64,000 bases of DNA from positions 20,484,309 to 20,548,308 of the forward strand of contig CM057228.1 in assembly GCA_029891385.1 (NCBI GenBank). The letters are read 5' to 3'. Under the pieces are notes generated by a model. It was not told where the DNA came from, made no database searches, and saw only the letters and a list, made by a program, of their open reading frames with translations. Each line of letters begins with the position of its first letter. Positions within the stretch are counted from its first letter, which is position 1. Shown here piece by piece: positions 1 to 64,000 of this stretch. A program made the position numbers and the translations under genes. The DNA comes from Erythroxylum novogranatense. Its lineage: Eukaryota; Streptophyta; Magnoliopsida; Malpighiales; Erythroxylaceae.

Positions 1-310
1 GTCAATTTTGGGATTAAGAATGTTAATTTCTAGATGGAAAGAATCGTACATGAAAAATGTGTTAGAATATGAACAACCCAAAATGTTTTGAGCATAACTT
101 TTGATGTAGTGCTCCGAATTGGATGATTCTTGTGGCATTATAAAATTAAGACATGGAGGAACATTTCTCTAGAAGGAAGTTTTGACAAATTCCTTCAAAT
201 TGATAGTGCGAATCAAACCCGCAAGTAAGCATGAAGTTAGGGGCATTTTAGGAAGTCTACTTAAAGAGAGGAGCAAAAGGGTCATTTGACCCTTATTTAA
301 TGATTTGGCA

Positions 311-320
311 CTATAAAAAG
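311..320 (+). promoter_or_regulatory. TATA box of LTR G1
   Basis: CTATAAAAAG lies upstream of a purine-rich leader (about 340-440) and is the best TATA candidate in this LTR. The matching site in G2 near 44895 has decayed to an ACATAAGG-like sequence, so G2 may be promoter-dead. Confidence 0.45.
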
Positions 321-1557
321 GAGATGATTGTCGTTTTTGAGAGGAAGAAGCACGATAATTCTAGAAGAAAAGAAAGAAAATAAGAAGAGAATGGAGAGAA
401 GAAGCTTTCGGCTATGGAGAAGAGAAAAAGTAAGGGTTTTTTTTTTAAAAAATTGGGTTCTAGCTTAAGTTTTGCTTGGTTTCAAAGGAAAAAGGTGGAA
501 AAAACTTGAAAGCTTCCCATGGGGCTTGATAAATCCGAAATTTGAAGGAGAAAGAGGTAAGGGAAAAATTTGAGCTTTGAGTTTTTAGTGATTTTTTTGT
601 TTAGAAATATGGAAAAGGTGGTGGGTTTGTTAATTCCATGATTTATTTTGAAAGATTTCATGATTAAGTGAATTAATTTTGGTAAATTGTGACTTAGGTT
701 TATGTTAAATTTTGTGTTTGAGGATTTTATGAAATAGGCTTAGAATTATAGAGAATATGATGGATTGATGAATTATGATATCAAATTTTAAGGATTATGA
801 GATTTATGATATTGAATTTGGATAAGTTGGTTTAGGTCAAATTTTAGAAATTGAGAATTTTGAAAATTGGAGATTTAGATAGCTTGAATATGTGAGGAAT
901 TGATGTTTCCTAAGCTTGATTTGAGTAATTATGATATTTATGATATTTATTTTGGATAATTATGGTATAGGGAATTTTAAAGTTGAGGAAAGAAGAAGGA
1001 ATTTGGAGATTTGATGCTTTGGACAAAGTATTAGCATGGATATGAGGTGGGTAGTACGTTTATTTATTGAATTTTAAGCATAAGCATGTGATTTGAAAAA
1101 TCAAGGAGAAAAGCTTTGAAAAATTATTGTTTATGTACATGTTTGAAAGATTATGATTTCAAAGGATTAAATTCCTTATTTTATAAATGATTTTAAGAAA
1201 TTACAAGATTGAAGAAATTTATTGTTTTTGAATTATTAGATAAATTTGAAAAGTGGGCATTTTGAATATGTATATGTTTGAGTTATGTTTTAAAGAAATA
1301 CATTGCATTTATGATTTAGATTGATACGTGATCAAAGTGATGAATTTGGATTGAATGTGGATTGCTATATGATTTCATGCTTGGATATGTGGTTGAGATA
1401 TGAAAATATGAAAAATCAAGATTTTTGAAAAGTGCCTTCGAACAATTTGCATTTCCTTTTCGCTTATGTGTTATGTGGGTTTGGTTAGGTCCCTTGTGAG
1501 TCAGTGCACTGTCTCTATTTGTTTAAAGCCTTCTCCCGGTTGCCCGCTAGTGGCATA

Positions 1558-1578
1558 GGAGCTCCGATTTCGGACTCC
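1558..1578 (+). other. Hairpin ii of LTR G1
   Basis: Outer stem GGAG (1558-1561) with CTCC (1575-1578), inner stem TCCGA (1563-1567) with TCGGA (1570-1574). The equivalent in LTR S at 12007-12027 keeps GGAG/CTCC around a shorter TCC/GGA stem. Confidence 0.6.
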
Positions 1579-1586
1579 CTTCACGG

Positions 1587-1617
1587 CTACACTAGACCGC
1601 TATGCGGGAAAGTGTAG
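1587..1617 (+). other. Nested hairpin iii of LTR G1
   Basis: Outer stem CTACACT (1587-1593) with AGTGTAG (1611-1617), inner stem CCGC (1597-1600) with GCGG (1604-1607). LTR S at 12043-12074 has the same two-level fold with a different inner stem, CCAT/ATGG. A second nested hairpin follows at 1630-1662: CTTGC with GCAAG around CCGC/GCGG. Confidence 0.65.
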
Positions 1618-1942
1618 TACGTTCGCTCACTTGCCGCAGGACCGCTATGCGGAATGTGCAAGACGCCTGCTTGGACCGAACCGCACCATTTGATGTGTTT
1701 TGTGTGTTTCGTTCTGTTTATAAGTGCGTTGCATTGCATCATCTTAAAACAAAATGTGAAAATTTTGAGAAATAACTTATGGTGGTTTTCAATCAAGAGT
1801 GATTGCATTTGTTTTGGCAATATTTTAAAAGTGTGAAAATAAGAAATTTGCCAAATTTCTAATGTGAAATTTCGGAAATAAATGGTAAAGTTTTTCTAAA
1901 TATGATTTCGCTTATTTTTCAATATATAAACATATTATCTAC

Positions 1943-1957
1943 GAGCTATTTTAGCTC
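1943..1957 (+). other. CACCC-linked stem-loop, G1
   Basis: GAGCT, loop ATTTT, AGCTC, then directly ACCCCCC. This is one of six copies of a covarying stem-loop in the window's LTRs. Confidence 0.7.
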
Positions 1958-3063
1958 ACCCCCCTTTCATCCCCATCTCCAGGTATTCGAGTAGGAGATC
2001 GGATAAAAGATTGTCAGGACACCAGTTCGATTTGTGTATGTTTTTGTATCTTGAGTAGTTTGGATCTTTGTATAAGTTTGTAAATGGCTTGAAAAGCCAT
2101 TAAGGATTTGTAAGAAATTAAATTATGATGTGTATGAAATTATTGAAATTGTATAAAAAATTGTGTTATGGAAATGGATTTATATGCGGTTAATGGATTA
2201 TGGGATTTGCTTATGAATAGAATTTGGGTTGTGTTTGGATATGAACTCTGGAAAGATATGAATGTGATTTGAATATGATTGATTTCTAATTAAGATTTGT
2301 ATATTGACTTGAAGAATTCATAGTTTTTGGATATGTAGAATGTGTTTTGAATATGGATTGAAGACTGAAATGAGTTGGACATGAATAACAATTTGAAGTA
2401 GTTTAGAAATAAGTTTGTGTTTATCTGCTGAGATCCCGAACGAAGGGTCCGGTGGATTTTGATGAGTGTGTAATTGATTGGAATTTTAGAAGTGTATTTT
2501 GAACCTTTGCAAGTTTTGGGTTAGGTCAAAGGTAGTCGTTATGCTGCCAAATTTTCGTTAAAATTAGGATAAAAATGAGGTTTTGGACTTTGTTGCATGT
2601 ACATAAGAGCATGATAAATCTGAGATTTGTATATGGATGAATTTCCAAAAGTGGGAATTATTTGTAATTGATTGGCATGAGTTTGAATATGATGGTTATA
2701 AGAAAAAGAAAAGAAAGAAAGAAAAAAAAATACCGGATTAAGAAATATCTTAGGGTTTCCAGCGCGATCGTTGTTGTCTTTGTATTTTATTCACGGATGT
2801 TGGACATTTATTATGCGATTCGATTTGTCTTCATTTGTAGACTTTGACTGTAAGTTTGAATTTAATCCGTATATGTTTCGCCTTTGATTGTAACCGTTCT
2901 GAGTTGCTTCTTTCGATTCCGTATTCGATTTGCATTCGCTTTGCTTCCGTTTTCGCTTTGTTTGTCGTTATCGAATTCAATTTATCCTATTTGAATTCGC
3001 CACGTTCTTCGTATCCGTTTCTGCTTTTCAGTTGGGATCCGGTTCCCGGATCGGGTCCCAACA

Positions 3064-4987
3064 CTTGTCACCAGTCGTAGACTTAATGCACACAATTCTT
3101 TATACCTGATACTTGACAACATTTTAGAATCCATATGAGTATCATTGACAATTGATTCCATTTGTGCAATCGACCCACTTTTGGCTTTCCTTGTCCATCG
3201 TTTCAAAATATACTTGCTTGGGATTGTCCAAATATTCTTCAAGCTATAAACCTTCAATACATGAGAGCATAAGATGCCAACAAACTCAAACTTCCCACAA
3301 CTACAATGAACTTCATCATTACACGAATCATAGCTGACCAATTGAGAGTAGCTCCTCCCAACAACACTAATATGATATTTCTCTACTGTTCCATCCTCAA
3401 CGGTAAGCCGATAACTATAATCATGACAATGATTCCATTCTTCCTGAAACCATTTAAATACTTCTGGCATGTACACATTAGATGCATGCTTTAAAATTTT
3501 CACCAGTGCTGACAATGTTGGATTGCTCACACTACTTCTAAAATCAGCTTTTAACTCCTCATATCTACGATCATCAATAAGCCTCTGGAAGTGGTTAAAA
3601 AATTGTAATGAGTTGTGTTGGTAATTGACGTACCTTTTTATCGTACTGTTCATGCTCTCACTTCGTTGTGTGGTCATCATGTCTGCACAAAATATTTTCG
3701 GCCATAAACCAAAGCCCATTTTTCCTTTATGCCATATAAACGTTTCAACCAGTCATTATCTCTAAGTTCATATGTTTCCAACATCTTCGTCCATGCTATG
3801 CAAAAATCTTCTTCTTCTGCATACTCATATATGCATGCACTAAAATCCCTTGAAAACTCTTTATACTTAGAAAATACACCACTCAAATGTATTGCAGCAT
3901 TTTGATAAATGTGCTAAATACACAGTTGATGATGAGTATTTGGCCATCTTGACGCTAATGCCTTTGCCATTGCTGCATCTTGATCAGTAAGAATAGTGGT
4001 AGGCGTTTTCTCAGACATCGCTCTCTGAAATGTCTCCAACAACTACTCAAATGCCAGTGTAGTTTCATCATAGAGTAGTGTACCACCAAATATTGTTGTT
4101 TGCTTATGATGGTTCACACCGACAAACAAAGCAAGTGAACGACCCTCACCATTCTTCTTGTAAGTTGTATCCAAGCACACAACATCACCAAAGTCTAAGT
4201 AGTTGTTCCTTATTTTTCTGTCAGACCAAAATATATTAGTGATCAAATCATCTTCGTCCACTTGAATGACATAAAAGAAATTTGAATCTTCTACCCGCAT
4301 CTTCTCCAAATATTGTAATAGCTCACGTGTATCTCCCTTTTTAATGCATGTTGTTCGTTTAGACCTTAAATAATTCCTGTAATCATCTGAAATAAAGCCA
4401 ACATTATCTCTGCCACCTGCTTGTCTCACCATCAGATCATGAGATGCTTTCGGAGGAATTCCGACATCATTAGCCATTTCAATTTGCAACGCTGCAACTG
4501 AACATATCTTCCTGTGACTTCTATGCAAATGTGTTTTGCTTGGGTATGAAAGGTAGTGATTGTGCTCCTCCACAAAGTCTATGAATTGAAATTTTCCAGT
4601 TTGCAAACTATTCACTTTCATCCTTGCCTGACAACCAAATCTTGTTTCTGCACATGAAGCTCTTACATACACATCTCTTCTGTCGGTCATCCGCTTACCC
4701 GCAGCAAAAAAAGAGAGCCTATAAATCAACTTACCACTTTTGTCTTTGTGACTTTTGCTTCTTCGAATTCCAAATCCCACATGCTTGGTATAACTTAAAT
4801 AAAATTGATAACTTTCTTCTTCTGTCTCGAACTGCATGCCAATTTTTGGTACTAACTCTCTTCCAACCAAATTTCTTGCATTCATATTCAAACTCTTGTT
4901 CCGACACGCAATATCATTGTTACGTTGCTCATTTTCACTGTCATAATTTAAACGACAGCATGGAGTCGATGTACCTTCCATTTTCAC
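3064..4987 (-). pseudogene. FAR1/FHY3-like MULE pseudogene
   Basis: The N-terminal open frame (4987 down to 4043, 314 codons) has a FAR1-type DNA-binding region at about residues 50-145, with GFGIRRSKSHKDKSGKL, a GCQAR motif and an EHNH zinc-ligand end. It then enters the MULE transposase domain (DVVCLDTTYKKN, with the first catalytic Asp). Downstream fragments hold the TDQD second-Asp motif and a SWIM zinc finger (CSCGKFEFVGILCSH). The frame is broken by an in-frame TAG at 4043, a second TAG near 3915 (both apparently from Trp codons) and a frameshift near 3695. The 3' end is cut at 3064 by LTR G1. FAR1 family members are either domesticated light-signalling regulators or transposases; I saw no terminal inverted repeats, so this copy could be either. 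It is non-functional as it stands. Confidence 0.85.
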
Positions 4988-5930
4988 ACCTGTGAAATTA
5001 AAAAATGAGGACCATTATTTTCACATATTATATTTAACACAACCAAATAGGACCATATAAAACAACGTAGGATCTGTGTAATTTTTATCCATCCATGTGT
5101 TATGTCATGCCTGAATCAGGGAAACTTATACTAGATTTGTTGCTAAGTTGTTTCCATTTTACAAATCACATGTTTACTTTAACATTAACTACAACTTAAT
5201 GTTAACCATATCAACTGTAAAACATTAATTATGACTGAAGTCTACGTAAAAACAAAAGCTATAAAGACTCCCTAAAAAGTTAAGAACTATTAAATTTCAG
5301 ACATACAAACAACTGCCATCAAACATACATCACAACCAACTCAACCTTCAGATATTAGTTACACCTAACCTGTATGTCAAACAACAATTTATTAATAGAA
5401 GCATACCACTTACATCACATTGAATACCATTATTATTAACAGAAAGATACAGGTATGTTATATCACAATGAATTCTGAATTTCTACAACAATTACTGTTA
5501 TAACATAAAGAACTACATTTCTCTAACAAGTAGGTTCTCAATAAACAAAGCCAAACGACAGTCATTTTCCTAGTTTTTGCAGAACATAGACAAATGGTTT
5601 GAAATTATTTCACCTGAGAAGGTGATAAAAACTAAAAAAATATGTCTGTAAAAATGCAGGTTAAACAGAAGAAGATGGTGTGTTCTTTTACATGAGCAGT
5701 AAAAAAGTTCCTAAAAATCAGATTATCAATTCACTTAAATGGCGGGAATTCTTTATAATAATTGCTTTGGAAATGACAAAGCTTTCCAATCTCATCATTA
5801 TTGTTATTTAATGTGTACATAATTTATTAATAATCTATATTATTTTATTCATTTTCGTTTTATTCCTTAAAATTATGTAATGAAACACTTTTTCATTCCA
5901 AGATAATCCAAAACGAATTTCATGAAAATA
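4988..5930. other. AT-rich spacer, no gene seen
   Basis: Ordinary AT-rich sequence upstream of the FAR1-like pseudogene. No open frame with a recognisable domain, no RNA gene and no obvious repeat is visible. It grades into the TAA/TTA field. Confidence 0.6.
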
Positions 5931-5978
5931 ATAATAACAATAACAATAACAAAGATAATACTACTACTAATCATCAAG

Positions 5979-6012
<34 letters not shown>

Positions 6013-6422
6013 TAATAAGGATAAACATTAATAATCATACTAATCACATAAATAATATTACTAATAATTAGGGTCATAGTAACTATTAATTAGTAGTATT
6101 GTTATGAATTTAATTATTGTCATAGTTAACTATTAATTAATTTAATTTCCTTATTATTATATCTCATTAAATATTATTATGAATTTTAGTGCAGAGAATA
6201 AATGAAATTTTATTATAATAATAATAATATTATTATTATATTCCTTATTAAAATACAATAGTATTAATTTTCTATTGTTGTTCTTATTATTATTGGTATT
6301 ATTATGATTAATAAAATGTTTATTATTATTCAGAAAAATATTAAATTCCTTATTAGTATAAAGTGTGGTTATTTATTGTTATTGTTATGATCATTATTGG
6401 TATTATTCATAATTAAATTTAT

Positions 6423-6674
<252 letters not shown>

Positions 6675-7117
6675 AATATTTAATGAGCTTATAATAATAA
6701 GGAAATTAAATTAATTAATAATTAACTATTTATGATAAGAACTTTAAAATATTATTATTAAATTTCATGTTATTATTATTAAATTTATTGGTGAGTATTT
6801 AATATATTCATAATAATTTAATTAATTATGTTATTGATATTAAAATTTTAATGATTATTAGTTCTATTGTTATTATTATTATTATTCCTTCCATTTATTA
6901 ATTACCTTGTAATTATTTTAAGGTTTAGAATTATTAAATATTTAGTTAATGTGATTATTATGATTAGTTTTGCACTTCAATATATTATCTGTATATTAAT
7001 TAATGTATTATATTTACTTATTTTATTTATGTCAATTTCATTTCAAATAATACAAACCTAATCATGAAATTGAAATACACAAAATAATTAATATTTATAA
7101 ATTTAAAATATTAAGAG

Positions 7118-7200
7118 GAAGTTTACTTTATTAATATAAATAAATAAAAGCAAACTAACCTAACTAAAACAAATCCATTAAACAATAAAAAGGAAATTAA
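7118..7200 (-). repeat. Left module of GC-core unit 1
   Basis: Near copy of 9297-9376. Part of it (the AAATAAATAAAAGCAAAC stretch) is an inverted match to the right-hand modules at 7396-7435, 8672-8710 and 9769-9810. Confidence 0.65.
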
Positions 7201-7258
7201 ATTTAAAATACTACAAATTCTAATAATTACAAAAAAAGACGAATAAATCCATTACTAG

Positions 7259-7360
7259 CCTTGCGAGGCTGGCATGCTCAGACTCGTGAGGGCGAGGCTC
7301 TCGCCTCATGAAATGGACATTTTCTGTCACCTCATGAGGCGAGGCCACCATGAAATGGCA
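7259..7360. repeat. GC-rich core 1
   Basis: A GC-rich island in the TAA field with GTGAGGGCGAG, CTCGCCTCATG and CATGAGGCGAG words, some of them inverted copies of one another. It is flanked by inverted AT-rich modules, giving a foldback-like unit. Confidence 0.6.
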
Positions 7361-7395
7361 TGCAGATTCATACATTTTCTTTTTATTATTTAATG

Positions 7396-7435
7396 AATTT
7401 ATTTTCATTAAGTTTGTTTGCTTTTATTTATTTAT
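7396..7435 (+). repeat. Right module, unit 1
   Basis: A nearly identical 40-bp sequence, containing TTCATTAAGTTTGTTTGC, recurs at 8672-8710 and 9769-9810. In each case it is followed by the same AATAATATGTTATGAATAAT stretch. Confidence 0.75.
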
Positions 7436-8133
7436 ATTAATAATATGTTATGAATAATAATAAACATTTTTAATAATAATAATAATGATAATGATAATAA
7501 AAATAATAGTAAAAATAATAATAATATTTAATATCAAAAGGAATTTAATAATTATTATTATTATAAATTTTATAAATAGTGGGCAACAAATTTAATAATA
7601 ATATTTAACAGTAATTATAATAATAGAAATAAAATTAATTAGTAAATTTACTTAATAATAATAATAAATAAATACACTTTATAATAATAAGGAATTTCAT
7701 AATGTTATGAATAATAATCAACATTTTAATAATAATATTATATTTGTTAATAAAAACTAATATACAGTAAAATCTGCCTAAATCAATAACAATAATAATT
7801 CCAGTAATAATATTAATAATCGTTAAATTAATAATGCTATTATCGTCATTTATATTATTATTAATTTTATTATGCTTCTTTAATATTTCTTTTAATTTAA
7901 TTTTTTAAATTATGATAATTCATAATTTTCTACTTACTATTATTCTTATTATTATTTAATAAATGTAATATTAATTATATTATATAATATTATTTAATTC
8001 CTTATTTTGATAAATTTTGTTCTTAATAATAATAGAAATTAAAATAATTAATAAATGCAATAATCATAACGAATATAATAATAATAATTATTATTAATAT
8101 TATAATAAATTTTATTATTAATAAGGAATTTAC

Positions 8134-8276
<143 letters not shown>

Positions 8277-8490
8277 TTATTATTAATACTCATCATCAAA
8301 CAAACAGGAATGGAAATATGACTCTGAAAAAAATATGTGTTTGTTCTTAAGGGACTTGTACTGCAGTGGTATAGTTAACGTTGAAATAAACAAACAGAAA
8401 TATTATGCAAGGCATGCATATCAACAATACAGTGAAAATCATTACGCATATGAAGACTTGTTTGAGTCAAACGAAAGGAACAGAAGAAGC

Positions 8491-8600
8491 ATCTCGCGAG
8501 GGCGAGTGCGAGATTGGGAGCAATGACTCCAACTTGCGAGGGCGAGGAGAAATGACCCAAACTCTAAATGACTGGCCTCGGCCTCGCGAGAGTGGAAGAA
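8491..8600. repeat. GC-rich core 2
   Basis: Contains TCTCGCGAGGGCGAG, TTGCGAGGGCGAGG and CCTCGCGAGAG. The words resemble those of core 1 and the CG cluster at 19721-19904 in LTR B. Confidence 0.6.
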
Positions 8601-8671
8601 ACTTTTCTTTGTTTTTTTTTATTATTAAATTAGTAGTATTTTTATTTTTATTTTTTGTTTATTTTTTAATT

Positions 8672-8710
8672 AATTTATTTTCATTAAGTTTGTTTGCTTT
8701 TATTTATTTA
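8672..8710 (+). repeat. Right module, unit 2
   Basis: Copy of 7396-7435 and 9769-9810, directly downstream of GC core 2. Confidence 0.75.
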
Positions 8711-8744
8711 AATTAATAATATGTTATGAATAATAATAATAAAA

Positions 8745-8838
<94 letters not shown>
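8745..8838. repeat. Compound (AAT)n(ATG)n microsatellite
   Basis: (AAT)n switches abruptly to (ATG)n near 8788, the only ATG-type trinucleotide array in this field. Confidence 0.9.
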
Positions 8839-8840
<2 letters not shown>

Positions 8841-8950
8841 AATAAAAATAGCAGTAATAATAATAACAATATTTAATATTAATAAGGAATTTAATAATAA
8901 TAATAATGAATTTTATAAATAGTGCTCAATAAATTTAATAATATTACTTA

Positions 8951-9058
<108 letters not shown>

Positions 9059-9296
9059 TAAATTTAATAATTATAATAATTACATTAATTATAATAAATA
9101 TCATTATAATTATTATTCCATAGATAAATAATTTCATAAACACAATTTTTTAATAATAACGAATTGAATAAAGTTATAAATAATAATAAGCAAATTCATT
9201 TCAAATAATATATTTATTAATCATAAGTAATATACTTGAACTACAAACCTAATCATAATAATCGATAAATAAAATTATTAACATTTATAAATTTCA

Positions 9297-9376
9297 AAAG
9301 GAAGTTCACTTTATTCATATAAATAAAAAAAGCAAGCTATCCTAATTAAAACAAATCCATTAAATAATAAAAGGAA
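9297..9376 (-). repeat. Left module, unit 3
   Basis: Near copy of 7118-7200 upstream of GC core 3. Confidence 0.65.
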
Positions 9377-9700
9377 ATTAAAATTACAATACTACTAATA
9401 AGTGTATCCTCAACTCGGAAAATAATAATAATAATAACTAAAATAATTAATAAATTTAATAATCCTAATGAATATTCTAATCATAATAATAATACTTATA
9501 CTAACAATAATTATAATAATAAATATAAGAACAACATTAATAAAGTTATTAAGAAGGAATTTCGTAATGATTATAATAAATTTAATAATTACTCTACAAT
9601 AAATTTAATAATAATATGCCATTATTATAATAATATTTAACAGTTATTCTAATAATGGCAATATAATTAATTAATAACAGTTATAAATATTGTTAATTAA

Positions 9701-9810
9701 CCTCGCCATGAAATGACCATTTCAGCCATTCTCGCAAGGGCGATTTTATTTTTATTTTATTTTTAATGAATTTATTTTCATTAAGTTTGTTTGCTTTTAT
9801 TTATTTATAT
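9701..9810. repeat. GC-rich core 3 plus right module
   Basis: A short core (CCTCGCCATGAAATG, then CTCGCAAGGGCG) is followed at 9769-9810 by the third copy of the right module. The core shares CATGAAATG with core 1. Confidence 0.6.
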
Positions 9811-9917
9811 TAATAATATGTTATGAATAATAATAAATATTTTAATAATAATAATAATGATAATAATAATAATAAATTTTATAAGTAAAAGTAATAAATT
9901 TAATAATAATATTTAAC

Positions 9918-9989
<72 letters not shown>

Positions 9990-9990
9990 T
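9918..9990. repeat. (TAA)n microsatellite
   Basis: About 73 bp of uninterrupted TAA/AAT repeat. Confidence 0.9.
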
Positions 9991-10455
9991 GCATAGATAA
10001 AATTTATAAATACAAAAGTTAATAATTCTAATTTCCTTATAATTTGTTATTTTTCAAATTATTGCCACAATTATTATAAGTTGTGCTAAGTTTATATTTC
10101 TTATTATTATTCACCATTATATTATTTTTAAATTTTATTATGATTCTTTAATTATTATTATTAATTTAATTAAGATATATGCATTTAATCATAATAAGGA
10201 ATTTAATAATAATAATAATACTAATATTAATAATAAATATAATAACAAAATTTAATAAGAATTATAATAATAAGTACATATACTAAATTAAAATTAATAA
10301 TAAAATAATTAAAATTATAAGGAATATAAACTTTGATTGAATAACAAAGATAATAATAATAATAAGAAAATTACTAATTATAACAACATTATTAATAATA
10401 ATAATAATTAAAATAATTAATAAATTTAATAATCATAATAATAATATTGTAATAA

Positions 10456-10486
<31 letters not shown>

Positions 10487-11303
10487 TATAATAATAAATA
10501 TAACAAAAGATTAATAAATTTATTAAAAGGAATTTAATGCAAATGGAAATAAATTTAATAATTACTCGCAATAAATTTAATAATAATAACTATTTTAATA
10601 ATAATATTTAACAAGATTTACAATAATGGTGTTGGGCCCCAAATTGTTTTTATTGCTGTTATTAAGCATGAACTGTGTTGATTGTATGATTTATTACATA
10701 GTTTGAATTTATTGGGAGTATTAGTGAAAAATTAAAATTAACTTGAGATTAGTGTGGAATAAGTGGTTAGGAAAGGGGTAAACTTTATGAGGGCATTATA
10801 GGAAGTTCACTTAAGTTGGGAAGTTTAAACTTAACAAGGAGGGGCATTCTAGTCTTTGTGCCTTCATTTAGGCTTAAGGATTTAGAAGAAGAAAAGAGAG
10901 AAAGGGAAAAGAAAGGAAAAGAAAAAGAAGAGAGGAAGAGAAGAGGGTTACGGTGGAAGAGAAGAAAAAGAGGAAAGAATTAGGGTTTTGATTTCTTGAA
11001 ATTTTCGAAGGATTTGAAGCTTCAACATGTAAGTATGAGTTTATTTCTTTTTGTTTGAGATGAATTAAACCCTAGATTTGCTTGGAATGAGTAAGAACCG
11101 ATGGTTTAGGGTTTTCGGAAATGTTGATTAAATTCTTTGGGTTGATGATCTTGTTGTGTCTTGATGATGATTTTGTGTTAGTATGAGTTTAGAAATTAAG
11201 TCTGAGGTATGATCTTAAGCATAGATGTGTTGCTTTGTCAAATGGGAAGGATTGATGTTGTAAATGCTGGAAAAGTCGAGTTCGGAGTTATTCTTCAGAC
11301 CAA

Positions 11304-11318
11304 GACGTCATGACGTGC
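11304..11318 (+). other. CG palindrome in LTR S
   Basis: GACGTCATGACGTGC contains the perfect palindrome CGTCATGACG, with further CGTC words to 11328. This is a minimal version of the CG clusters in LTRs B, T, G2 and W. Confidence 0.45.
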
Positions 11319-12042
11319 ATCAGCGTCACTACGAAGTGCCTTTTATTGTGGTGAGCCCCAGATTTTAAAGAAAGATGAATTTTGATGTTTTCGACATATC
11401 TTTTGCTATAGAAGTCCTTTTGAGGTGATTTTTGAGGCGTAGAAGTGAAGTTCTGAATCAGTCTCTTAGGATATGAAATTTTGGATGGAAGTTAAGAATA
11501 GAATTATTGTTTCAGCATGAGTGATTGAATAGGATGTTGGTTCTTGTTTTAGGTAACCAAGCGACGCAAGAGGAGCAAGGGGAACAAGAGGAAAGGCAAT
11601 TCTAAGCAAGTATTAAGCAAGGAATTCAAAGTGGGTTCATATTTATAATAAGAGTAAATAAGTCACTCATTGTTTTGTTCAAATCAAGAAAGATTTAATG
11701 CTTTTAAATTGCATCAGCAATGTTGCATTATTGTTATTGTGAATTGATTAAATGTTACTATATGATTTGCATTAATGATTATTAAACAGGTTTCAAAAAG
11801 GGTTTTTCTCCTTTCAAGAAATACATGCACATGAAATCATGTTTTCCAAAATGTATGAAAAGCAAGTTTACAAGCAAGTGCCAGTTTGGCAATTAAGTTT
11901 ACCAGACTTTGAATCATGCATGTTATGTGGGTTTGTGGTAGTCCCAAGAACTGTCATGTGCACGTTGACCATGAAAAGGCTTCGCCTGCCTGCCCGCAAG
12001 TGGCATGGAGCTCCCCACAAGGACTCCCTCAAGAAAGTACGA

Positions 12043-12074
12043 CTACACATAACCATTTCGATGGGAATGTGTAG
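12043..12074 (+). other. Nested hairpin iii of LTR S
   Basis: Outer stem CTACACAT (12043-12050) with ATGTGTAG (12067-12074), inner stem CCAT (12053-12056) with ATGG (12061-12064), loop TTCG. Homologous in position to 1587-1617, with a different inner stem sequence. Confidence 0.65.
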
Positions 12075-12294
12075 TACGTCATGAACCTGGACTAACCCGA
12101 ACCATTATGCTATTTTTATGTTTTTATGATTTGTTATCATGTTTCATGCATTCTACTCATGACCTGATTATAAATCAAGCATTTTGAGATGATGGTTTTC
12201 ACATGCTCAATTACTATGATTTCGACGTGTACCACAGCAATGAGTTATCTTTTAAATAGTTTTGCTTATTTCTGTATTATAAATGTGTTCCCAC

Positions 12295-12308
12295 GAGCTT
12301 TATAGCTC
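12295..12308 (+). other. CACCC-linked stem-loop, S
   Basis: GAGCT, loop TTAT, AGCTC, followed by ACCCCC. Equivalent to 1943-1957. Confidence 0.7.
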
Positions 12309-12739
12309 ACCCCCTCCCCCCTTTACTCTCCCCATTCAGGTGACGAGCAAGGAACCGAGTAAGTCAAGGCTCATGGCTACACTCCATTTTGTTATGTTAA
12401 AGTATTTTCATGTTCTACTTTTGGAAGTCAAGGCTTTAGTTACATTTCGAGTTTGATTAGTTCAAGTGTATTTTTGTATTTTTGACACTTGAACTTAAAG
12501 TTTGTAATTTGGTTTGAAATGTTATTAAAGCTTTGTAAAACTCATCTTTTGGATACTAATGACTATTGGATGTGGTTGTTTTAATAAAATGAAAGCAAGT
12601 TTCAAGCTTGTTCTCGATGGGATCCTTAAGCTTCCGAGGGTTTTTCCTTCTTCGCTTAATTAATAAATTTTGCCTCACGCAGCAAATACCACGCTTTCAT
12701 GCCCGATGTTGAGCTCCGAAAACGGGGTACAACAAATGG

Positions 12740-13585
12740 AAATAACAATAATTCATAAATAAAAAATTTAGCCTTGGAAATCCAAAGCTGGCTTCATCTT
12801 TGGCTTGAAAACGGCGCCTGTGGGTGGGTCCCACAGGCGGCGTCTGTCCTCTGTCTAATGCCTCTGTCAAATTTTTAAGTAAGACACGGTAGCATTAGAT
12901 AGAAGATCTGAAATCTCGTAATACTGCCCAGTGCCCACACACATACAAAGTGGTTTAGTCTAATTTTGCTGAGGCTAGGCGTCGTTGTTTGGATCCATGA
13001 GCTCAATTAACTTCAACCAGGAAGTATCTGCAAAACAATAAGGCACACTGGGGGTTGATCGCCGGCAGGCCCCTCTGATGCTTAAGTTAGTTCTTTTGTC
13101 GTAGGTTTTTTGGCTATGAATAGAGAGTAATAGGGTTTTCTAGGTCATACCTGCGTTATGAGGAGATAATGAACTTATATAGTGAATACCTATCGGGTTT
13201 AGCTCATCATCTTGGGAATGGGCCGATCGGCCCACATGCTATCTTAGGGTTGGACCTAGGCCTAGCACGACTGACCCAACCTTAAGCCCCCTACTCCTCG
13301 AGTCCGATCAGGGAGAAGGATCGATGGAGTACATAGGGTTCCTGCAGTTCGTGATAGGCCCGACAGATCGGACATCGACGTCTAGGTAGAGCACTGCGTT
13401 TAATTATTACTTATAGCACATATCCTCTGACGGATTTTCAAAATTTGAAAAGGAGTGTCCTTTCGTGTTGCTTTTATGGTTATGCGCGTCTTTTCAACTG
13501 TTGTGTCGCTCCGTGTGTCGTCGCTCCGTGTGTCTGACAGCCCTAATTTGTCACGGCTCAGGTTTTGCCACGCGTCCAACTTCGA
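12740..13585 (+). mobile_element. Element Z: Tat-like LTR remnant
   Basis: After about 30 bp of AT-rich sequence, this is normal-composition DNA with phrases typical of Tat-clade LTRs, such as AGCCCCCTACTCCTCGAGTC near 13286. A primer-site-like TTGGTGCCCCCGTTT follows at 13586-13600. I cannot fix the LTR start. Clade assignment rests on remembered family style, so it is tentative. Confidence 0.4.
12816..12838 (+). repeat. GC-rich perfect hairpin
   Basis: GCCTGTGGG (12816-12824) and CCCACAGGC (12830-12838) form a 9-bp stem with a TGGGT loop. A second hairpin, CCAAAG with CTTTGG (12782-12803), lies just upstream. Confidence 0.6.
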
Positions 13586-13817
13586 TTGGTGCCCCCGTTT
13601 ATGTGATCTTTGTGATAACCGTTTGGAATCGACAAATTTTCTTCACTACCGTTTCTGCGTATTTGATTTTCCAAACTTTGTTCTCTCTGCTCTTCCTCTC
13701 TTTGCCTACAGTCCTCGGAATTTTCTTTTCACCGCCGTCCAAACTACCAACTTCAGTCACCAAACTAGGTACGTCCTCTCTCCTTTCCTCATCCTATACA
13801 TTTCCTTTTTAGTAACC

Positions 13818-14095
13818 ATGTCGTCGACTAGCCTTAGGAGTGAACTTAGACTTAGGGATGAAACCACCTCCTCCTCCTCTTTTTCATCGTCTCCTCGCCA
13901 ATCTTCATCGCAAACATCTACGGGGCCTAATGAAGAAGTAGATACGGCCCAGAAAGAGCTCCACTAGGAACCGGCCGCCAAAAGTGCTTTACAAATTGTC
14001 GGGCCGCTTGAGGGAGCGGTGGAAGCGATGGAGGTGCCGGAGACAGGGGGAAATGAAGCGCCGGACGCAAAGGGCAACAAAGAAATCACGACGAG
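13818..14095 (+). pseudogene. Element Z gag N-terminus, truncated
   Basis: An ATG at 13818 opens a Ser/Arg-rich N-terminus (MSSTSLRSELRLRDE) downstream of the Z primer-like site and a CT-rich leader. It meets a TAG near 13965, then the same frame stays open until element Y's LTR interrupts it at 14096. Position and composition fit the start of a Ty3 gag, but no conserved gag domain is reached, so this is a weak call. The longer frame that starts at 13455 crosses the leader and is unlikely to be real. Confidence 0.35.
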
Positions 14096-15124
14096 TGAAA
14101 TAATCTTTTTGTCCGATTGTCGCCTTAGGGTTACTTCAAAAATTTAACCAAGGATTGCGTATAACGCAACCTTGGGTCGTTCTCTTGAGGAACCAAAAAT
14201 GAAATTAATTTCCTAAGTAACTAAATGCAATGCAAACTAAATTATAAAATAAGGTTGATTTGAAAAATTACCGCTAAAATTTGCAACGAATGAAAATAAA
14301 CGCAAAGGACTTGTTTTTGGTATTTTTAAAAATTGAAATGATAAATTTGAAATGAGAACGAGTGAATTAAATGAGAAAACAACACAAGTAATTAACAATG
14401 ATAAACGCAATCCTTCAGTTCAATAACGCAGGCAATCATCACTAAAAAATATATGGGAGTTAAAACAATTGAACCAGGAATTAAAATCGAACTTTAATCT
14501 AACAACCGAACCACCTCGAATTGTTACAAAAATATTTTCCAAAAATCCCAATTTACTAACTGCCACCAGACTAGTAAAATAAAACTAAAGATACTAACAC
14601 CAATGCTCGATTGTTACGCAATTTTTAAGAGACATAATTAATGCCAGCAACAGATAAAATGTTCCAAATAATTCAAGCCACCTTGAATAATTACCAATTT
14701 TGCTAAAATCTCAATACAAAGTTTTGACCTAAAACAAAGTAATGAAATTAAATCTGAAATCAACACAATATCAATTGCCAAACAATAATTCAATTACAAA
14801 ACACAACTCCAAATAATTAAATAGTAAAATCTATGAATTACTAATTAATTAAATGGACAGAATAAAAATGTAGTTTTAACTCTCCTATAAAAACTCCAAG
14901 CTTCTGCCTTTGTCATTGAACCGAAGGATTAGGATAAATTAGCCAAGAAAATTTATTGAAGCTGCTGCCAACGTTGAGATTCGGTGGTCAGCCATAAAGT
15001 TGAGAATAAAGGTTTTGGATCCTGCAAGCTCTAGCTCTCCCACATAACGCACACAACGCACAGACCAGCTCTCTCCTCCAAGACGCAACACCACACTCCT
15101 CACACACTCCTTAAATTTTCTTCG

Positions 15125-15137
15125 TATATATATATAT
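15125..15137 (-). promoter_or_regulatory. TATA-like AT repeat 1 in Y LTR
   Basis: A short TA repeat whose plus-strand right neighbour is AGTCACTCACGCA. A nearly identical neighbour follows the second TA repeat at 16262-16284, which suggests an internal duplication carrying two possible minus-strand TATA boxes. Confidence 0.35.
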
Positions 15138-16261
15138 TTTTAGTCACTCACGCACACCACATGCACAACGCACATCACATCAGCTGGTTGCACTTTCTCC
15201 TTTTCACGTCTACTGCAGTCCAAGCTACTCCCAAATGTCCAGCTTCAGCTTTTCTCTTCTGATTTTTCTAGCCTACACGCACACCAAGCTTCACATTCAA
15301 CAAGCCACTCAACTCTTAACCAGCTGCCTCTCACTCAACACCAAAAACGTTGCTCACAAGCCAACTTCAAGATATTTTATTCTACCACCCAGCCAAGCAC
15401 GCACAGTCCTTTTTTTTCATGCCCACAACTATTGTTTTTCTTCTCCTGAACGCACAAACCAACCACGTCTCCTTCTCCACGCCAGCCCACGACCAGCTCC
15501 TCACTTGCACCGCCTCTTGTTTATTGTGTGATCTCCAAGCCAAGACCACGCAACTCACTGTCAACAACGCCTCACACAAACCTCCAGACCATGCAAAAGC
15601 TCCTTCAAAGCCAACTGCCCTTGTTATTTCTCCAAGCTAGTCACGTTGTCTCCTTGTACAACACACCATACACCCACGCAGAAACACAGCAGCTGCCTCA
15701 ATTAACTTCCAAGTTCCTCTCCTAATTCATGATGTGTACCAACACACACCATACAACACTTTCTCCTCACACTAAACGTAGCCAGCTACTTCCAAAGCCA
15801 CGGCACACAATCCTCCAACGCAACAAAACCAGCTCCTCCACTCAAGGCAGCATAAGCTCACCTTATTTTCTTCTTTTTCCACTAGCAAATCAGCCAAGCA
15901 ACTACAACGCCAGCTCCCTTCACTTTACACTCACCCAACGTTAGCTTCTTCACTTGGTCAACACCATGCACTTCATAACTCACTCACAGACAGCACACTA
16001 TACACAACCAAAAACAGCACAAAGCACACACTCACACAAAACAAGTTACTCACACACCCCTCACAAACACACACACCAACACTCTCACACATACCACACA
16101 AACAGCTCTTCACACACGCACAACACAAGCACACAGCTCCCAAAAAAACCATTAACTCCTCCAGCAGACTTCACTCTAACAGCTACCTTCTCTCCACGTT
16201 AAACTCAAGCAGCAGCTCTTCTTTTATTTTTTTCAGCACACTACGCCTTCCTTGGTTCTTC

Positions 16262-16284
16262 ATATATATATATATATATATATA
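16262..16284 (-). promoter_or_regulatory. TATA-like AT repeat 2 in Y LTR
   Basis: A 23-bp TA repeat followed on the plus strand by GCCACTCACGCAG. The Y 5' LTR has the same site at about 60708-60724 with fewer units. Confidence 0.4.
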
Positions 16285-17875
16285 GCCACTCACGCAGCCT
16301 CACTCTAAACCACAAACACCTAAGACAGCAAACACTCAAGTTACACCACTTGCTCACACAACAACAGACACATTTCCAGCCCTCCATAATACACGCCACT
16401 GCCAGCTCCTACTTCTGTCTTTATGCTTTCCTTCCTTTCTTCTGATTCCTCCTTTCTTGGTCCACATCCCATACAAGCCACTCCTAGATTCCCAGCACAC
16501 TGCTTTTTTATATTTTTGCTGCTGTCTTCTTCCTTTCATGTAGACCAGCTCCTTCCATTTGGTTGTTTCTTCAAGTTACTCACAAGCCAATCACACACAC
16601 ACAACTCACATACTCCACTCACCAACTGCCAACGTTACACACCTTTACACTCACACAACGCCACAGCCTTCTTTATTTTTTTTTCAGCCCACTTGCGTAC
16701 ACCTCTCACACACCACACACTTCTCTTTAATTTATGTAACTAATTTTTCCTCCATTGGTCCACTAAGCTCCTTTCTATCTGCTTTTTCTTCTTCCCCCTA
16801 CACTTTCACGCAGCTCACCCAATGCACCTCACAAACCACTATCTTTTGTTCCCTTCTATCTATACTGATGTGACAAATAAATTCAATGGGAAAAAAACCC
16901 CTTCAACTTGCAAGCTTCTTTGTTATTAATTGGCCACACATCTCATAACTAGGATCCAAGCCACACAGCCATGCAACTCTCATGGTTCTGTTTCACTCTT
17001 CTACCCACGCAGCCCACAAACACACTTTTTTTTTTATTTTTTTCTTTTGCTTCTCTTTAATTTCTTTAATGCGCTTTTCTTTAATTTCTTCAAATAACCT
17101 ACAAACGAAATACAAATAATGTAGCATTAATTGTCTAAAAATTAACTTATCACGGTTAAACCAAAACACGACAATTTTTGCCCCTATAAGCTTAAATTAA
17201 ATATAAGGCACAATAATTCAAATAAAGCTATAAATGTAACATCCTACCCCCTCCTGGAAGGGTAAAATAGGAAATTTGTCGTAAGATGGGATTGATAGGG
17301 AATAATTAGTACTGTTTATGCATAATAGGATTGATACACAGTATCAATTGTGTACATGGAATTTCGGTATATGCATTCATGATAATTCCCGGTAATTGGG
17401 CCTAAAGCAATTTTATTGGAATTCATGGGATAATTGAGTTTGGAAAATTGTTTGGACTGCACCATAAATGGTTTTACATTTTTAGGGATTTTTAGGAATT
17501 TTTCTGGATTTTTTCCGGAGAAAATTCCTGACCGCAAAATCGCCAGAATGGCCTAAACATGTTTTGGGGTAGAAAAGGTGATTTTGTGATTGAAAAATCA
17601 TTTGGAGTGCATTGTTACTGTTTTATAATTTTAGGAATTTCATTAATTCTCGAGAAAAATAATTGGAAATTCTCGGACGGATAAATCGCCAATTGGCTAA
17701 CCTATTGCTTCTAAGTAGCAAAAAATCGCTACCCATCGGCATCAGTAACTATTGGGTATTTTATTTTGGGACTGAAAGTAGGGCCATTGGAGCGAAATGG
17801 AGTAAAATTTTGGACTGGATTAAACAAATATATTTTGACTTTTCTTTGACCTTGAAACCAATGAGAATTTGCCAT

Positions 17876-17884
17876 TTATAAAGA
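17876..17884 (+). promoter_or_regulatory. TATA box of LTR B
   Basis: TTATAAAGA follows a short C-poor upstream region and is the best TATA candidate. Confidence 0.35.
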
Positions 17885-19720
17885 GACATTAAATGCTCCC
17901 TTTCAAGGCTTACGGATATGTATTGTTATTAAAAGGAAAGATGATTTTGTGCCTTATGTATAGCCATCCGAAACACACAAAAACGAACTCTTCTTTTAAA
18001 CCATCGATTTTTGCTATCCTTTTCTCATTTTCTCCATAACTATATGCTACCATCTCTTACTCCCATCAAAGCTAGATGATGATGAGTATGGTATATTCTT
18101 GAGAAGGAAAAGGTGGTAGCTTGATATAGAAGTTAGAAGGTAAAAGTTGGAAGTGGAACCTTTGAAGGAGAATTGTGTTAGGTAAGTTTCATTTAAGTAA
18201 TTGAGTTTAAATGATGTCTTTTATATGGATTCAATGCCATGATAGTGTGGGATAGTTAATAAAAGGGTTTAAAGCATGTATTAGGTTTAGGTGGGCATTA
18301 AAGTGATGATTATTATGATTTGAAGGAAAGGGGATGAGGTTAGATGAGGATGCATTGAAGTTAATGATATGGTTTGATATTGAATTGAATATGGATAATT
18401 ATTTGAGTATTTGAATTGAGGAATTTAATGCTGCCAATTTTTCAGTGTTAGCCCTAATATATGTATGACTGGATTAATATTTAATTTGTATTTATTTTGA
18501 TGTCTAGTGATGTGAAAAAGGCATTGGAAGTGGTTGAACTAAGGTTAACCTTAAATCTGGAAAATGGGAATTATAATTGATGTTACTGTTTTATTCATAA
18601 CTTATTGTGTAGAAATGCAAATGAGGTAAGGTTAGTGGCCACTGAAACTTTGGGATGTTGGCTTCAATTTAGTGTGAAATAGGTGTTGTTGAATTTCAAT
18701 GATAGAAGGGTGAAATTTTGCATGGAAAGTTACTGTTCCATTGCCTGTGAACAGTAACCGCAACCATGACATCTGAGTTTTGCTGATTTTTATGAATTAA
18801 TTGAGATGGAATTAGGGAGAATGGTCTTCATGGAAGTTGTAGAATATTTGATTATCTTTCCATTGCTACTGATCTTGCTATTTTTAGAATTGTGTATTGG
18901 GAGATATGAATTGATTACGAATGACTGGTTTTGAGCATTTTTGATGAAACCTAGCTTAAGTGTGATTTTGTGAGTTTACTGATTGGAGGCAATTTTAACA
19001 TTTTATGTGGACTGAACTGGTGTGAGTGAGCTTCTGAAAAGTTGTAGAGGAAAAGATTACCTTGAAAATGACATATGGTTTGTAATTTTTAGAAGTCAGA
19101 ATTGGGAGTTATGATTTTTCAAAAACTGACCCTACATTAGGTTATGAATGGCTGACCATAACAGACACTTCCATAACAGTTTTGAAATTGTTAGAGATTG
19201 AATTGGATGATGAGTGCTTCATGAAAATTGAAGTTTGAGATGTTATCTTTTCAGGGATATAAAGTTCTGAATTTACTGACTTGTATATAGGGAGTTATGC
19301 TTGTTGTAATGTTACTGCCCATATTGAAGGATTTCAGGGACAGTGACATTGAATGAATTAATTGACTGGTTTAGAAATAGAATTTGATTTTGGGTTGTTC
19401 ATGAAAGTTGTAGAGGACATTGTGAATTTATTGATCATATTTTTGTGGTAATTTATTACTAAGGAATCAGTGAGTTATGAAATTGCAAATGTACTGCCCT
19501 GTGTTGAGGGAAATTGTGAAGGCAGAAGGTTTGATGGCTTATTTGATACCCTTAGGGTTGGAATTGATTTTTATGGTCTTCTTGAGAATTGTAGAGCTTT
19601 TCATAAGCTTTCCAATGAGGTGTAGTGGGTATTTTTCTGATTTGTGTGTTAAAAGTTAGAGTAGTTGGAAATTAAGTTTTAAATCTGGAAAAAAGAAAGG
19701 GGCAAGGTAGTAGGAAGAAA

Positions 19721-19904
19721 CTCGCGGCTCGCGAGGGCGACGTCCGCCTCGCGGAGGCGAGACAGCTAGTCGTCTCGCGAGGGCGACGTTTCGCCTCGAG
19801 GGCTTAAATCAGACGGACTGGTCGTGAGGGCGACGCCTCGCCTCGCGATTTAAACGAGAGTGCATCAGCCTCGCGAGGGCGGCGTCTCGCCCCCGCGAGG
19901 CAGG
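19721..19904 (+). repeat. CG palindrome cluster in LTR B
   Basis: About eight degenerate units of CTCGCGAGGGCGACG type, many containing the palindrome CTCGCGAG or inverted CGCCTCGCG. The surrounding sequence is AT-rich and C-poor, so this is a sharp GC island. Confidence 0.8.
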
Positions 19905-20537
19905 CTTATGGATAAATAAATATTACTGTTTTTGATTATTTTTTTGGCATTAATTGATCCGATTGTTCCTTTGTCAATTTCTTTCCCGTCCGACGTCCGA
20001 TTGACCTGATTCCAGAGGCATCGGATTCGTTGAACATTTAATTTCATATTATGAGAAAACGGGAATTTTTAGACGGGAATTTGACGTAGCCCCTATTGAC
20101 GGATCATGTAAACACTGTTTTATTTAATTGAGGACCTATAGAGGTCCGAATTGCGCACCGTCAGCGCCTATGGATTTCTAATTTTTCATAGAATTTTATT
20201 ATGGGAAAATATTGAATTAGGACCGGGAATTCATGAACATGCATATCTCATCAACATGAGCACAAATTTCATATTTCGTGACTCGTATTTTTTCTGATTC
20301 ATATAGAGGCCCAATTGGAGCGTCGATTGACCGACGTCACAGAGGCTTTCCGGCATTAGCTCGGAAGTAATAGGTGAGTAACCTAGTTGGTTTCTCAAAT
20401 TTCTGGTTGTTTACATGCTCAACGTGAATTACGTGCAAAAGTGAATTGAATGATCACTGTATGAATACTGGCATGTAATGTATGGGATTGTATTGTATGA
20501 TTTTCTTTGCATCAATGATACCGATATTGATAGATCG

Positions 20538-20723
20538 GGCTTTATAGCCACCGTCATCAACTTCTTGCTATCTTGGGCCTTATAGCCATATCATTGATTC
20601 ATCGATACACCGGGCTTTATAGCCAAACATCGTACATTTATCGATATCGCATCGCATGCATAATTGCATGATCGATAATGGACGTGCCCCAGTTGCTATT
20701 ATTACCGATAAGAGCTTGAGCTC
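20538..20723 (+). repeat. Hairpin array in LTR B
   Basis: GGCTTTATAGCC (20538-20549), GGCCTTATAGCC (20576-20587), GGCTTTATAGCC (20613-20624) and GAGCTTGAGCTC (20712-20723) are short stem-loops spaced about 25-90 bp apart. The array takes the place of the more varied hairpin array in LTR T. Confidence 0.7.
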
Positions 20724-21021
20724 TCATATTTGTCATCGATCGCCACGAGCCCGAGGGGAGAAAATCGACGCGTCCCCACCGAACACCGATCGAGCACTTG
20801 GGCACAATCATCAATAAGCGGAAAGAGTCTCATATGCATCTCATTTGCATAAATGACCGCTCGTGACATGTCTCGCTTTTGTAATGGCATGAATTATCGT
20901 GAATGTTTTATCATATGGATATGATTATTGATCGCTTATCGGTAATCGATGATTAATGTATTATATCAGACGCCATAGGCGTAATGCATGATTTGAGTGA
21001 ACCATCAATGATGATTTTCTT

Positions 21022-21036
21022 GAGTTCGCAAAACTC
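21022..21036 (+). other. CACCC-linked stem-loop, B
   Basis: GAGTT, loop CGCAA, AACTC, then ACCC. Compared with families G and S (GAGCT/AGCTC), the fourth stem pair changed from C-G to T-A. Confidence 0.7.
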
Positions 21037-21425
21037 ACCCAAAATTTGCATTTATTTTTCAGGTCCTGAAGAATACCCCGGTTGACACGGGAGTATATCT
21101 ACTGTAGACGAGTAAAGGTTAGAGGTCGGGATCGGTTAAGGTATGCGCATTAGTGTCTTAGTAAAGCGTATTCGCAATCATTGTATAACAAGGCTTTATA
21201 TTTTCTTGAGCCATTGTGTTATTAATGTTTTACTGCATTGACTGATTGTAATTATTACTGGATGACTGTAATAACTGAAACTGGTTTATATTAAACACGG
21301 ATTTTATTTACTTACTGTGTTTGCCGTGTGAACGTGGAGTTAATGGCTCCAAAAAGAAAAAAAAAGTATATACTGAATTTTAAATCGACTGATGTAGTAC
21401 GCCACTCTCGTGGGACACGGACTCG

Positions 21426-21443
21426 GATATCACCAACGATATC
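21426..21443 (+). other. Terminal GATATC hairpin, LTR B
   Basis: GATATC, ACCAAC, GATATC, about 30 bp before the LTR end. Also present in T at 39049-39066 and 50178-50195. Confidence 0.55.
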
Positions 21444-21480
21444 GGGTTCGGGTCTTACGGGTGTGGGGTGTTACAATAAA

Positions 21481-21547
21481 GACCAATTTTAGTGACAGAA
21501 ACCTATCCAAATGAGATGAAAATATATATGAACAAATGAGTTTGTCA
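21481..21547 (-). repeat. Y 3' LTR, right segment
   Basis: Continues the Y LTR after solo LTR B and ends GAGTTTGTCA directly before the polypurine tract. The LTR thus runs TGAAATAA to TTTGTCA on the plus strand, about 3.2 kb without the insertion. Confidence 0.8.
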
Positions 21548-21561
21548 ACTCCCCCACATTT
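21548..21561 (-). other. Polypurine tract of element Y
   Basis: On the minus strand AAATGTGGGGGAGT abuts the 3' LTR, which starts TGACAAAC. This is the standard plus-strand primer position. Confidence 0.8.
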
Positions 21562-23093
21562 AACCTTTTGCACTCCTGGGCAAATTATCAGTAAAGCAAT
21601 CCAACGGTTAAATTCAATACAAGCAAACATAAAATCGATAAGGTAAGAATATACAATTAACTTAAACAACCTCTATCCTTAATCAACCAACATCCATCGA
21701 ATGCTTCGGTGCAAAGAAACTAACACAAGAGACATAGCAAGATAGAAGAAAAAGAACATAGTAGAGCTCTCATAGGATATAAGTGTTTCACTCATCTCTC
21801 AAATAGGCAAATATCACTCAATCTACCTAAATTAGCACCAACCATAAGCTTGTAAAAATTCTACTATCTCCACCACTAACATACCACAAATTCATGATCA
21901 AGGGGGCTTTGTAGGGTTGTAATGTTGATGAAAGGCTAATGAATGAATGAAATGGAAAAGAGAAGGGAAAAAAGTGACAAATGTATTGCATGAGTATTAA
22001 GAATAACTCAAAATGAGTTAAAGCGCAACCATCAATTGAAGACCAATGTGCAATTATCATCTTTCAAGACCCAATCTTTAATCTTCAATCCACCAAGGGA
22101 TGCCTTATTTCACTTTATTCTTTTTGGACAAATTTTTTTCTTTTCCTTCTTTTTTTGTTTTTTGTTTGTTTTTGTAAATTTGGTATACCCTAACCCAAGA
22201 AGATAAAAATAACAGCATCAATTATGTACATTTAACCATGAAGAACATAACGTCACTCATGCAAAACACTTGTGCCAAAAACAACGAATGAATGAAAGCG
22301 AAGGGCTCAAGGGGTAAGCAAAGGTTAATTGAAATGGCTTGTGTTTGGAAAAAAAGGGTTTCGCAAAAAAAATGCCCCTATCATACTCACAAATCTAGGT
22401 ATTAATGCAGCTTTGAAAAAGACTCTATACAAGTTCTAGAGGCTAACCAAGCTAGGTAGAAGTCACACAGGATGAGAAAGAAAAGTAAGGCCCAAAATTC
22501 CTTCCAACAAGGTTTTATCTAATATATTTCCTTTCTCAAATCAAGTTATACCATAAGGTTAGTAACACTGCACCAAATGCACTCCACTATGCTAATCAAC
22601 TAAGAATAAAAATTATTCAAATCAAAAACGTATTCAAACCTTGACATGTCAATTTTCACATGCATAAGCAACAAGGATTTGAAAACAAACCCAAGGACTG
22701 CAAAAGTCAAGTGCAAAGTGGGATTAAACGCAGCAAACCGTTCACAAGAGAAAGAAGAAAAAAAAGTCAATTTAGCTCAATCAAACAAACCGTGAAAAAT
22801 GATAAGGCAATAAAATGGCAATCCAAGCAGTGGCAAATAATTCAACCAAATCAATCCCTCCCCCACATTGAAAACAACACATTGGCCTCAATGTAAGAAA
22901 AATAACTATAGGCGAAATGTCAAAAGCAAGGGAAAACTAGCAAACCATAACTAAAGGAAAGAAATAACTAACACTACTTCCTACTAAAAAGGTTCCTTCC
23001 CCCACACTTATTCCGCATTATCTCAGTAGACAAATATCACCAGTAATATAACAAAGAATAAAATGATATAGATGGAAGGAAACAACCGTGGGA
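21562..23093 (-). other. Y 3' non-coding region
   Basis: Lies between the integrase stop and the polypurine tract. No env-like or other domain is recognisable. Two further TGTGGGGGA-type tracts occur on the minus strand (near 22856-22870 and 22995-23010), and a T-rich stretch at 22130-22170. Confidence 0.6.
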
Positions 23094-23814
23094 TTAAGGA
23101 GGTCTTTGATCCTCATGGTAGTGCTTAAGCAGATGACCATTAACTTGTGAAACATGACCAGTAGCTTCATCCACTAGCTTTACCATTCCAAATGAATGTA
23201 CCTTTGTAACTTTGAAAGGGCCCTCCCATTTGGTGACGAACTTTCTGGGCATCAATTTTAGTCGAGCCTTAAACTTTAGAACCTTGTCACCTTCATGAAA
23301 TTCTTTCCTCAGAATCTGTTTGTCATGAATCATTTTCAGCTTATCCTTGTAGATTCTGGCATTATCATAAGACTCAAGTCTCATCACTTCAAGCTCTTGG
23401 AGTTGCATTGTCCAGCTTTCAAGTGAAGATTCAAGGTCTGCATTACATGCCTTGATCACCCAATAAGATTTGTGCTCGATCTCCATAGGTAAATGGAAAG
23501 ACTTGCCATATAGCAACCGGAAAGGGGACATGCCTATAGGGGTCTTGTAGGTAGTCCTGTAAGCCCATAGTGCCTCCTCGAGCCTTTCACTTCAATCTTT
23601 TCAGGATGGTTTCATAATTTTTTCTAGTACACGCTTCACTTCCCGATTGGAGACTTCAGCCAATCCATTTGTCTGAGGGTGGTAAGGAGTAGCCAGCTTG
23701 TGATTAACTCCATACTTAGCAAGTAAAGACTTGATAGTCCTATTGCATAAATGTGTTCCTTGGTCACTGACGATTGCTCTTGGAATGTCGTACCTGCAAA
23801 AAATATGAGCACAT
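23094..23814 (-). pseudogene. Y integrase, C-terminal part
   Basis: Reading leftward from the X insertion, the sequence gives the second half of a Ty3 integrase core: [10 protein letters not shown] with the second catalytic Asp, the [18 protein letters not shown] region with the third (Glu), WAYRTTYKTPIGMSPFRLLYGK, and a GPFKVTKV beta-barrel-like C-terminus ending VNGHLLKHYHED. Two TGA codons near 23595-23605 break it; both sit where the family has Arg and Trp. The open part from 23531 to 23094 covers the last 145 codons. Its first half is at 50985-51370, separated by the 27-kb X insertion. Confidence 0.88.
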
Positions 23815-25304
23815 TGGTGATGTTGTTGCCTGCAACCAAATATAAAAGATTTTCACTCCCGTTAAAACAAATTAATGTAGTAGCGGTAAGTGGATATCGT
23901 TCTCACGAGGAATTTTGCAATTATGAAAATTACGAATTCAAACGGCACAAATAATAAAAGGGGGTTTTTGTTACTTACTGAAATAATAATGAAAATCGAA
24001 AAGGAAAATCGCAAATTGAAATCATAATTAAGTCTGAAAATTCAATAGGAAAAATACCTTGGGTTTGGTCACCGATGTTACCATGCTATTATGGATCCTT
24101 GACAAAAATTGTAATTATTAACGAACATTCATTGAGGGAATTTTCTATTAATTGTATTGACCAGAAACATGTATCCTAGCAACATTATTAAACAATTAAT
24201 CTAGATATGATCATAGATTAAATTGAATAATAGAATTAAGAACCAATGACAAGTGATAAACATGTACGACATGAAATCAATCAAGTGGATAATTTCTTAG
24301 AATTTTCCGACTCTAACGTAGAGGGGTTAATCCTAATTGCTACTTGTGGTTACCAAAATTGAACGTCAGATTTTGTTACCTAGCAGTTGAATTAATTAAT
24401 TCCTAGTTGCGCACCTAGAAACTAACAAATCCAATTAAAAAGATTGATATGAAATTATCCAATGAACGTTAACAATCATGAAAAAGATTCCGAACATCTC
24501 ACCATAATAACATGGAACATGGATCCCTCAACCAAGACAAGAAATTTAGTTAATCATACTTGAATTGAAATCAAAGAAAATAATAATAGAAACAATCTCC
24601 ATCCCTGGTCTTTAATAAAAAAAACAACAATCCCAATTGAAAATCTGCAGAAAATGTAAAGAATAGGACAAGAGAAGTGCAACAACCCCCTCCTCAAGAA
24701 AGAAAATACACGATGAAACTACTTGTAAGCTAGAACAATCTATGACCTACGACAACCTCTAAGAGAAGAAGAAAAATAAACGATGCTGCTGTTGAAGAAT
24801 GCAGAAACGTGGACAAAAAGGCAGAACAAAGGATGCGGCTGTATCCTAGAGAAGAAGAAAAAAAGACTCGATGATCCCCCTCTAACCCCTATACATGTAT
24901 TTATATCCACTGCAAGCTCCCAATTTCCCTAATTGACGTGAATCTCCATATCTTGATTGGATTTTGTCTCAAGTAGATAGTCTTCTAATTTAGGTGGGAA
25001 ACTTCTTGAAAAGGACCCCAGAAGATCTTTGGCGATTTTGTTCTAATTGGAGACAATCTTCTGAAAAATCTGCAGTATTAGGATCTTGACCTTAGGCGTG
25101 CCCACGCCTAATCTTTGAATTTCAACCAATCTAAAATTTTTGAACTTCTTGCCATATTTTTCCTCTTTTTGATCCTTTTTCGTCTTTACAGCATTGAAAA
25201 CCATATGTGAATATTTAACAAACAATTCCATCAATATTTAATTACCAATTTCACAAATGAATCAAAATTAAGTCCAAAACATATGCATTTAAAATGACTT
25301 ATCA
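23815..25304 (-). repeat. X 3' LTR
   Basis: Nearly identical to 30706-31450 joined to 50233-50979. The uninterrupted stretch around 24551-24560 is the empty site for element T. Confidence 0.9.
25093..25112 (-). other. Perfect hairpin in X LTR
   Basis: TTAGGCGTG and CACGCCTAA form a 9-bp stem around CC. The same sequence is kept in the other LTR at about 50766-50785, close to the LTR's own 5' end. Confidence 0.6.
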
Positions 25305-25318
25305 AATTCCCCCACATC
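25305..25318 (-). other. Polypurine tract of element X
   Basis: On the minus strand GATGTGGGGGAATT abuts the 3' LTR. A second TGTGGGGGAG tract lies at about 26688-26702. Confidence 0.75.
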
Positions 25319-27734
25319 GAACCTTTGCTCGCCCTCGAGCAACATGTCAAACCATTAACTTAATCAATTCATCCTTCAAAAATCAAGGGCACACAATCCA
25401 TCAACTTAGGTTAACAAAATTCAATTTGCAACATACATCATAATTGCCTTTCACTAATGCACATAAACAAAGTCAAAATTAAGCATCTTTGTTCAAAAGC
25501 AACCATGAAGTTAAAGTGAATTCTTCTCACGGATTTCGCTCTTACACTCAAGTGTTTGTGGGTAGGTGTTTCACTCAAATCTCACTCTATCATGTTGCAC
25601 TACCATAGGCTTGCAATTTCACCAATTCTCATTCATTTAGATCACATGGGCCGATAGATCATGAGGACTTAATGACGGTTGTAATGGGGCTAGGTTCATA
25701 GGTGAGATAAAAGAGATGGTAAAAAGGTTGATCACAAGTTTTCACAAAGCATTAAGTAAAAAGGGACACAATTAAAACTCTGAGATAAACATGAAAAGGA
25801 ACTGCAACTACTCATTCTAACTCAAGCCACTATACTTTATTCTTTCTTCTCTTTCCTTTTTCTGATTTTTCTCTTTTTTGTTTTTCTTTTCCTTCTTTTT
25901 CTTTTTCTTTTTTTCATTTCATTTTTTTTTTCTTTTTTTTCTGATTTTGATTTTTTTCTTTTTCTTTTTCGAATACACTAAGAACAAGGAAAAATTGTAA
26001 ACAAGAACAAAAATAACAACAATTGAGTAAAAGTGCCTATAAAAATATCTCAGAACACAATGTATAACAAAAGTCCCAAATTACTTAATGTTTTATTCAA
26101 CTTGCGTTAAGGTAAAGCTGATGGGGTTTTCGGGTTTCTAATGTGAAGTGATAATTTGAAGAACAAGGATGGGCTCAAACGTGTCTTCAAAAGGGAATAA
26201 TAGGTGGGTCAATTTTTAAGCCAAAGTGTTTTAAAACAAAGACGGCCTTAATCACTTCTATAGCCCATGTGACCAAACAAACTCAAGCCGGTTCCATGCA
26301 AGTTCTAGAGGCAACACAACTAGAGGAGCATCACTCAATTCAAGAAAATATTATGACATGAAGATGATGTCATTTAGGCTCAATTTCCTCACTGGTCGAA
26401 TTCAAATTAAGAATTCACTTAAGTTTCACAATTTACTCCATCACTCCAATGTCAAAATTGTTGACCAAGTTTATGAGATCGGTTAGAGCAATCAATCAAT
26501 GTATTCATTTTAAAACCTACTTAGCCCAGATTAATTTCATGCATGTCCTTGACTTCGTCCAAACTAATATGACAGAGTTTTATGATTTAACATGCAAAAT
26601 CCTATGCTAAGGTTAATAAAAACAACTGCAACACCCAACAATATGCACATAACAACCAAAAGTATCCACATTCAAAATCTAAAGTACTCCCCCACACTTA
26701 AATTCAGCATTGTCCTCAATGATTAAGAAGCACAAAAATAAAAGAGAAAAAGTGAAGAGGTGCTTCTCAATTAGGCGGTGTCGGGGTCATGGCGGCGGCA
26801 ATTGTGGTGCTGTTGAGGGAATGGTGGTTAACGGAACGGCAGGGGCATCCCGTCGTGCTTGGCTCTTTGTTCGCGGCATTGTGTCAGTCTTTAAATCTAA
26901 ATTGAAAAATCAACAAACACAATCCACGCACAACAGAAAATAAACGGCAATAATGAAACTCGATTGAAAATAGGGTCGTGTAAAGGGGATCTGGAAAAAA
27001 AAAACAAAAATTAGGGATTGAAGTGATTTATGGCAGAAATCGACAGAATGGAAACGTTGTTGAAATCAAGGGGGAAGGAAGTCGACAGATGGAAGGAGGT
27101 GAAGGGAAATCGATGGTGGGATAGGTCGCGAATGGGCTGGAGAGAAGGATTCAAAAGGGAAAATCTGGGCGAAGTTGTGGTTCAAGAAATGGCCATCGGT
27201 GTTGTGTGGAGGTTACAGCAAGTGAATGGTGGGAAGAATGAGATTGGTGTTGAAGTGGTAGTAGATGGATGCTGGGAAACGGTAGGGGAAGATGTAGGAA
27301 AAGATAGCAATTTGAGGTGGAAATCGATGGTAAAGTCGATGAACAACGACAAATTGTGGAATGAAAATCTGGAGAGAAGATTTAGTGGGGAAAAATGGTG
27401 GTAATTGAAAATTTCGATTTTGTTGAGTTATTATTATTTTTTTGTTTTAAATTTTTAGAAAAACTAATTTATGGACAAAGAAATTGAAAAAAAATAAACT
27501 AAACTTAAAAAAATAATCATGGCAGAAAATAATTATAAATTGAAATTCCTAACTAAATACTGAAAATAAAACAATTAAAAATAAGGACAAACCTGAACAC
27601 TTTACGGTTACCTCGAACATGCTTCTTTACAGTCATTAGCTAGACTTATGTGGTAACTTACAGATTCAAAGATAGGTTGGCAGTGCCAACCCGATGTCGT
27701 CAACCTGCTCAATTGGTGAAGTTTCATAATAAGG
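25319..27734 (-). other. X 3' non-coding region
   Basis: Includes a long plus-strand T/C tract (about 25840-25970) and a patch with marked plus-strand G richness (26740-27400) that holds two plus-strand open frames, antisense to X. No domain is recognisable on the minus strand. Confidence 0.55.
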
Positions 27735-28004
27735 CTAGAGATGGTGTCCGTTGATCTTGAAAACTTTCGAAGTATCACTGCTCTGAATTTCTATCGAAGT
27801 TTTATATGCAGTCCGGTAAGCCCACAAAGCATCATCTAGTCGAAGACTTAAATCCTTTCGGTTTGGGTTGACCACTTCTTCTAGTATGGATTTGATAAGC
27901 TGGTTTTCTTTTGATGTGTCCATGGAATTGAGAGGCTGAAGTAATGGGTCTGTTGAGTCCTCCAATTTGTGAAATAATTCATGTGCTTTGCTAGCAATTA
28001 CCAA
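27735..28004 (-). pseudogene. X integrase remnant
   Basis: A small open frame of 89 codons contains [19 protein letters not shown], the integrase segment matched by Y's WAYRTTYKT region. It then jumps directly to [11 protein letters not shown], which in Athila-like elements lies near the integrase C-terminus. RT, RNase H, most of integrase and the GKY-like module are missing, so this is the scar of a large pol deletion that stayed open across the joint. Confidence 0.7.
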
Positions 28005-28157
28005 CGACTCCTAATTCCTATTCCACTGTGATGTTGCTGTCTTAAATTCTCTAAATAACATGACTTTACCCTTCTCTATCCCATGATTAACGTTATCTAT
28101 TTGCTCTTTTAATTTTCCCATTGATGCAAACTCCTCCCTTTTTGGACATAACGTTAA

Positions 28158-29348
28158 TTACTGGAGTCTTCCACTGGACCCAAATTCCTTATTCCCATGC
28201 CCTACTGGCGTGTCTGCTGGTGGTTCACTAGGTGTCGTGAATGTCTCCTTGTCTGACCAATATGATGTGTTATTTCCGTTCTCACTTATGCCTTCAATTG
28301 ACGCAGCCTTCTCATCCCCTGGTGAGCAATACGCAACCTGCTGGTAGTTCACAATTGACGCAGATTCTTGATACTCATGCTCTAATAATTCCACGTCATC
28401 TATAATTCCCAAACTCCAATTGTCCTGCATCCATGTATCAATGAAATCTACAGAGACAACAAGTTGCTCATCATCTGGAATTTTCATGGTATTATAAATA
28501 TTGAATTTAATTACGTCACCATCAAATTCCATAGTTAATGACCCATTATGAACATCTATTTTAGTTCTAGTCGTTTTCAAAAATGGCCTTCCGAATAAAA
28601 TCGGAGTTGAAGAGGATGTGTCGTCTGTGCCCATCTGTAAAATATAAAAGTCAGCCAGAAAAAACATGTTTCGTACTTGAACCAATATGTCCTCCAACAC
28701 ACCTTTCGGGTGAACGTTTGATCGATCCGCTAATTGAATGACTACGTTCGTTTCTTTAAGAGGTCCAATATTCAAAGATTTATACACATCATATGGCATG
28801 ACATTAATGGACGCACCTAAATCTAACATAGCCCTTTCAATTTGCAAATTACCAATTTGACACGGGATAGTAAACATACCTGGATTTTGGCATTTTGGTG
28901 GAAGCTTTTTCTTTTGTAAGATGGCTGAAACGTTTTCGTCTAATTGAACTTTCTCATTGGATTTCAATTTCCTCTTTCATGTACACAGCTCCTTAAGAAA
29001 TTTAGCATATCGTGGAATTTGTTTAATTGCATCAAGAAGAGGAATATTTACCTGAACTTTTCGGAAAGTCTCCAAAATTTCCTTTTATTGTTTTTCCTTC
29101 TTCACTTTAGCTAATTGACTCGGAAAAGGAGGCGGGAGCACCTTATTGATCACGACTTTCTTCTTCTTTTCAGGTAAGTGCATTATTTCTTCCTCAATTT
29201 CACGTTTGGAAGCCTTGGGAATTGATTCTGATAGTTCTTTACCACTCCGCAACGTGATAGCGTTTGCGCTTTGTCTAGGATTTATCTCTGGTTGTGCAGG
29301 AAAATTATCGGAATTTCGTGATTCTAGTCGGTTAATAGCAGCTGCAAT
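28158..29348 (-). pseudogene. X protease region
   Basis: From 28967 to 28158 the frame is open for 269 codons and contains an Athila-type aspartic protease: the active-site region is DLGASINVMPYDVYKSL, followed by LADRSNVHPKGVLEDILVQV and FGRPFLKTTRTKIDV. The part from 29348 to 28968 continues the gag-protease linker with the ITLRSGKE-type motif of the clade, but is interrupted by a TAA near 29082 and a TGA near 28970. All three stops in the gag-protease reading frame can be explained by single C-to-T or G-to-A changes. Confidence 0.82.
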
Positions 29349-30671
29349 CTAACTCAACTGATTTTCGAAATTCCTTTGTTGATTTTCCAAATTTCGAATA
29401 CTTGTTTCCATAGACCGAATACTTGCTTCCATAGACCGAATACTTGCTTCTGTATTCCGCTGAAACGTCAAAGTATTCGTGGTTAGAGTTTGTAATGCCT
29501 CTTCCAAAGGAGACTTACCTTCGGCAGTTGACATCATATTTGGATTTTGGCGCTGCATGTATGGTGGTCGGTATGGCTGGAAATTGGTGTTTGCTTGTTT
29601 CCCTTGAGAGTTCCCATATCGCAAATTCGGATGATCGTGCCATCTCTGATTATAAGTATTGGAGAATGGGTCGTACTTCCTTTGATTTGACCCGTTAAAT
29701 CCACCCATAGAATTCACCTGTCCAGCGTTGTCTTCCTGCAAAATTGGACATGCATCATTAGCATGTCCTAACTTTGAACAAATTCCACATACCTTATCTT
29801 CTTCTTTTCTTGTGACCACTAACTGTCGCACCAAAGAAGTGAGGTCATCCAATCTCTTTTCTACCGAGGTTGCATTAATTTCGTTCACGCTCTTTGACCC
29901 ATGACCTGTACGGATTCCGAATTGTTGAGTATTGGAGGCCATATTTGCGATCAATTCTCTTGCGGCCGCTGGCGTTTTGTCAACTAAGGCACCACCGCTG
30001 GCAGCGTCAATCATACTCCTATCAGAAAGAAAAAGCCCTTCATAAAAATATTGAATCAACAATTGTTCAGTTATTTGATGATGCGGACAACTAGTGCATA
30101 ATTTTTTAAATCTTTCCCAATATTCGTAAAGTGTTTCTCCCGTATGTTGACGAATTCTACAAATCTCGTTCCGAATATTGGCGACTCTCGATGCTGGAAA
30201 ATACTTCTCGAAGAAAAGTCTCTTCATCTCGGCCCATGTATGCACGTTTTCTCCCGCCGAGTAGTATAACCAATCTTGCGCATCATCTTTAAGAGAAAAC
30301 AGAAAAGCTCTCAGCTTGATCTGTTCTTCCTTCACATTGGTCGGCTTCATACCCATGCAAACTACATCGAATTCCTTCAGGTGCTTGTATGGATCTTCTC
30401 CCGGTAAATCCCTGAAAATAAGCAATAAGTCAATCAGTCCAGATTTTAGTTCAAAAGTATTATTATCACCTAAATTTGGAAAATTGATGCAGTGGGGTTG
30501 TTGTGCGTCAGTCGGGGTAGCTAATTCGCGAAGAGTAAGGTTAGTAGCTATCCTATCCATCTTTTGTGTCTCTTTCCACTGCTTAGTCTGTTTCCGTAGT
30601 CTTTTTGTTGTCTTTTCTATCTCAGGATTATACTGCAAATTTTCTGATTGGTTTGAACGCGTAACGTACAT
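29349..30671 (-). CDS. X gag, open 440-codon frame
   Basis: Structural capsid/nucleocapsid polyprotein of element X. The retrotransposon gag core is at about residues 90-220 (DDAQDWLYYSAGENVHTWAEM, then FFEKYFPASR and YWERFKKLC), followed by a CCHC zinc knuckle CGICSKLGHANDAC (CX2CX4HX4C) near residue 300 and a C-terminal coiled-coil-like stretch of repeated SIRSME/TSIRNLE units. The ATG lies about 20 bp downstream of the primer site. The ending TAG replaces a residue inside the normal gag-pol frame (family members read through), so translation stops early. The best preserved protein in the window. Confidence 0.85.
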   Translation of the reverse strand: MYVTRSNQSENLQYNPEIEKTTKRLRKQTKQWKETQKMDRIATNLTLRELATPTDAQQPHCINFPNLGDNNTFELKSGLIDLLLIFRDLPGEDPYKHLKEFDVVCMGMKPTNVKEEQIKLRAFLFSLKDDAQDWLYYSAGENVHTWAEMKRLFFEKYFPASRVANIRNEICRIRQHTGETLYEYWERFKKLCTSCPHHQITEQLLIQYFYEGLFLSDRSMIDAASGGALVDKTPAAARELIANMASNTQQFGIRTGHGSKSVNEINATSVEKRLDDLTSLVRQLVVTRKEEDKVCGICSKLGHANDACPILQEDNAGQVNSMGGFNGSNQRKYDPFSNTYNQRWHDHPNLRYGNSQGKQANTNFQPYRPPYMQRQNPNMMSTAEGKSPLEEALQTLTTNTLTFQRNTEASIRSMEASIRSMETSIRNLENQQRNFENQLS

Positions 30672-30690
30672 AAACCGTCAAAATTTCAAG

Positions 30691-30700
30691 AACGGCGCCT
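30691..30700 (-). other. Primer-binding site of X
   Basis: On the minus strand AGGCGCCGTT lies just inside the 5' LTR and fits the first bases of a tRNA-Asp-type site (TGGCGCCGTT) with one mismatch. Confidence 0.6.
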
Positions 30701-30705
30701 AAAAT

Positions 30706-31450
30706 TTGATGATCTTTGTCGCGCAACCAAATATAAAAGATTTTCACTCCCGTTAAAACAAATTAATGTAGTAGTGGTAAGCGGATATCGTTCCCACGAG
30801 GAATTTTGCGATTATGAAAATTGCGAATTCAAACGGCACAAATAATAAAAGGGGGGGTTTTTGTTACTTACTGAAATAATAATGAAAATCGAAAAGGAAA
30901 ATTGCAAATTGAAATAATAATTAAGTCTGAAAATTCAATAGGAAAAATACCTTGGTTTTGGTCACCGATGTTACCATGCTATTATGGATCCTCGACAAAA
31001 ATTGCAATTATTAACAAACATTCATTGAGGGAATTTTCTATTAATTGTATTGACTAGAAACATGTATCCTAGCAACCTTATTAAACAATTAATCTAGATA
31101 CGATCATAGATTAAATTGAATAATAGCATTAAGAACCAATGACAAGTGATAAACATGTACGACATGAAATCAATCAAGTGCATAATTTCTTAGAATTTTT
31201 CGACTCTAACGTAGAGGGGTTAATCCTAATTGCTACTTGTGGTTACCAAAATTGAACGTCAGATTTTGTTACCTAGCAGTTGAATTAATTAATTCCTAAT
31301 TGCGCACCTAGAAACTAACAAATCCAATTAAAAAGATTGATCTGAAATTATCCAATGAGCGTTAACAATAATGAAAAAGATTTCGAACATCTCACCATAA
31401 TAACATGGAACATGGATCCCTCAACCAAGACAAGAAATTTAGTTAATCAT
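30706..31450 (-). repeat. X 5' LTR, left segment
   Basis: Matches 23815-24556 of the 3' LTR, then is interrupted at ATCAT by element T. The exact inner edge is uncertain by a few bases because the first 20 bp differ from the other copy. Confidence 0.85.
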
Positions 31451-31993
31451 TGTAACATCCCGCCCCGATTGAAGGGTTAAATTGGTAATTTGGGACATGC
31501 TAGTAGTTTGCATTGCATATTTTGAATTTTTCATACATTTGACCTCTCGATATAGAGAGGAATGAGTCAAGTGGCCCATGCATTTATGTGAAAGCGCCTT
31601 CATAACATTTTCCCGGCATTTGAGTATGAATAAGATGCAAATTGTGATATTACACGAAAATTAGATTTGATTATGATTTATTGAGAATTATGGAATATTT
31701 GGGTTTGAAGGATTAAATTAGGGCTGTACTAGAGTGATTGTCAGTTGACAGTGACTCTTCAGAAAATTTTCTGAAAATTCGGGAGAAAATGTCCGGACCG
31801 GAATTTTTCCGAGTGGCAGACCGACTGACTAAATAGTACCGAAGTAATTGTCCAATGGCTATGGAAATTTAGAAATATGATTTTAGTAATTTTATATGTC
31901 GAGCCATTGAAATTCGGAGACAAATCGGACTGGAAATGATCGTGAAAAGAGTAACAGATTTAATGGTATTAAGAGGAAAATGGGACAAATCAC

Positions 31994-32002
31994 TTATAAA
32001 TG
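31994..32002 (+). promoter_or_regulatory. TATA box of T 5' LTR
   Basis: TTATAAATG is followed by a TCTTCTTCTTCTC leader, conserved at 43075-43083 in the 3' LTR. Confidence 0.5.
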
Positions 32003-32265
32003 TTTTATATTTCGAATTGAAGAGAAAAGAAATTCTCTTCTTCTTCTCTCCTAGGGCACGATCGGTTCCTTCCTTTGGTGAGTTTCGATTCTTCCTTCGT
32101 GATTATCGTCTCTTCCTCTCTTTGTGATTTTCATTGCTAGCTTGTCTGATTCTTGAGGAAGATGAAGATTTGTTGAGGTTGGAGGGCGTAGAGAGAAGAT
32201 GAAAGAGTTGTAGGGATTTTCGAGAGATTTGAGATTCAAGCTTGATTTGGTAAGTGAATTGGTTT

Positions 32266-33258
32266 TGTTGGACCAATGGTGGTTGACAAATTAATTCCAC
32301 TTATATTTTGATAATAACAAAATGTATAGAATTGGTTAAGAAATTGTTTCAGGTATTATTCAATCAAAGAATCGTGCAAATCAAGATAAGCAAGTGACAA
32401 ATCATTGAAGAATCAAGATGGGAGTTGTCTTCTAAGTATATATGGCATAAAACATGAGGTTTGTAGAGAATTTGGTCGGATGTTATCATAGATGGCTAAA
32501 CAAGTCGACTTACACAATACAAGTTGACTTACATATGAAGATGAATTCACACAAGTCGACTTATAGGAAACAAGTCGACTTATCGAGGTAAACAAGTCGA
32601 CTTATATATAAATGGTTGAAACAAGTCGACTTATGGATGCACAGATTCAGCTCCAACGGTCATATTAGCTAAAAATGGAATGGAGGTTATCAAGGAACGG
32701 CTATCACAAATTAAGCAACGGCTAAGAGAGCTCCAACAGCTATATTTCTTCTTATATAAAGGGTGGATGATTGATGAAGAATGTAGAGAAGTTCTAGAAG
32801 CCAAAATACTCTTATCTTGCTCCAAATTGCTCATCATTTTTATTACTTTGTTTACATTTGTATTGAGCACTTGTTCTTAGATCTTTATCCTATTTCTTTT
32901 ACAAATTGAGTGACTAGTGGTACGTCACGTGTGAGGTAGCTTGAGTCGGAAATCAAGCGGTATTGGTAGGATTTGTGCCGAAAGACAAATCGAGTGTAAA
33001 AGGTTGCTTGAGCCGGAATTCAAGTGGTGTTGTAAAAAATGCAATAAAGTGGTTGGCAAAATCCTAAGTGGGAGCTTAGGTAGAGGACGTAGGTCTTAGC
33101 ACCGAACCTCTATAAAAACAAGTGTTTGATCTTCTTCCCTACTCTTTTCAATTAAGTTTATTTAAATTATTTTTGTGTGTGTGTTAACTTCTGATTTTTT
33201 GTAGAAATTTTTCAAAGAATTTTAAGATCTATTCAACCCCCCTTCTAGATCGCTGACA
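32266..33258 (+). repeat. K 5' LTR
   Basis: 993 bp; pairs with the 1073-bp 3' LTR. The 3' copy has extra segments near 36098-36145 and 36588-36610. TATA-like TTATATAAA is at 32752-32760 (36302-36310 in the 3' copy). Confidence 0.93.
32502..32632 (+). repeat. AAGTCGACTT palindrome array, K 5' LTR
   Basis: Six copies (32502, 32521 with one mismatch, 32553, 32572, 32593, 32623) of the 10-bp palindrome AAGTCGACTT, usually within ACAAGTCGACTTAT, spaced 19-32 bp, just upstream of the TATA box. Confidence 0.9.
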
Positions 33259-33260
33259 AT

Positions 33261-33272
33261 TGGTATCAGAGC
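33261..33272 (+). other. Primer-binding site of K
   Basis: TGGTATCAGAGC, the plant initiator tRNA-Met complement, 2 bp after the 5' LTR. Confidence 0.93.
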
Positions 33273-33285
33273 AGAAGTATCTGGG

Positions 33286-33459
33286 ATGGCACACAACAAC
33301 CTAGCGGAAGAAGGTAACACTAATAACCGACCTCCATTGTTTAATGGCTCTAACTATTCTTCATGGAAAAATCCTATGAAGTACCATATTATAAGTGAGG
33401 GAGTCGAATCTTTGGAAGATCATTATCTTGGACTCAAGCCCTACGAAAGAAAATGGTGA
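33286..33459 (+). pseudogene. K gag, N-terminal fragment
   Basis: The ATG lies 13 bp after the primer site. The 57-codon frame has PPLFNGSNYSSWK, the typical start of copia gag (UBN2-type), and ends at TGA after ERKW. The gag continues in other frames (33460-33762) with frameshifts, then in a long open frame from 33763. Confidence 0.75.
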
Positions 33460-33762
33460 GTCGAAAATAAATTTGGAGTATGATGATAACGATCGGAGGC
33501 AAGCTTACATCAACGCCAAAGCCATGAAGCCGATATATTGTGCGTTAACGGTTGAGGAAAGAAATCGGTAAATTCTGCACCACCGCCAAGGAAATGTGGA
33601 GAGACTTGAGTAACTCATGAAGGACAAATCAAGTACGGAGACGAAAATCAACATGCTTCTCCACGACTACGAGATGTTCGTCATGAAAGAAGGTGAGTCA
33701 ATTTCACAATGCTGTGACCGTTTTGCGAAATTATAAATGGATTAGGCAACACAGGAAAGCAC

Positions 33763-34473
33763 ATGACGGATAGCGACAAGGTGAAGAAGATTCTTCGTTC
33801 ACTGCCAAAGGAATGGGATTCTCAAGTGACCACAATCATGGAGTCGAAGGATCTCAACCATCTGGAATTCAACGCTTTGGTGGGATCACTCATCAACTAT
33901 GAAATTATTCTCAATTCCAGAGGAGGTAGAGGTAAGCCTAAAAAATCCATCGCTTTTAAAGCTAACACCTCTCTTGTTGATGAAAGTGATGAGGAATTAG
34001 ATGAAAGTGAGGAAGACGAAGAAATCGCGATGTACGCCAGAAATTTAAGGAAGTTCAAGGGACTTCTCAAAAATCGAAGAAAAGAATTAAATGGCAGAAA
34101 ACAGGTAGAAAGAAAGAGGTTTGGCACGGAAAGAAAAACAAAAGGCTATGACGAAAAGAAAGGCAACGAAGAATGTTGGAGATGTGGAAAGCGAGGACAT
34201 CTCGCAAGAGAATGCAAAAGCTCATCATCAACTTCAAATTTTCAGAAAAATGATAGATACGACAAAGGTAAAAAGAAAACTAGCTTGGTGGCAACTTGGA
34301 GTGATGAGGAGGATGCATACCAAAGCGATGATGAAAACAACCTGACACTTATGGCCAAGAGTTCATCAAGTGACGATGAAAATGAGGTAAATCACTATGA
34401 CCAAGATTTAAGAGATTCCTTTGATGCTTTACAAGCTGATTTTGAAGAAGCCATTGAGATTAACAAAAATTAA
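33763..34473 (+). pseudogene. K gag, central part with zinc knuckle
   Basis: 236 open codons. They include the KILRSLPKEW motif of copia gag near the start, an acidic stretch (DESDEELDESEEDEE), and a canonical CCHC knuckle CWRCGKRGHLAREC near residue 140 for RNA packaging, followed by acidic and Ser-rich sequence. The upstream end is frameshifted and the downstream end stops at TAA inside the coiled-coil region. Confidence 0.82.
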
Positions 34474-34494
34474 GAAAGAAAATACGAGAGTTAT

Positions 34495-35055
34495 TTGCTG
34501 AAAGCAAGTGTTTTACATGAAACGATTGATGATTTAGATAGTCCAAAAGAAGATCATTCTGCATGTCTTATTGAAAAAGAAAATCTTATTTGTGAGCTTG
34601 ATAGGCTTCGAAAAGAATTTTCGTATGTGGTTGGTAAATTCGCTGGTGGAAATGCTAAGTTTGAAGAATTGTTGTCTTTACAAAGATATACTATTTCTAA
34701 ACATGGATTAGGATATGATCCGTATAATAGAGAGTGTTCTTTAATTTCCAAATTTACCAAGATGGAAAAGTTGCTCAATGTGCTAGATGCTTGAAAGATG
34801 GTCATATAGAAATTGCATGCAAAAGCACTAGGAGATGTGTTAAGGTTAAGAAAGTTTGGGTGTTAAAAGGCTCAATACCACCTAATGTGGTTTATATGTC
34901 TAACCAAAATGGACCCAAGATGGCTTGGGTACCAATGAGAAGAAAGATGTTTCAGTTGTAGGTACAAGCAAGGGATGAAAATCCACCAAGCACATGGTAC
35001 ACTGATAGTGGAAGTTCAAGGCATATGAGTGCAGACAACAACAAAATCGACTAAT
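34495..35055 (+). pseudogene. K gag C-terminus and protease start
   Basis: 34495-34794 encodes a charged coiled-coil-like segment. From about 34746 another frame gives a second CCHC-type pattern (CARCLKDGHIEIAC) and the clade's KKVWVLKG and GPKMAWVP motifs. After one in-frame TAG at 34959-34961 that frame reaches the aspartic protease active site WYTDSGSSRHMS. The frame then ends at TAA near 35055, where the pol deletion begins. Confidence 0.78.
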
Positions 35056-35756
35056 GGGTGTCTAAGTCGACCAATTGGTGACAAGTCTGGTAAATAAGTC
35101 GACCTATGATATACACAGCCTTTGGAATGAAGAAATTTCAGGATAAGTCGACTTATGGAGGTAAACAAATCGACTTATGTCTACACGGATTCTTATGTTG
35201 TTTCAAGTGTATGGTGTTTCTTATGACTTTATGATATTTGTATTAATTGTTGGATTGTTATGTTATGACTCTGCATTTTCTTTGTGTTTGCTGTTTTGTT
35301 TGTTTATGGACTGCATTGCGACTATTTTTCATTTTTCATATTGGTTTTTTTTAATCATGACAAAAAGGGGGAGTAATATTGGAAATTGATAATTGGTATC
35401 CTTTAGTCACCATCATTTGATTGAGGGGGAGTGCGTTTGATTTGAGACGATTTGTGTTTGATGACCTGTTACTCTATTTAATGTGATTGTGATAATTTTT
35501 CATCTTCATATTTGTTGGTTTGTATTAGTTGTTTTGATTATGACAAAAAGGGGGAGAAAAAAAATGAGAAATTGATATTCTTTAGTCACTTGATTAAGGG
35601 GGAGTTTGTTTTTTACAAAGTTATTACATTCAATGATTTATATAGGGGGAGACTTCTAACTAAAATGACAAGGTATAGAAACCTTGATCAATGTTTCTTT
35701 GTTTTCATTTCTTAAACAATTTCTAAGTATTTTGTCATTATCAAAAAGGGGGAGAT
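35056..35756 (+). other. K 3' region with repeated purine tracts
   Basis: Contains further AAGTCGACTT-related palindromes at 35060-35175 and at least six AAGGGGGAG-type tracts (near 35364, 35426, 35548, 35598, 35646 and 35746). The last, AAAAAGGGGGAGAT, abuts the 3' LTR and is the functional polypurine tract. Confidence 0.8.
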
Positions 35757-36829
35757 TGTTGGACCAATGGTGGTTGACAAATTAATTCCACTTATGTTTT
35801 GATAATAACAAAATGTATAGAATTGGTTAAGAAATTGTTTCAGGTATTATTCAATGAAAGAATCGTGCAAATTAAGATAAGCAAGTGACAAATCATTGAA
35901 GAATCAAGATGGGAGTTGTCTTCTAAGTATATATGGCATAAAACATAAGGTTTGTAGAGAATTTGGTCGGATGTTATCATAGATGGCTAAACAAGTCGAC
36001 TTACACAATACAAGTTGACTTACATATGAAGATGAATTCACACAAGTCCACTTATAGGAAACAAATCGACTTATCGAGGTAAACAAGTCGACTTATATAT
36101 AACAAGTCGACTTATTGGAGAGCGGAGATGAAGTTTTCAGTAAATGGTTGAAACAAGTCGACTTATGAATTCGATAAGTCGACTTATGGATGCTGTGATT
36201 CAGCTCCAACGGTCATATTAACTAAAAATGGAATGGAGGTTATCAAGGCGGCTATCACAAATTAAGCAACGGCCAGAGAGCTCCAATAGCTATATTTCTT
36301 CTTATATAAAGGGTAGATGATTGATGAAGAATGTAGAGAAGTTCTAGAAGCCAAAATACTCTTATCTTGCTCTAAATTGCTCATCATTGTTATTACTTTG
36401 TTTACATTTGTATTGAGCACTTGTTCTTAGATCTTTATCCTATTTCTTTTACAAATTGAGTGACTAGTGGTACGTCACGTGTGAGGTAGCTTGAGCTGGA
36501 AATCAAGCGGTATTGGTAGGATTTGTGCTGGAAGACAAATCGAGTGTAAAAGGTTGTTTGAGCCGGAATTCAAGTGGTGTTGTAAAAAGTTCACACTCAA
36601 CTACAAAGTGTGCAATAAAGTGGTTGGCAAAATCCTAAGTGGGAGCTTAGGTAGAGGACGTAGGTCTTAGCACCGAACCTCTATAAAAACAAGTGTTTGA
36701 TCTTCTTCCCTACTCTTTTCAATTAAGTTTATTTAAATTATTTTTGTGTGTGTGTTAACTTCTGATTTTTTGTAGAAATTTTTCAAAGAATTTCAAGATC
36801 TATTCAACCCCCCTTCTAGATCGCTGACA
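35757..36829 (+). repeat. K 3' LTR
   Basis: Starts TGTTGGACC and ends CGCTGACA. It carries a longer AAGTCGACTT array (about 35994-36190, including GATAAGTCGACTTATGG) than the 5' LTR, so array copy number changed between copies. Confidence 0.93.
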
Positions 36830-36954
36830 GGTTTTAATGTTGTTATTTATGTGTTAAATGCATTCATGGGGTTAAATATAAAAGATTGTGGTAGTTGGTT
36901 AAGTTATGGTTGAATTTAGAGAGAGAAATGGCAAAAATCAGTCGGAGAAGACGA

Positions 36955-37205
36955 CTGTGCGGCTCGCACGTCGCATCGAGCAGACCAGCAGACGTCGCGG
37001 CGAGCTCGTCCTGTGCGTCGCGGCCAACCCGTTTCCTTACGCCGCGGCGAGCTCGGTTGGACGTCGCGGCGACCGTGTGATTTCACGTCGCGACGAGTCT
37101 TTTCCCCTTGCGTCGCGGCGAGACTGATGGAAGGTGTTCGCCACGGCGAGCGACCCGTTTTAGGCCGCGACGAGCGCTCATACGTCGCGGCGAGGGGCCT
37201 TTTTC
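36955..37205 (+). repeat. CG palindrome cluster, T 5' LTR
   Basis: About ten copies of CGTCGCGGCGAG and variants (CGTCGCGACGAG, CGCCGCGGCGAGC), separated by 11-20 bp of unrelated sequence. Cores such as CGTCGCGACG are perfect palindromes. An abrupt GC island in AT-rich LTR. Confidence 0.88.
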
Positions 37206-38205
37206 TGAAATGAGTTCATTTTGTTTTATATGCAAAAAAATTGGTGTAGACCTTCAATTGAGGTGAGGTTTGATTCGTTGTGATCTAGATAAAGAGGTCT
37301 ACAATTGAGGAAAAGAATGAGAGTGTGAATTTGGATTTTTGAGATCTCAATCAGTTAAAGAAGGTTAAGAAATATGATTGTATTGCATCCTAAGGATTGT
37401 TTTGAGTAATTGAGGTATAATGGTGAGGTTTCAAAATGTAAAGAAAAGTTATTGGAATTTAGAACTGAGCGTAAAGGATGAATTTGATTTAGAGAATTGT
37501 GATATTGAGTTTTGAGTTAATACCCTAGCGAGTAAGACTTGATAAATTGACTGAATATCCGAAATGGACTTGGTGGAGTTCCATCATATGTTATTGATTT
37601 GGAAGTAAATTATTATTGAACAACTGAGTGAAAAGTTAGAATTTGACAATAGAAAGTGGAAAATGGGAAATAGTACCGGGAAAAAATCATGAATAGGCAT
37701 CGTACATCTTTTATTTAAGGCATGTGCATCATGGAATTATTTGACTGTGCATTAGTAATGGGAATTATTTGATTGTTATAGAGGCTCTGATGGATCGATA
37801 ATCTACGGATCGTGCTGAGACTTCCAGGCAGGTAGCTCGGAAGTTCAGGTGAGTAACCTAGTTGGTTCCTCAACCTTTCTGTGTTTAATATTTTGCAATT
37901 ATGCCATGTGGAGATAATGGAGGGTTTATATGTGTGTTTGATTTTGATTGATTTCGGACCATAGGTGTCTGAAATATTTGGAATGTGATATCGAAGTGCT
38001 ACTTGTGTATAACTGTGTATGAATGCTTAAATGAAATAAATGGTGTATTTGAAATTTATTAATGGTCAATTCTTGGACGAAGTTAGAAGGAATGGAATTG
38101 GTCTTAAATGTAAAATGGTGTGAATGTGAATTGATACATATGCATACATGCATCAAGGCATGATCGAGATAAAGGCAGTTGTGACGGAGCAGCCAACGTA
38201 ATGTC

Positions 38206-38440
38206 GTGGTATCGCCACTTTCGAGGTGGTGCATACCGAGGGCTCTCCCACGATGCTCGGATACCACAGGCTCATCAGTCAGGGCATTCAGCCCAACGTA
38301 TTGAGCCACCGCTCAACGATTGTGCCGTCCTTTGGGATTATCAAGGCATATCACGCCTAACGTATATGAGAGCTTTAAGCTCAACGCCGGGACCTCTGGT
38401 CCAACGAAATTCGAGCCATGGCTCAATGTTAATGAGCTCA
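38206..38440 (+). repeat. Hairpin array, T 5' LTR
   Basis: Consecutive short hairpins with different stems: GGGC/GCCC (38282-38294), TGAGC/GCTCA (38302-38315), AGGC/GCCT (38344-38358), GAGCTT/AAGCTC (38370-38382), GGACC/GGTCC (38390-38402) and GAGCCATGGCTC (38413-38424). Most are followed by AACG or AATG. Weaker ones precede them (GTGG/CCAC at 38206-38218). Confidence 0.8.
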
Positions 38441-38652
38441 AAGCGCGGTCACAACAACGTAAGAAAATGAAAAGTGTCACATGTGCATTGCATATATGAA
38501 TGATCAGATGTGGAAAGTGCGAGAAAGATGAAATGCTATATATATGTGAAATGAAAATGCATGTGATACTTCCCAATATGTTATTGTGTGATTATCTGTG
38601 AACTGTGTGAATATGCATGAGTTGAGTGAACCATCGATGATGGTTTCTCATT

Positions 38653-38666
38653 GAGTTCGCAAACTC
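38653..38666 (+). other. CACCC-linked stem-loop, T 5'
   Basis: GAGTT, loop CGCA, AACTC, then ACCC, 25 bp before the acceptor. Confidence 0.7.
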
Positions 38667-39048
38667 ACCCAACATTGCAATTATTTTTCAGAAATCGAAG
38701 AGTACCCCATTAGTGAAACGGGAGTATGAGTACTGCAAGCAAGGCAGAGTTGGGTCGAGATCAGTCTCATGTCTGCATTTGAGTCATTTTGGTTATATGT
38801 GAAAAATTGTATTTTCGCAGATAAATATTGTTATTGTATTGGGCCCAATTTGGCTGTGAATATATGGAGGTGTATGAATGATTTTATGACTGAAATTAGA
38901 TTTTGACTGAAAATGTATTTGTATCGTGGCCCAGATTGTTTACCGATTTCTGCGCACTCTATTGTTTTGAAAAAGAAATTAATTGGTTTTCTGAGTTTTA
39001 AATTGATGTGACCGTTCTAGCATACTACCCTCATAAGGCACGGGCTCG

Positions 39049-39066
39049 GATATCACCCACGATATC
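39049..39066 (+). other. Terminal GATATC hairpin, T 5' LTR
   Basis: GATATC, ACCCAC, GATATC near the LTR end, also in LTR B and the T 3' LTR. Confidence 0.55.
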
Positions 39067-39098
39067 GGGTTCAGGTCTTGCGAGAGTGGGATGCTACA

Positions 39099-39115
39099 TT
39101 TGTGATATCAGAGCC
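39099..39115 (+). other. Primer-binding site of T
   Basis: TGTGATATCAGAGCCC resembles the initiator tRNA-Met complement TGGTATCAGAGCCC but has decayed. It starts directly after the LTR. Confidence 0.6.
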
Positions 39116-42100
39116 CAGAAGTACAATCTTACATGGGCTTTCTGAAAAATGTGTCGAGTCACATGCATTTAAGTCATGTTACGGCAGACAGTGACAACTG
39201 ATCCCCAGTATAGTATATGAGTCATATGCATAAGTATGTCTTAGTCTTTTAAGCGGTTAGAAAAAGTGAGGAAAAGGATAATGTGTTAGAATGTGATAAA
39301 AGGAAGTAATGGATATCGTGAAATAGGAAAAAGTGTATGGTTCGATATGACAGATGAATATCTTGTGTACCGGTATTGACGGATATATTGGGAAATACAA
39401 TATTAGAGTTATATTGAGGTATATCCTTGAATGTGGGATAGAAATAAGGTTATAGTTGTGGATTGATAGAGGAAAATGAAAATAGAGATATGATAATGGT
39501 AAGATTTCAAGCATATAAGCAAAGTGGAAAATCAAAAATGATTACATATTTATGATATTGATTTGAGTGCAAAAATACATGGGTATAATGCAATAATGAC
39601 AAGATTGAAATGTAAGACAATGAAATAGGTAGATGAAAAAGTTGTTCGGGTTTAGTTGTTTTGCCTAAGTAAATGCACACCTGATTACGGGAGCCCCATG
39701 GCAAGTGAGAATATTGAGCTGTAATTAATGGGTTAATGGATAATTGCTAGCTAGGATTCTTATAGAATGAAAGTGTTTATGATAATAAATTGGGAAAGAA
39801 GGGAGACTGTTAATGGTGTTAGCATAGGTAATGAGCTTGAGGGAATAAAAGAGAGACATCAGTATAGCAAGGTCCCCATGATCTAGAGTCGGTACCAAAA
39901 AGAGGAAGGTTATCTAGAATTAAATATGATTAAAGTTTTCTTAGTAGTATAAGCTACTAATAAGTAAATTGATGAGAATACATTTTTAGATAAGATGTGA
40001 TGATTATGGTGATTAATTGGAAATGAATTGAAATTGATACATGTTAAAGATATAATCATGATATAATCCTCATGAGTGAGGACAGGTGCAAAAAGAGAGT
40101 ATTGTCAAAAATCAAATGAGAACAAGGTATCCTTAGCGTAAGTGACTAATTGGCATATCGATGTAATGATTTTGATGGTATGTACCTCAATGAATAGTAT
40201 TAAAAAGGATGTTTTGAGTATATTGTGTATAGCTGAAATTGATCTTCTTGAGGTATTAAGAGTGACTGATATATCGTGATGAAAAATAATTGATTGATAA
40301 AGTTTTATGAACAGAATAAATGATTGATAAGGTTTAGTTGATCTGACGATTTGATTTGAGAGAAATCATTGAAGAGGTAAATCTGAATGAATTACAAGTT
40401 AATTTTGGAGTCCTAATTCTAGCAGAGACTCAAGCGTAAGAGGTAGAAAATACTACTGAAAAGTGTACATTATGATGATGAGATGAATTCGATTATGTAA
40501 GAGAATTACTGAGCATCAAAGAAATATTAATTGCGAATGTGAGGAGATTAAAGGTTCGTGTATATTTTGTGTAATTATGTTCTGAAAGTGCGAGGTTGAT
40601 ATGATAATTGTTTATTCAAGCCAGTGAGTGATCTATCGCAAATAAATTGGGTTATGTGGAGAAATTAAGGTAAGGAACATGTGGCAGAATATGTTATGAT
40701 GAGAAAATTATAAGAAAATTGTTCCTCATTGGAGACGTTTGATAATTAAAGAGTTATATGAATCAATTATGGGTATAAGAAGTTTATTGTATTACTGAAA
40801 AGGAACATGTCTCAATTGTGTTTAGAGTGGATAATGGATATAAACATAACTAATCAATTGAACGCATTTGGAAAATGAAATAGATGAATTGGTATAGTTG
40901 AGGAAATTGGTTATCATGCAAGTCTCATCAGAGCGAATCTTAACCTGATTGAATGAATAAGGGATGAATTAGTATACGAACATGGTATATTGGGAGAATT
41001 AATAAAGATATAGGTATTGATAAAATGCGAAAGTTCAAGAGATATGTGTATGAGGAATTTGGAATTAATTAGAACTAACTGAATGCTGGATGCGTTCAGA
41101 AATTGTCAAAGATTTTCTGGTTTTAGCAAATTGACAAGAATGTTTGAGGAAAACGTGTGAATGTTATGACTGATGATTGTAAAGGAGACATTTGGAGAAT
41201 TTTTGTGATGTGATCTATTGGAATTGTATAAAGTGATTTTATACACCTTGGGACAAATATAATTCCATGAGCGGTATTATGATTGATGATTTGAAATCTG
41301 TTGTACTGAGTGTGGCTTAAAAAGCTTGGAGACATTAATCGTACAGAAATAGTTTGGAGATGTCTATGAATATGCAAATCGATAACGATTGAGTTATTTC
41401 GTGCATTTGAATGATTTGAAAAGGATTAAGCGGCTGATTACTTCAAACTAAGCTAATGGTGCAATTCAATGGATTAAACAAAAAAAAATTCAATGGCAGA
41501 AGATCAAAATTTGGGCAATAAGGTTATCAAATCTAGTGTATTATTGAGTGTTAATAGTCGAGCTGACAAAAGGGGCAAAAGAAAGTATTATTAGCTATTG
41601 GAATTTCAAAGTTGGTGTGCATCAAAACGAATTGGCAAAACCTAAAGTGAGGATGTAGAAATTGTAAACCGCATCGAGGAACTGAAAATAACTCCAATTG
41701 TTGAGGAAAGTGATAGGTATAGTTCAAATTAAGAAATATGTATGGTATCCACTAAAGAAACCTTAAAGAAATCGCGAGGAATGATCAAAGCCTTATGGTT
41801 TAGAGAGTAAAATCGAATGATTATATGTGTGAATGATTATTTGTATGAATAACCAACAGACTTGACTGTAGAAAACAAATGTCAAACTGGTATTGTGGGG
41901 TTCATAGGGGCAGGAAATTGATGTACAGTCCAGATTGATTGAGGACATGATTGATTCGAGATAATGTTCCCTAGAAAAATAAATCTGTAATAGAGATTTA
42001 ATGATCTAAGTTAATGACAATGAGTCAAGTTGATTATATCGAGGTTATTAGAATCTCATGGAATTGGTGTTATAACCTTAAAGAGGTGTAATGTGATTAG

Positions 42101-42518
42101 TGATCAATGAAATGCTTTGAAGTGAATCATTTCGGCCTCGATGCACTGAGATAAAGATAAATGTGTAAATCGGAAAACTAAATTTGTTATAAGTGGTCTC
42201 TATGTGATTGGGGTGTGATTAGATTGGTAAGTCTGTTTAAAATCTAAAAGATGTTTTGGATTCACAAAGTGTTATATGGATAAAATTAGAAAATATTTTT
42301 ATGATATGATATATGTGTTACTGGTACCAAAAGTGAAGGATTACGAGTATTCATGAGGAATCAGTTAAATCAATGTAAAGTGTCAGTATTGATGTCAATT
42401 AATTGGTAGAAATTAGTTATGTAGTGTCATAAGAGGGAAATAATGTTTTAGCGATCGGAACAATTCTCCTGTCTTCTTGATTAATCGTATATGAAATTTC
42501 GAGGACGAAATTTTTATT
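39116..42518 (+). other. T internal region, non-coding
   Basis: No gag or pol motif on either strand. Base composition is skewed: in 40261-40320 I count 3 C against 11 G. Either the element was born as a coding-free derivative or its genes have decayed beyond recognition. Confidence 0.75.
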
Positions 42519-42531
42519 AGGAGGAGAGAAT
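42519..42531 (+). other. Polypurine tract of T
   Basis: AGGAGGAGAGAAT abuts the 3' LTR. The preceding TTTCGAGGACGAAATTT is a known chromovirus 3' end signature. Confidence 0.85.
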
Positions 42532-43904
42532 TGTAACATCTCGCTCCGATTGAAGGGTTAAATTGGTAATTTGGGACATGCTAGTAGTTTGCATTGCATA
42601 TTTTGAATTTTTCATACATTTGACCCCTCGATATAGAGAGGAATGAGTCAAGTGGCCCATGCATTTATGTGAAAGCGCCTTCATAACATTTTCCTGGCAT
42701 TTGAGTGTGAATAAGATGCGAATTGTGATATTACGTGAAAATTAGATTTGATTATGATTTACTGAGAATTATGGAATATTTGGGTTTGAAGGATTAAATT
42801 GGGGCTGTACTAGAGTGATTATCAGTTGACAGTGACTCTTCAGAAAATTTTCTGAAAATTCGGGAGAAAATGTCCGGACCGATATTTTTCCGAGTGGCGG
42901 ACTGACTGACTAAATAATACCAAATTAATTGTCCAATGGCTATGGAAATTTAGAAATATGATTTTAGTAATTTTATATGTCGAGCCATTGAAATTCGGAG
43001 ACAAATCGGACTGGAAATGATCGTGAAAAGAGTAACAGATTTAATGGTATTAAGAGGAAAATGGGACAAATCACTTATAAATGCTTTATATTTCGAATTG
43101 AAGAGAAAAGAAATTCTCTTCTTCTTCTCTCCTAGGGCACGATCGGTTCCTTCCTTTGGTGAGTTTCGATTCTTCCTTCGTGATTATCGTCTCTTCCTCT
43201 CTTTGTGATTTTCATTGCTAGTGTTGGACCCCAAATCTTGAGTGACAATTTGCCTTAGTAACATGAATGATAAAGTGGATGAGTTGATTGAAATGAAGTT
43301 AAATAGCAAGAATTAAAAAGAAAAATTGTGAAAATTTGAAGGATTTATAAAGTTTGACTTTTTGGAGAGAGAATGTTTGACTTTGAGAGTTGACTTTTGA
43401 TTTAGGTAAAATTTGATAAAATGATCTACATGAAACTTGTAGATTATGTTAAGAGCTTTCCGTAGCCATAAAGTTTGCAATTTTTCGATATCGGGAGTGA
43501 AAGTTATGATCAGTCAAAGTTTATGTGTGTTAGGGTTGACTTTTGACTTTAAGTATGACTTTGACTGAGAAATTAACCTAGTTAGAGGTTAATTGAGCTT
43601 TGATGTTCATCATGAAAATTGAAGGGTTTGTTTTGATCTTTATTTCGATAAAAAGTATGCAATTTTTCGATCTTGGAATAATAAGTTATGATTTTTACAA
43701 GTTTGTATAGAGGATAGTATCTTTGACCCAAAAATGGACTTCCGTAAGAGTCGAATTGAGTTTTATGTCCTTCGTGAAAGATGTAGAGCTTCCTTTAAGC
43801 TTTCTATAGAGACTAAGTTTGTCCAAATTGGAGTCCGGGATTAAGAGTTATGAATTTCGAAAGTTTTGGGTTTTTATGGAAAAAAAAAGAAAATGAAGTA
43901 CTTA

Positions 43905-44060
43905 TCGCTAAGGCGACGCGACGACGCATACAGTGACGGCGGCGTTTAGCTCGCGTCACTAGGCGACGACGATCGCAATAGCGATGGCGAACGTCGACTC
44001 GCTCGCGTCGCTAAGCGACAGCGTCGCCAGAAGCGACTCAGCCTCGCCGCCCGATCTTGT
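43905..44060 (+). repeat. CG palindrome cluster in LTR G2
   Basis: Dense GCGAC/GTCGC words, including GTCGCTAAGCGAC, CTCGCGTCGCTAAGCG and AGGCGACG, many of them inverted pairs, in AT-rich surroundings. Confidence 0.78.
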
Positions 44061-45947
44061 AGCGTTGCTTCGATCTGGCGCGTTTTGTTTCTCCAATCTG
44101 ACGCTGCTTTTGATTTTTCTTACTTGTTATTTCCTCCAATCCGACCTTTGTTCACTATTTTGCTTATATCTTTTCCTTCTGACATCCGATTGAGTCGTTT
44201 CTTGCGGCGTTGGATTCCTAAGACAATTATCTACATCCTCATAGAAATTTGTGAATTTTTGAGATTAAATTAATGGTGATTAATTTAATCAAAGTGAGTC
44301 GGGAAATTTTCCGAATATGGTTCAGTATTTTGTGAAATTCGGGATCTGCAGAGATCCGATTGAAGCGATTCTTGAGGCGAAATAAAGATAAGACAAGGGG
44401 CTACAAATCATATGAATAAATGAAATGTCAATTTTGCCCCTAAGACTTTTAATTTCTGAATTTAAGTTTGGATTAGGGTGTAAATTTTGGATTAGGAATA
44501 CCTGAGAGTATTTTGAGCTTAACTTTTGATCTGGGAATCGAAATGAGACGATTCTTGTTTTGAATTAAACTAGAGACATAAGGCTACAATTGTTATGAAG
44601 ACATTGAGTTTCAATTCTGGGATTAAGAATGTGAAATTTTGGACGGAAATAATCGTACATGGAAAATGTGTTAGAATATGGTTTTACCCGAACTGTTTTG
44701 CGCATAACTTTTGATGTAGTGATCGGAATTGAGCGCGGTCGGTGGCGTTGGATTTGTATGATTGAGAGGAACATTTCTTTAGAAGAAAGTTTGGACAAAT
44801 TCCTTCATCTTGATAGTGAGAATCAACCCGCAAGTGAGCATGACATAAAGTAGAGTTCAAGGGCAATTTGGTCTTTTAGTCACCATTTTAATGACATGGC
44901 AACATAAGGTGATGATTTGTCGTGTAAGAAGACTCTAGAAAGATTAAAGAAGTGAATGAAAAGGGTGGAAGTCGTTTTTAGAGAATGAGAAGGGAGAAAA
45001 GATGAGAGAAGTTTCGTATATGGAGAAAGAAGAAAGAGAAAACTTAGTTTTGATTTTTCTACTCAATTCTTAAGGCTTTTGGGATCTTTCCAAGAAAGAA
45101 AAGAGTGGAGAATGATGAGGGCTTCCTAATGAACCAAGAAAATTCGAATTTGGTGGAGAAAAGAGGTAAGAGAAATTTTTTAAGTTTGAATTTTTGATAA
45201 ATTTTTGGTTTAGAATCATTAGAAATGATGTGGATGTACTAATTCCTTGATCAATTTTAGAGAATACATGTTGAAATTGATTTAATTTTGGATGAAAATT
45301 TAATTGGGATTATGCCCAAATTTTATAATTTGGGGTTTTTGGAAATTGGTAGTGTAGAATTATGGAAAATACTATGGATTGATGATATGTGAAGTTAATT
45401 TTGAAGAATTTATGGATTATGATATTGAATTTAAATAAATTGGTTTAGGCCAATTTTAAGATTTCGGGATTTTCCCAAATTTTGTAAATTAAAGGTGTAT
45501 AATCATCAATAATAGCATGAATTGATGAAATATGGAATCAATTTTGAAAAAATTATGTTTTATGAGATTGAATTTGAGTGAATTGGTTTAGGCCAATTTT
45601 GAAAATTAATTTTGAAAATTGGGGATATTCAAAATTGGAGATTGAAATAGCTTGAATTTATATGGAATTGGTGTTTTCTAAGTTTAGTTTGAGTAAGTAA
45701 GTGATTTATGATATTAAATTTGACTAGTTCGGTTTAGGTCAAATTTGGACTTTAGAGCTTTTAGAAATTCTGGTTTTAGAAAGCTTGGAAATATGAAGAT
45801 TATGAATTTCCGATAGTCAATTTTGAGATTTACGCAAATTATGATGTAGAATTTGGGTGATTATGGCTTAGGTCATTTTTAGTTGAAAGAAGGAAAGAAG
45901 CAAGGATCAAATTGCGACTTGGAACAAGTTCTAGCGTCATTTCGAAA

Positions 45948-46850
45948 GTGGGTAGCATATTTATATTTTGATTTATAGGCAAGATACGAATTTTCAAAAA
46001 AGAAAGAAAGCAAAAGTTTGGATTTTGATAAATTATTGTTTTGTAAATGTTTGAAAATAAGAATTGATTAAAAGTTTGAAATTTTAATTTAGAAGGTTTT
46101 CGAAAAATTATTATAAGTGATTTGATAAATTGATAGAAATTTACGAAAGTGCATTTTTGTGTATGCATTATTCAATTGCTGAAATTATTGTTTGATTGAA
46201 TGATTTGATTGTTGAATTTAGTGAGCGATAGATTGAATAAATTGAGTTGTATGCATTTTGTGGAAATTTTGAAGAAAATCAAGATTTTGAAAAGTGCCTT
46301 CGGGCAATTCGAATCTCTGTTTTCGCTTACATATTATGTGGGTTCGGTTAGGTCCTTTGGTGAGTCATCATTGTCTCTATTTGTATAGCCCTTGGCTGCC
46401 CGCTAGTGGCACGGAGTTTCGATTCGGACTCCTTCACGGCTATAATGGACCGCTTTGGGAAAGTGTAATACGTTCTATTCACTGATCGCAGGACCGCTAT
46501 ATGGGAATGTGCAAGACGTCTCGCTTGGACCGAACAGATCATTTTGATATGTTTTGTGATTTTTATTTTGTTTATGTGCATGAAATTTCTCGATGTGATT
46601 GCATTCATGTTTATGATAAAATTTTGAGAAAAAAAAAAAAAGAAAAGGGTTTTTAACCGTGAAATTTTAGAAATTTGATATGTAAAGTTTGGAAAATTGA
46701 AAAGGGTTTGAGAAAATATTTGAAAGTTAAAAGTTTGAAAACTTCGCCTTTTGGCAAAAGCTTGTGAAAAATAATTTCCGCTTATTTATCGATTTATAAA
46801 TGTGTTATCCACGAGCTTTCGAGCTCACCCCTTTTCATCCCCATCTCGAG
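45948..46850 (+). other. Putative LTR intron, copy G2
   Basis: Donor-like AAA|GTGGGTAG at 45948 and CCATCTCGAG acceptor region ending at 46850 (CTCCAG in G1, so G2's acceptor has mutated). The hairpins at 46395-46530 are partly decayed. Confidence 0.3.
46813..46826 (+). other. CACCC-linked stem-loop, G2
   Basis: GAGCT, loop TTCG, AGCTC, then ACCCC. The loop would be a UUCG tetraloop in RNA. Confidence 0.72.
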
Positions 46851-48024
46851 GTTTGGCGGGAGATCGGATGAAAGAATGTGAAGACTTTGGGTCCGTTTTG
46901 CATCGTTTGTATTATTATGTAAATATTGAGATTTGGAATATTTTGTATATGGCTTGAATTTCCATTAAGTGATTATGATGTTTTTGAATGTATGAAGATT
47001 ATGGTGAATGTTTGAGAGTAAGAAATTGTATATGATTTGGAAATTTGTATATGAGTTTGGTATTGAATTGAGAATTATGGAAGTATTAGATTTAGGTTTG
47101 CGTTTCTTTGGTGTTTGAATTCGGACGGGAGAGTCAGATGATTACGAGATCTGTTTGGCTTTTTAAGTGTATTTCTTTACCCTTGCGAGGTTTGGGTTAG
47201 GATTAAAGGCAGTTAGTTATCTTGCGAAATTTCGATAAAAATTAGTATGAATATGATTTTGGGATTAATACCAATGTGTAAGAATATGGTTAAGTTTTGA
47301 GATTTCGCATGAAAAAGAATTTCCAAGGAAAAAGGATATAAGATTTCTTTGTATGAGTTTGATAAATGAGTATAAGAAGAAAAGAAAAAAAATTATACCG
47401 GATTTTGGAATATGTCTTAGTTTAGATCTCCAACGCGACGCTTTCTGTAGATAACTATGCTCGGATGTCGGACATTTGTTAAGTATCCACTTCGCTTTGT
47501 ATGTTGCTTTATGATTCGATTTGCTTTCAGTTCACCTTTGTTCTTTGATTCGATTCGCATTCTGTTATTTATATCGAATTGTAATTCGCCATATTGTTTC
47601 CGATTCGAATTTTCGATGCGAAATTTCCGTTTATGCGCTTCGCTTTTGATTATTATGCTTTGTATTCTGATTCGAAATTTCGATACGAAATTTCCGTTTC
47701 TATTCGATTCCGTTTTCTTCGTTCTTTGTTTTCCGGTTAGGATCCGGTTCCCGGATCGGGTCCCAACAGCTAGCTTGTCTGATTCTTGAGGAAGATGAAG
47801 ATTTGTTGAGGTTGGAGGGCGTAGAGAGAAGATGAAAGAGTTGTAGGGATTTTCGAGAGATTTGAGATTCAAGTTTGATTTGGTAAGTGAATTGGTTTTA
47901 ATGTTGTTATTTATGTGTTAAATGCATTCATGGGGTTAAATATAAAAGATTGTGGTAGTTGGTTAAGTTATGGTTGAATTTAGAGAGAGAAATGGCAAAA
48001 TCAGTCAGAGAAGACGACTGTGCG

Positions 48025-48307
48025 GCTCGCACGTCGCAGCGAGCAGACCGGCAGACGTCGCGGCGAGCTTTAAATGAGTTCCACACATGGCGAGCGAGCC
48101 TCGTCGCGTCATGGCGAGCATTTCCTTACGCGCATGGCGAAGCTCGGTTGGACGTCACGGCGAGCGTGTGATTTCACGCCGCAACGAGTCTTTTCCCCTT
48201 GCGTCGCGGCGAGACTGATGGAAGGTGTTCGACGCAGCGAGCGATTTCCACGCCGCGGCGAACGACCCATTTCACGCCGCGACGAGCGCCCATACGTCGC
48301 GGCGAGG
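48025..48307 (+). repeat. CG palindrome cluster, T 3' LTR
   Basis: Same motif as 36955-37205 with different unit order and spacing. Several units look decayed from CG to TG or CA (for example ATGGCGAGC). Confidence 0.85.
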
Positions 48308-49320
48308 GGCCTTTTTCTGAAATGAGTTCATTTTGTTTTTTAGGCATAAATAATGGTGTAGACCTCCAATTGAGGTGAGGTTTGATTCGTTGTGATCTAG
48401 ATAAAGAGGTCTACAATTGAGGAAAAGAATGAGAGTGTGAATTTCGATTTTTGAGATCTCAATCAGTGAAAGAAGGTTAAGAAATATGATTGTATTGCAT
48501 CCTAAGGATTGTTTTGAGTAATTGAGGTATAATGGTGAGGTTTCAAAATGTAAAGAAAAGTTATTGGAATTTAGAACTGAGCGTAAAGGATGAATTTGAT
48601 TTAGAGAATTGTGATATTGAGTTTTGAGTTAATACCCTAGCGAGTAAGACTTGATAAATTGACTGAATATCCGAAATGGACTTGGTGGAGTTCCATCATA
48701 TGTTATTGATTTGGAAGTAAATTATTATTGAACAACTGAGTGAAAAGTTAGAATTTGACAATAGAAAGTGGAAAATGGGAAATAGTACCGGGAAAAAATC
48801 ATGAATAGGCATCATACATCTTTTATTTAAGGCATGTGCATCATCGAATTATTTCACTGTTCATTAGTAATGGGAATTATTTGATTGTTATAGAGGCTCC
48901 GATGGATCGATAATCCACGGATCATGCTGAAACTTCCAGGCAGGTAGCTCGGAAGTTCAGGTGAGTAACCTAATTGGTTCCTCAACCTTTCTGTGTTTAA
49001 TATTTTGCAATTATGCCATGTGGAGATAATGGAGGGTTTATATGTGTGTTTGATTTTGATTGATTTCGGACCATAGGTGTACGAAATATTTGGAATGTGA
49101 TATCGAAGTGCTACTCGTGTATAACTGTGTATGAATGCTTAAATGAAATAAATGGTGTATTTGAAATTTATTAATGACTGAATTACTGGACCGAAGTTCC
49201 GAAGGAATGGGAATTGGTCTTAAATGTAAAATGGCTGTGAATGTGAATTGATACATATGCATACATGCATCAAGGCATGATCAGATAAAGACAGTTGTGA
49301 CCGGAGCAGCCAACGTAATG

Positions 49321-49570
49321 TCGTGGTATCGCTTGCCCCCTGAGGTGGTGCATACCCTGAGGGCTCTCCCACGCAGTGTTCGGATACCACAGCTCAACAG
49401 ATCAGGGCATTCAGCCCAACGATTGAGCCATAGGCTCAGCGCATTATGCCCGTCCTTTGGGATTATCAGGGCATATCACGCCCAACGTATATGAGAGCTT
49501 TAAGCTCAACGCACAGGACCTCTGGTCCAACAAAATTTCAGAGCCACTGGCTCAATGTTAATGAGCTCAG
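49321..49570 (+). repeat. Hairpin array, T 3' LTR
   Basis: Counterpart of 38206-38440. Stems are kept although sequence differs: GGGC/GCCC replaces AGGC/GCCT around ATATCAC, TGAGCC/GGCTCA replaces TGAGC/GCTCA, and GAGCC/GGCTC has a longer loop. Confidence 0.8.
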
Positions 49571-49782
49571 GCGCACGGTCACAACAACGTAAGAAAATGA
49601 AAAGTGTCACATGTGCATTGCATATATGAATGATCAGATGTGGAAAGTGCGAGAAAGATGAAATGCTATATATATGTGAAATGAAAATGCATGTGATACT
49701 TCCCAATATGTTATTGTGTGATTATCTGTGAACTGTGTGAATATGCATGAGTTGAGTGAACCATCGATGATGGTTTCTCATT

Positions 49783-49796
49783 GAGTTCGCAAACTC
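49783..49796 (+). other. CACCC-linked stem-loop, T 3'
   Basis: GAGTT, loop CGCA, AACTC, then ACCC, as in the 5' LTR. Confidence 0.7.
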
Positions 49797-50177
49797 ACCC
49801 AACATTGCAATTATTTTTCAGAAATTGAAGAGTACCCCGTTAGTGAAACGGGAGTATGAAATCTTCCGCAAGTGCGCAGAGTTGGGTGGGATCGATCTAA
49901 TATACGCATTTGAGTCATTTGGTTATATGTGAAAAATTGTATTTTCGCAGATAAATATTGTTATTGTATTGGGCCCAATTTGGCTGTGAATATATGGGGG
50001 TGTATGAATGATTTTATGACTGAAATTAGATTTTGACTGAAAATGTATTTGTATCGTGGCCCAAATTGTTTACCGATATCTGCGCACTCTATTGTTTTGA
50101 AAAAGAAATTAATTGGTTTTCTGAGTTTTAATTGATGTGACCGTTCTAGCATACTACCCTCATGAGGCACGGGCTCG

Positions 50178-50195
50178 GATATCACCCACGATATC
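50178..50195 (+). other. Terminal GATATC hairpin, T 3' LTR
   Basis: GATATC, ACCCAC, GATATC, as at 39049-39066. Confidence 0.5.
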
Positions 50196-50232
50196 GGGTT
50201 CGGGTCTTGCGAGAGTGGGATGCTACAATCAT

Positions 50233-50979
50233 ACTTGAATTGAAATCAAAGAAAACAATAATAGAAACAATCTCCATCCCTGGTCTTTAATAAAAGAAAC
50301 AACAATCCCAATTGAAAATCTTCAGAAAATGTAAAGAATAGGACAAGAGAAGTGCGGCAGCCCCCTCCTCAAGAAAGAAAATACACAATGAAACTACTTG
50401 TAAGCTAGAACAATCTATGGCCTCGGCGAGAACCTCAAGAGAAGAAGAAAATAAGCGATGTCATTGTTGAAAAATGCAAAAACGTGGACAAAAAGGCAGA
50501 ACAAAGGATGCGGTTGTATCCTAGAGAAGAAGAAAAGAAGACTTGATGATCCCCCTCTAACCCCTATACATGTAATTATATCCACTGCAAGCTCCCAATT
50601 TCCCTAATTGACGTGAATCTCCATATCTTGATTGGATTTTGTCTCAAGTAGATAGTCTTCTAATTTAGGTGGGAAATTTCTTGAAAAGGACCCCAAAAGA
50701 TCTTTGGCGATTTTGTTCTAATTGGAGACAATCTTCTGAAAAATCTGCAGTATTAGGATCTTGACCTTAGGCGTGCCCACGCCTAATCTTTGAATTTCGA
50801 TCAATCTGGAATTTTTGAACTTGTTGCCATATTTTTCCTCTTTTTGATCCTTTTTCGTCTTTACAGCATTGAAAACCATCTGTGAATATTTAACAAACAA
50901 TTCCATCAATATTTAAGTACTAATTTCACAAATCAATCAAAATTAAGTCCAAAACATATGCATTTAAAATGATTTATCA
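50233..50979 (-). repeat. X 5' LTR, right segment
   Basis: Continues the X LTR after element T and ends TTATCA, matching 24557-25304. Confidence 0.88.
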
Positions 50980-50984
50980 CACGT

Positions 50985-51370
50985 AAAAATTTGGCAACAG
51001 TAGAAGCATCATCTTTCCTAGTTGGCACTACCTCTACCCACCTAGATACATAATCTACTGCAAGTAATATATATGAAAACCCAAATGACGGAGGAAAGGG
51101 ACCCATAAAATCCATGCCCCAAACATTAAAAATTTCACAAAAATGCATAGGTCTTAAAGGCATTTCATGTTTTTTACCCAGACTCCCAAACCTCTGACAC
51201 TTATCACAAGACTTGCAAAAAGTATAAGCATCTTTAAACAAAGTAGGCCAGTAAAATCCACTCTAAAACCTTCCTAGCAGTGCTATAAGCACTGAAATGC
51301 CGCCCCCCCCCTCCCCCCCCACAAGATAAAGAATGTGCAAAGGTAAGGATAGAGTGGATCTCATTGTTAG
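50985..51370 (-). pseudogene. Y integrase, N-terminal part
   Basis: Begins near 51370 with a zinc-binding HHCC domain (HSILTFAHSLSC, then CKSCDKCQR) and enters the catalytic core with the first Asp in WGMDFMGPF and the [10 protein letters not shown] segment. It is cut by element X. A plus-strand C-run of about 20 bp (51303-51321) sits in the spacer of the zinc domain and shifts the frame. A TGA lies just upstream where the family has Arg. Confidence 0.88.
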
Positions 51371-51377
51371 GAACACA

Positions 51378-51986
51378 TCATCGGATTATCTGATCGCTAC
51401 ATTGCTTCCAAAGAATTGGAGCATCCCAGGTATAGTATCTTGCCTCCCTCTTCAGCTTATCAACCTGAAACTTAGACATAAAAGGAGGCACAAAATCAGC
51501 GACAATGTAATTAACAATGTTAGAGTACCAAGGCTCCTGTACCGCCAAGGCAAAAAGAGCAGAATCAGGAAAAGAATCAACGGTAAGATCAGAAGAGTCA
51601 ACTCCCTTAGTGCCTTCAGGTAATCGACTAAGGTGGTTAGAAACATGATTTTCTGCTCCAGCTCTGTCTCTTATTTCAATATCAAACTCCTGTAGCATTA
51701 ATGCCCATCTCAGCAGTCTCGGTTTATATTGGGGCTTCTTGAACAAGTACCGCACTACTGTATGATCTGTAAAAACAACCACTCGAGAGTTTATCAGATA
51801 TTGTCTAAACTTATCCAAAGCAAAGATTATAGTAAAAAGTTCTTTCTCGGCAGTGGTATAGTTCACTTGAGCGGAGTCAAGTGTCTTGGAGGCATAAGCT
51901 ATCACTCTAGATCGCTTTTCCTCCCTCTGTCCAAGCATAGCACCAACTGCAAAGTTAGAAGCATCACAAGATAGCTCAAAAGGCAA
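51378..51986 (-). pseudogene. Y RNase H and connection to integrase
   Basis: 202 open codons. RNase H residues are visible: Asp in LSCDASNFAVGAML, Glu in TAEKELF and Asp in VVFTDHTVVRYLF, followed by the LLRWALMLQEFDIEIRDR stretch and a linker toward the zinc domain. It removes the RNA strand during replication. The start joins RT through a frameshift near 51950; the end is a TGA that appears to derive from CGA. Confidence 0.9.
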
Positions 51987-53218
51987 ATCCGATTCGTGCG
52001 ATCGAGAATAGGAGGTGAAACAAGCAAAGACTTCAAAGTATTAAAAGCATGTCTACATTTATCATCAAAGTGAAAATCAATATCTTTTTTCAACAATGTA
52101 GAAAGGGATAAAACAATTTTACTAAAATCCTTTATAAAGCGCCGATAATACCCCGCATGCCCCAAGAAAGATCTCAATTCTTTTAGACAAGTAGGATAAG
52201 GAAGTGAAGAAATGATTTCAATCTTGGCTCTATCAACCTCAACCCCCTTTTTAGAGATGTGATGACTTAAAACTATGCCACTATCCACCATAAAATGACA
52301 TTTTTCATAATTCAAAACCAAAATTTTCTGAATGCATCTATCAAGAACACGTTCAAGACTAAACAAGCAATCATCAAAATTATCACCATAAACAGTGAAG
52401 TCATCCATAAAAACCTCCATATTTTGCTCCAATAAATCACAGAAGATCGCCATCATACACCTTTGAAAGGTGCCTGGAGCGTTACACAACCCAAATGGCA
52501 TCCTTCGATAAGCATAGGTACCAAAAGGGCATGTAAAAGTAGTCTTATCTTGGTCTGCTAGTGCAATCGGTACCTGGAAGTAACCTGAAAAACCATCCAA
52601 GAAACAATAGTGAGATTTCCCCGATACTCTTTCCAACATTTGATCAATAAAAGGTAATGAAAAATGATCCTTCCTTGTTGCTTCATTCAACTTCCGATAG
52701 TCGATCACATTCTCCAAGCATTTTGAACTCTTGATGGAATGAGTTCATTACTCTCATTTCTCACCACTGTGATTCTGCTCTTTTTCGGTATTACTTGTAC
52801 CGGGCTCACCCACTCACTGTCTGATATGGCATATATGATCCCCGCACTCAACAACTTAAACACTTCCTTTTTAACCACATCATGAATAAGAGGATTTGAC
52901 CTCCGGGGTGGCTGCCTAACTGGTTTGGACCCGTCAGCCAAAAGGATTTTTGTGTGTGCAAACCAAGGGATCGATTCCGGGTATGTCCCCTAAAGACCAA
53001 CCTATAGCCTTCCTATATCTTTTCAACACAGAAACTAGTCTCTCTTCTTTAGAACTACTCAGAGAACTGGAAATGATAACAGGCAATTTGTAGTCATCTG
53101 CAAGAAAGAAATATTTCAAGTTAGAGGGAAGGGGTTTCAATTCTAAATCAGGGGGTTGTACAATAGAAGGAACGAGCTTTGGTATGTCAAATGCATTCAA
53201 TGAAAGTGGTGCATCCAT
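51902..53218 (-). pseudogene. Y reverse transcriptase
   Basis: Three overlapping fragments make one RT: 53218-52934 (the N-terminal AIGWSLGDIPGIDP region), 52941-52705 (VVKKEVFKLLSAGIIYAISD, then WVSPVQVIPKK), and 52717-51902 (IDYRKLNEATRKDHF, then MPFGLCNAPGTFQR and the catalytic VFMDDF). These match Athila/Tat-type RT. Two frameshifts (near 52935 and 52715) and a third at the RNase H joint break it, though catalytic residues survive. Confidence 0.92.
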
Positions 53219-53766
53219 GTGACTTCGGGATGAAGATTTAAGCTTTGTGCAGTGTGTATGTCCTCCACTTTCTGACCCAGTTCCACAATCAGATGACCTG
53301 GAAACATCATAATTAGGTTCAGTCTGATCAGTAGAAGAGGAAAGTATATTAGAAGTATGAGTAGTATTAGAATAGTAGCATGGTCATTGCTATCCTCTTC
53401 TAATACTCCAGCACCACTTGAAGAAGAAGCTACATTTGTAGCTTGCATAAAAGCTTCTTTTTCATCAGTTCCTACAAAATCAAGAAACACACCTTCCTCA
53501 AGGCTATCAAGTGCAGAATCAGTAGCAATATCAAAACAAAAAGAAGCATCAGAATTTTGCGGAGTAGAAAGCCAATTATCTATTTCTAAACAATAAACAC
53601 ATGATACATCACCCTTACATGCACAAAAATCAGAAGAACGAGAGGAAGATAAACAAGCAAGTGCTTCATGATGATTCACACCCATATTACAATAGTCATG
53701 CTCAAGCACCTCAGTCTCATGCAAATTTTCCACACCATGGCATTCAATCAAACTAAGTAAGAACAA
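53197..53766 (-). pseudogene. Y protease-RT linker
   Basis: A 189-codon frame rich in acidic and Ser residues with several Cys (DFCACKGDVSCVYC). In Athila-like elements this position holds an unstructured connector; no known domain is recognised. Confidence 0.6.
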
Positions 53767-54188
53767 TCCTCATAACCATGACTCATAGCTTCTGAAAGAT
53801 TAAATTGCACTTCTTGATCCCCAATTCCCATAGTGATAAGGCCCTTTTTCATGTTGATTATGGTCTCCGTAGTCAAAAGGAGAGGCCTACCTAGAATCAA
53901 AGTACTCTCAGAAGGAAGCTCATTAGTCATATCAAGAACATAAAAGTCGGCAGGAAAAACAAGACCTTTAACTTGCACAAGGATATCCTCTAGAATTCCT
54001 TTAGGGTATCTCACAGTCCTATCAGCTAGACCAAGCACTACACTAGTGTCTTTCAAAACTTCAATACCCAAGGTCTTATAAACAGAGGTTGGCATGACAT
54101 TGATTGCTGCACCTAAGTCAAGCAAGGCATAAGAAACAGTTGTTTTCCTATAGTACGAGGAATAGTGTAAGAACACGGATCTTTGCAT
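53748..54188 (-). pseudogene. Y protease
   Basis: Aspartic protease with active site LLDLGAAINVMPTSVYKTL, followed by GLADRTVRYPKGILEDILVQV and LGRPLLLTTETIINM, aligned closely with X's protease at 28158-28967. A frameshift near 54130 separates it from the upstream gag-protease linker. Confidence 0.88.
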
Positions 54189-54602
54189 TTAATGGGCAAT
54201 TGTGGCTTAAATAAGGCACTAACACTCAAACCCAGTTGGATTCTCTCACTATGCCTATATTTTCTCTTGTTTGTGCATAGGTCTTTCAAGAATTTAGCAC
54301 ACTTAGGCATCTTTTTAATCAATTCAAGTAATGGAACATTTACCTCAAGTTTGCTAAACATTTCAAACAATTCCTCATTGTCTTTCTTGTCCACAATCTT
54401 TTTAGTAACCAGATAGGAATTTGGAAAAGGTAAGTCACGAATTTTTACCTCATCACCTTTGGAGTTGGAAGGTGATCCTTCCTCTATTGGTCTCTTCAGG
54501 ATAGTTGTTGCCTCTTCCTCATTTTGTTCCACTGGTTGTTTTAAAGATTTCTTCATGAGCTTCTTTTCTTGAATGCTTTCAGATTGAATAGATTGGGAAT
54601 TT
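54113..54602 (-). pseudogene. Y gag-protease linker
   Basis: 147 codons of charged linker, including FSKLEVNVPLLELIKKMPKC and AKFLKDLCTNKRK, the conserved approach to the Athila protease. A stop near 54605 separates it from gag. Confidence 0.78.
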
Positions 54603-54604
54603 TC

Positions 54605-56182
54605 TTAAGTAGTGTTAGCCGGAGGAGATTCAATTTCTTCGTCAACCGTCTCTTCATCCTCTTCATCCTCTTCATTCTCTTTGAAACTCACTTTCTTGGC
54701 TCCAATTTTCTTCCCACTTCTCAGTGTGATTGCATTCAAAGATTTTGGATTGATAACTGTGTTGGAGGGCATCGAACCACTACTCTTTCCTTGTTGCTCA
54801 GTCAAATTGTTGGAGATTTGAGTAACAAAAGTATTCAAGTTCTCAGTCTTAGTCTCCATTTGCTCCAACTTAGAGAACACATTTTGTAAGCAAGAGTCCA
54901 TCTTATTTCCCATGGCATTCAACTTGGCATCAGTTTGTGCCTTCTCTTGATCTAGTCTTGAATTTATCCCGGCGATGCCCTTCATGAGCATAGAAAATTC
55001 ATCACCCTTAGAAATAGTAGATGACGTCCCTTGATTAGGCACTATTTGGTTGGAAGAATTTCCTTGAATATTTCCTTGATCTCCACCCCATCGAAAATTA
55101 GGATGATCTCTCCAACCTGGATTATAAGTGTTGGAGTAAGGATCCCTCTTCTGATATTGGCCATTTCTATTTTGGTAGAGGGCATGAACCTCTTCATATC
55201 TGGCACAGTCATTGGAAGCATGCATCATGGACCCGCAGTACTCAAAACCGGCTACTATAGCTTGAGAATGACTCACTGAATTGACTTGTTTAGCTTTCAC
55301 ATTATTCTCCAAAATATTAAGTCTTTTCTCCACTCAGTTTCCCAAGGAAGCGATTTCAGCAAGAATATCCTGGGAAGAAACTGAAGAGGTATTGGACACC
55401 CTTCTTGATTCTCCAGATTGGGAGTCATTGGTAGCCATCTTCTGAAGTAGGTCCCATGTAGCATTGGGACTTAATTCTCTGAGCGAACCATTTGCAGCAG
55501 CATGAATTGAGGGCTTATGATATGGAAGAAGCCCTTCATAGAAAGAGTTGACTAGATAATTCTTCGAAATGTTGTGGTGGGGACAATGAGCTAGAAGTGT
55601 GATAAACCTTGTCCAATATTCATGCATGGATTCATTGTCTCATTGCACCACACTAGTTATCTCCTTCTTGAGTCTCGATGTCTTAGAAGCAGGAAAATAT
55701 TCATCTAAGAATGCTCCTTTCAGTTGCTCCCAGGTCAACGTGGTGAAATGTTGAGGTAATGTGTAAAACCACTCCTTGGCTTTTCCTTCTAAAGTGAAGT
55801 GGAATGCTCTCCTCAATACATCTTCAAGATTTGTCGTGGGTGGTTTCATGGAAGAACACACCATGTGCATAGTCTTCAAATGCCTATGTGGATCATCACC
55901 TGCAAAACCATGAAATCTAGGTAAGGAAAAAATTAATGCGCCTTTAATTTCAAAATTCACATCATCAGTATAAAAGCCATAAGGATCATAATCAACATTG
56001 GAATTATCAATCTCCCTCATGCTTCTATTAATCTCACCATTATTCCTCATGCTTCTATTAATCTCACCATGGTATCTTGCTCTGAATCAAAATCACTAGC
56101 AGACAAGTGTTCACTAGAAGTAGCTCTCTCGCTAGGTTCTTGTTCACAATGCTCTTCCTCAATAAGAAATTGACTTGCTTTC
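54605..56182 (-). pseudogene. Y gag
   Basis: Fragments 56050-55640 (capsid core: GKAKEWFYTLPQHFTTLTWEQ, FLDEYFPASK), 55627-55334 (MHEYWTRFITLLAHCPHH, NSFYEGLL) and 55333-54605 (nucleocapsid-like YCGSMMHASNDC, which lacks the first Cys of the CCHC set, then ITLRSGKK). The breaks between fragments are TGA codons at positions where Arg (CGA) is expected. A 30-bp tandem duplication lies at 56015-56077 near the N-terminus. Solo LTR W interrupts the start. Confidence 0.87.
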
Positions 56183-56508
56183 TGATCGCGGCTCTGTCAA
56201 TTCGACCTTACGATCGATCCTTGGAAACCGGTCAAAAATAATAAATTCCAAGATTGCAGTATAGGATGCAACCTCGGGTCGTCTCACTTAATCGGAACCT
56301 AATGAAATGGACCTAAGCTAGCCTATATGTCATAAAATGCAAGTGAAATCAGTGAGGAAAAGGGGGTTTTGTTTGAAAACATTAACTACACTAAAAAGCA
56401 TGTAAAAAGTATTTTTGGATTTTTGAAAATAGAAAAAGAAAATACTAAAACAAGTGATAAAATCCTCTTGAAAACGATCTTTGGCTATCACAGTTCAAAA
56501 CTAAGTGT

Positions 56509-56933
56509 GAATGGTAAACCTTAAAGAACTCACTTTAAGTCCAGGGTCTTAATTAATGGACTCCAGTCACTCCCGACTCCATTTCTCAAGACCCCATTGA
56601 GTGCTCTTAAGCCTCAGAACCTTAAAGGACTCTTTAAGTCCAGGATCTTGATCAATGAACTCCATTGCTCAAGATCCCATTAAGCTCATCTTAATGTGTG
56701 CGGTGGGATTAGAAATCACTAAGTTTGAATGGTAAACCTTAAAAAACTATCTTTAAGTCCAGGATCTTGATTAATGGACTCCTGTCACTCTCGACTCCAT
56801 TTCTCAAGACCCCATTGAGTGCTCTTGAGCCTCAGAACCTTAAAGGATTCTTTAAGTCCAAGGCTTTAATCAATGAACTCCATTGCTTAAAACCTTGTTA
56901 AAAGCATCTTAGTGTGTGCGGTGAATTTACCAA
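56509..56933 (-). repeat. 215-bp tandem duplication in W
   Basis: Two copies of about 215 bp (56509-56729 and 56730-56933), each built of two related halves of about 105 bp with CTTTAAGTCCAGGATCTTGA, so four imperfect subunits. Confidence 0.85.
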
Positions 56934-57682
56934 TGTAATGGGTCAAATGAAATCTAACATCAACTCAATATCAAACACAACTAGGCAGATAAAAGAGAAT
57001 CGACAAGATCATAAGTTGACATATATGAGACTTCATATATTTAAGCACAGAATTCTACATAAACAGATCCACACACCTTACATTGTTCAACGCTTAATTA
57101 AACTCTAATTAATCTAATCTAACTACAAAGCAATAAACCCCAACTCGGCTATTCATAACAATGTAGTTAAATGTGACAATGTAAACTACCAATCCAAACA
57201 ACGCATTAAATGTCCAACATTTAACTATAATCAAATAGCTTCACTACAAATTACAAACCCTAGACCTAGGAATTTATAAATCATAGCTAAACTATAGATT
57301 AAGCTACTCCCCTTGAAAGCTCGGTGAACTCCAGCCATCACTGCATCTTCAACAGGAAAGAAATGCCAAGCCACACATAGCAACCGGAATCCTCACAACT
57401 CGTAACGACTCCAAGATATCCATGGTGGACGACGACGGTAAAAATAGAAGATAAAAACTAATGCAGAAGTTGTCCCCAGGGAACCCCGAAGGGAACCCTG
57501 GGGAAGGAGGTGTCGCGAATGCTCCTGGTGCTTCTCTTCCTAGCTCATCGGTCTCCTCTCTCTCTCCGAGTGTCGATTGCCCAGCAGATCCCCGTTCTAA
57601 CCTAATTCAGCAATATTTAAAGGATGGTTCACGGGCCGGGTCAGTACAGTGAGTGATTTTTCCATTTAAAGTCCGAATACCC

Positions 57683-57855
57683 GTCTGCACGTCGTGACGT
57701 ATAAATTAATTCTCGTAGCGACGTGTGCTCTGGCTTGCTCGCTGCGACGTGTTGAATTGTTGATGTCGCGACGTACGATCTGTGTTGATGCGCCGCGACG
57801 TGGGAATTACATTTCACCGCGGCGAGGTGATTATTTCATGCCGCGACGTGCCTTA
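57683..57855 (-). repeat. CG palindrome cluster in W
   Basis: About seven units of CGTCGTGACG, TCGCGACGTA and GCCGCGACGTG type, spaced about 20-25 bp. The motif is nearly that of the T clusters although the LTR is from a different lineage. Confidence 0.82.
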
Positions 57856-58126
57856 AGGACTTCATGTCATGTTGACTCTTCTGATCCTTTTTGACTCCTT
57901 TTCTCCTACAATATAAAATAACAATTTGCAGTATCAATTGTTCTTAGAAAAATTATAATGCAATTAATGTCAGTTTGTACAATTTTACTAGCAAATTGCA
58001 TATAACATAAGCTCACCGTAAGAGACTAATTTAAACACAAAAAATCATGAATTAAGAGTCAAAAAGTGCATTAACAACCATGAAAGTGTAGCCAATTATA
58101 AATTAAACTTGGGCTCAATCACTTTC

Positions 58127-58504
58127 TCTATTCTCTTCTCTCTTCTAATCTTTTTCTCTAACCTCTCAAATTCAAGATTTAAAGGATTTAAAGGTAAAGC
58201 CCTATCACTCCTAGGCATAAACGAAAAAGAACAAGGCACAAAACTGACTCACACAACAAGATTTGTAAAAATAAAATAAAATAAAATAAAATAAATGGAA
58301 AAACTTAGTAAGTGCAAGTATATGTGAAAAAGAGAGGAAAAAAATTATAAGACCTGTAATATGCACAAGTAATCAAAGAATGTCAAAAATTGTACCAATA
58401 TGCACACAAAAAAAGCAACCAAAACTTTTATCTATCCAAGGAAAAAATAAAAATAAAAAATAAAAACAATCAAAAGTTACTTGACACTTAGGAACCAATT
58501 TCTT
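58127..58504 (-). other. Y 5' leader
   Basis: Untranslated leader between the primer site and gag, before the W insertion. It is rich in plus-strand CTT and AAAAT repeats; no coding signal. Confidence 0.65.
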
Positions 58505-58525
58505 GGTTCCCCGACAACGGCACCA
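58505..58525 (-). other. Primer-binding site of Y
   Basis: On the minus strand TGGTGCCGTTGTCGGGGAAC fits the 3' end of plant tRNA-Asp with changes explained by C-to-T. It lies 2 bp inside the 5' LTR. Confidence 0.85.
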
Positions 58526-58527
58526 CT

Positions 58528-60840
58528 TGAAATAACCTTTTTGTCCGATTGTCGCCTTGGGGTTACTTCAAAAATTTAACCAAGGATTGCGTATAGCGTA
58601 ACCTCGGGTCGTTCTCTTGAGGAACCAAAAATGAAATTAATTTTCCAAGTAACTAAATGCAATGCAAACAAAATTATAAAATGGGGTTGATTTGAAAAAT
58701 TACTGCTAAAATTTGCAACGAATGAAAATAAACGCAAAGGACTTATTTTTGGTATTTTTAAAAAATGAAATGAGAAATTTGAAATGACAACGAGTGAATT
58801 AAATAAGAAAACAACATAAGTAATTAACAATGATAAACGCAATCCTTCAGTTCAATAACGCAGGCAATCATCACTAAAAAATATATGGGAGTTAAAACAA
58901 TTAAACTAGGAATTAAAATCGAACTTTAATCTAACAACCGAGCCACCTCGAATTGTTACAAAAATATTTTCCAAAAATCCCAATTTACTAACTGCCACCA
59001 GACTAGTAAAATAGAACTAAGGATACTAACACCAATGCTCGACTGTTACGCAATTTTTAGGAGACATAATTAATGCCAGCAACAGATAAAATGTTCCAAA
59101 TAATTCAAGCCACCTTGAATAATTACCAATTTCGCTAAAATCTCAATACAAAGTTTTGACCCAAAACAAAGTAATGAAATTAAATCTGAAATCAACACAA
59201 TATCAATCGCCAAACAATAATTCAGTCACAAAACACAACTCCAAATAATTAAATAGTAAAATCTATGAATTACTAATTAATTAAATGGACAGAATAAAAA
59301 TGTAGTTTTAACTCCCCTATAAAAACTCCAAGCTCCTGCCTTTGTCATTGAACCGAAGGATTAGGATAAATTAGCTAAGAAAATTCATTGAAGCTACTAC
59401 CGACGTTGAGATTCGGTGGTCAACCATAAAGTTGAGAATAAAGGTTTTGGATCCTGCAAGCTCTAGCTCTCCCACATAACGCACACAATGCACAGACCAG
59501 CTCTCTCCTCCAAGACGCAACACCACACTCCTCACACACTCCTTAAATTTTCTTCGTATATATATTTTTTTTTAGTCACTCACGCACACCACATGCACAA
59601 CGCACATCACACCAGCTGGTTGCACTTTCTCCTCTTCACATCTACTGCAGTCTAAGCTACTCCCAAACGTCCAGCTTCAGCTTTTCTCTTCTGATTTTTC
59701 TAGCCTACACGCACACCAAGCTTCACATTCAACAAGCCACTCAACTCTTAACCAGCTGCCTCTCACTCAACACCAAAAACGTTGCTCACAAGCCAACTTC
59801 AAGATATTTTATTCTACCACCCAGCCAAGCACGCAGAGTCCTTTTTTTTATTTTCATGCCCACAGCTATTGTTTTTCTTCTCCTAAATGCACAAACCAAA
59901 CACGTCTCCTTCTCCCCGCTAGCCCACGCCCAGCTCCTCACTTGCACCGCCTCTTGTTTATTGTGTGATCTCTAAGCCAATACCACGCAACTCACTGTCA
60001 ACAACGCCTCACACAAACCTCCAGACCATGCAAAAGCTCCTTCAAAGCTAGTTGCCCTTATTGTTTCTCCAAGCTAGCCACGTTGTCTCCTTGTACAACA
60101 CACCATACATCCACGCAGAAACATAGCAGTTGCCTCAATCAACTTCCAAGCTCCTCTCCTAATTCATGATGTGTACCAACACACACCATACAACACACAC
60201 GTTTTTCTCCTCACGCTCAACATAGCCAGCTACTCCCGAAGCCACGGTACACAATCCTCCAACGCAACAAAGCCAGCTCCTCCACTTAAGGCAGCACAAG
60301 CTCACGTTATTTTCTTCTTTTTCCACTAGCAAATCAGCCAAGCAACAACAACGCCAGCTCCCTTCACTTTACACTCACCCAACGTTAGCTTCTTCACTTG
60401 GCCAACACCATGCACTTCACAACTCACTCACGGACAACACACTATACACAACCAAAAACAGCACAAAGCACACACTCACACAAAACAAGTTACTCACACA
60501 CCCAGCACAAACACACACAGCAGCACTCTCACACATACCACACAAACAGCTCTTCACACACGCACAACACAAGCACACAACTCCCAAAAAAAACTTTAAC
60601 TCCTTCAACACACTTCACTCTCACAGCTACCTTCTCTCCACGTTAAACTCAAGCAGCAGCTCTTCTTTTATTTTTTTCAGCACACTATGCCCTCCTTGGT
60701 TCTTCGTATATATATATATATATTTAGCCACTCACGCAGCCTCACTCTAAACCACAAACACCTAAGACAATAAACACTCAAGTTACACCACTTGCTCACA
60801 CAACAACAGACACATTTCCAGCCCTCCATAATACATGTCA
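58528..60840 (-). repeat. Y 5' LTR, partial
   Basis: Matches 14096 to about 16405 with scattered point differences, then is cut by the SIRE-type copia. The last host bases TGTCA (60836-60840) correspond to CGCCA in the other LTR. The remainder lies outside the window. Confidence 0.88.
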
Positions 60841-61818
60841 TGTTAAGTCCAAATGACTTTACTTAGATATGATTTTGATGTATAACAAAGAGAATCAATA
60901 AAAAGAAGAAGTCATACAGAAGAAATCAGACATACAGACGAAGTGAGATATACAAACGAAGTCAGACAAACAGACGAAGTCACACAGACGAAAGAACACA
61001 GACGAACAAATGCAAACACAGACGCAGACGCTAAATAAAGCAGACGCAAATAGAAAAGCAGACGCAGACGCAGAAACACAAACGATAAAAATAAAGACGG
61101 AGAAAAACAGATGCGGAATTCGAAAAGAAGACGAAGGAGTCAGTTCGAGTTAGTTACAGAACTCAACTGATTAATCGTTTCTTTAAAAATTCAATAAACA
61201 AGAATCAAGAAGCAGTTGGAGACGAAGGCTATAAATACAAGTCGAAGTCGAAGATTGCAAAGTTAGCAAAAAAGTTGAAAGTCGAGTTGAAAAGTTGAAT
61301 AATTAAGAAGTTAGCAGATTTACATCTATGTCATCGTAAAAGCATTCTGTTCAATTTAGCTGAGAGCTATCTAACTGTAACAAGTGTTCAAACACTTATC
61401 TGAGAGAAAGTAGTGCAGATAGCCTGCAGAGGCTAAGTGTGAAAGAATACTGATTGTAGAGATCTGAAGAGGCTCGCAAAGAATACTTGTAACGTTGAAA
61501 GAGATAGTGGAAATCTCAGAAAGAACTCTGAGGACTGGACGTAGCCCACGGTTTGGGGTGAACCAGGATAAATCGCTATGTCAACTACTCTCACTCTATC
61601 TCTATTTTAGATTCAAGTTTTATCAGTACTTAATCAGTAAAAAAAGTTTTCAAAAGTTTTGATTAATTAGAATCTATCTGAAGTTCTGTAAAGAATTTTA
61701 TTTCTAAAAAACAGTTTTGAAAGCTTTTTTTCAAAAAGGGGAATACACAATTCAACCCCCCCTTCTCGTGCATTCTATATCATTTTTTAAGTATTGTATT
61801 AACGTGTGATTCACTTCA
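60841..61818 (+). repeat. SIRE-type 5' LTR
   Basis: The start is set by comparison with the uninterrupted Y LTR (a start at 60836 is the alternative). The end is set 2 bp before the primer site at TTCA. TATA-like CTATAAATAC lies at 61230-61239. Confidence 0.7.
60930..61130 (+). repeat. CAGACG motif array
   Basis: At least nine CAGACG copies, plus CAAACG and AAGACG variants, often as ACAGACGAAGTCA. It lies about 100 bp upstream of the TATA box in U3. Confidence 0.85.
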
Positions 61819-61820
61819 AC

Positions 61821-61832
61821 TGGTATCAGAGC
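61821..61832 (+). other. Primer-binding site, SIRE-type
   Basis: TGGTATCAGAGC, complementary to initiator tRNA-Met. Confidence 0.93.
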
Positions 61833-61875
61833 CTGGTATCCAAGGATCACTTTAGCAAAGTGTGGATCAAAGATA

Positions 61876-62466
61876 ATGGCGGAATCACATGTATACATCG
61901 CAGAAGGAGCCTCAGTCACTAGACCTCCAGCATTCAACGGAGGGGATTATCATTACTGGAAAGATAGGATGCGGCTATTCATAGAATCTACTCATGTCGA
62001 CCTTTGGGACGTAATAGAGAACGGACCTTATACACCAGTAGATGAAGATGGAAATTTCATTCCAAGAGTCAGATGGACAGCTGACCAAAAGGCGAGAATA
62101 CAACTGAACTCAAAGGCGAAGTTTTTCTTGACGTGTGCCTTAAGCAGGAGCGAGTATGACAAAGTCCACGGATGTGATACCACGAAGGAGATATGGGACA
62201 CATTGTCTATCGCTCATGAAGGCACAAGCCAAGTTAAAGAATCTAAGATAAGTATTCTTGTGCACCAGTATGAACTTTTCAGGATGAAAGATGAAGAATC
62301 TATTGATCAAATGTTTGGAAGATTTCAAACAATTGTCAATGGATTGAAAGCTCTTGGAAGAACATACAACAATCAAGACCATGTTCGAAAGATCTTAAGA
62401 AGTCTTCCAAAGAGGTGGAGACCTAAAGTTCTATCAAGTGCAAGAAGCCAAAATTTGGCGTGCTAA
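61876..62466 (+). pseudogene. SIRE-type gag, N-terminal part
   Basis: 196 codons beginning with an ATG 43 bp after the primer site. UBN2-type copia gag: PPAFNGGDYHYWKDRM near residue 15, LWDVIENGPY, TKEIWDTLSIAHEGTSQVKE and KILRSLPKRW. It forms the capsid. A frameshift near 62460 moves the reading frame, so the nucleocapsid part is separated. Confidence 0.9.
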
Positions 62467-62918
62467 AACTTGACAAGTTGCTTGGATCTTTGAAGATTCA
62501 TGAAGTTGAACTCGATGCTGAAGACAAGCCCAAACGGGACAAGTCGATAGTGCTGAAGGCCGGACATAAGAATCACAAGACTCAAAGACGGAGGAAATCA
62601 TCAAAAGCGTTAAAGATTGAAGAATCAAGGATGGCGACTCCACCAATCGAACCGAGTCAAGTGATGAAGATGACGAATTATCTTTATCTCCAAAAGATAA
62701 AGGCGATGTGGAAGAAGAAGTCAAAGGAATCGGACTTTCAAAAGAATGGCAAAGATGAAGCCAAACCGGAGAAGTCATCTATCATTTGCTACGAGTGCAA
62801 TCACCGACACTATAAGTCCGAATGTCCTACTCTAAAGAAGAAACCAAAGAAGAGTAGAAGGCAAGAAAAGTATGATGATGGCGTGGGAGGACCTAGATTC
62901 ATCGAGAATCAGACATGA
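62460..62918 (+). pseudogene. SIRE-type gag, zinc-knuckle part
   Basis: 152 codons, Lys/Glu-rich, with CYECNHRHYKSEC, a zinc knuckle that has lost one residue between the second Cys and His (X3 instead of the normal X4). The frame overlaps the next fragment at 62915. Confidence 0.8.
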
Positions 62919-63510
62919 GGTTCGAGTCATCTGAACATGCAAACATCTGCCTAGTAGCTGAGGAAGATAGTGATGAGGAGGTAAAATCTGACTACGATAA
63001 TTTGCCTGATGCCTACTCAGAATTGTTAGAAGATTCTCATGCTATTCAGAAACAGTACAAACTGTTAAAGAAAAAGTATGCAAAAAATATTAGACATACT
63101 GAAGTAATAGAGAGAGAAAATGTCTGTCTAAAGAAGCAATTAGAGGAGAAAAATAAAGTCATAGACAGATCATAAGAGATTAATCAGCTTAAACTAAGAA
63201 TTAAGAATCTGTCAACTGATTTAGCTACCTTCATAGAGAGCACTAAGAAAATGAATGAGATGCTTGGAAAATGTAGACATCCGAGTGATAAAACCGGATT
63301 AGGGTTTACAGGTAACAAGACTCAGTCTCATAAATAACCTTTCGTACAAAAGAGAAGCCATAATAAATCTCGTTTTAATCAACATTTTAATTATATGCAT
63401 CAAAGAACTCATCATATGCATACTACTAACAATAAAGGACCCAAGAAAATTTGGGTACCAAAAAATAAAATAGTTTCTCCTGCAGATATCCTTCCTTGGA
63501 AAATACGACA
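62915..63510 (+). pseudogene. SIRE-type gag C-terminus
   Basis: An acidic then coiled-coil-like segment (CLKKQLEEKNKVIDRS) followed, after TAA codons near 63173 and 63335, by the clade's GPKKIWVPKN motif. It precedes the protease. Confidence 0.75.
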
Positions 63511-64000
63511 AGCACCATTGGTATTTAGACAGTGGATGCTCGCGACATATGACGGGAAAAAGGTCTATGTTCCTAGACTTTCAGTATAAGAAGGGAGGAT
63601 CGATAACTTTCGGAGACAACCAGTAGGGCAAGATTATTGGAATCGGTAAAATAGGTAAAGATTCCTTTGCATGCATAAATAATGTACTGCTTGTTGATGG
63701 TCTGAAGCATAACTTGATTAGCATCAGTCAATTGTGTGATTCTGGTTTCACAGTCACATTCAATCAAAATCTTTGCGAAGTCAGGAACAAAGATGGATCT
63801 ATACTTTTCTCTGCCAAGAGAAGAAACAATCTTTACAAAATTGATTTAGAAGATTTTCAAAGCCAAAATATTTCATGTTTTCTATCTTCCAAAGAAGAAA
63901 GACTAATCTGGCATAAAAAGCTAGGTCATGTCTCTTTTAAACATATTTCAAATTTGGCAAAGCATGATTTGGTAAGAGGATTGCCAAAAATAAGTTTTGA
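63511..64000 (+). pseudogene. SIRE-type protease and GAG-pre-integrase
   Basis: In the frame shifted relative to upstream gag, the protease active site WYLDSGCSRHMTG is followed by GSITFGDN, an in-frame TAG near 63630, then [26 protein letters not shown] and the GAG-pre-integrase motif WHKKLGHVSFKHISNLAKHDLVRGLP. The integrase, RT and RNase H would follow beyond the window. Confidence 0.88.

Follow-up and report, generated by a model that had tools for sequence, protein, structure and literature searches.

Splice donors inside the R region are present in HTLV-1, BLV and the foamy viruses, HTLV-1 has in addition the Rex response element, and CaMV has a long structured leader. Plant LTR elements are generally without introns, and the accessible portion of one review gives Ogre and EVADE as the named exceptions, names Ogre, EVADE and BARE1 as spliced plant LTR retrotransposons, and mentions a structured leader (PMC12786077). 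Tyran and Varan of sunflower are likewise spliced, according to the accessible portion of the corresponding report (PMC7730604). For BARE, the use of one RNA as both message and genome is called a major open question in the part of the source available (PMC3735527). Work on retroviral R regions built no model for plant Metaviridae, since their LTR lengths vary too much, as stated in the available part of that study (PMC3601003). In the accessible portion of a paper on the yeast RPS17B (RP51B) intron, splicing is efficient only when the two intron ends pair, and efficiency is associated with base pairing between the start of the intron and the branch-point sequence (PMC2536676). The literature searched, which included the available part of PMC9097378 and from which most subscription papers were absent, yielded no description of an intron inside a plant LTR.

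Here we analyse an intron-like module of 690–940 bases that is located inside the LTRs of several plant retrotransposon families in one 64,000-nt stretch of DNA (the window; Table 1). An earlier note had read a common sense-strand order in six LTR copies from four families, labelled G, S, B and T. This order (GTGAGT or GTGGGT, a terminal hairpin, CACCC and a pyrimidine-rich AG) is present at all six places, and the terminal hairpin is in each case GAGYT...ARCTC, followed by CACCC and then by the pyrimidine-rich AG. We scanned the window for perfect 5-bp hairpins with CACC and then a pyrimidine-rich AG behind them, under limits (loop 3–6, 65% pyrimidine) chosen when the six sites were already known. 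The scan returns six sites on the plus strand, those of the six modules, and none on the minus strand; in 200 dinucleotide shuffles of the plus strand, the mean is 0.05 sites and the maximum 1. When the AG condition is dropped, there are six sites on the plus strand and two on the minus strand, against an average of 0.49 and at most 3 in the shuffles. What the six modules have in common is therefore unlikely to be due to chance, even without the AG condition.

Table 1 Features of the modules and of the LTRs that carry them, in window coordinates.
Feature	Position	Strand	Basis or remark
T element	31451-50227		ends TGTAACATCCC and GGGATGCTACA, duplication ATCAT (by eye)
B solo LTR	17235-21475		duplication ATAAA (by eye)
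G2 solo LTR	43222-47768		duplication GCTAG (by eye)
S solo LTR	10630-12734		duplication AATGG (by eye)
T1 module, candidate intron 2, GTGAGT...TTTTTCAG	37849..38691	+	motif order, donor, acceptor
T1 candidate exon 2, 67 nt	37782..37848	+	GTTATAG before, CAG/GTGAGT after; kept in B
T1 closing helix, 5' arm GGTTCCTCAAC	37864..37874	+	local duplex only
T1 closing helix, 3' arm GTTGAGTGAACC	38621..38632	+	local duplex only
T1 hairpin array, stems of differing sequence then AACG/AATG	38170..38470	+	6 units
T1 terminal hairpin GAGTT-CGCA-AACTC + ACCC	38653..38670	+	CTCAC = branch-point-like motif
T2 module, 3' LTR of T element	48961..49821	+	motif order, donor score, duplex
B module	20374..21062	+	motif order, T alignment, splice scores
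B candidate exon 2, 67 nt	20307..20373	+	rank 1/898
B closing helix, 5' arm, partner 20991-21003	20389..20400	+	not significant
B terminal hairpin + ACCC	21022..21040	+	hairpin scan
S module	11631..12339	+	motif order, duplex
S candidate exon 2, 78 nt, T-poor	11553..11630	+	rank 2/616
S helix core, 5' arm from GT, partner 12278-12294 abuts hairpin	11631..11647	+	15/17 pairs
S terminal hairpin + ACCC	12295..12312	+	hairpin scan
G1 module, LTR cut by window start	1047..1982	+	motif order, duplex
G1 candidate exon 2, 76 nt	971..1046	+	rank 2/465
G1 helix, 5' arm, partner 1920-1942 abuts hairpin	1047..1069	+	21/23 pairs
G1 inner hairpin CTACACT...AGTGTAG then TACG	1583..1624	+	common to S, decayed in G2
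G1 terminal hairpin + ACCC	1943..1961	+	hairpin scan
G2 module	45948..46850	+	motif order, duplex
G2 candidate exon 2, 76 nt, weak	45872..45947	+	rank 34/457
G2 helix, 5' arm, partner 46795-46812 abuts hairpin	45948..45965	+	18/18 pairs
G2 terminal hairpin + ACCC	46813..46830	+	hairpin scan
B candidate intron-1 donor TAG/GTAAGT	18182..18187	+	donor score
Candidate intron-1 donors elsewhere	T 32250, S 11029, G1 557, G2 45166	+	donor score

The six copies represent only five insertions, as the T copies (T1 and T2) lie in the two LTRs of one element; the others are the solo LTRs B, S and G2, and G1, whose LTR begins before the window start. Ends of the form TG...CA and a target-site duplication are found by eye in T, B, G2 and S. 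Each LTR of T holds one module copy and is interrupted by a later insertion. G2 lies inside the 3' LTR of T, indicating that G2 landed after T. The 5' LTR of T is followed by a primer binding site, TGATATCAGAGC at 39103, a feature confined here to T, the other LTRs being solo or cut. The two T LTRs are 92.7% alike in their main piece. The T interior (about 39099–42530) contains no plus-strand open reading frame of at least 60 amino acids, and B, G2 and S are without an interior. T, whose LTRs measure about 3 kb, is probably non-autonomous. The LTR ends may resemble those of Tekay-type Ty3/gypsy chromoviruses, a group marked by a pol with a chromodomain. G1 and G2 are about 67–69% alike in the aligned pieces, and much of this divergence would have arisen while the family was active.

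Several other elements lie around these LTRs. A Ty1/copia element (32265–36829; LTRs 90% alike, gag PF14223, zinc knuckle, primer site TGGTATCAGAGC at 33261) is nested in the 5' LTR of T. A probable gypsy element on the minus strand occupies 23814–31450 and 50227–50979, and its LTR seems to be split by the T insertion; it contains gag PF03732 at 29349–30677, an aspartyl protease at 28158–28976 that falls below Pfam's cut-off, and none of the hairpin-CACC sites. S landed at the right edge of a dense block of imperfect direct and inverted mutual repeats (5900–10630). A FAR1/MULE-type fragment is found on the minus strand at 2982–5014 (PF03101, PF10551, SWIM PF04434), and a 2.3-kb sequence is present as two direct copies, 95% alike, at 14096–16393 and 58528–60835, with no hairpin-CACC site inside. 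GC-rich tracts, CGTCGCGGCGAG-like or CTCGCGAGGGCGACG-like, sit in the otherwise AT-rich LTRs of T (36960–37200), B (19720–19900) and G2 (43930–44070), where the local fold z reaches −5.5 in G2.

The modules of G, S, B and T all exist, but by alignment they group as two pairs, T/B and G/S, rather than as the four families of the earlier note. Similarity between T and B is confined to islands (E 1.5e-25, 9e-16 and 5e-13), and G2 aligns with S (E 7e-10). In a profile search, the module-end profiles of T/B miss G/S, and vice versa. The relation between the modules of the two pairs thus rests on the order, the hairpin and, in T, the closing helix described below, not on sequence. Upstream of the modules, a 52-nt stretch is 79% alike between G2 (43753–43804) and B (19561–19612; E 9e-7), a sequence match which hints that the likeness between the two LTR pairs goes beyond the module.

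With the LTR ends set aside, the T piece 36830–39098 has two strong islands of similarity to B, the next best match having E 0.12. The first island (37770–37887 with 20295–20413; 75%, E 5e-13) starts 12 bases before an exon-like unit and spans an acceptor-like TATAG, the 67-nt unit and the strong donor, reaching 39 nt into the candidate intron. The second island (38613–38735 with 20984–21104; 82%, E 1.5e-25) consists of the last 79 nt of the candidate intron and 44 nt past the AG. T1 and T2, which have been drifting since insertion, show no such islands: their identity is 96% and 95% in the two island regions, 98% in the LTR end, 86% in the array and 95% elsewhere. When G1 and G2 are aligned, 40-column windows have a mean identity of 49%; the values are much higher in the inner array (88%, at 1644) and in the segment from hairpin to acceptor (85%, at 1945), and higher still (90–93%) in the LTR end and in portions of the 5' region. 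This global alignment loses its register at the donor, for which it was set aside.

No Rfam family matches at gathering score in the 64 kb, and no tRNA gene is predicted by ARAGORN with the bacterial code. No relatives of the window were found in the viral and prokaryotic contig collections scanned: exact-pattern scans returned 112, 63 and 0 stretches from viral contigs and 0 from genome contigs, and none of 175 fetched stretches matches the window at E 1e-6 or better. Compared with the six module regions, the 175 stretches give 14 short rows with E values of at most 1 and, in the best case, 0.010, which we regard as chance matches to short patterns.

From the sequence, we consider the chances about even that the LTR contains the whole of a non-coding leader with three exons, whose second intron is the module. 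The sites were scored with simple splice matrices and a T-term weight that come from general knowledge, were written after the site had been seen, and are not trained on the host species. By these scores, the module donor is in the top 0.4% of 3157 GT sites in T, 1.3% in B, 4% in G1, and 15% in G2 and S, and the module acceptor is in the top 0.8% of 3656 AG sites in T and 0.2% in B. In the G/S pair, the acceptors are C-rich and poor (top 25% of AG sites in G1, 84% in G2 and 14% in S).

Directly upstream of the donor, candidate exon 2 ranks first of 605 in T by splice matrices plus T-contrast (ranks and lengths of the other units in Table 1). The T content of the unit is below that of both flanks in five of five cases, in a tally where the first base of the T1 and G1 units is off by one. 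By T-contrast alone, the unit is in the top 3% of windows in T, 4% in B, 2% in S, 10% in G1 and 11% in G2. Further upstream, each LTR has a strong GTAAG donor, which is the best or tied best in the scanned stretch for G1, G2, S and B and has the second best score for T. In T, candidate intron 1, which begins at this donor, contains a later insertion. A TATA box is seen by eye 245–305 nt before the donor in G1 (at 312), B (17877) and T (31995), and none is evident by eye in G2 and S. A profile of the five donor regions recovers its own members and the second T copy, and is not independent evidence. In T and B, the donor and acceptor consensus, a T-rich interior and a candidate branch site are all present. 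The possible splicing raised in the earlier note is accordingly supported, by sequence alone, in T and B and no more than plausible in G and S, where the donor-like GTGGGT, although in place, scores poorly.

In most copies, the two ends of the module are predicted to pair. Duplex energies between the first 45 nt of the module and the stretch 30–120 nt before the AG, each compared with 1000 shuffles, are −32.8 kcal/mol in G1 (z −6.0, p 0.001), −38.1 in G2 (z −6.7, p 0.001), −39.7 in S (z −8.4, p 0.001), −28.9 in T1 (z −5.1, p 0.002) and −28.2 in T2 (z −4.9, p 0.001); the duplex of B (−23.0 kcal/mol, z −1.8, p 0.054) is not significant. Among 60-nt windows of the LTR (289 in G1, 438 in G2, 194 in S, 210 in T1; T2 was not in the scan), the best partner of the first 36 nt is the stretch before the hairpin in G1, G2, S and T1, and lies elsewhere in the LTR in B. 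Control pairs of segments, taken at equal spacing from other parts of the LTR, match the duplex in strength in 0 of 296 cases for G1, 1 of 513 for G2, 0 of 193 for S, 6 of 196 for T1 and 45 of 500 for B. In G1 and G2, the profile search also matches the donor side, weakly and on the minus strand, to the acceptor side (E 0.25 to 14).

When the whole module is folded, the closing helix is present in G1 (33 pairs), G2 (27) and S (38), and is absent from the minimum-energy fold of T1, T2 and B. The helix is strong in G and S; in T it is fair and limited to a local duplex. In these modules it supports the word "structured" of the earlier note, and in B it is not significant. In G1, G2 and S, the arms run from the G of GT to the base before the terminal hairpin (core pairs in Table 1), with the listed pairs of the G2 whole-module fold beginning two bases in, at 45950. 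At helix positions 9 and 12, G1 and G2 have different bases in both arms, and in a swap test own arms pair better than swapped arms in five of five columns and four of five rows. An excess of GU over AC pairs in the helix (22 versus 1) was rejected as evidence, because the energy model picks GU pairs and so biases the count. The pairing predicted in G1, G2 and S is of the kind in which intron ends would bring the 5' splice site to the candidate branch point. The helix begins at the donor itself in G and S, where GTGGGT is paired with a probability of 0.85–1.0 at every base except the sixth in S, whereas the main helix arm of T begins only after the donor.

The 3' arm of the terminal hairpin runs into CTCAC, 23–30 nt before the AG. 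We take this motif, as a fit to the branch-point consensus YTNAY, to be a plausible branch site. In the whole fold, the probability of the terminal hairpin is 1.00 in G1, 0.99 in S, 0.73 in B, 0.32 in T1, 0.15 in G2 and 0.00 in T2. The hairpin is GAGCT/AGCTC in G/S versus GAGTT/AACTC in T/B, so that both sides of one pair are changed; the covariation score (one of five pairs, five sequences) is reached by 55 of 500 shuffles. An inner hairpin, CTACAC...GTGTAG, is common to G1, G2 and S with 93% of cells paired, and 2 of its 10 pairs have changed on both sides, a score that 117 of 500 shuffles reach. Covariation at single pairs in three to five sequences is too thin to beat shuffles.

The hairpin array reported for all copies stands out clearly in T but only marginally in B and S, and by strict count G has no array. 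In T1, six stems of 4–6 bp are followed by AACG or AATG, out of 11 AAYG (shuffle mean 0.18), and in T2 four stems, out of 9 AAYG (shuffle mean 0.13); neither count is reached in 2000 shuffles. Counted strictly across the entire module, perfect hairpins number 7 in T1 (shuffle mean 2.74, p 0.013), 7 in T2 (3.09, p 0.033), 6 in B (2.58, p 0.043) and 5 in S (2.17, p 0.040), and they do not exceed shuffles in G1 (3; 2.03, p 0.30) and G2 (2; 1.68, p 0.51). In the stretches taken as the array, the strict count is 0 in G1, G2 and S. Among 160-nt windows (50 shuffles each), three in S and one in B, in or across the module, have a fold z below −3, and none in the modules of G1, G2 or T1. With so few windows below −3, folding energy alone would have missed the module. 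The T array drifts faster between the two LTRs than the rest (38170–38460 versus 49290–49600; 86% versus 95%), and putative deamination at CG sites is the likely cause.

The same helix and hairpins might instead form a domain of the unspliced genomic RNA, serving in its leader for packaging, dimerisation or nuclear export, a reading that we regard as possible but rather doubtful. GTGRGT and AG would then merely resemble splice sites, because they are a helix strand and a linker. In G and S, GTGGG does serve as a helix strand, pairing with CCCAC, TCCAC or TCTAC, and the poor donor and acceptor scores there fit as well, as do the many stems of the T array with their one spacer, AACG. However, a domain of this kind leaves unexplained the top-ranked exon 2, with its acceptor and donor, and the strong 3' acceptor in T/B.

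We think it unlikely that the module acts at the DNA level, with the surroundings of the hairpin as a core promoter (TATAAA, initiator and pyrimidine patch) and the palindrome as a protein-binding site. In G1, G2 and S, TATAAA is located 32–34 nt before the A of CTCAC, which is the usual spacing between a TATA box and a start site. In addition, the antisense duplex is still significant in G1 (z −7.4), S (−6.8) and T1 (−5.0), roughly on a par with the sense duplex in G1 and T1 and not far below it in S, and B is weak on both strands. Pairing is sense-only in G2 (z −6.7 versus −1.2 antisense), which argues against a DNA-level element; as the antisense helix is lost only there, a strand preference is not general. 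Moreover, T and B have no TATA at the corresponding place, and TATAAA of G/S is itself the 3' arm of the helix, with neighbours that change together with the 5' arm at two positions.

A MITE-like inverted-repeat transposon that landed in an ancestral LTR, with the closing helix as its terminal inverted repeat, would account for complementary terminal arms of 17–23 nt and for modules of 0.7–0.9 kb. This origin is very improbable, as no target-site duplication beside the arms is common to G1, G2 and S by eye (GAG is on both sides in G1 only), the arms keep pairing despite divergence, and the terminal hairpin abuts the arm without a gap in all three. Least probable of all is that the fold would join distant parts of a poly(A) signal, as a fold in the long R region does in HTLV-1: T/G-rich, poly(A)-like stretches are seen by eye about 60–250 nt after the module in G1 and S, but the idea is drawn from analogy only. 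A pararetrovirus-type short open reading frame before the stem was also considered and dropped, being present, by eye, in G1 only.

Returning to the leader intron, we infer splicing, the start site and the poly(A) site of the leader RNA from sequence features, and the order of events would be as follows. Transcription would start near the upstream TATA, and splicing would link exons 1, 2 and 3 in that order. The closing helix would act as a "zipper" that sets the 5' splice site beside the branch point across 690–940 nt. As the terminal hairpin shares bases with the branch site, part of the RNA would stay unspliced. The spliced form would be the messenger and the unspliced form the genome; unspliced RNA would be needed, because genomic RNA without the intron would yield LTRs without the intron. 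Whether each transcript carries the module twice, as the earlier note had it, depends on the start and poly(A) sites.

T/B and G/S may lie at different points between "spliced" and "kept", since the splice signals are good in T/B, and in G/S the signals are poor and the helix is at the donor. More tentatively, the module could be an LTR-borne, self-preserving regulatory intron, whose zipped ends and hairpin-seated branch site would keep a share of the RNA unspliced, only the unspliced RNA being copied into new elements and the spliced leader RNA being translated, as a sorting device throughout the family. If this is true, the splicing state would sort messenger from genome in plant retrotransposons, and an LTR intron kept by structure would give a simple, testable answer to the question of message versus genome. 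Solo LTRs near genes could then donate ready-made leader exons and introns.

Compared with the systems described above, the module is similar to the RPS17B intron in that the 5' end of the candidate intron pairs with a stretch before the putative branch point, shortening the structural distance, as described in the accessible portion of that work (PMC2536676). RPS17B, however, is a yeast gene intron for which that portion describes tested mutants, whereas the module is part of an LTR, present at both ends of an element, and is a candidate intron proposed from sequence (PMC2536676). As in Ogre, EVADE, BARE1, Tyran and Varan, the proposed splicing would separate an unspliced genome from shorter RNA forms; in the available parts of the sources, those elements splice coding parts, giving a short Gag or other protein forms, whereas the candidate introns here are in the LTR leader (PMC12786077, PMC7730604). 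Residual conservation linked to stem-loops is a likeness to retroviral long R regions, for which the accessible part of the stem-loop study describes no intron, unlike the candidate here (PMC3601003). The module resembles the CaMV-type leader as a long structured leader in a plant reverse-transcribing element, and differs from it in having no conserved short open reading frame before the stem (one is seen by eye in G1 only). Finally, like HTLV-1, BLV and the foamy viruses, the LTRs of the window combine a candidate splice donor with structured RNA, but the candidate acceptor is here inside the LTR as well, a likeness for which we claim no common descent.
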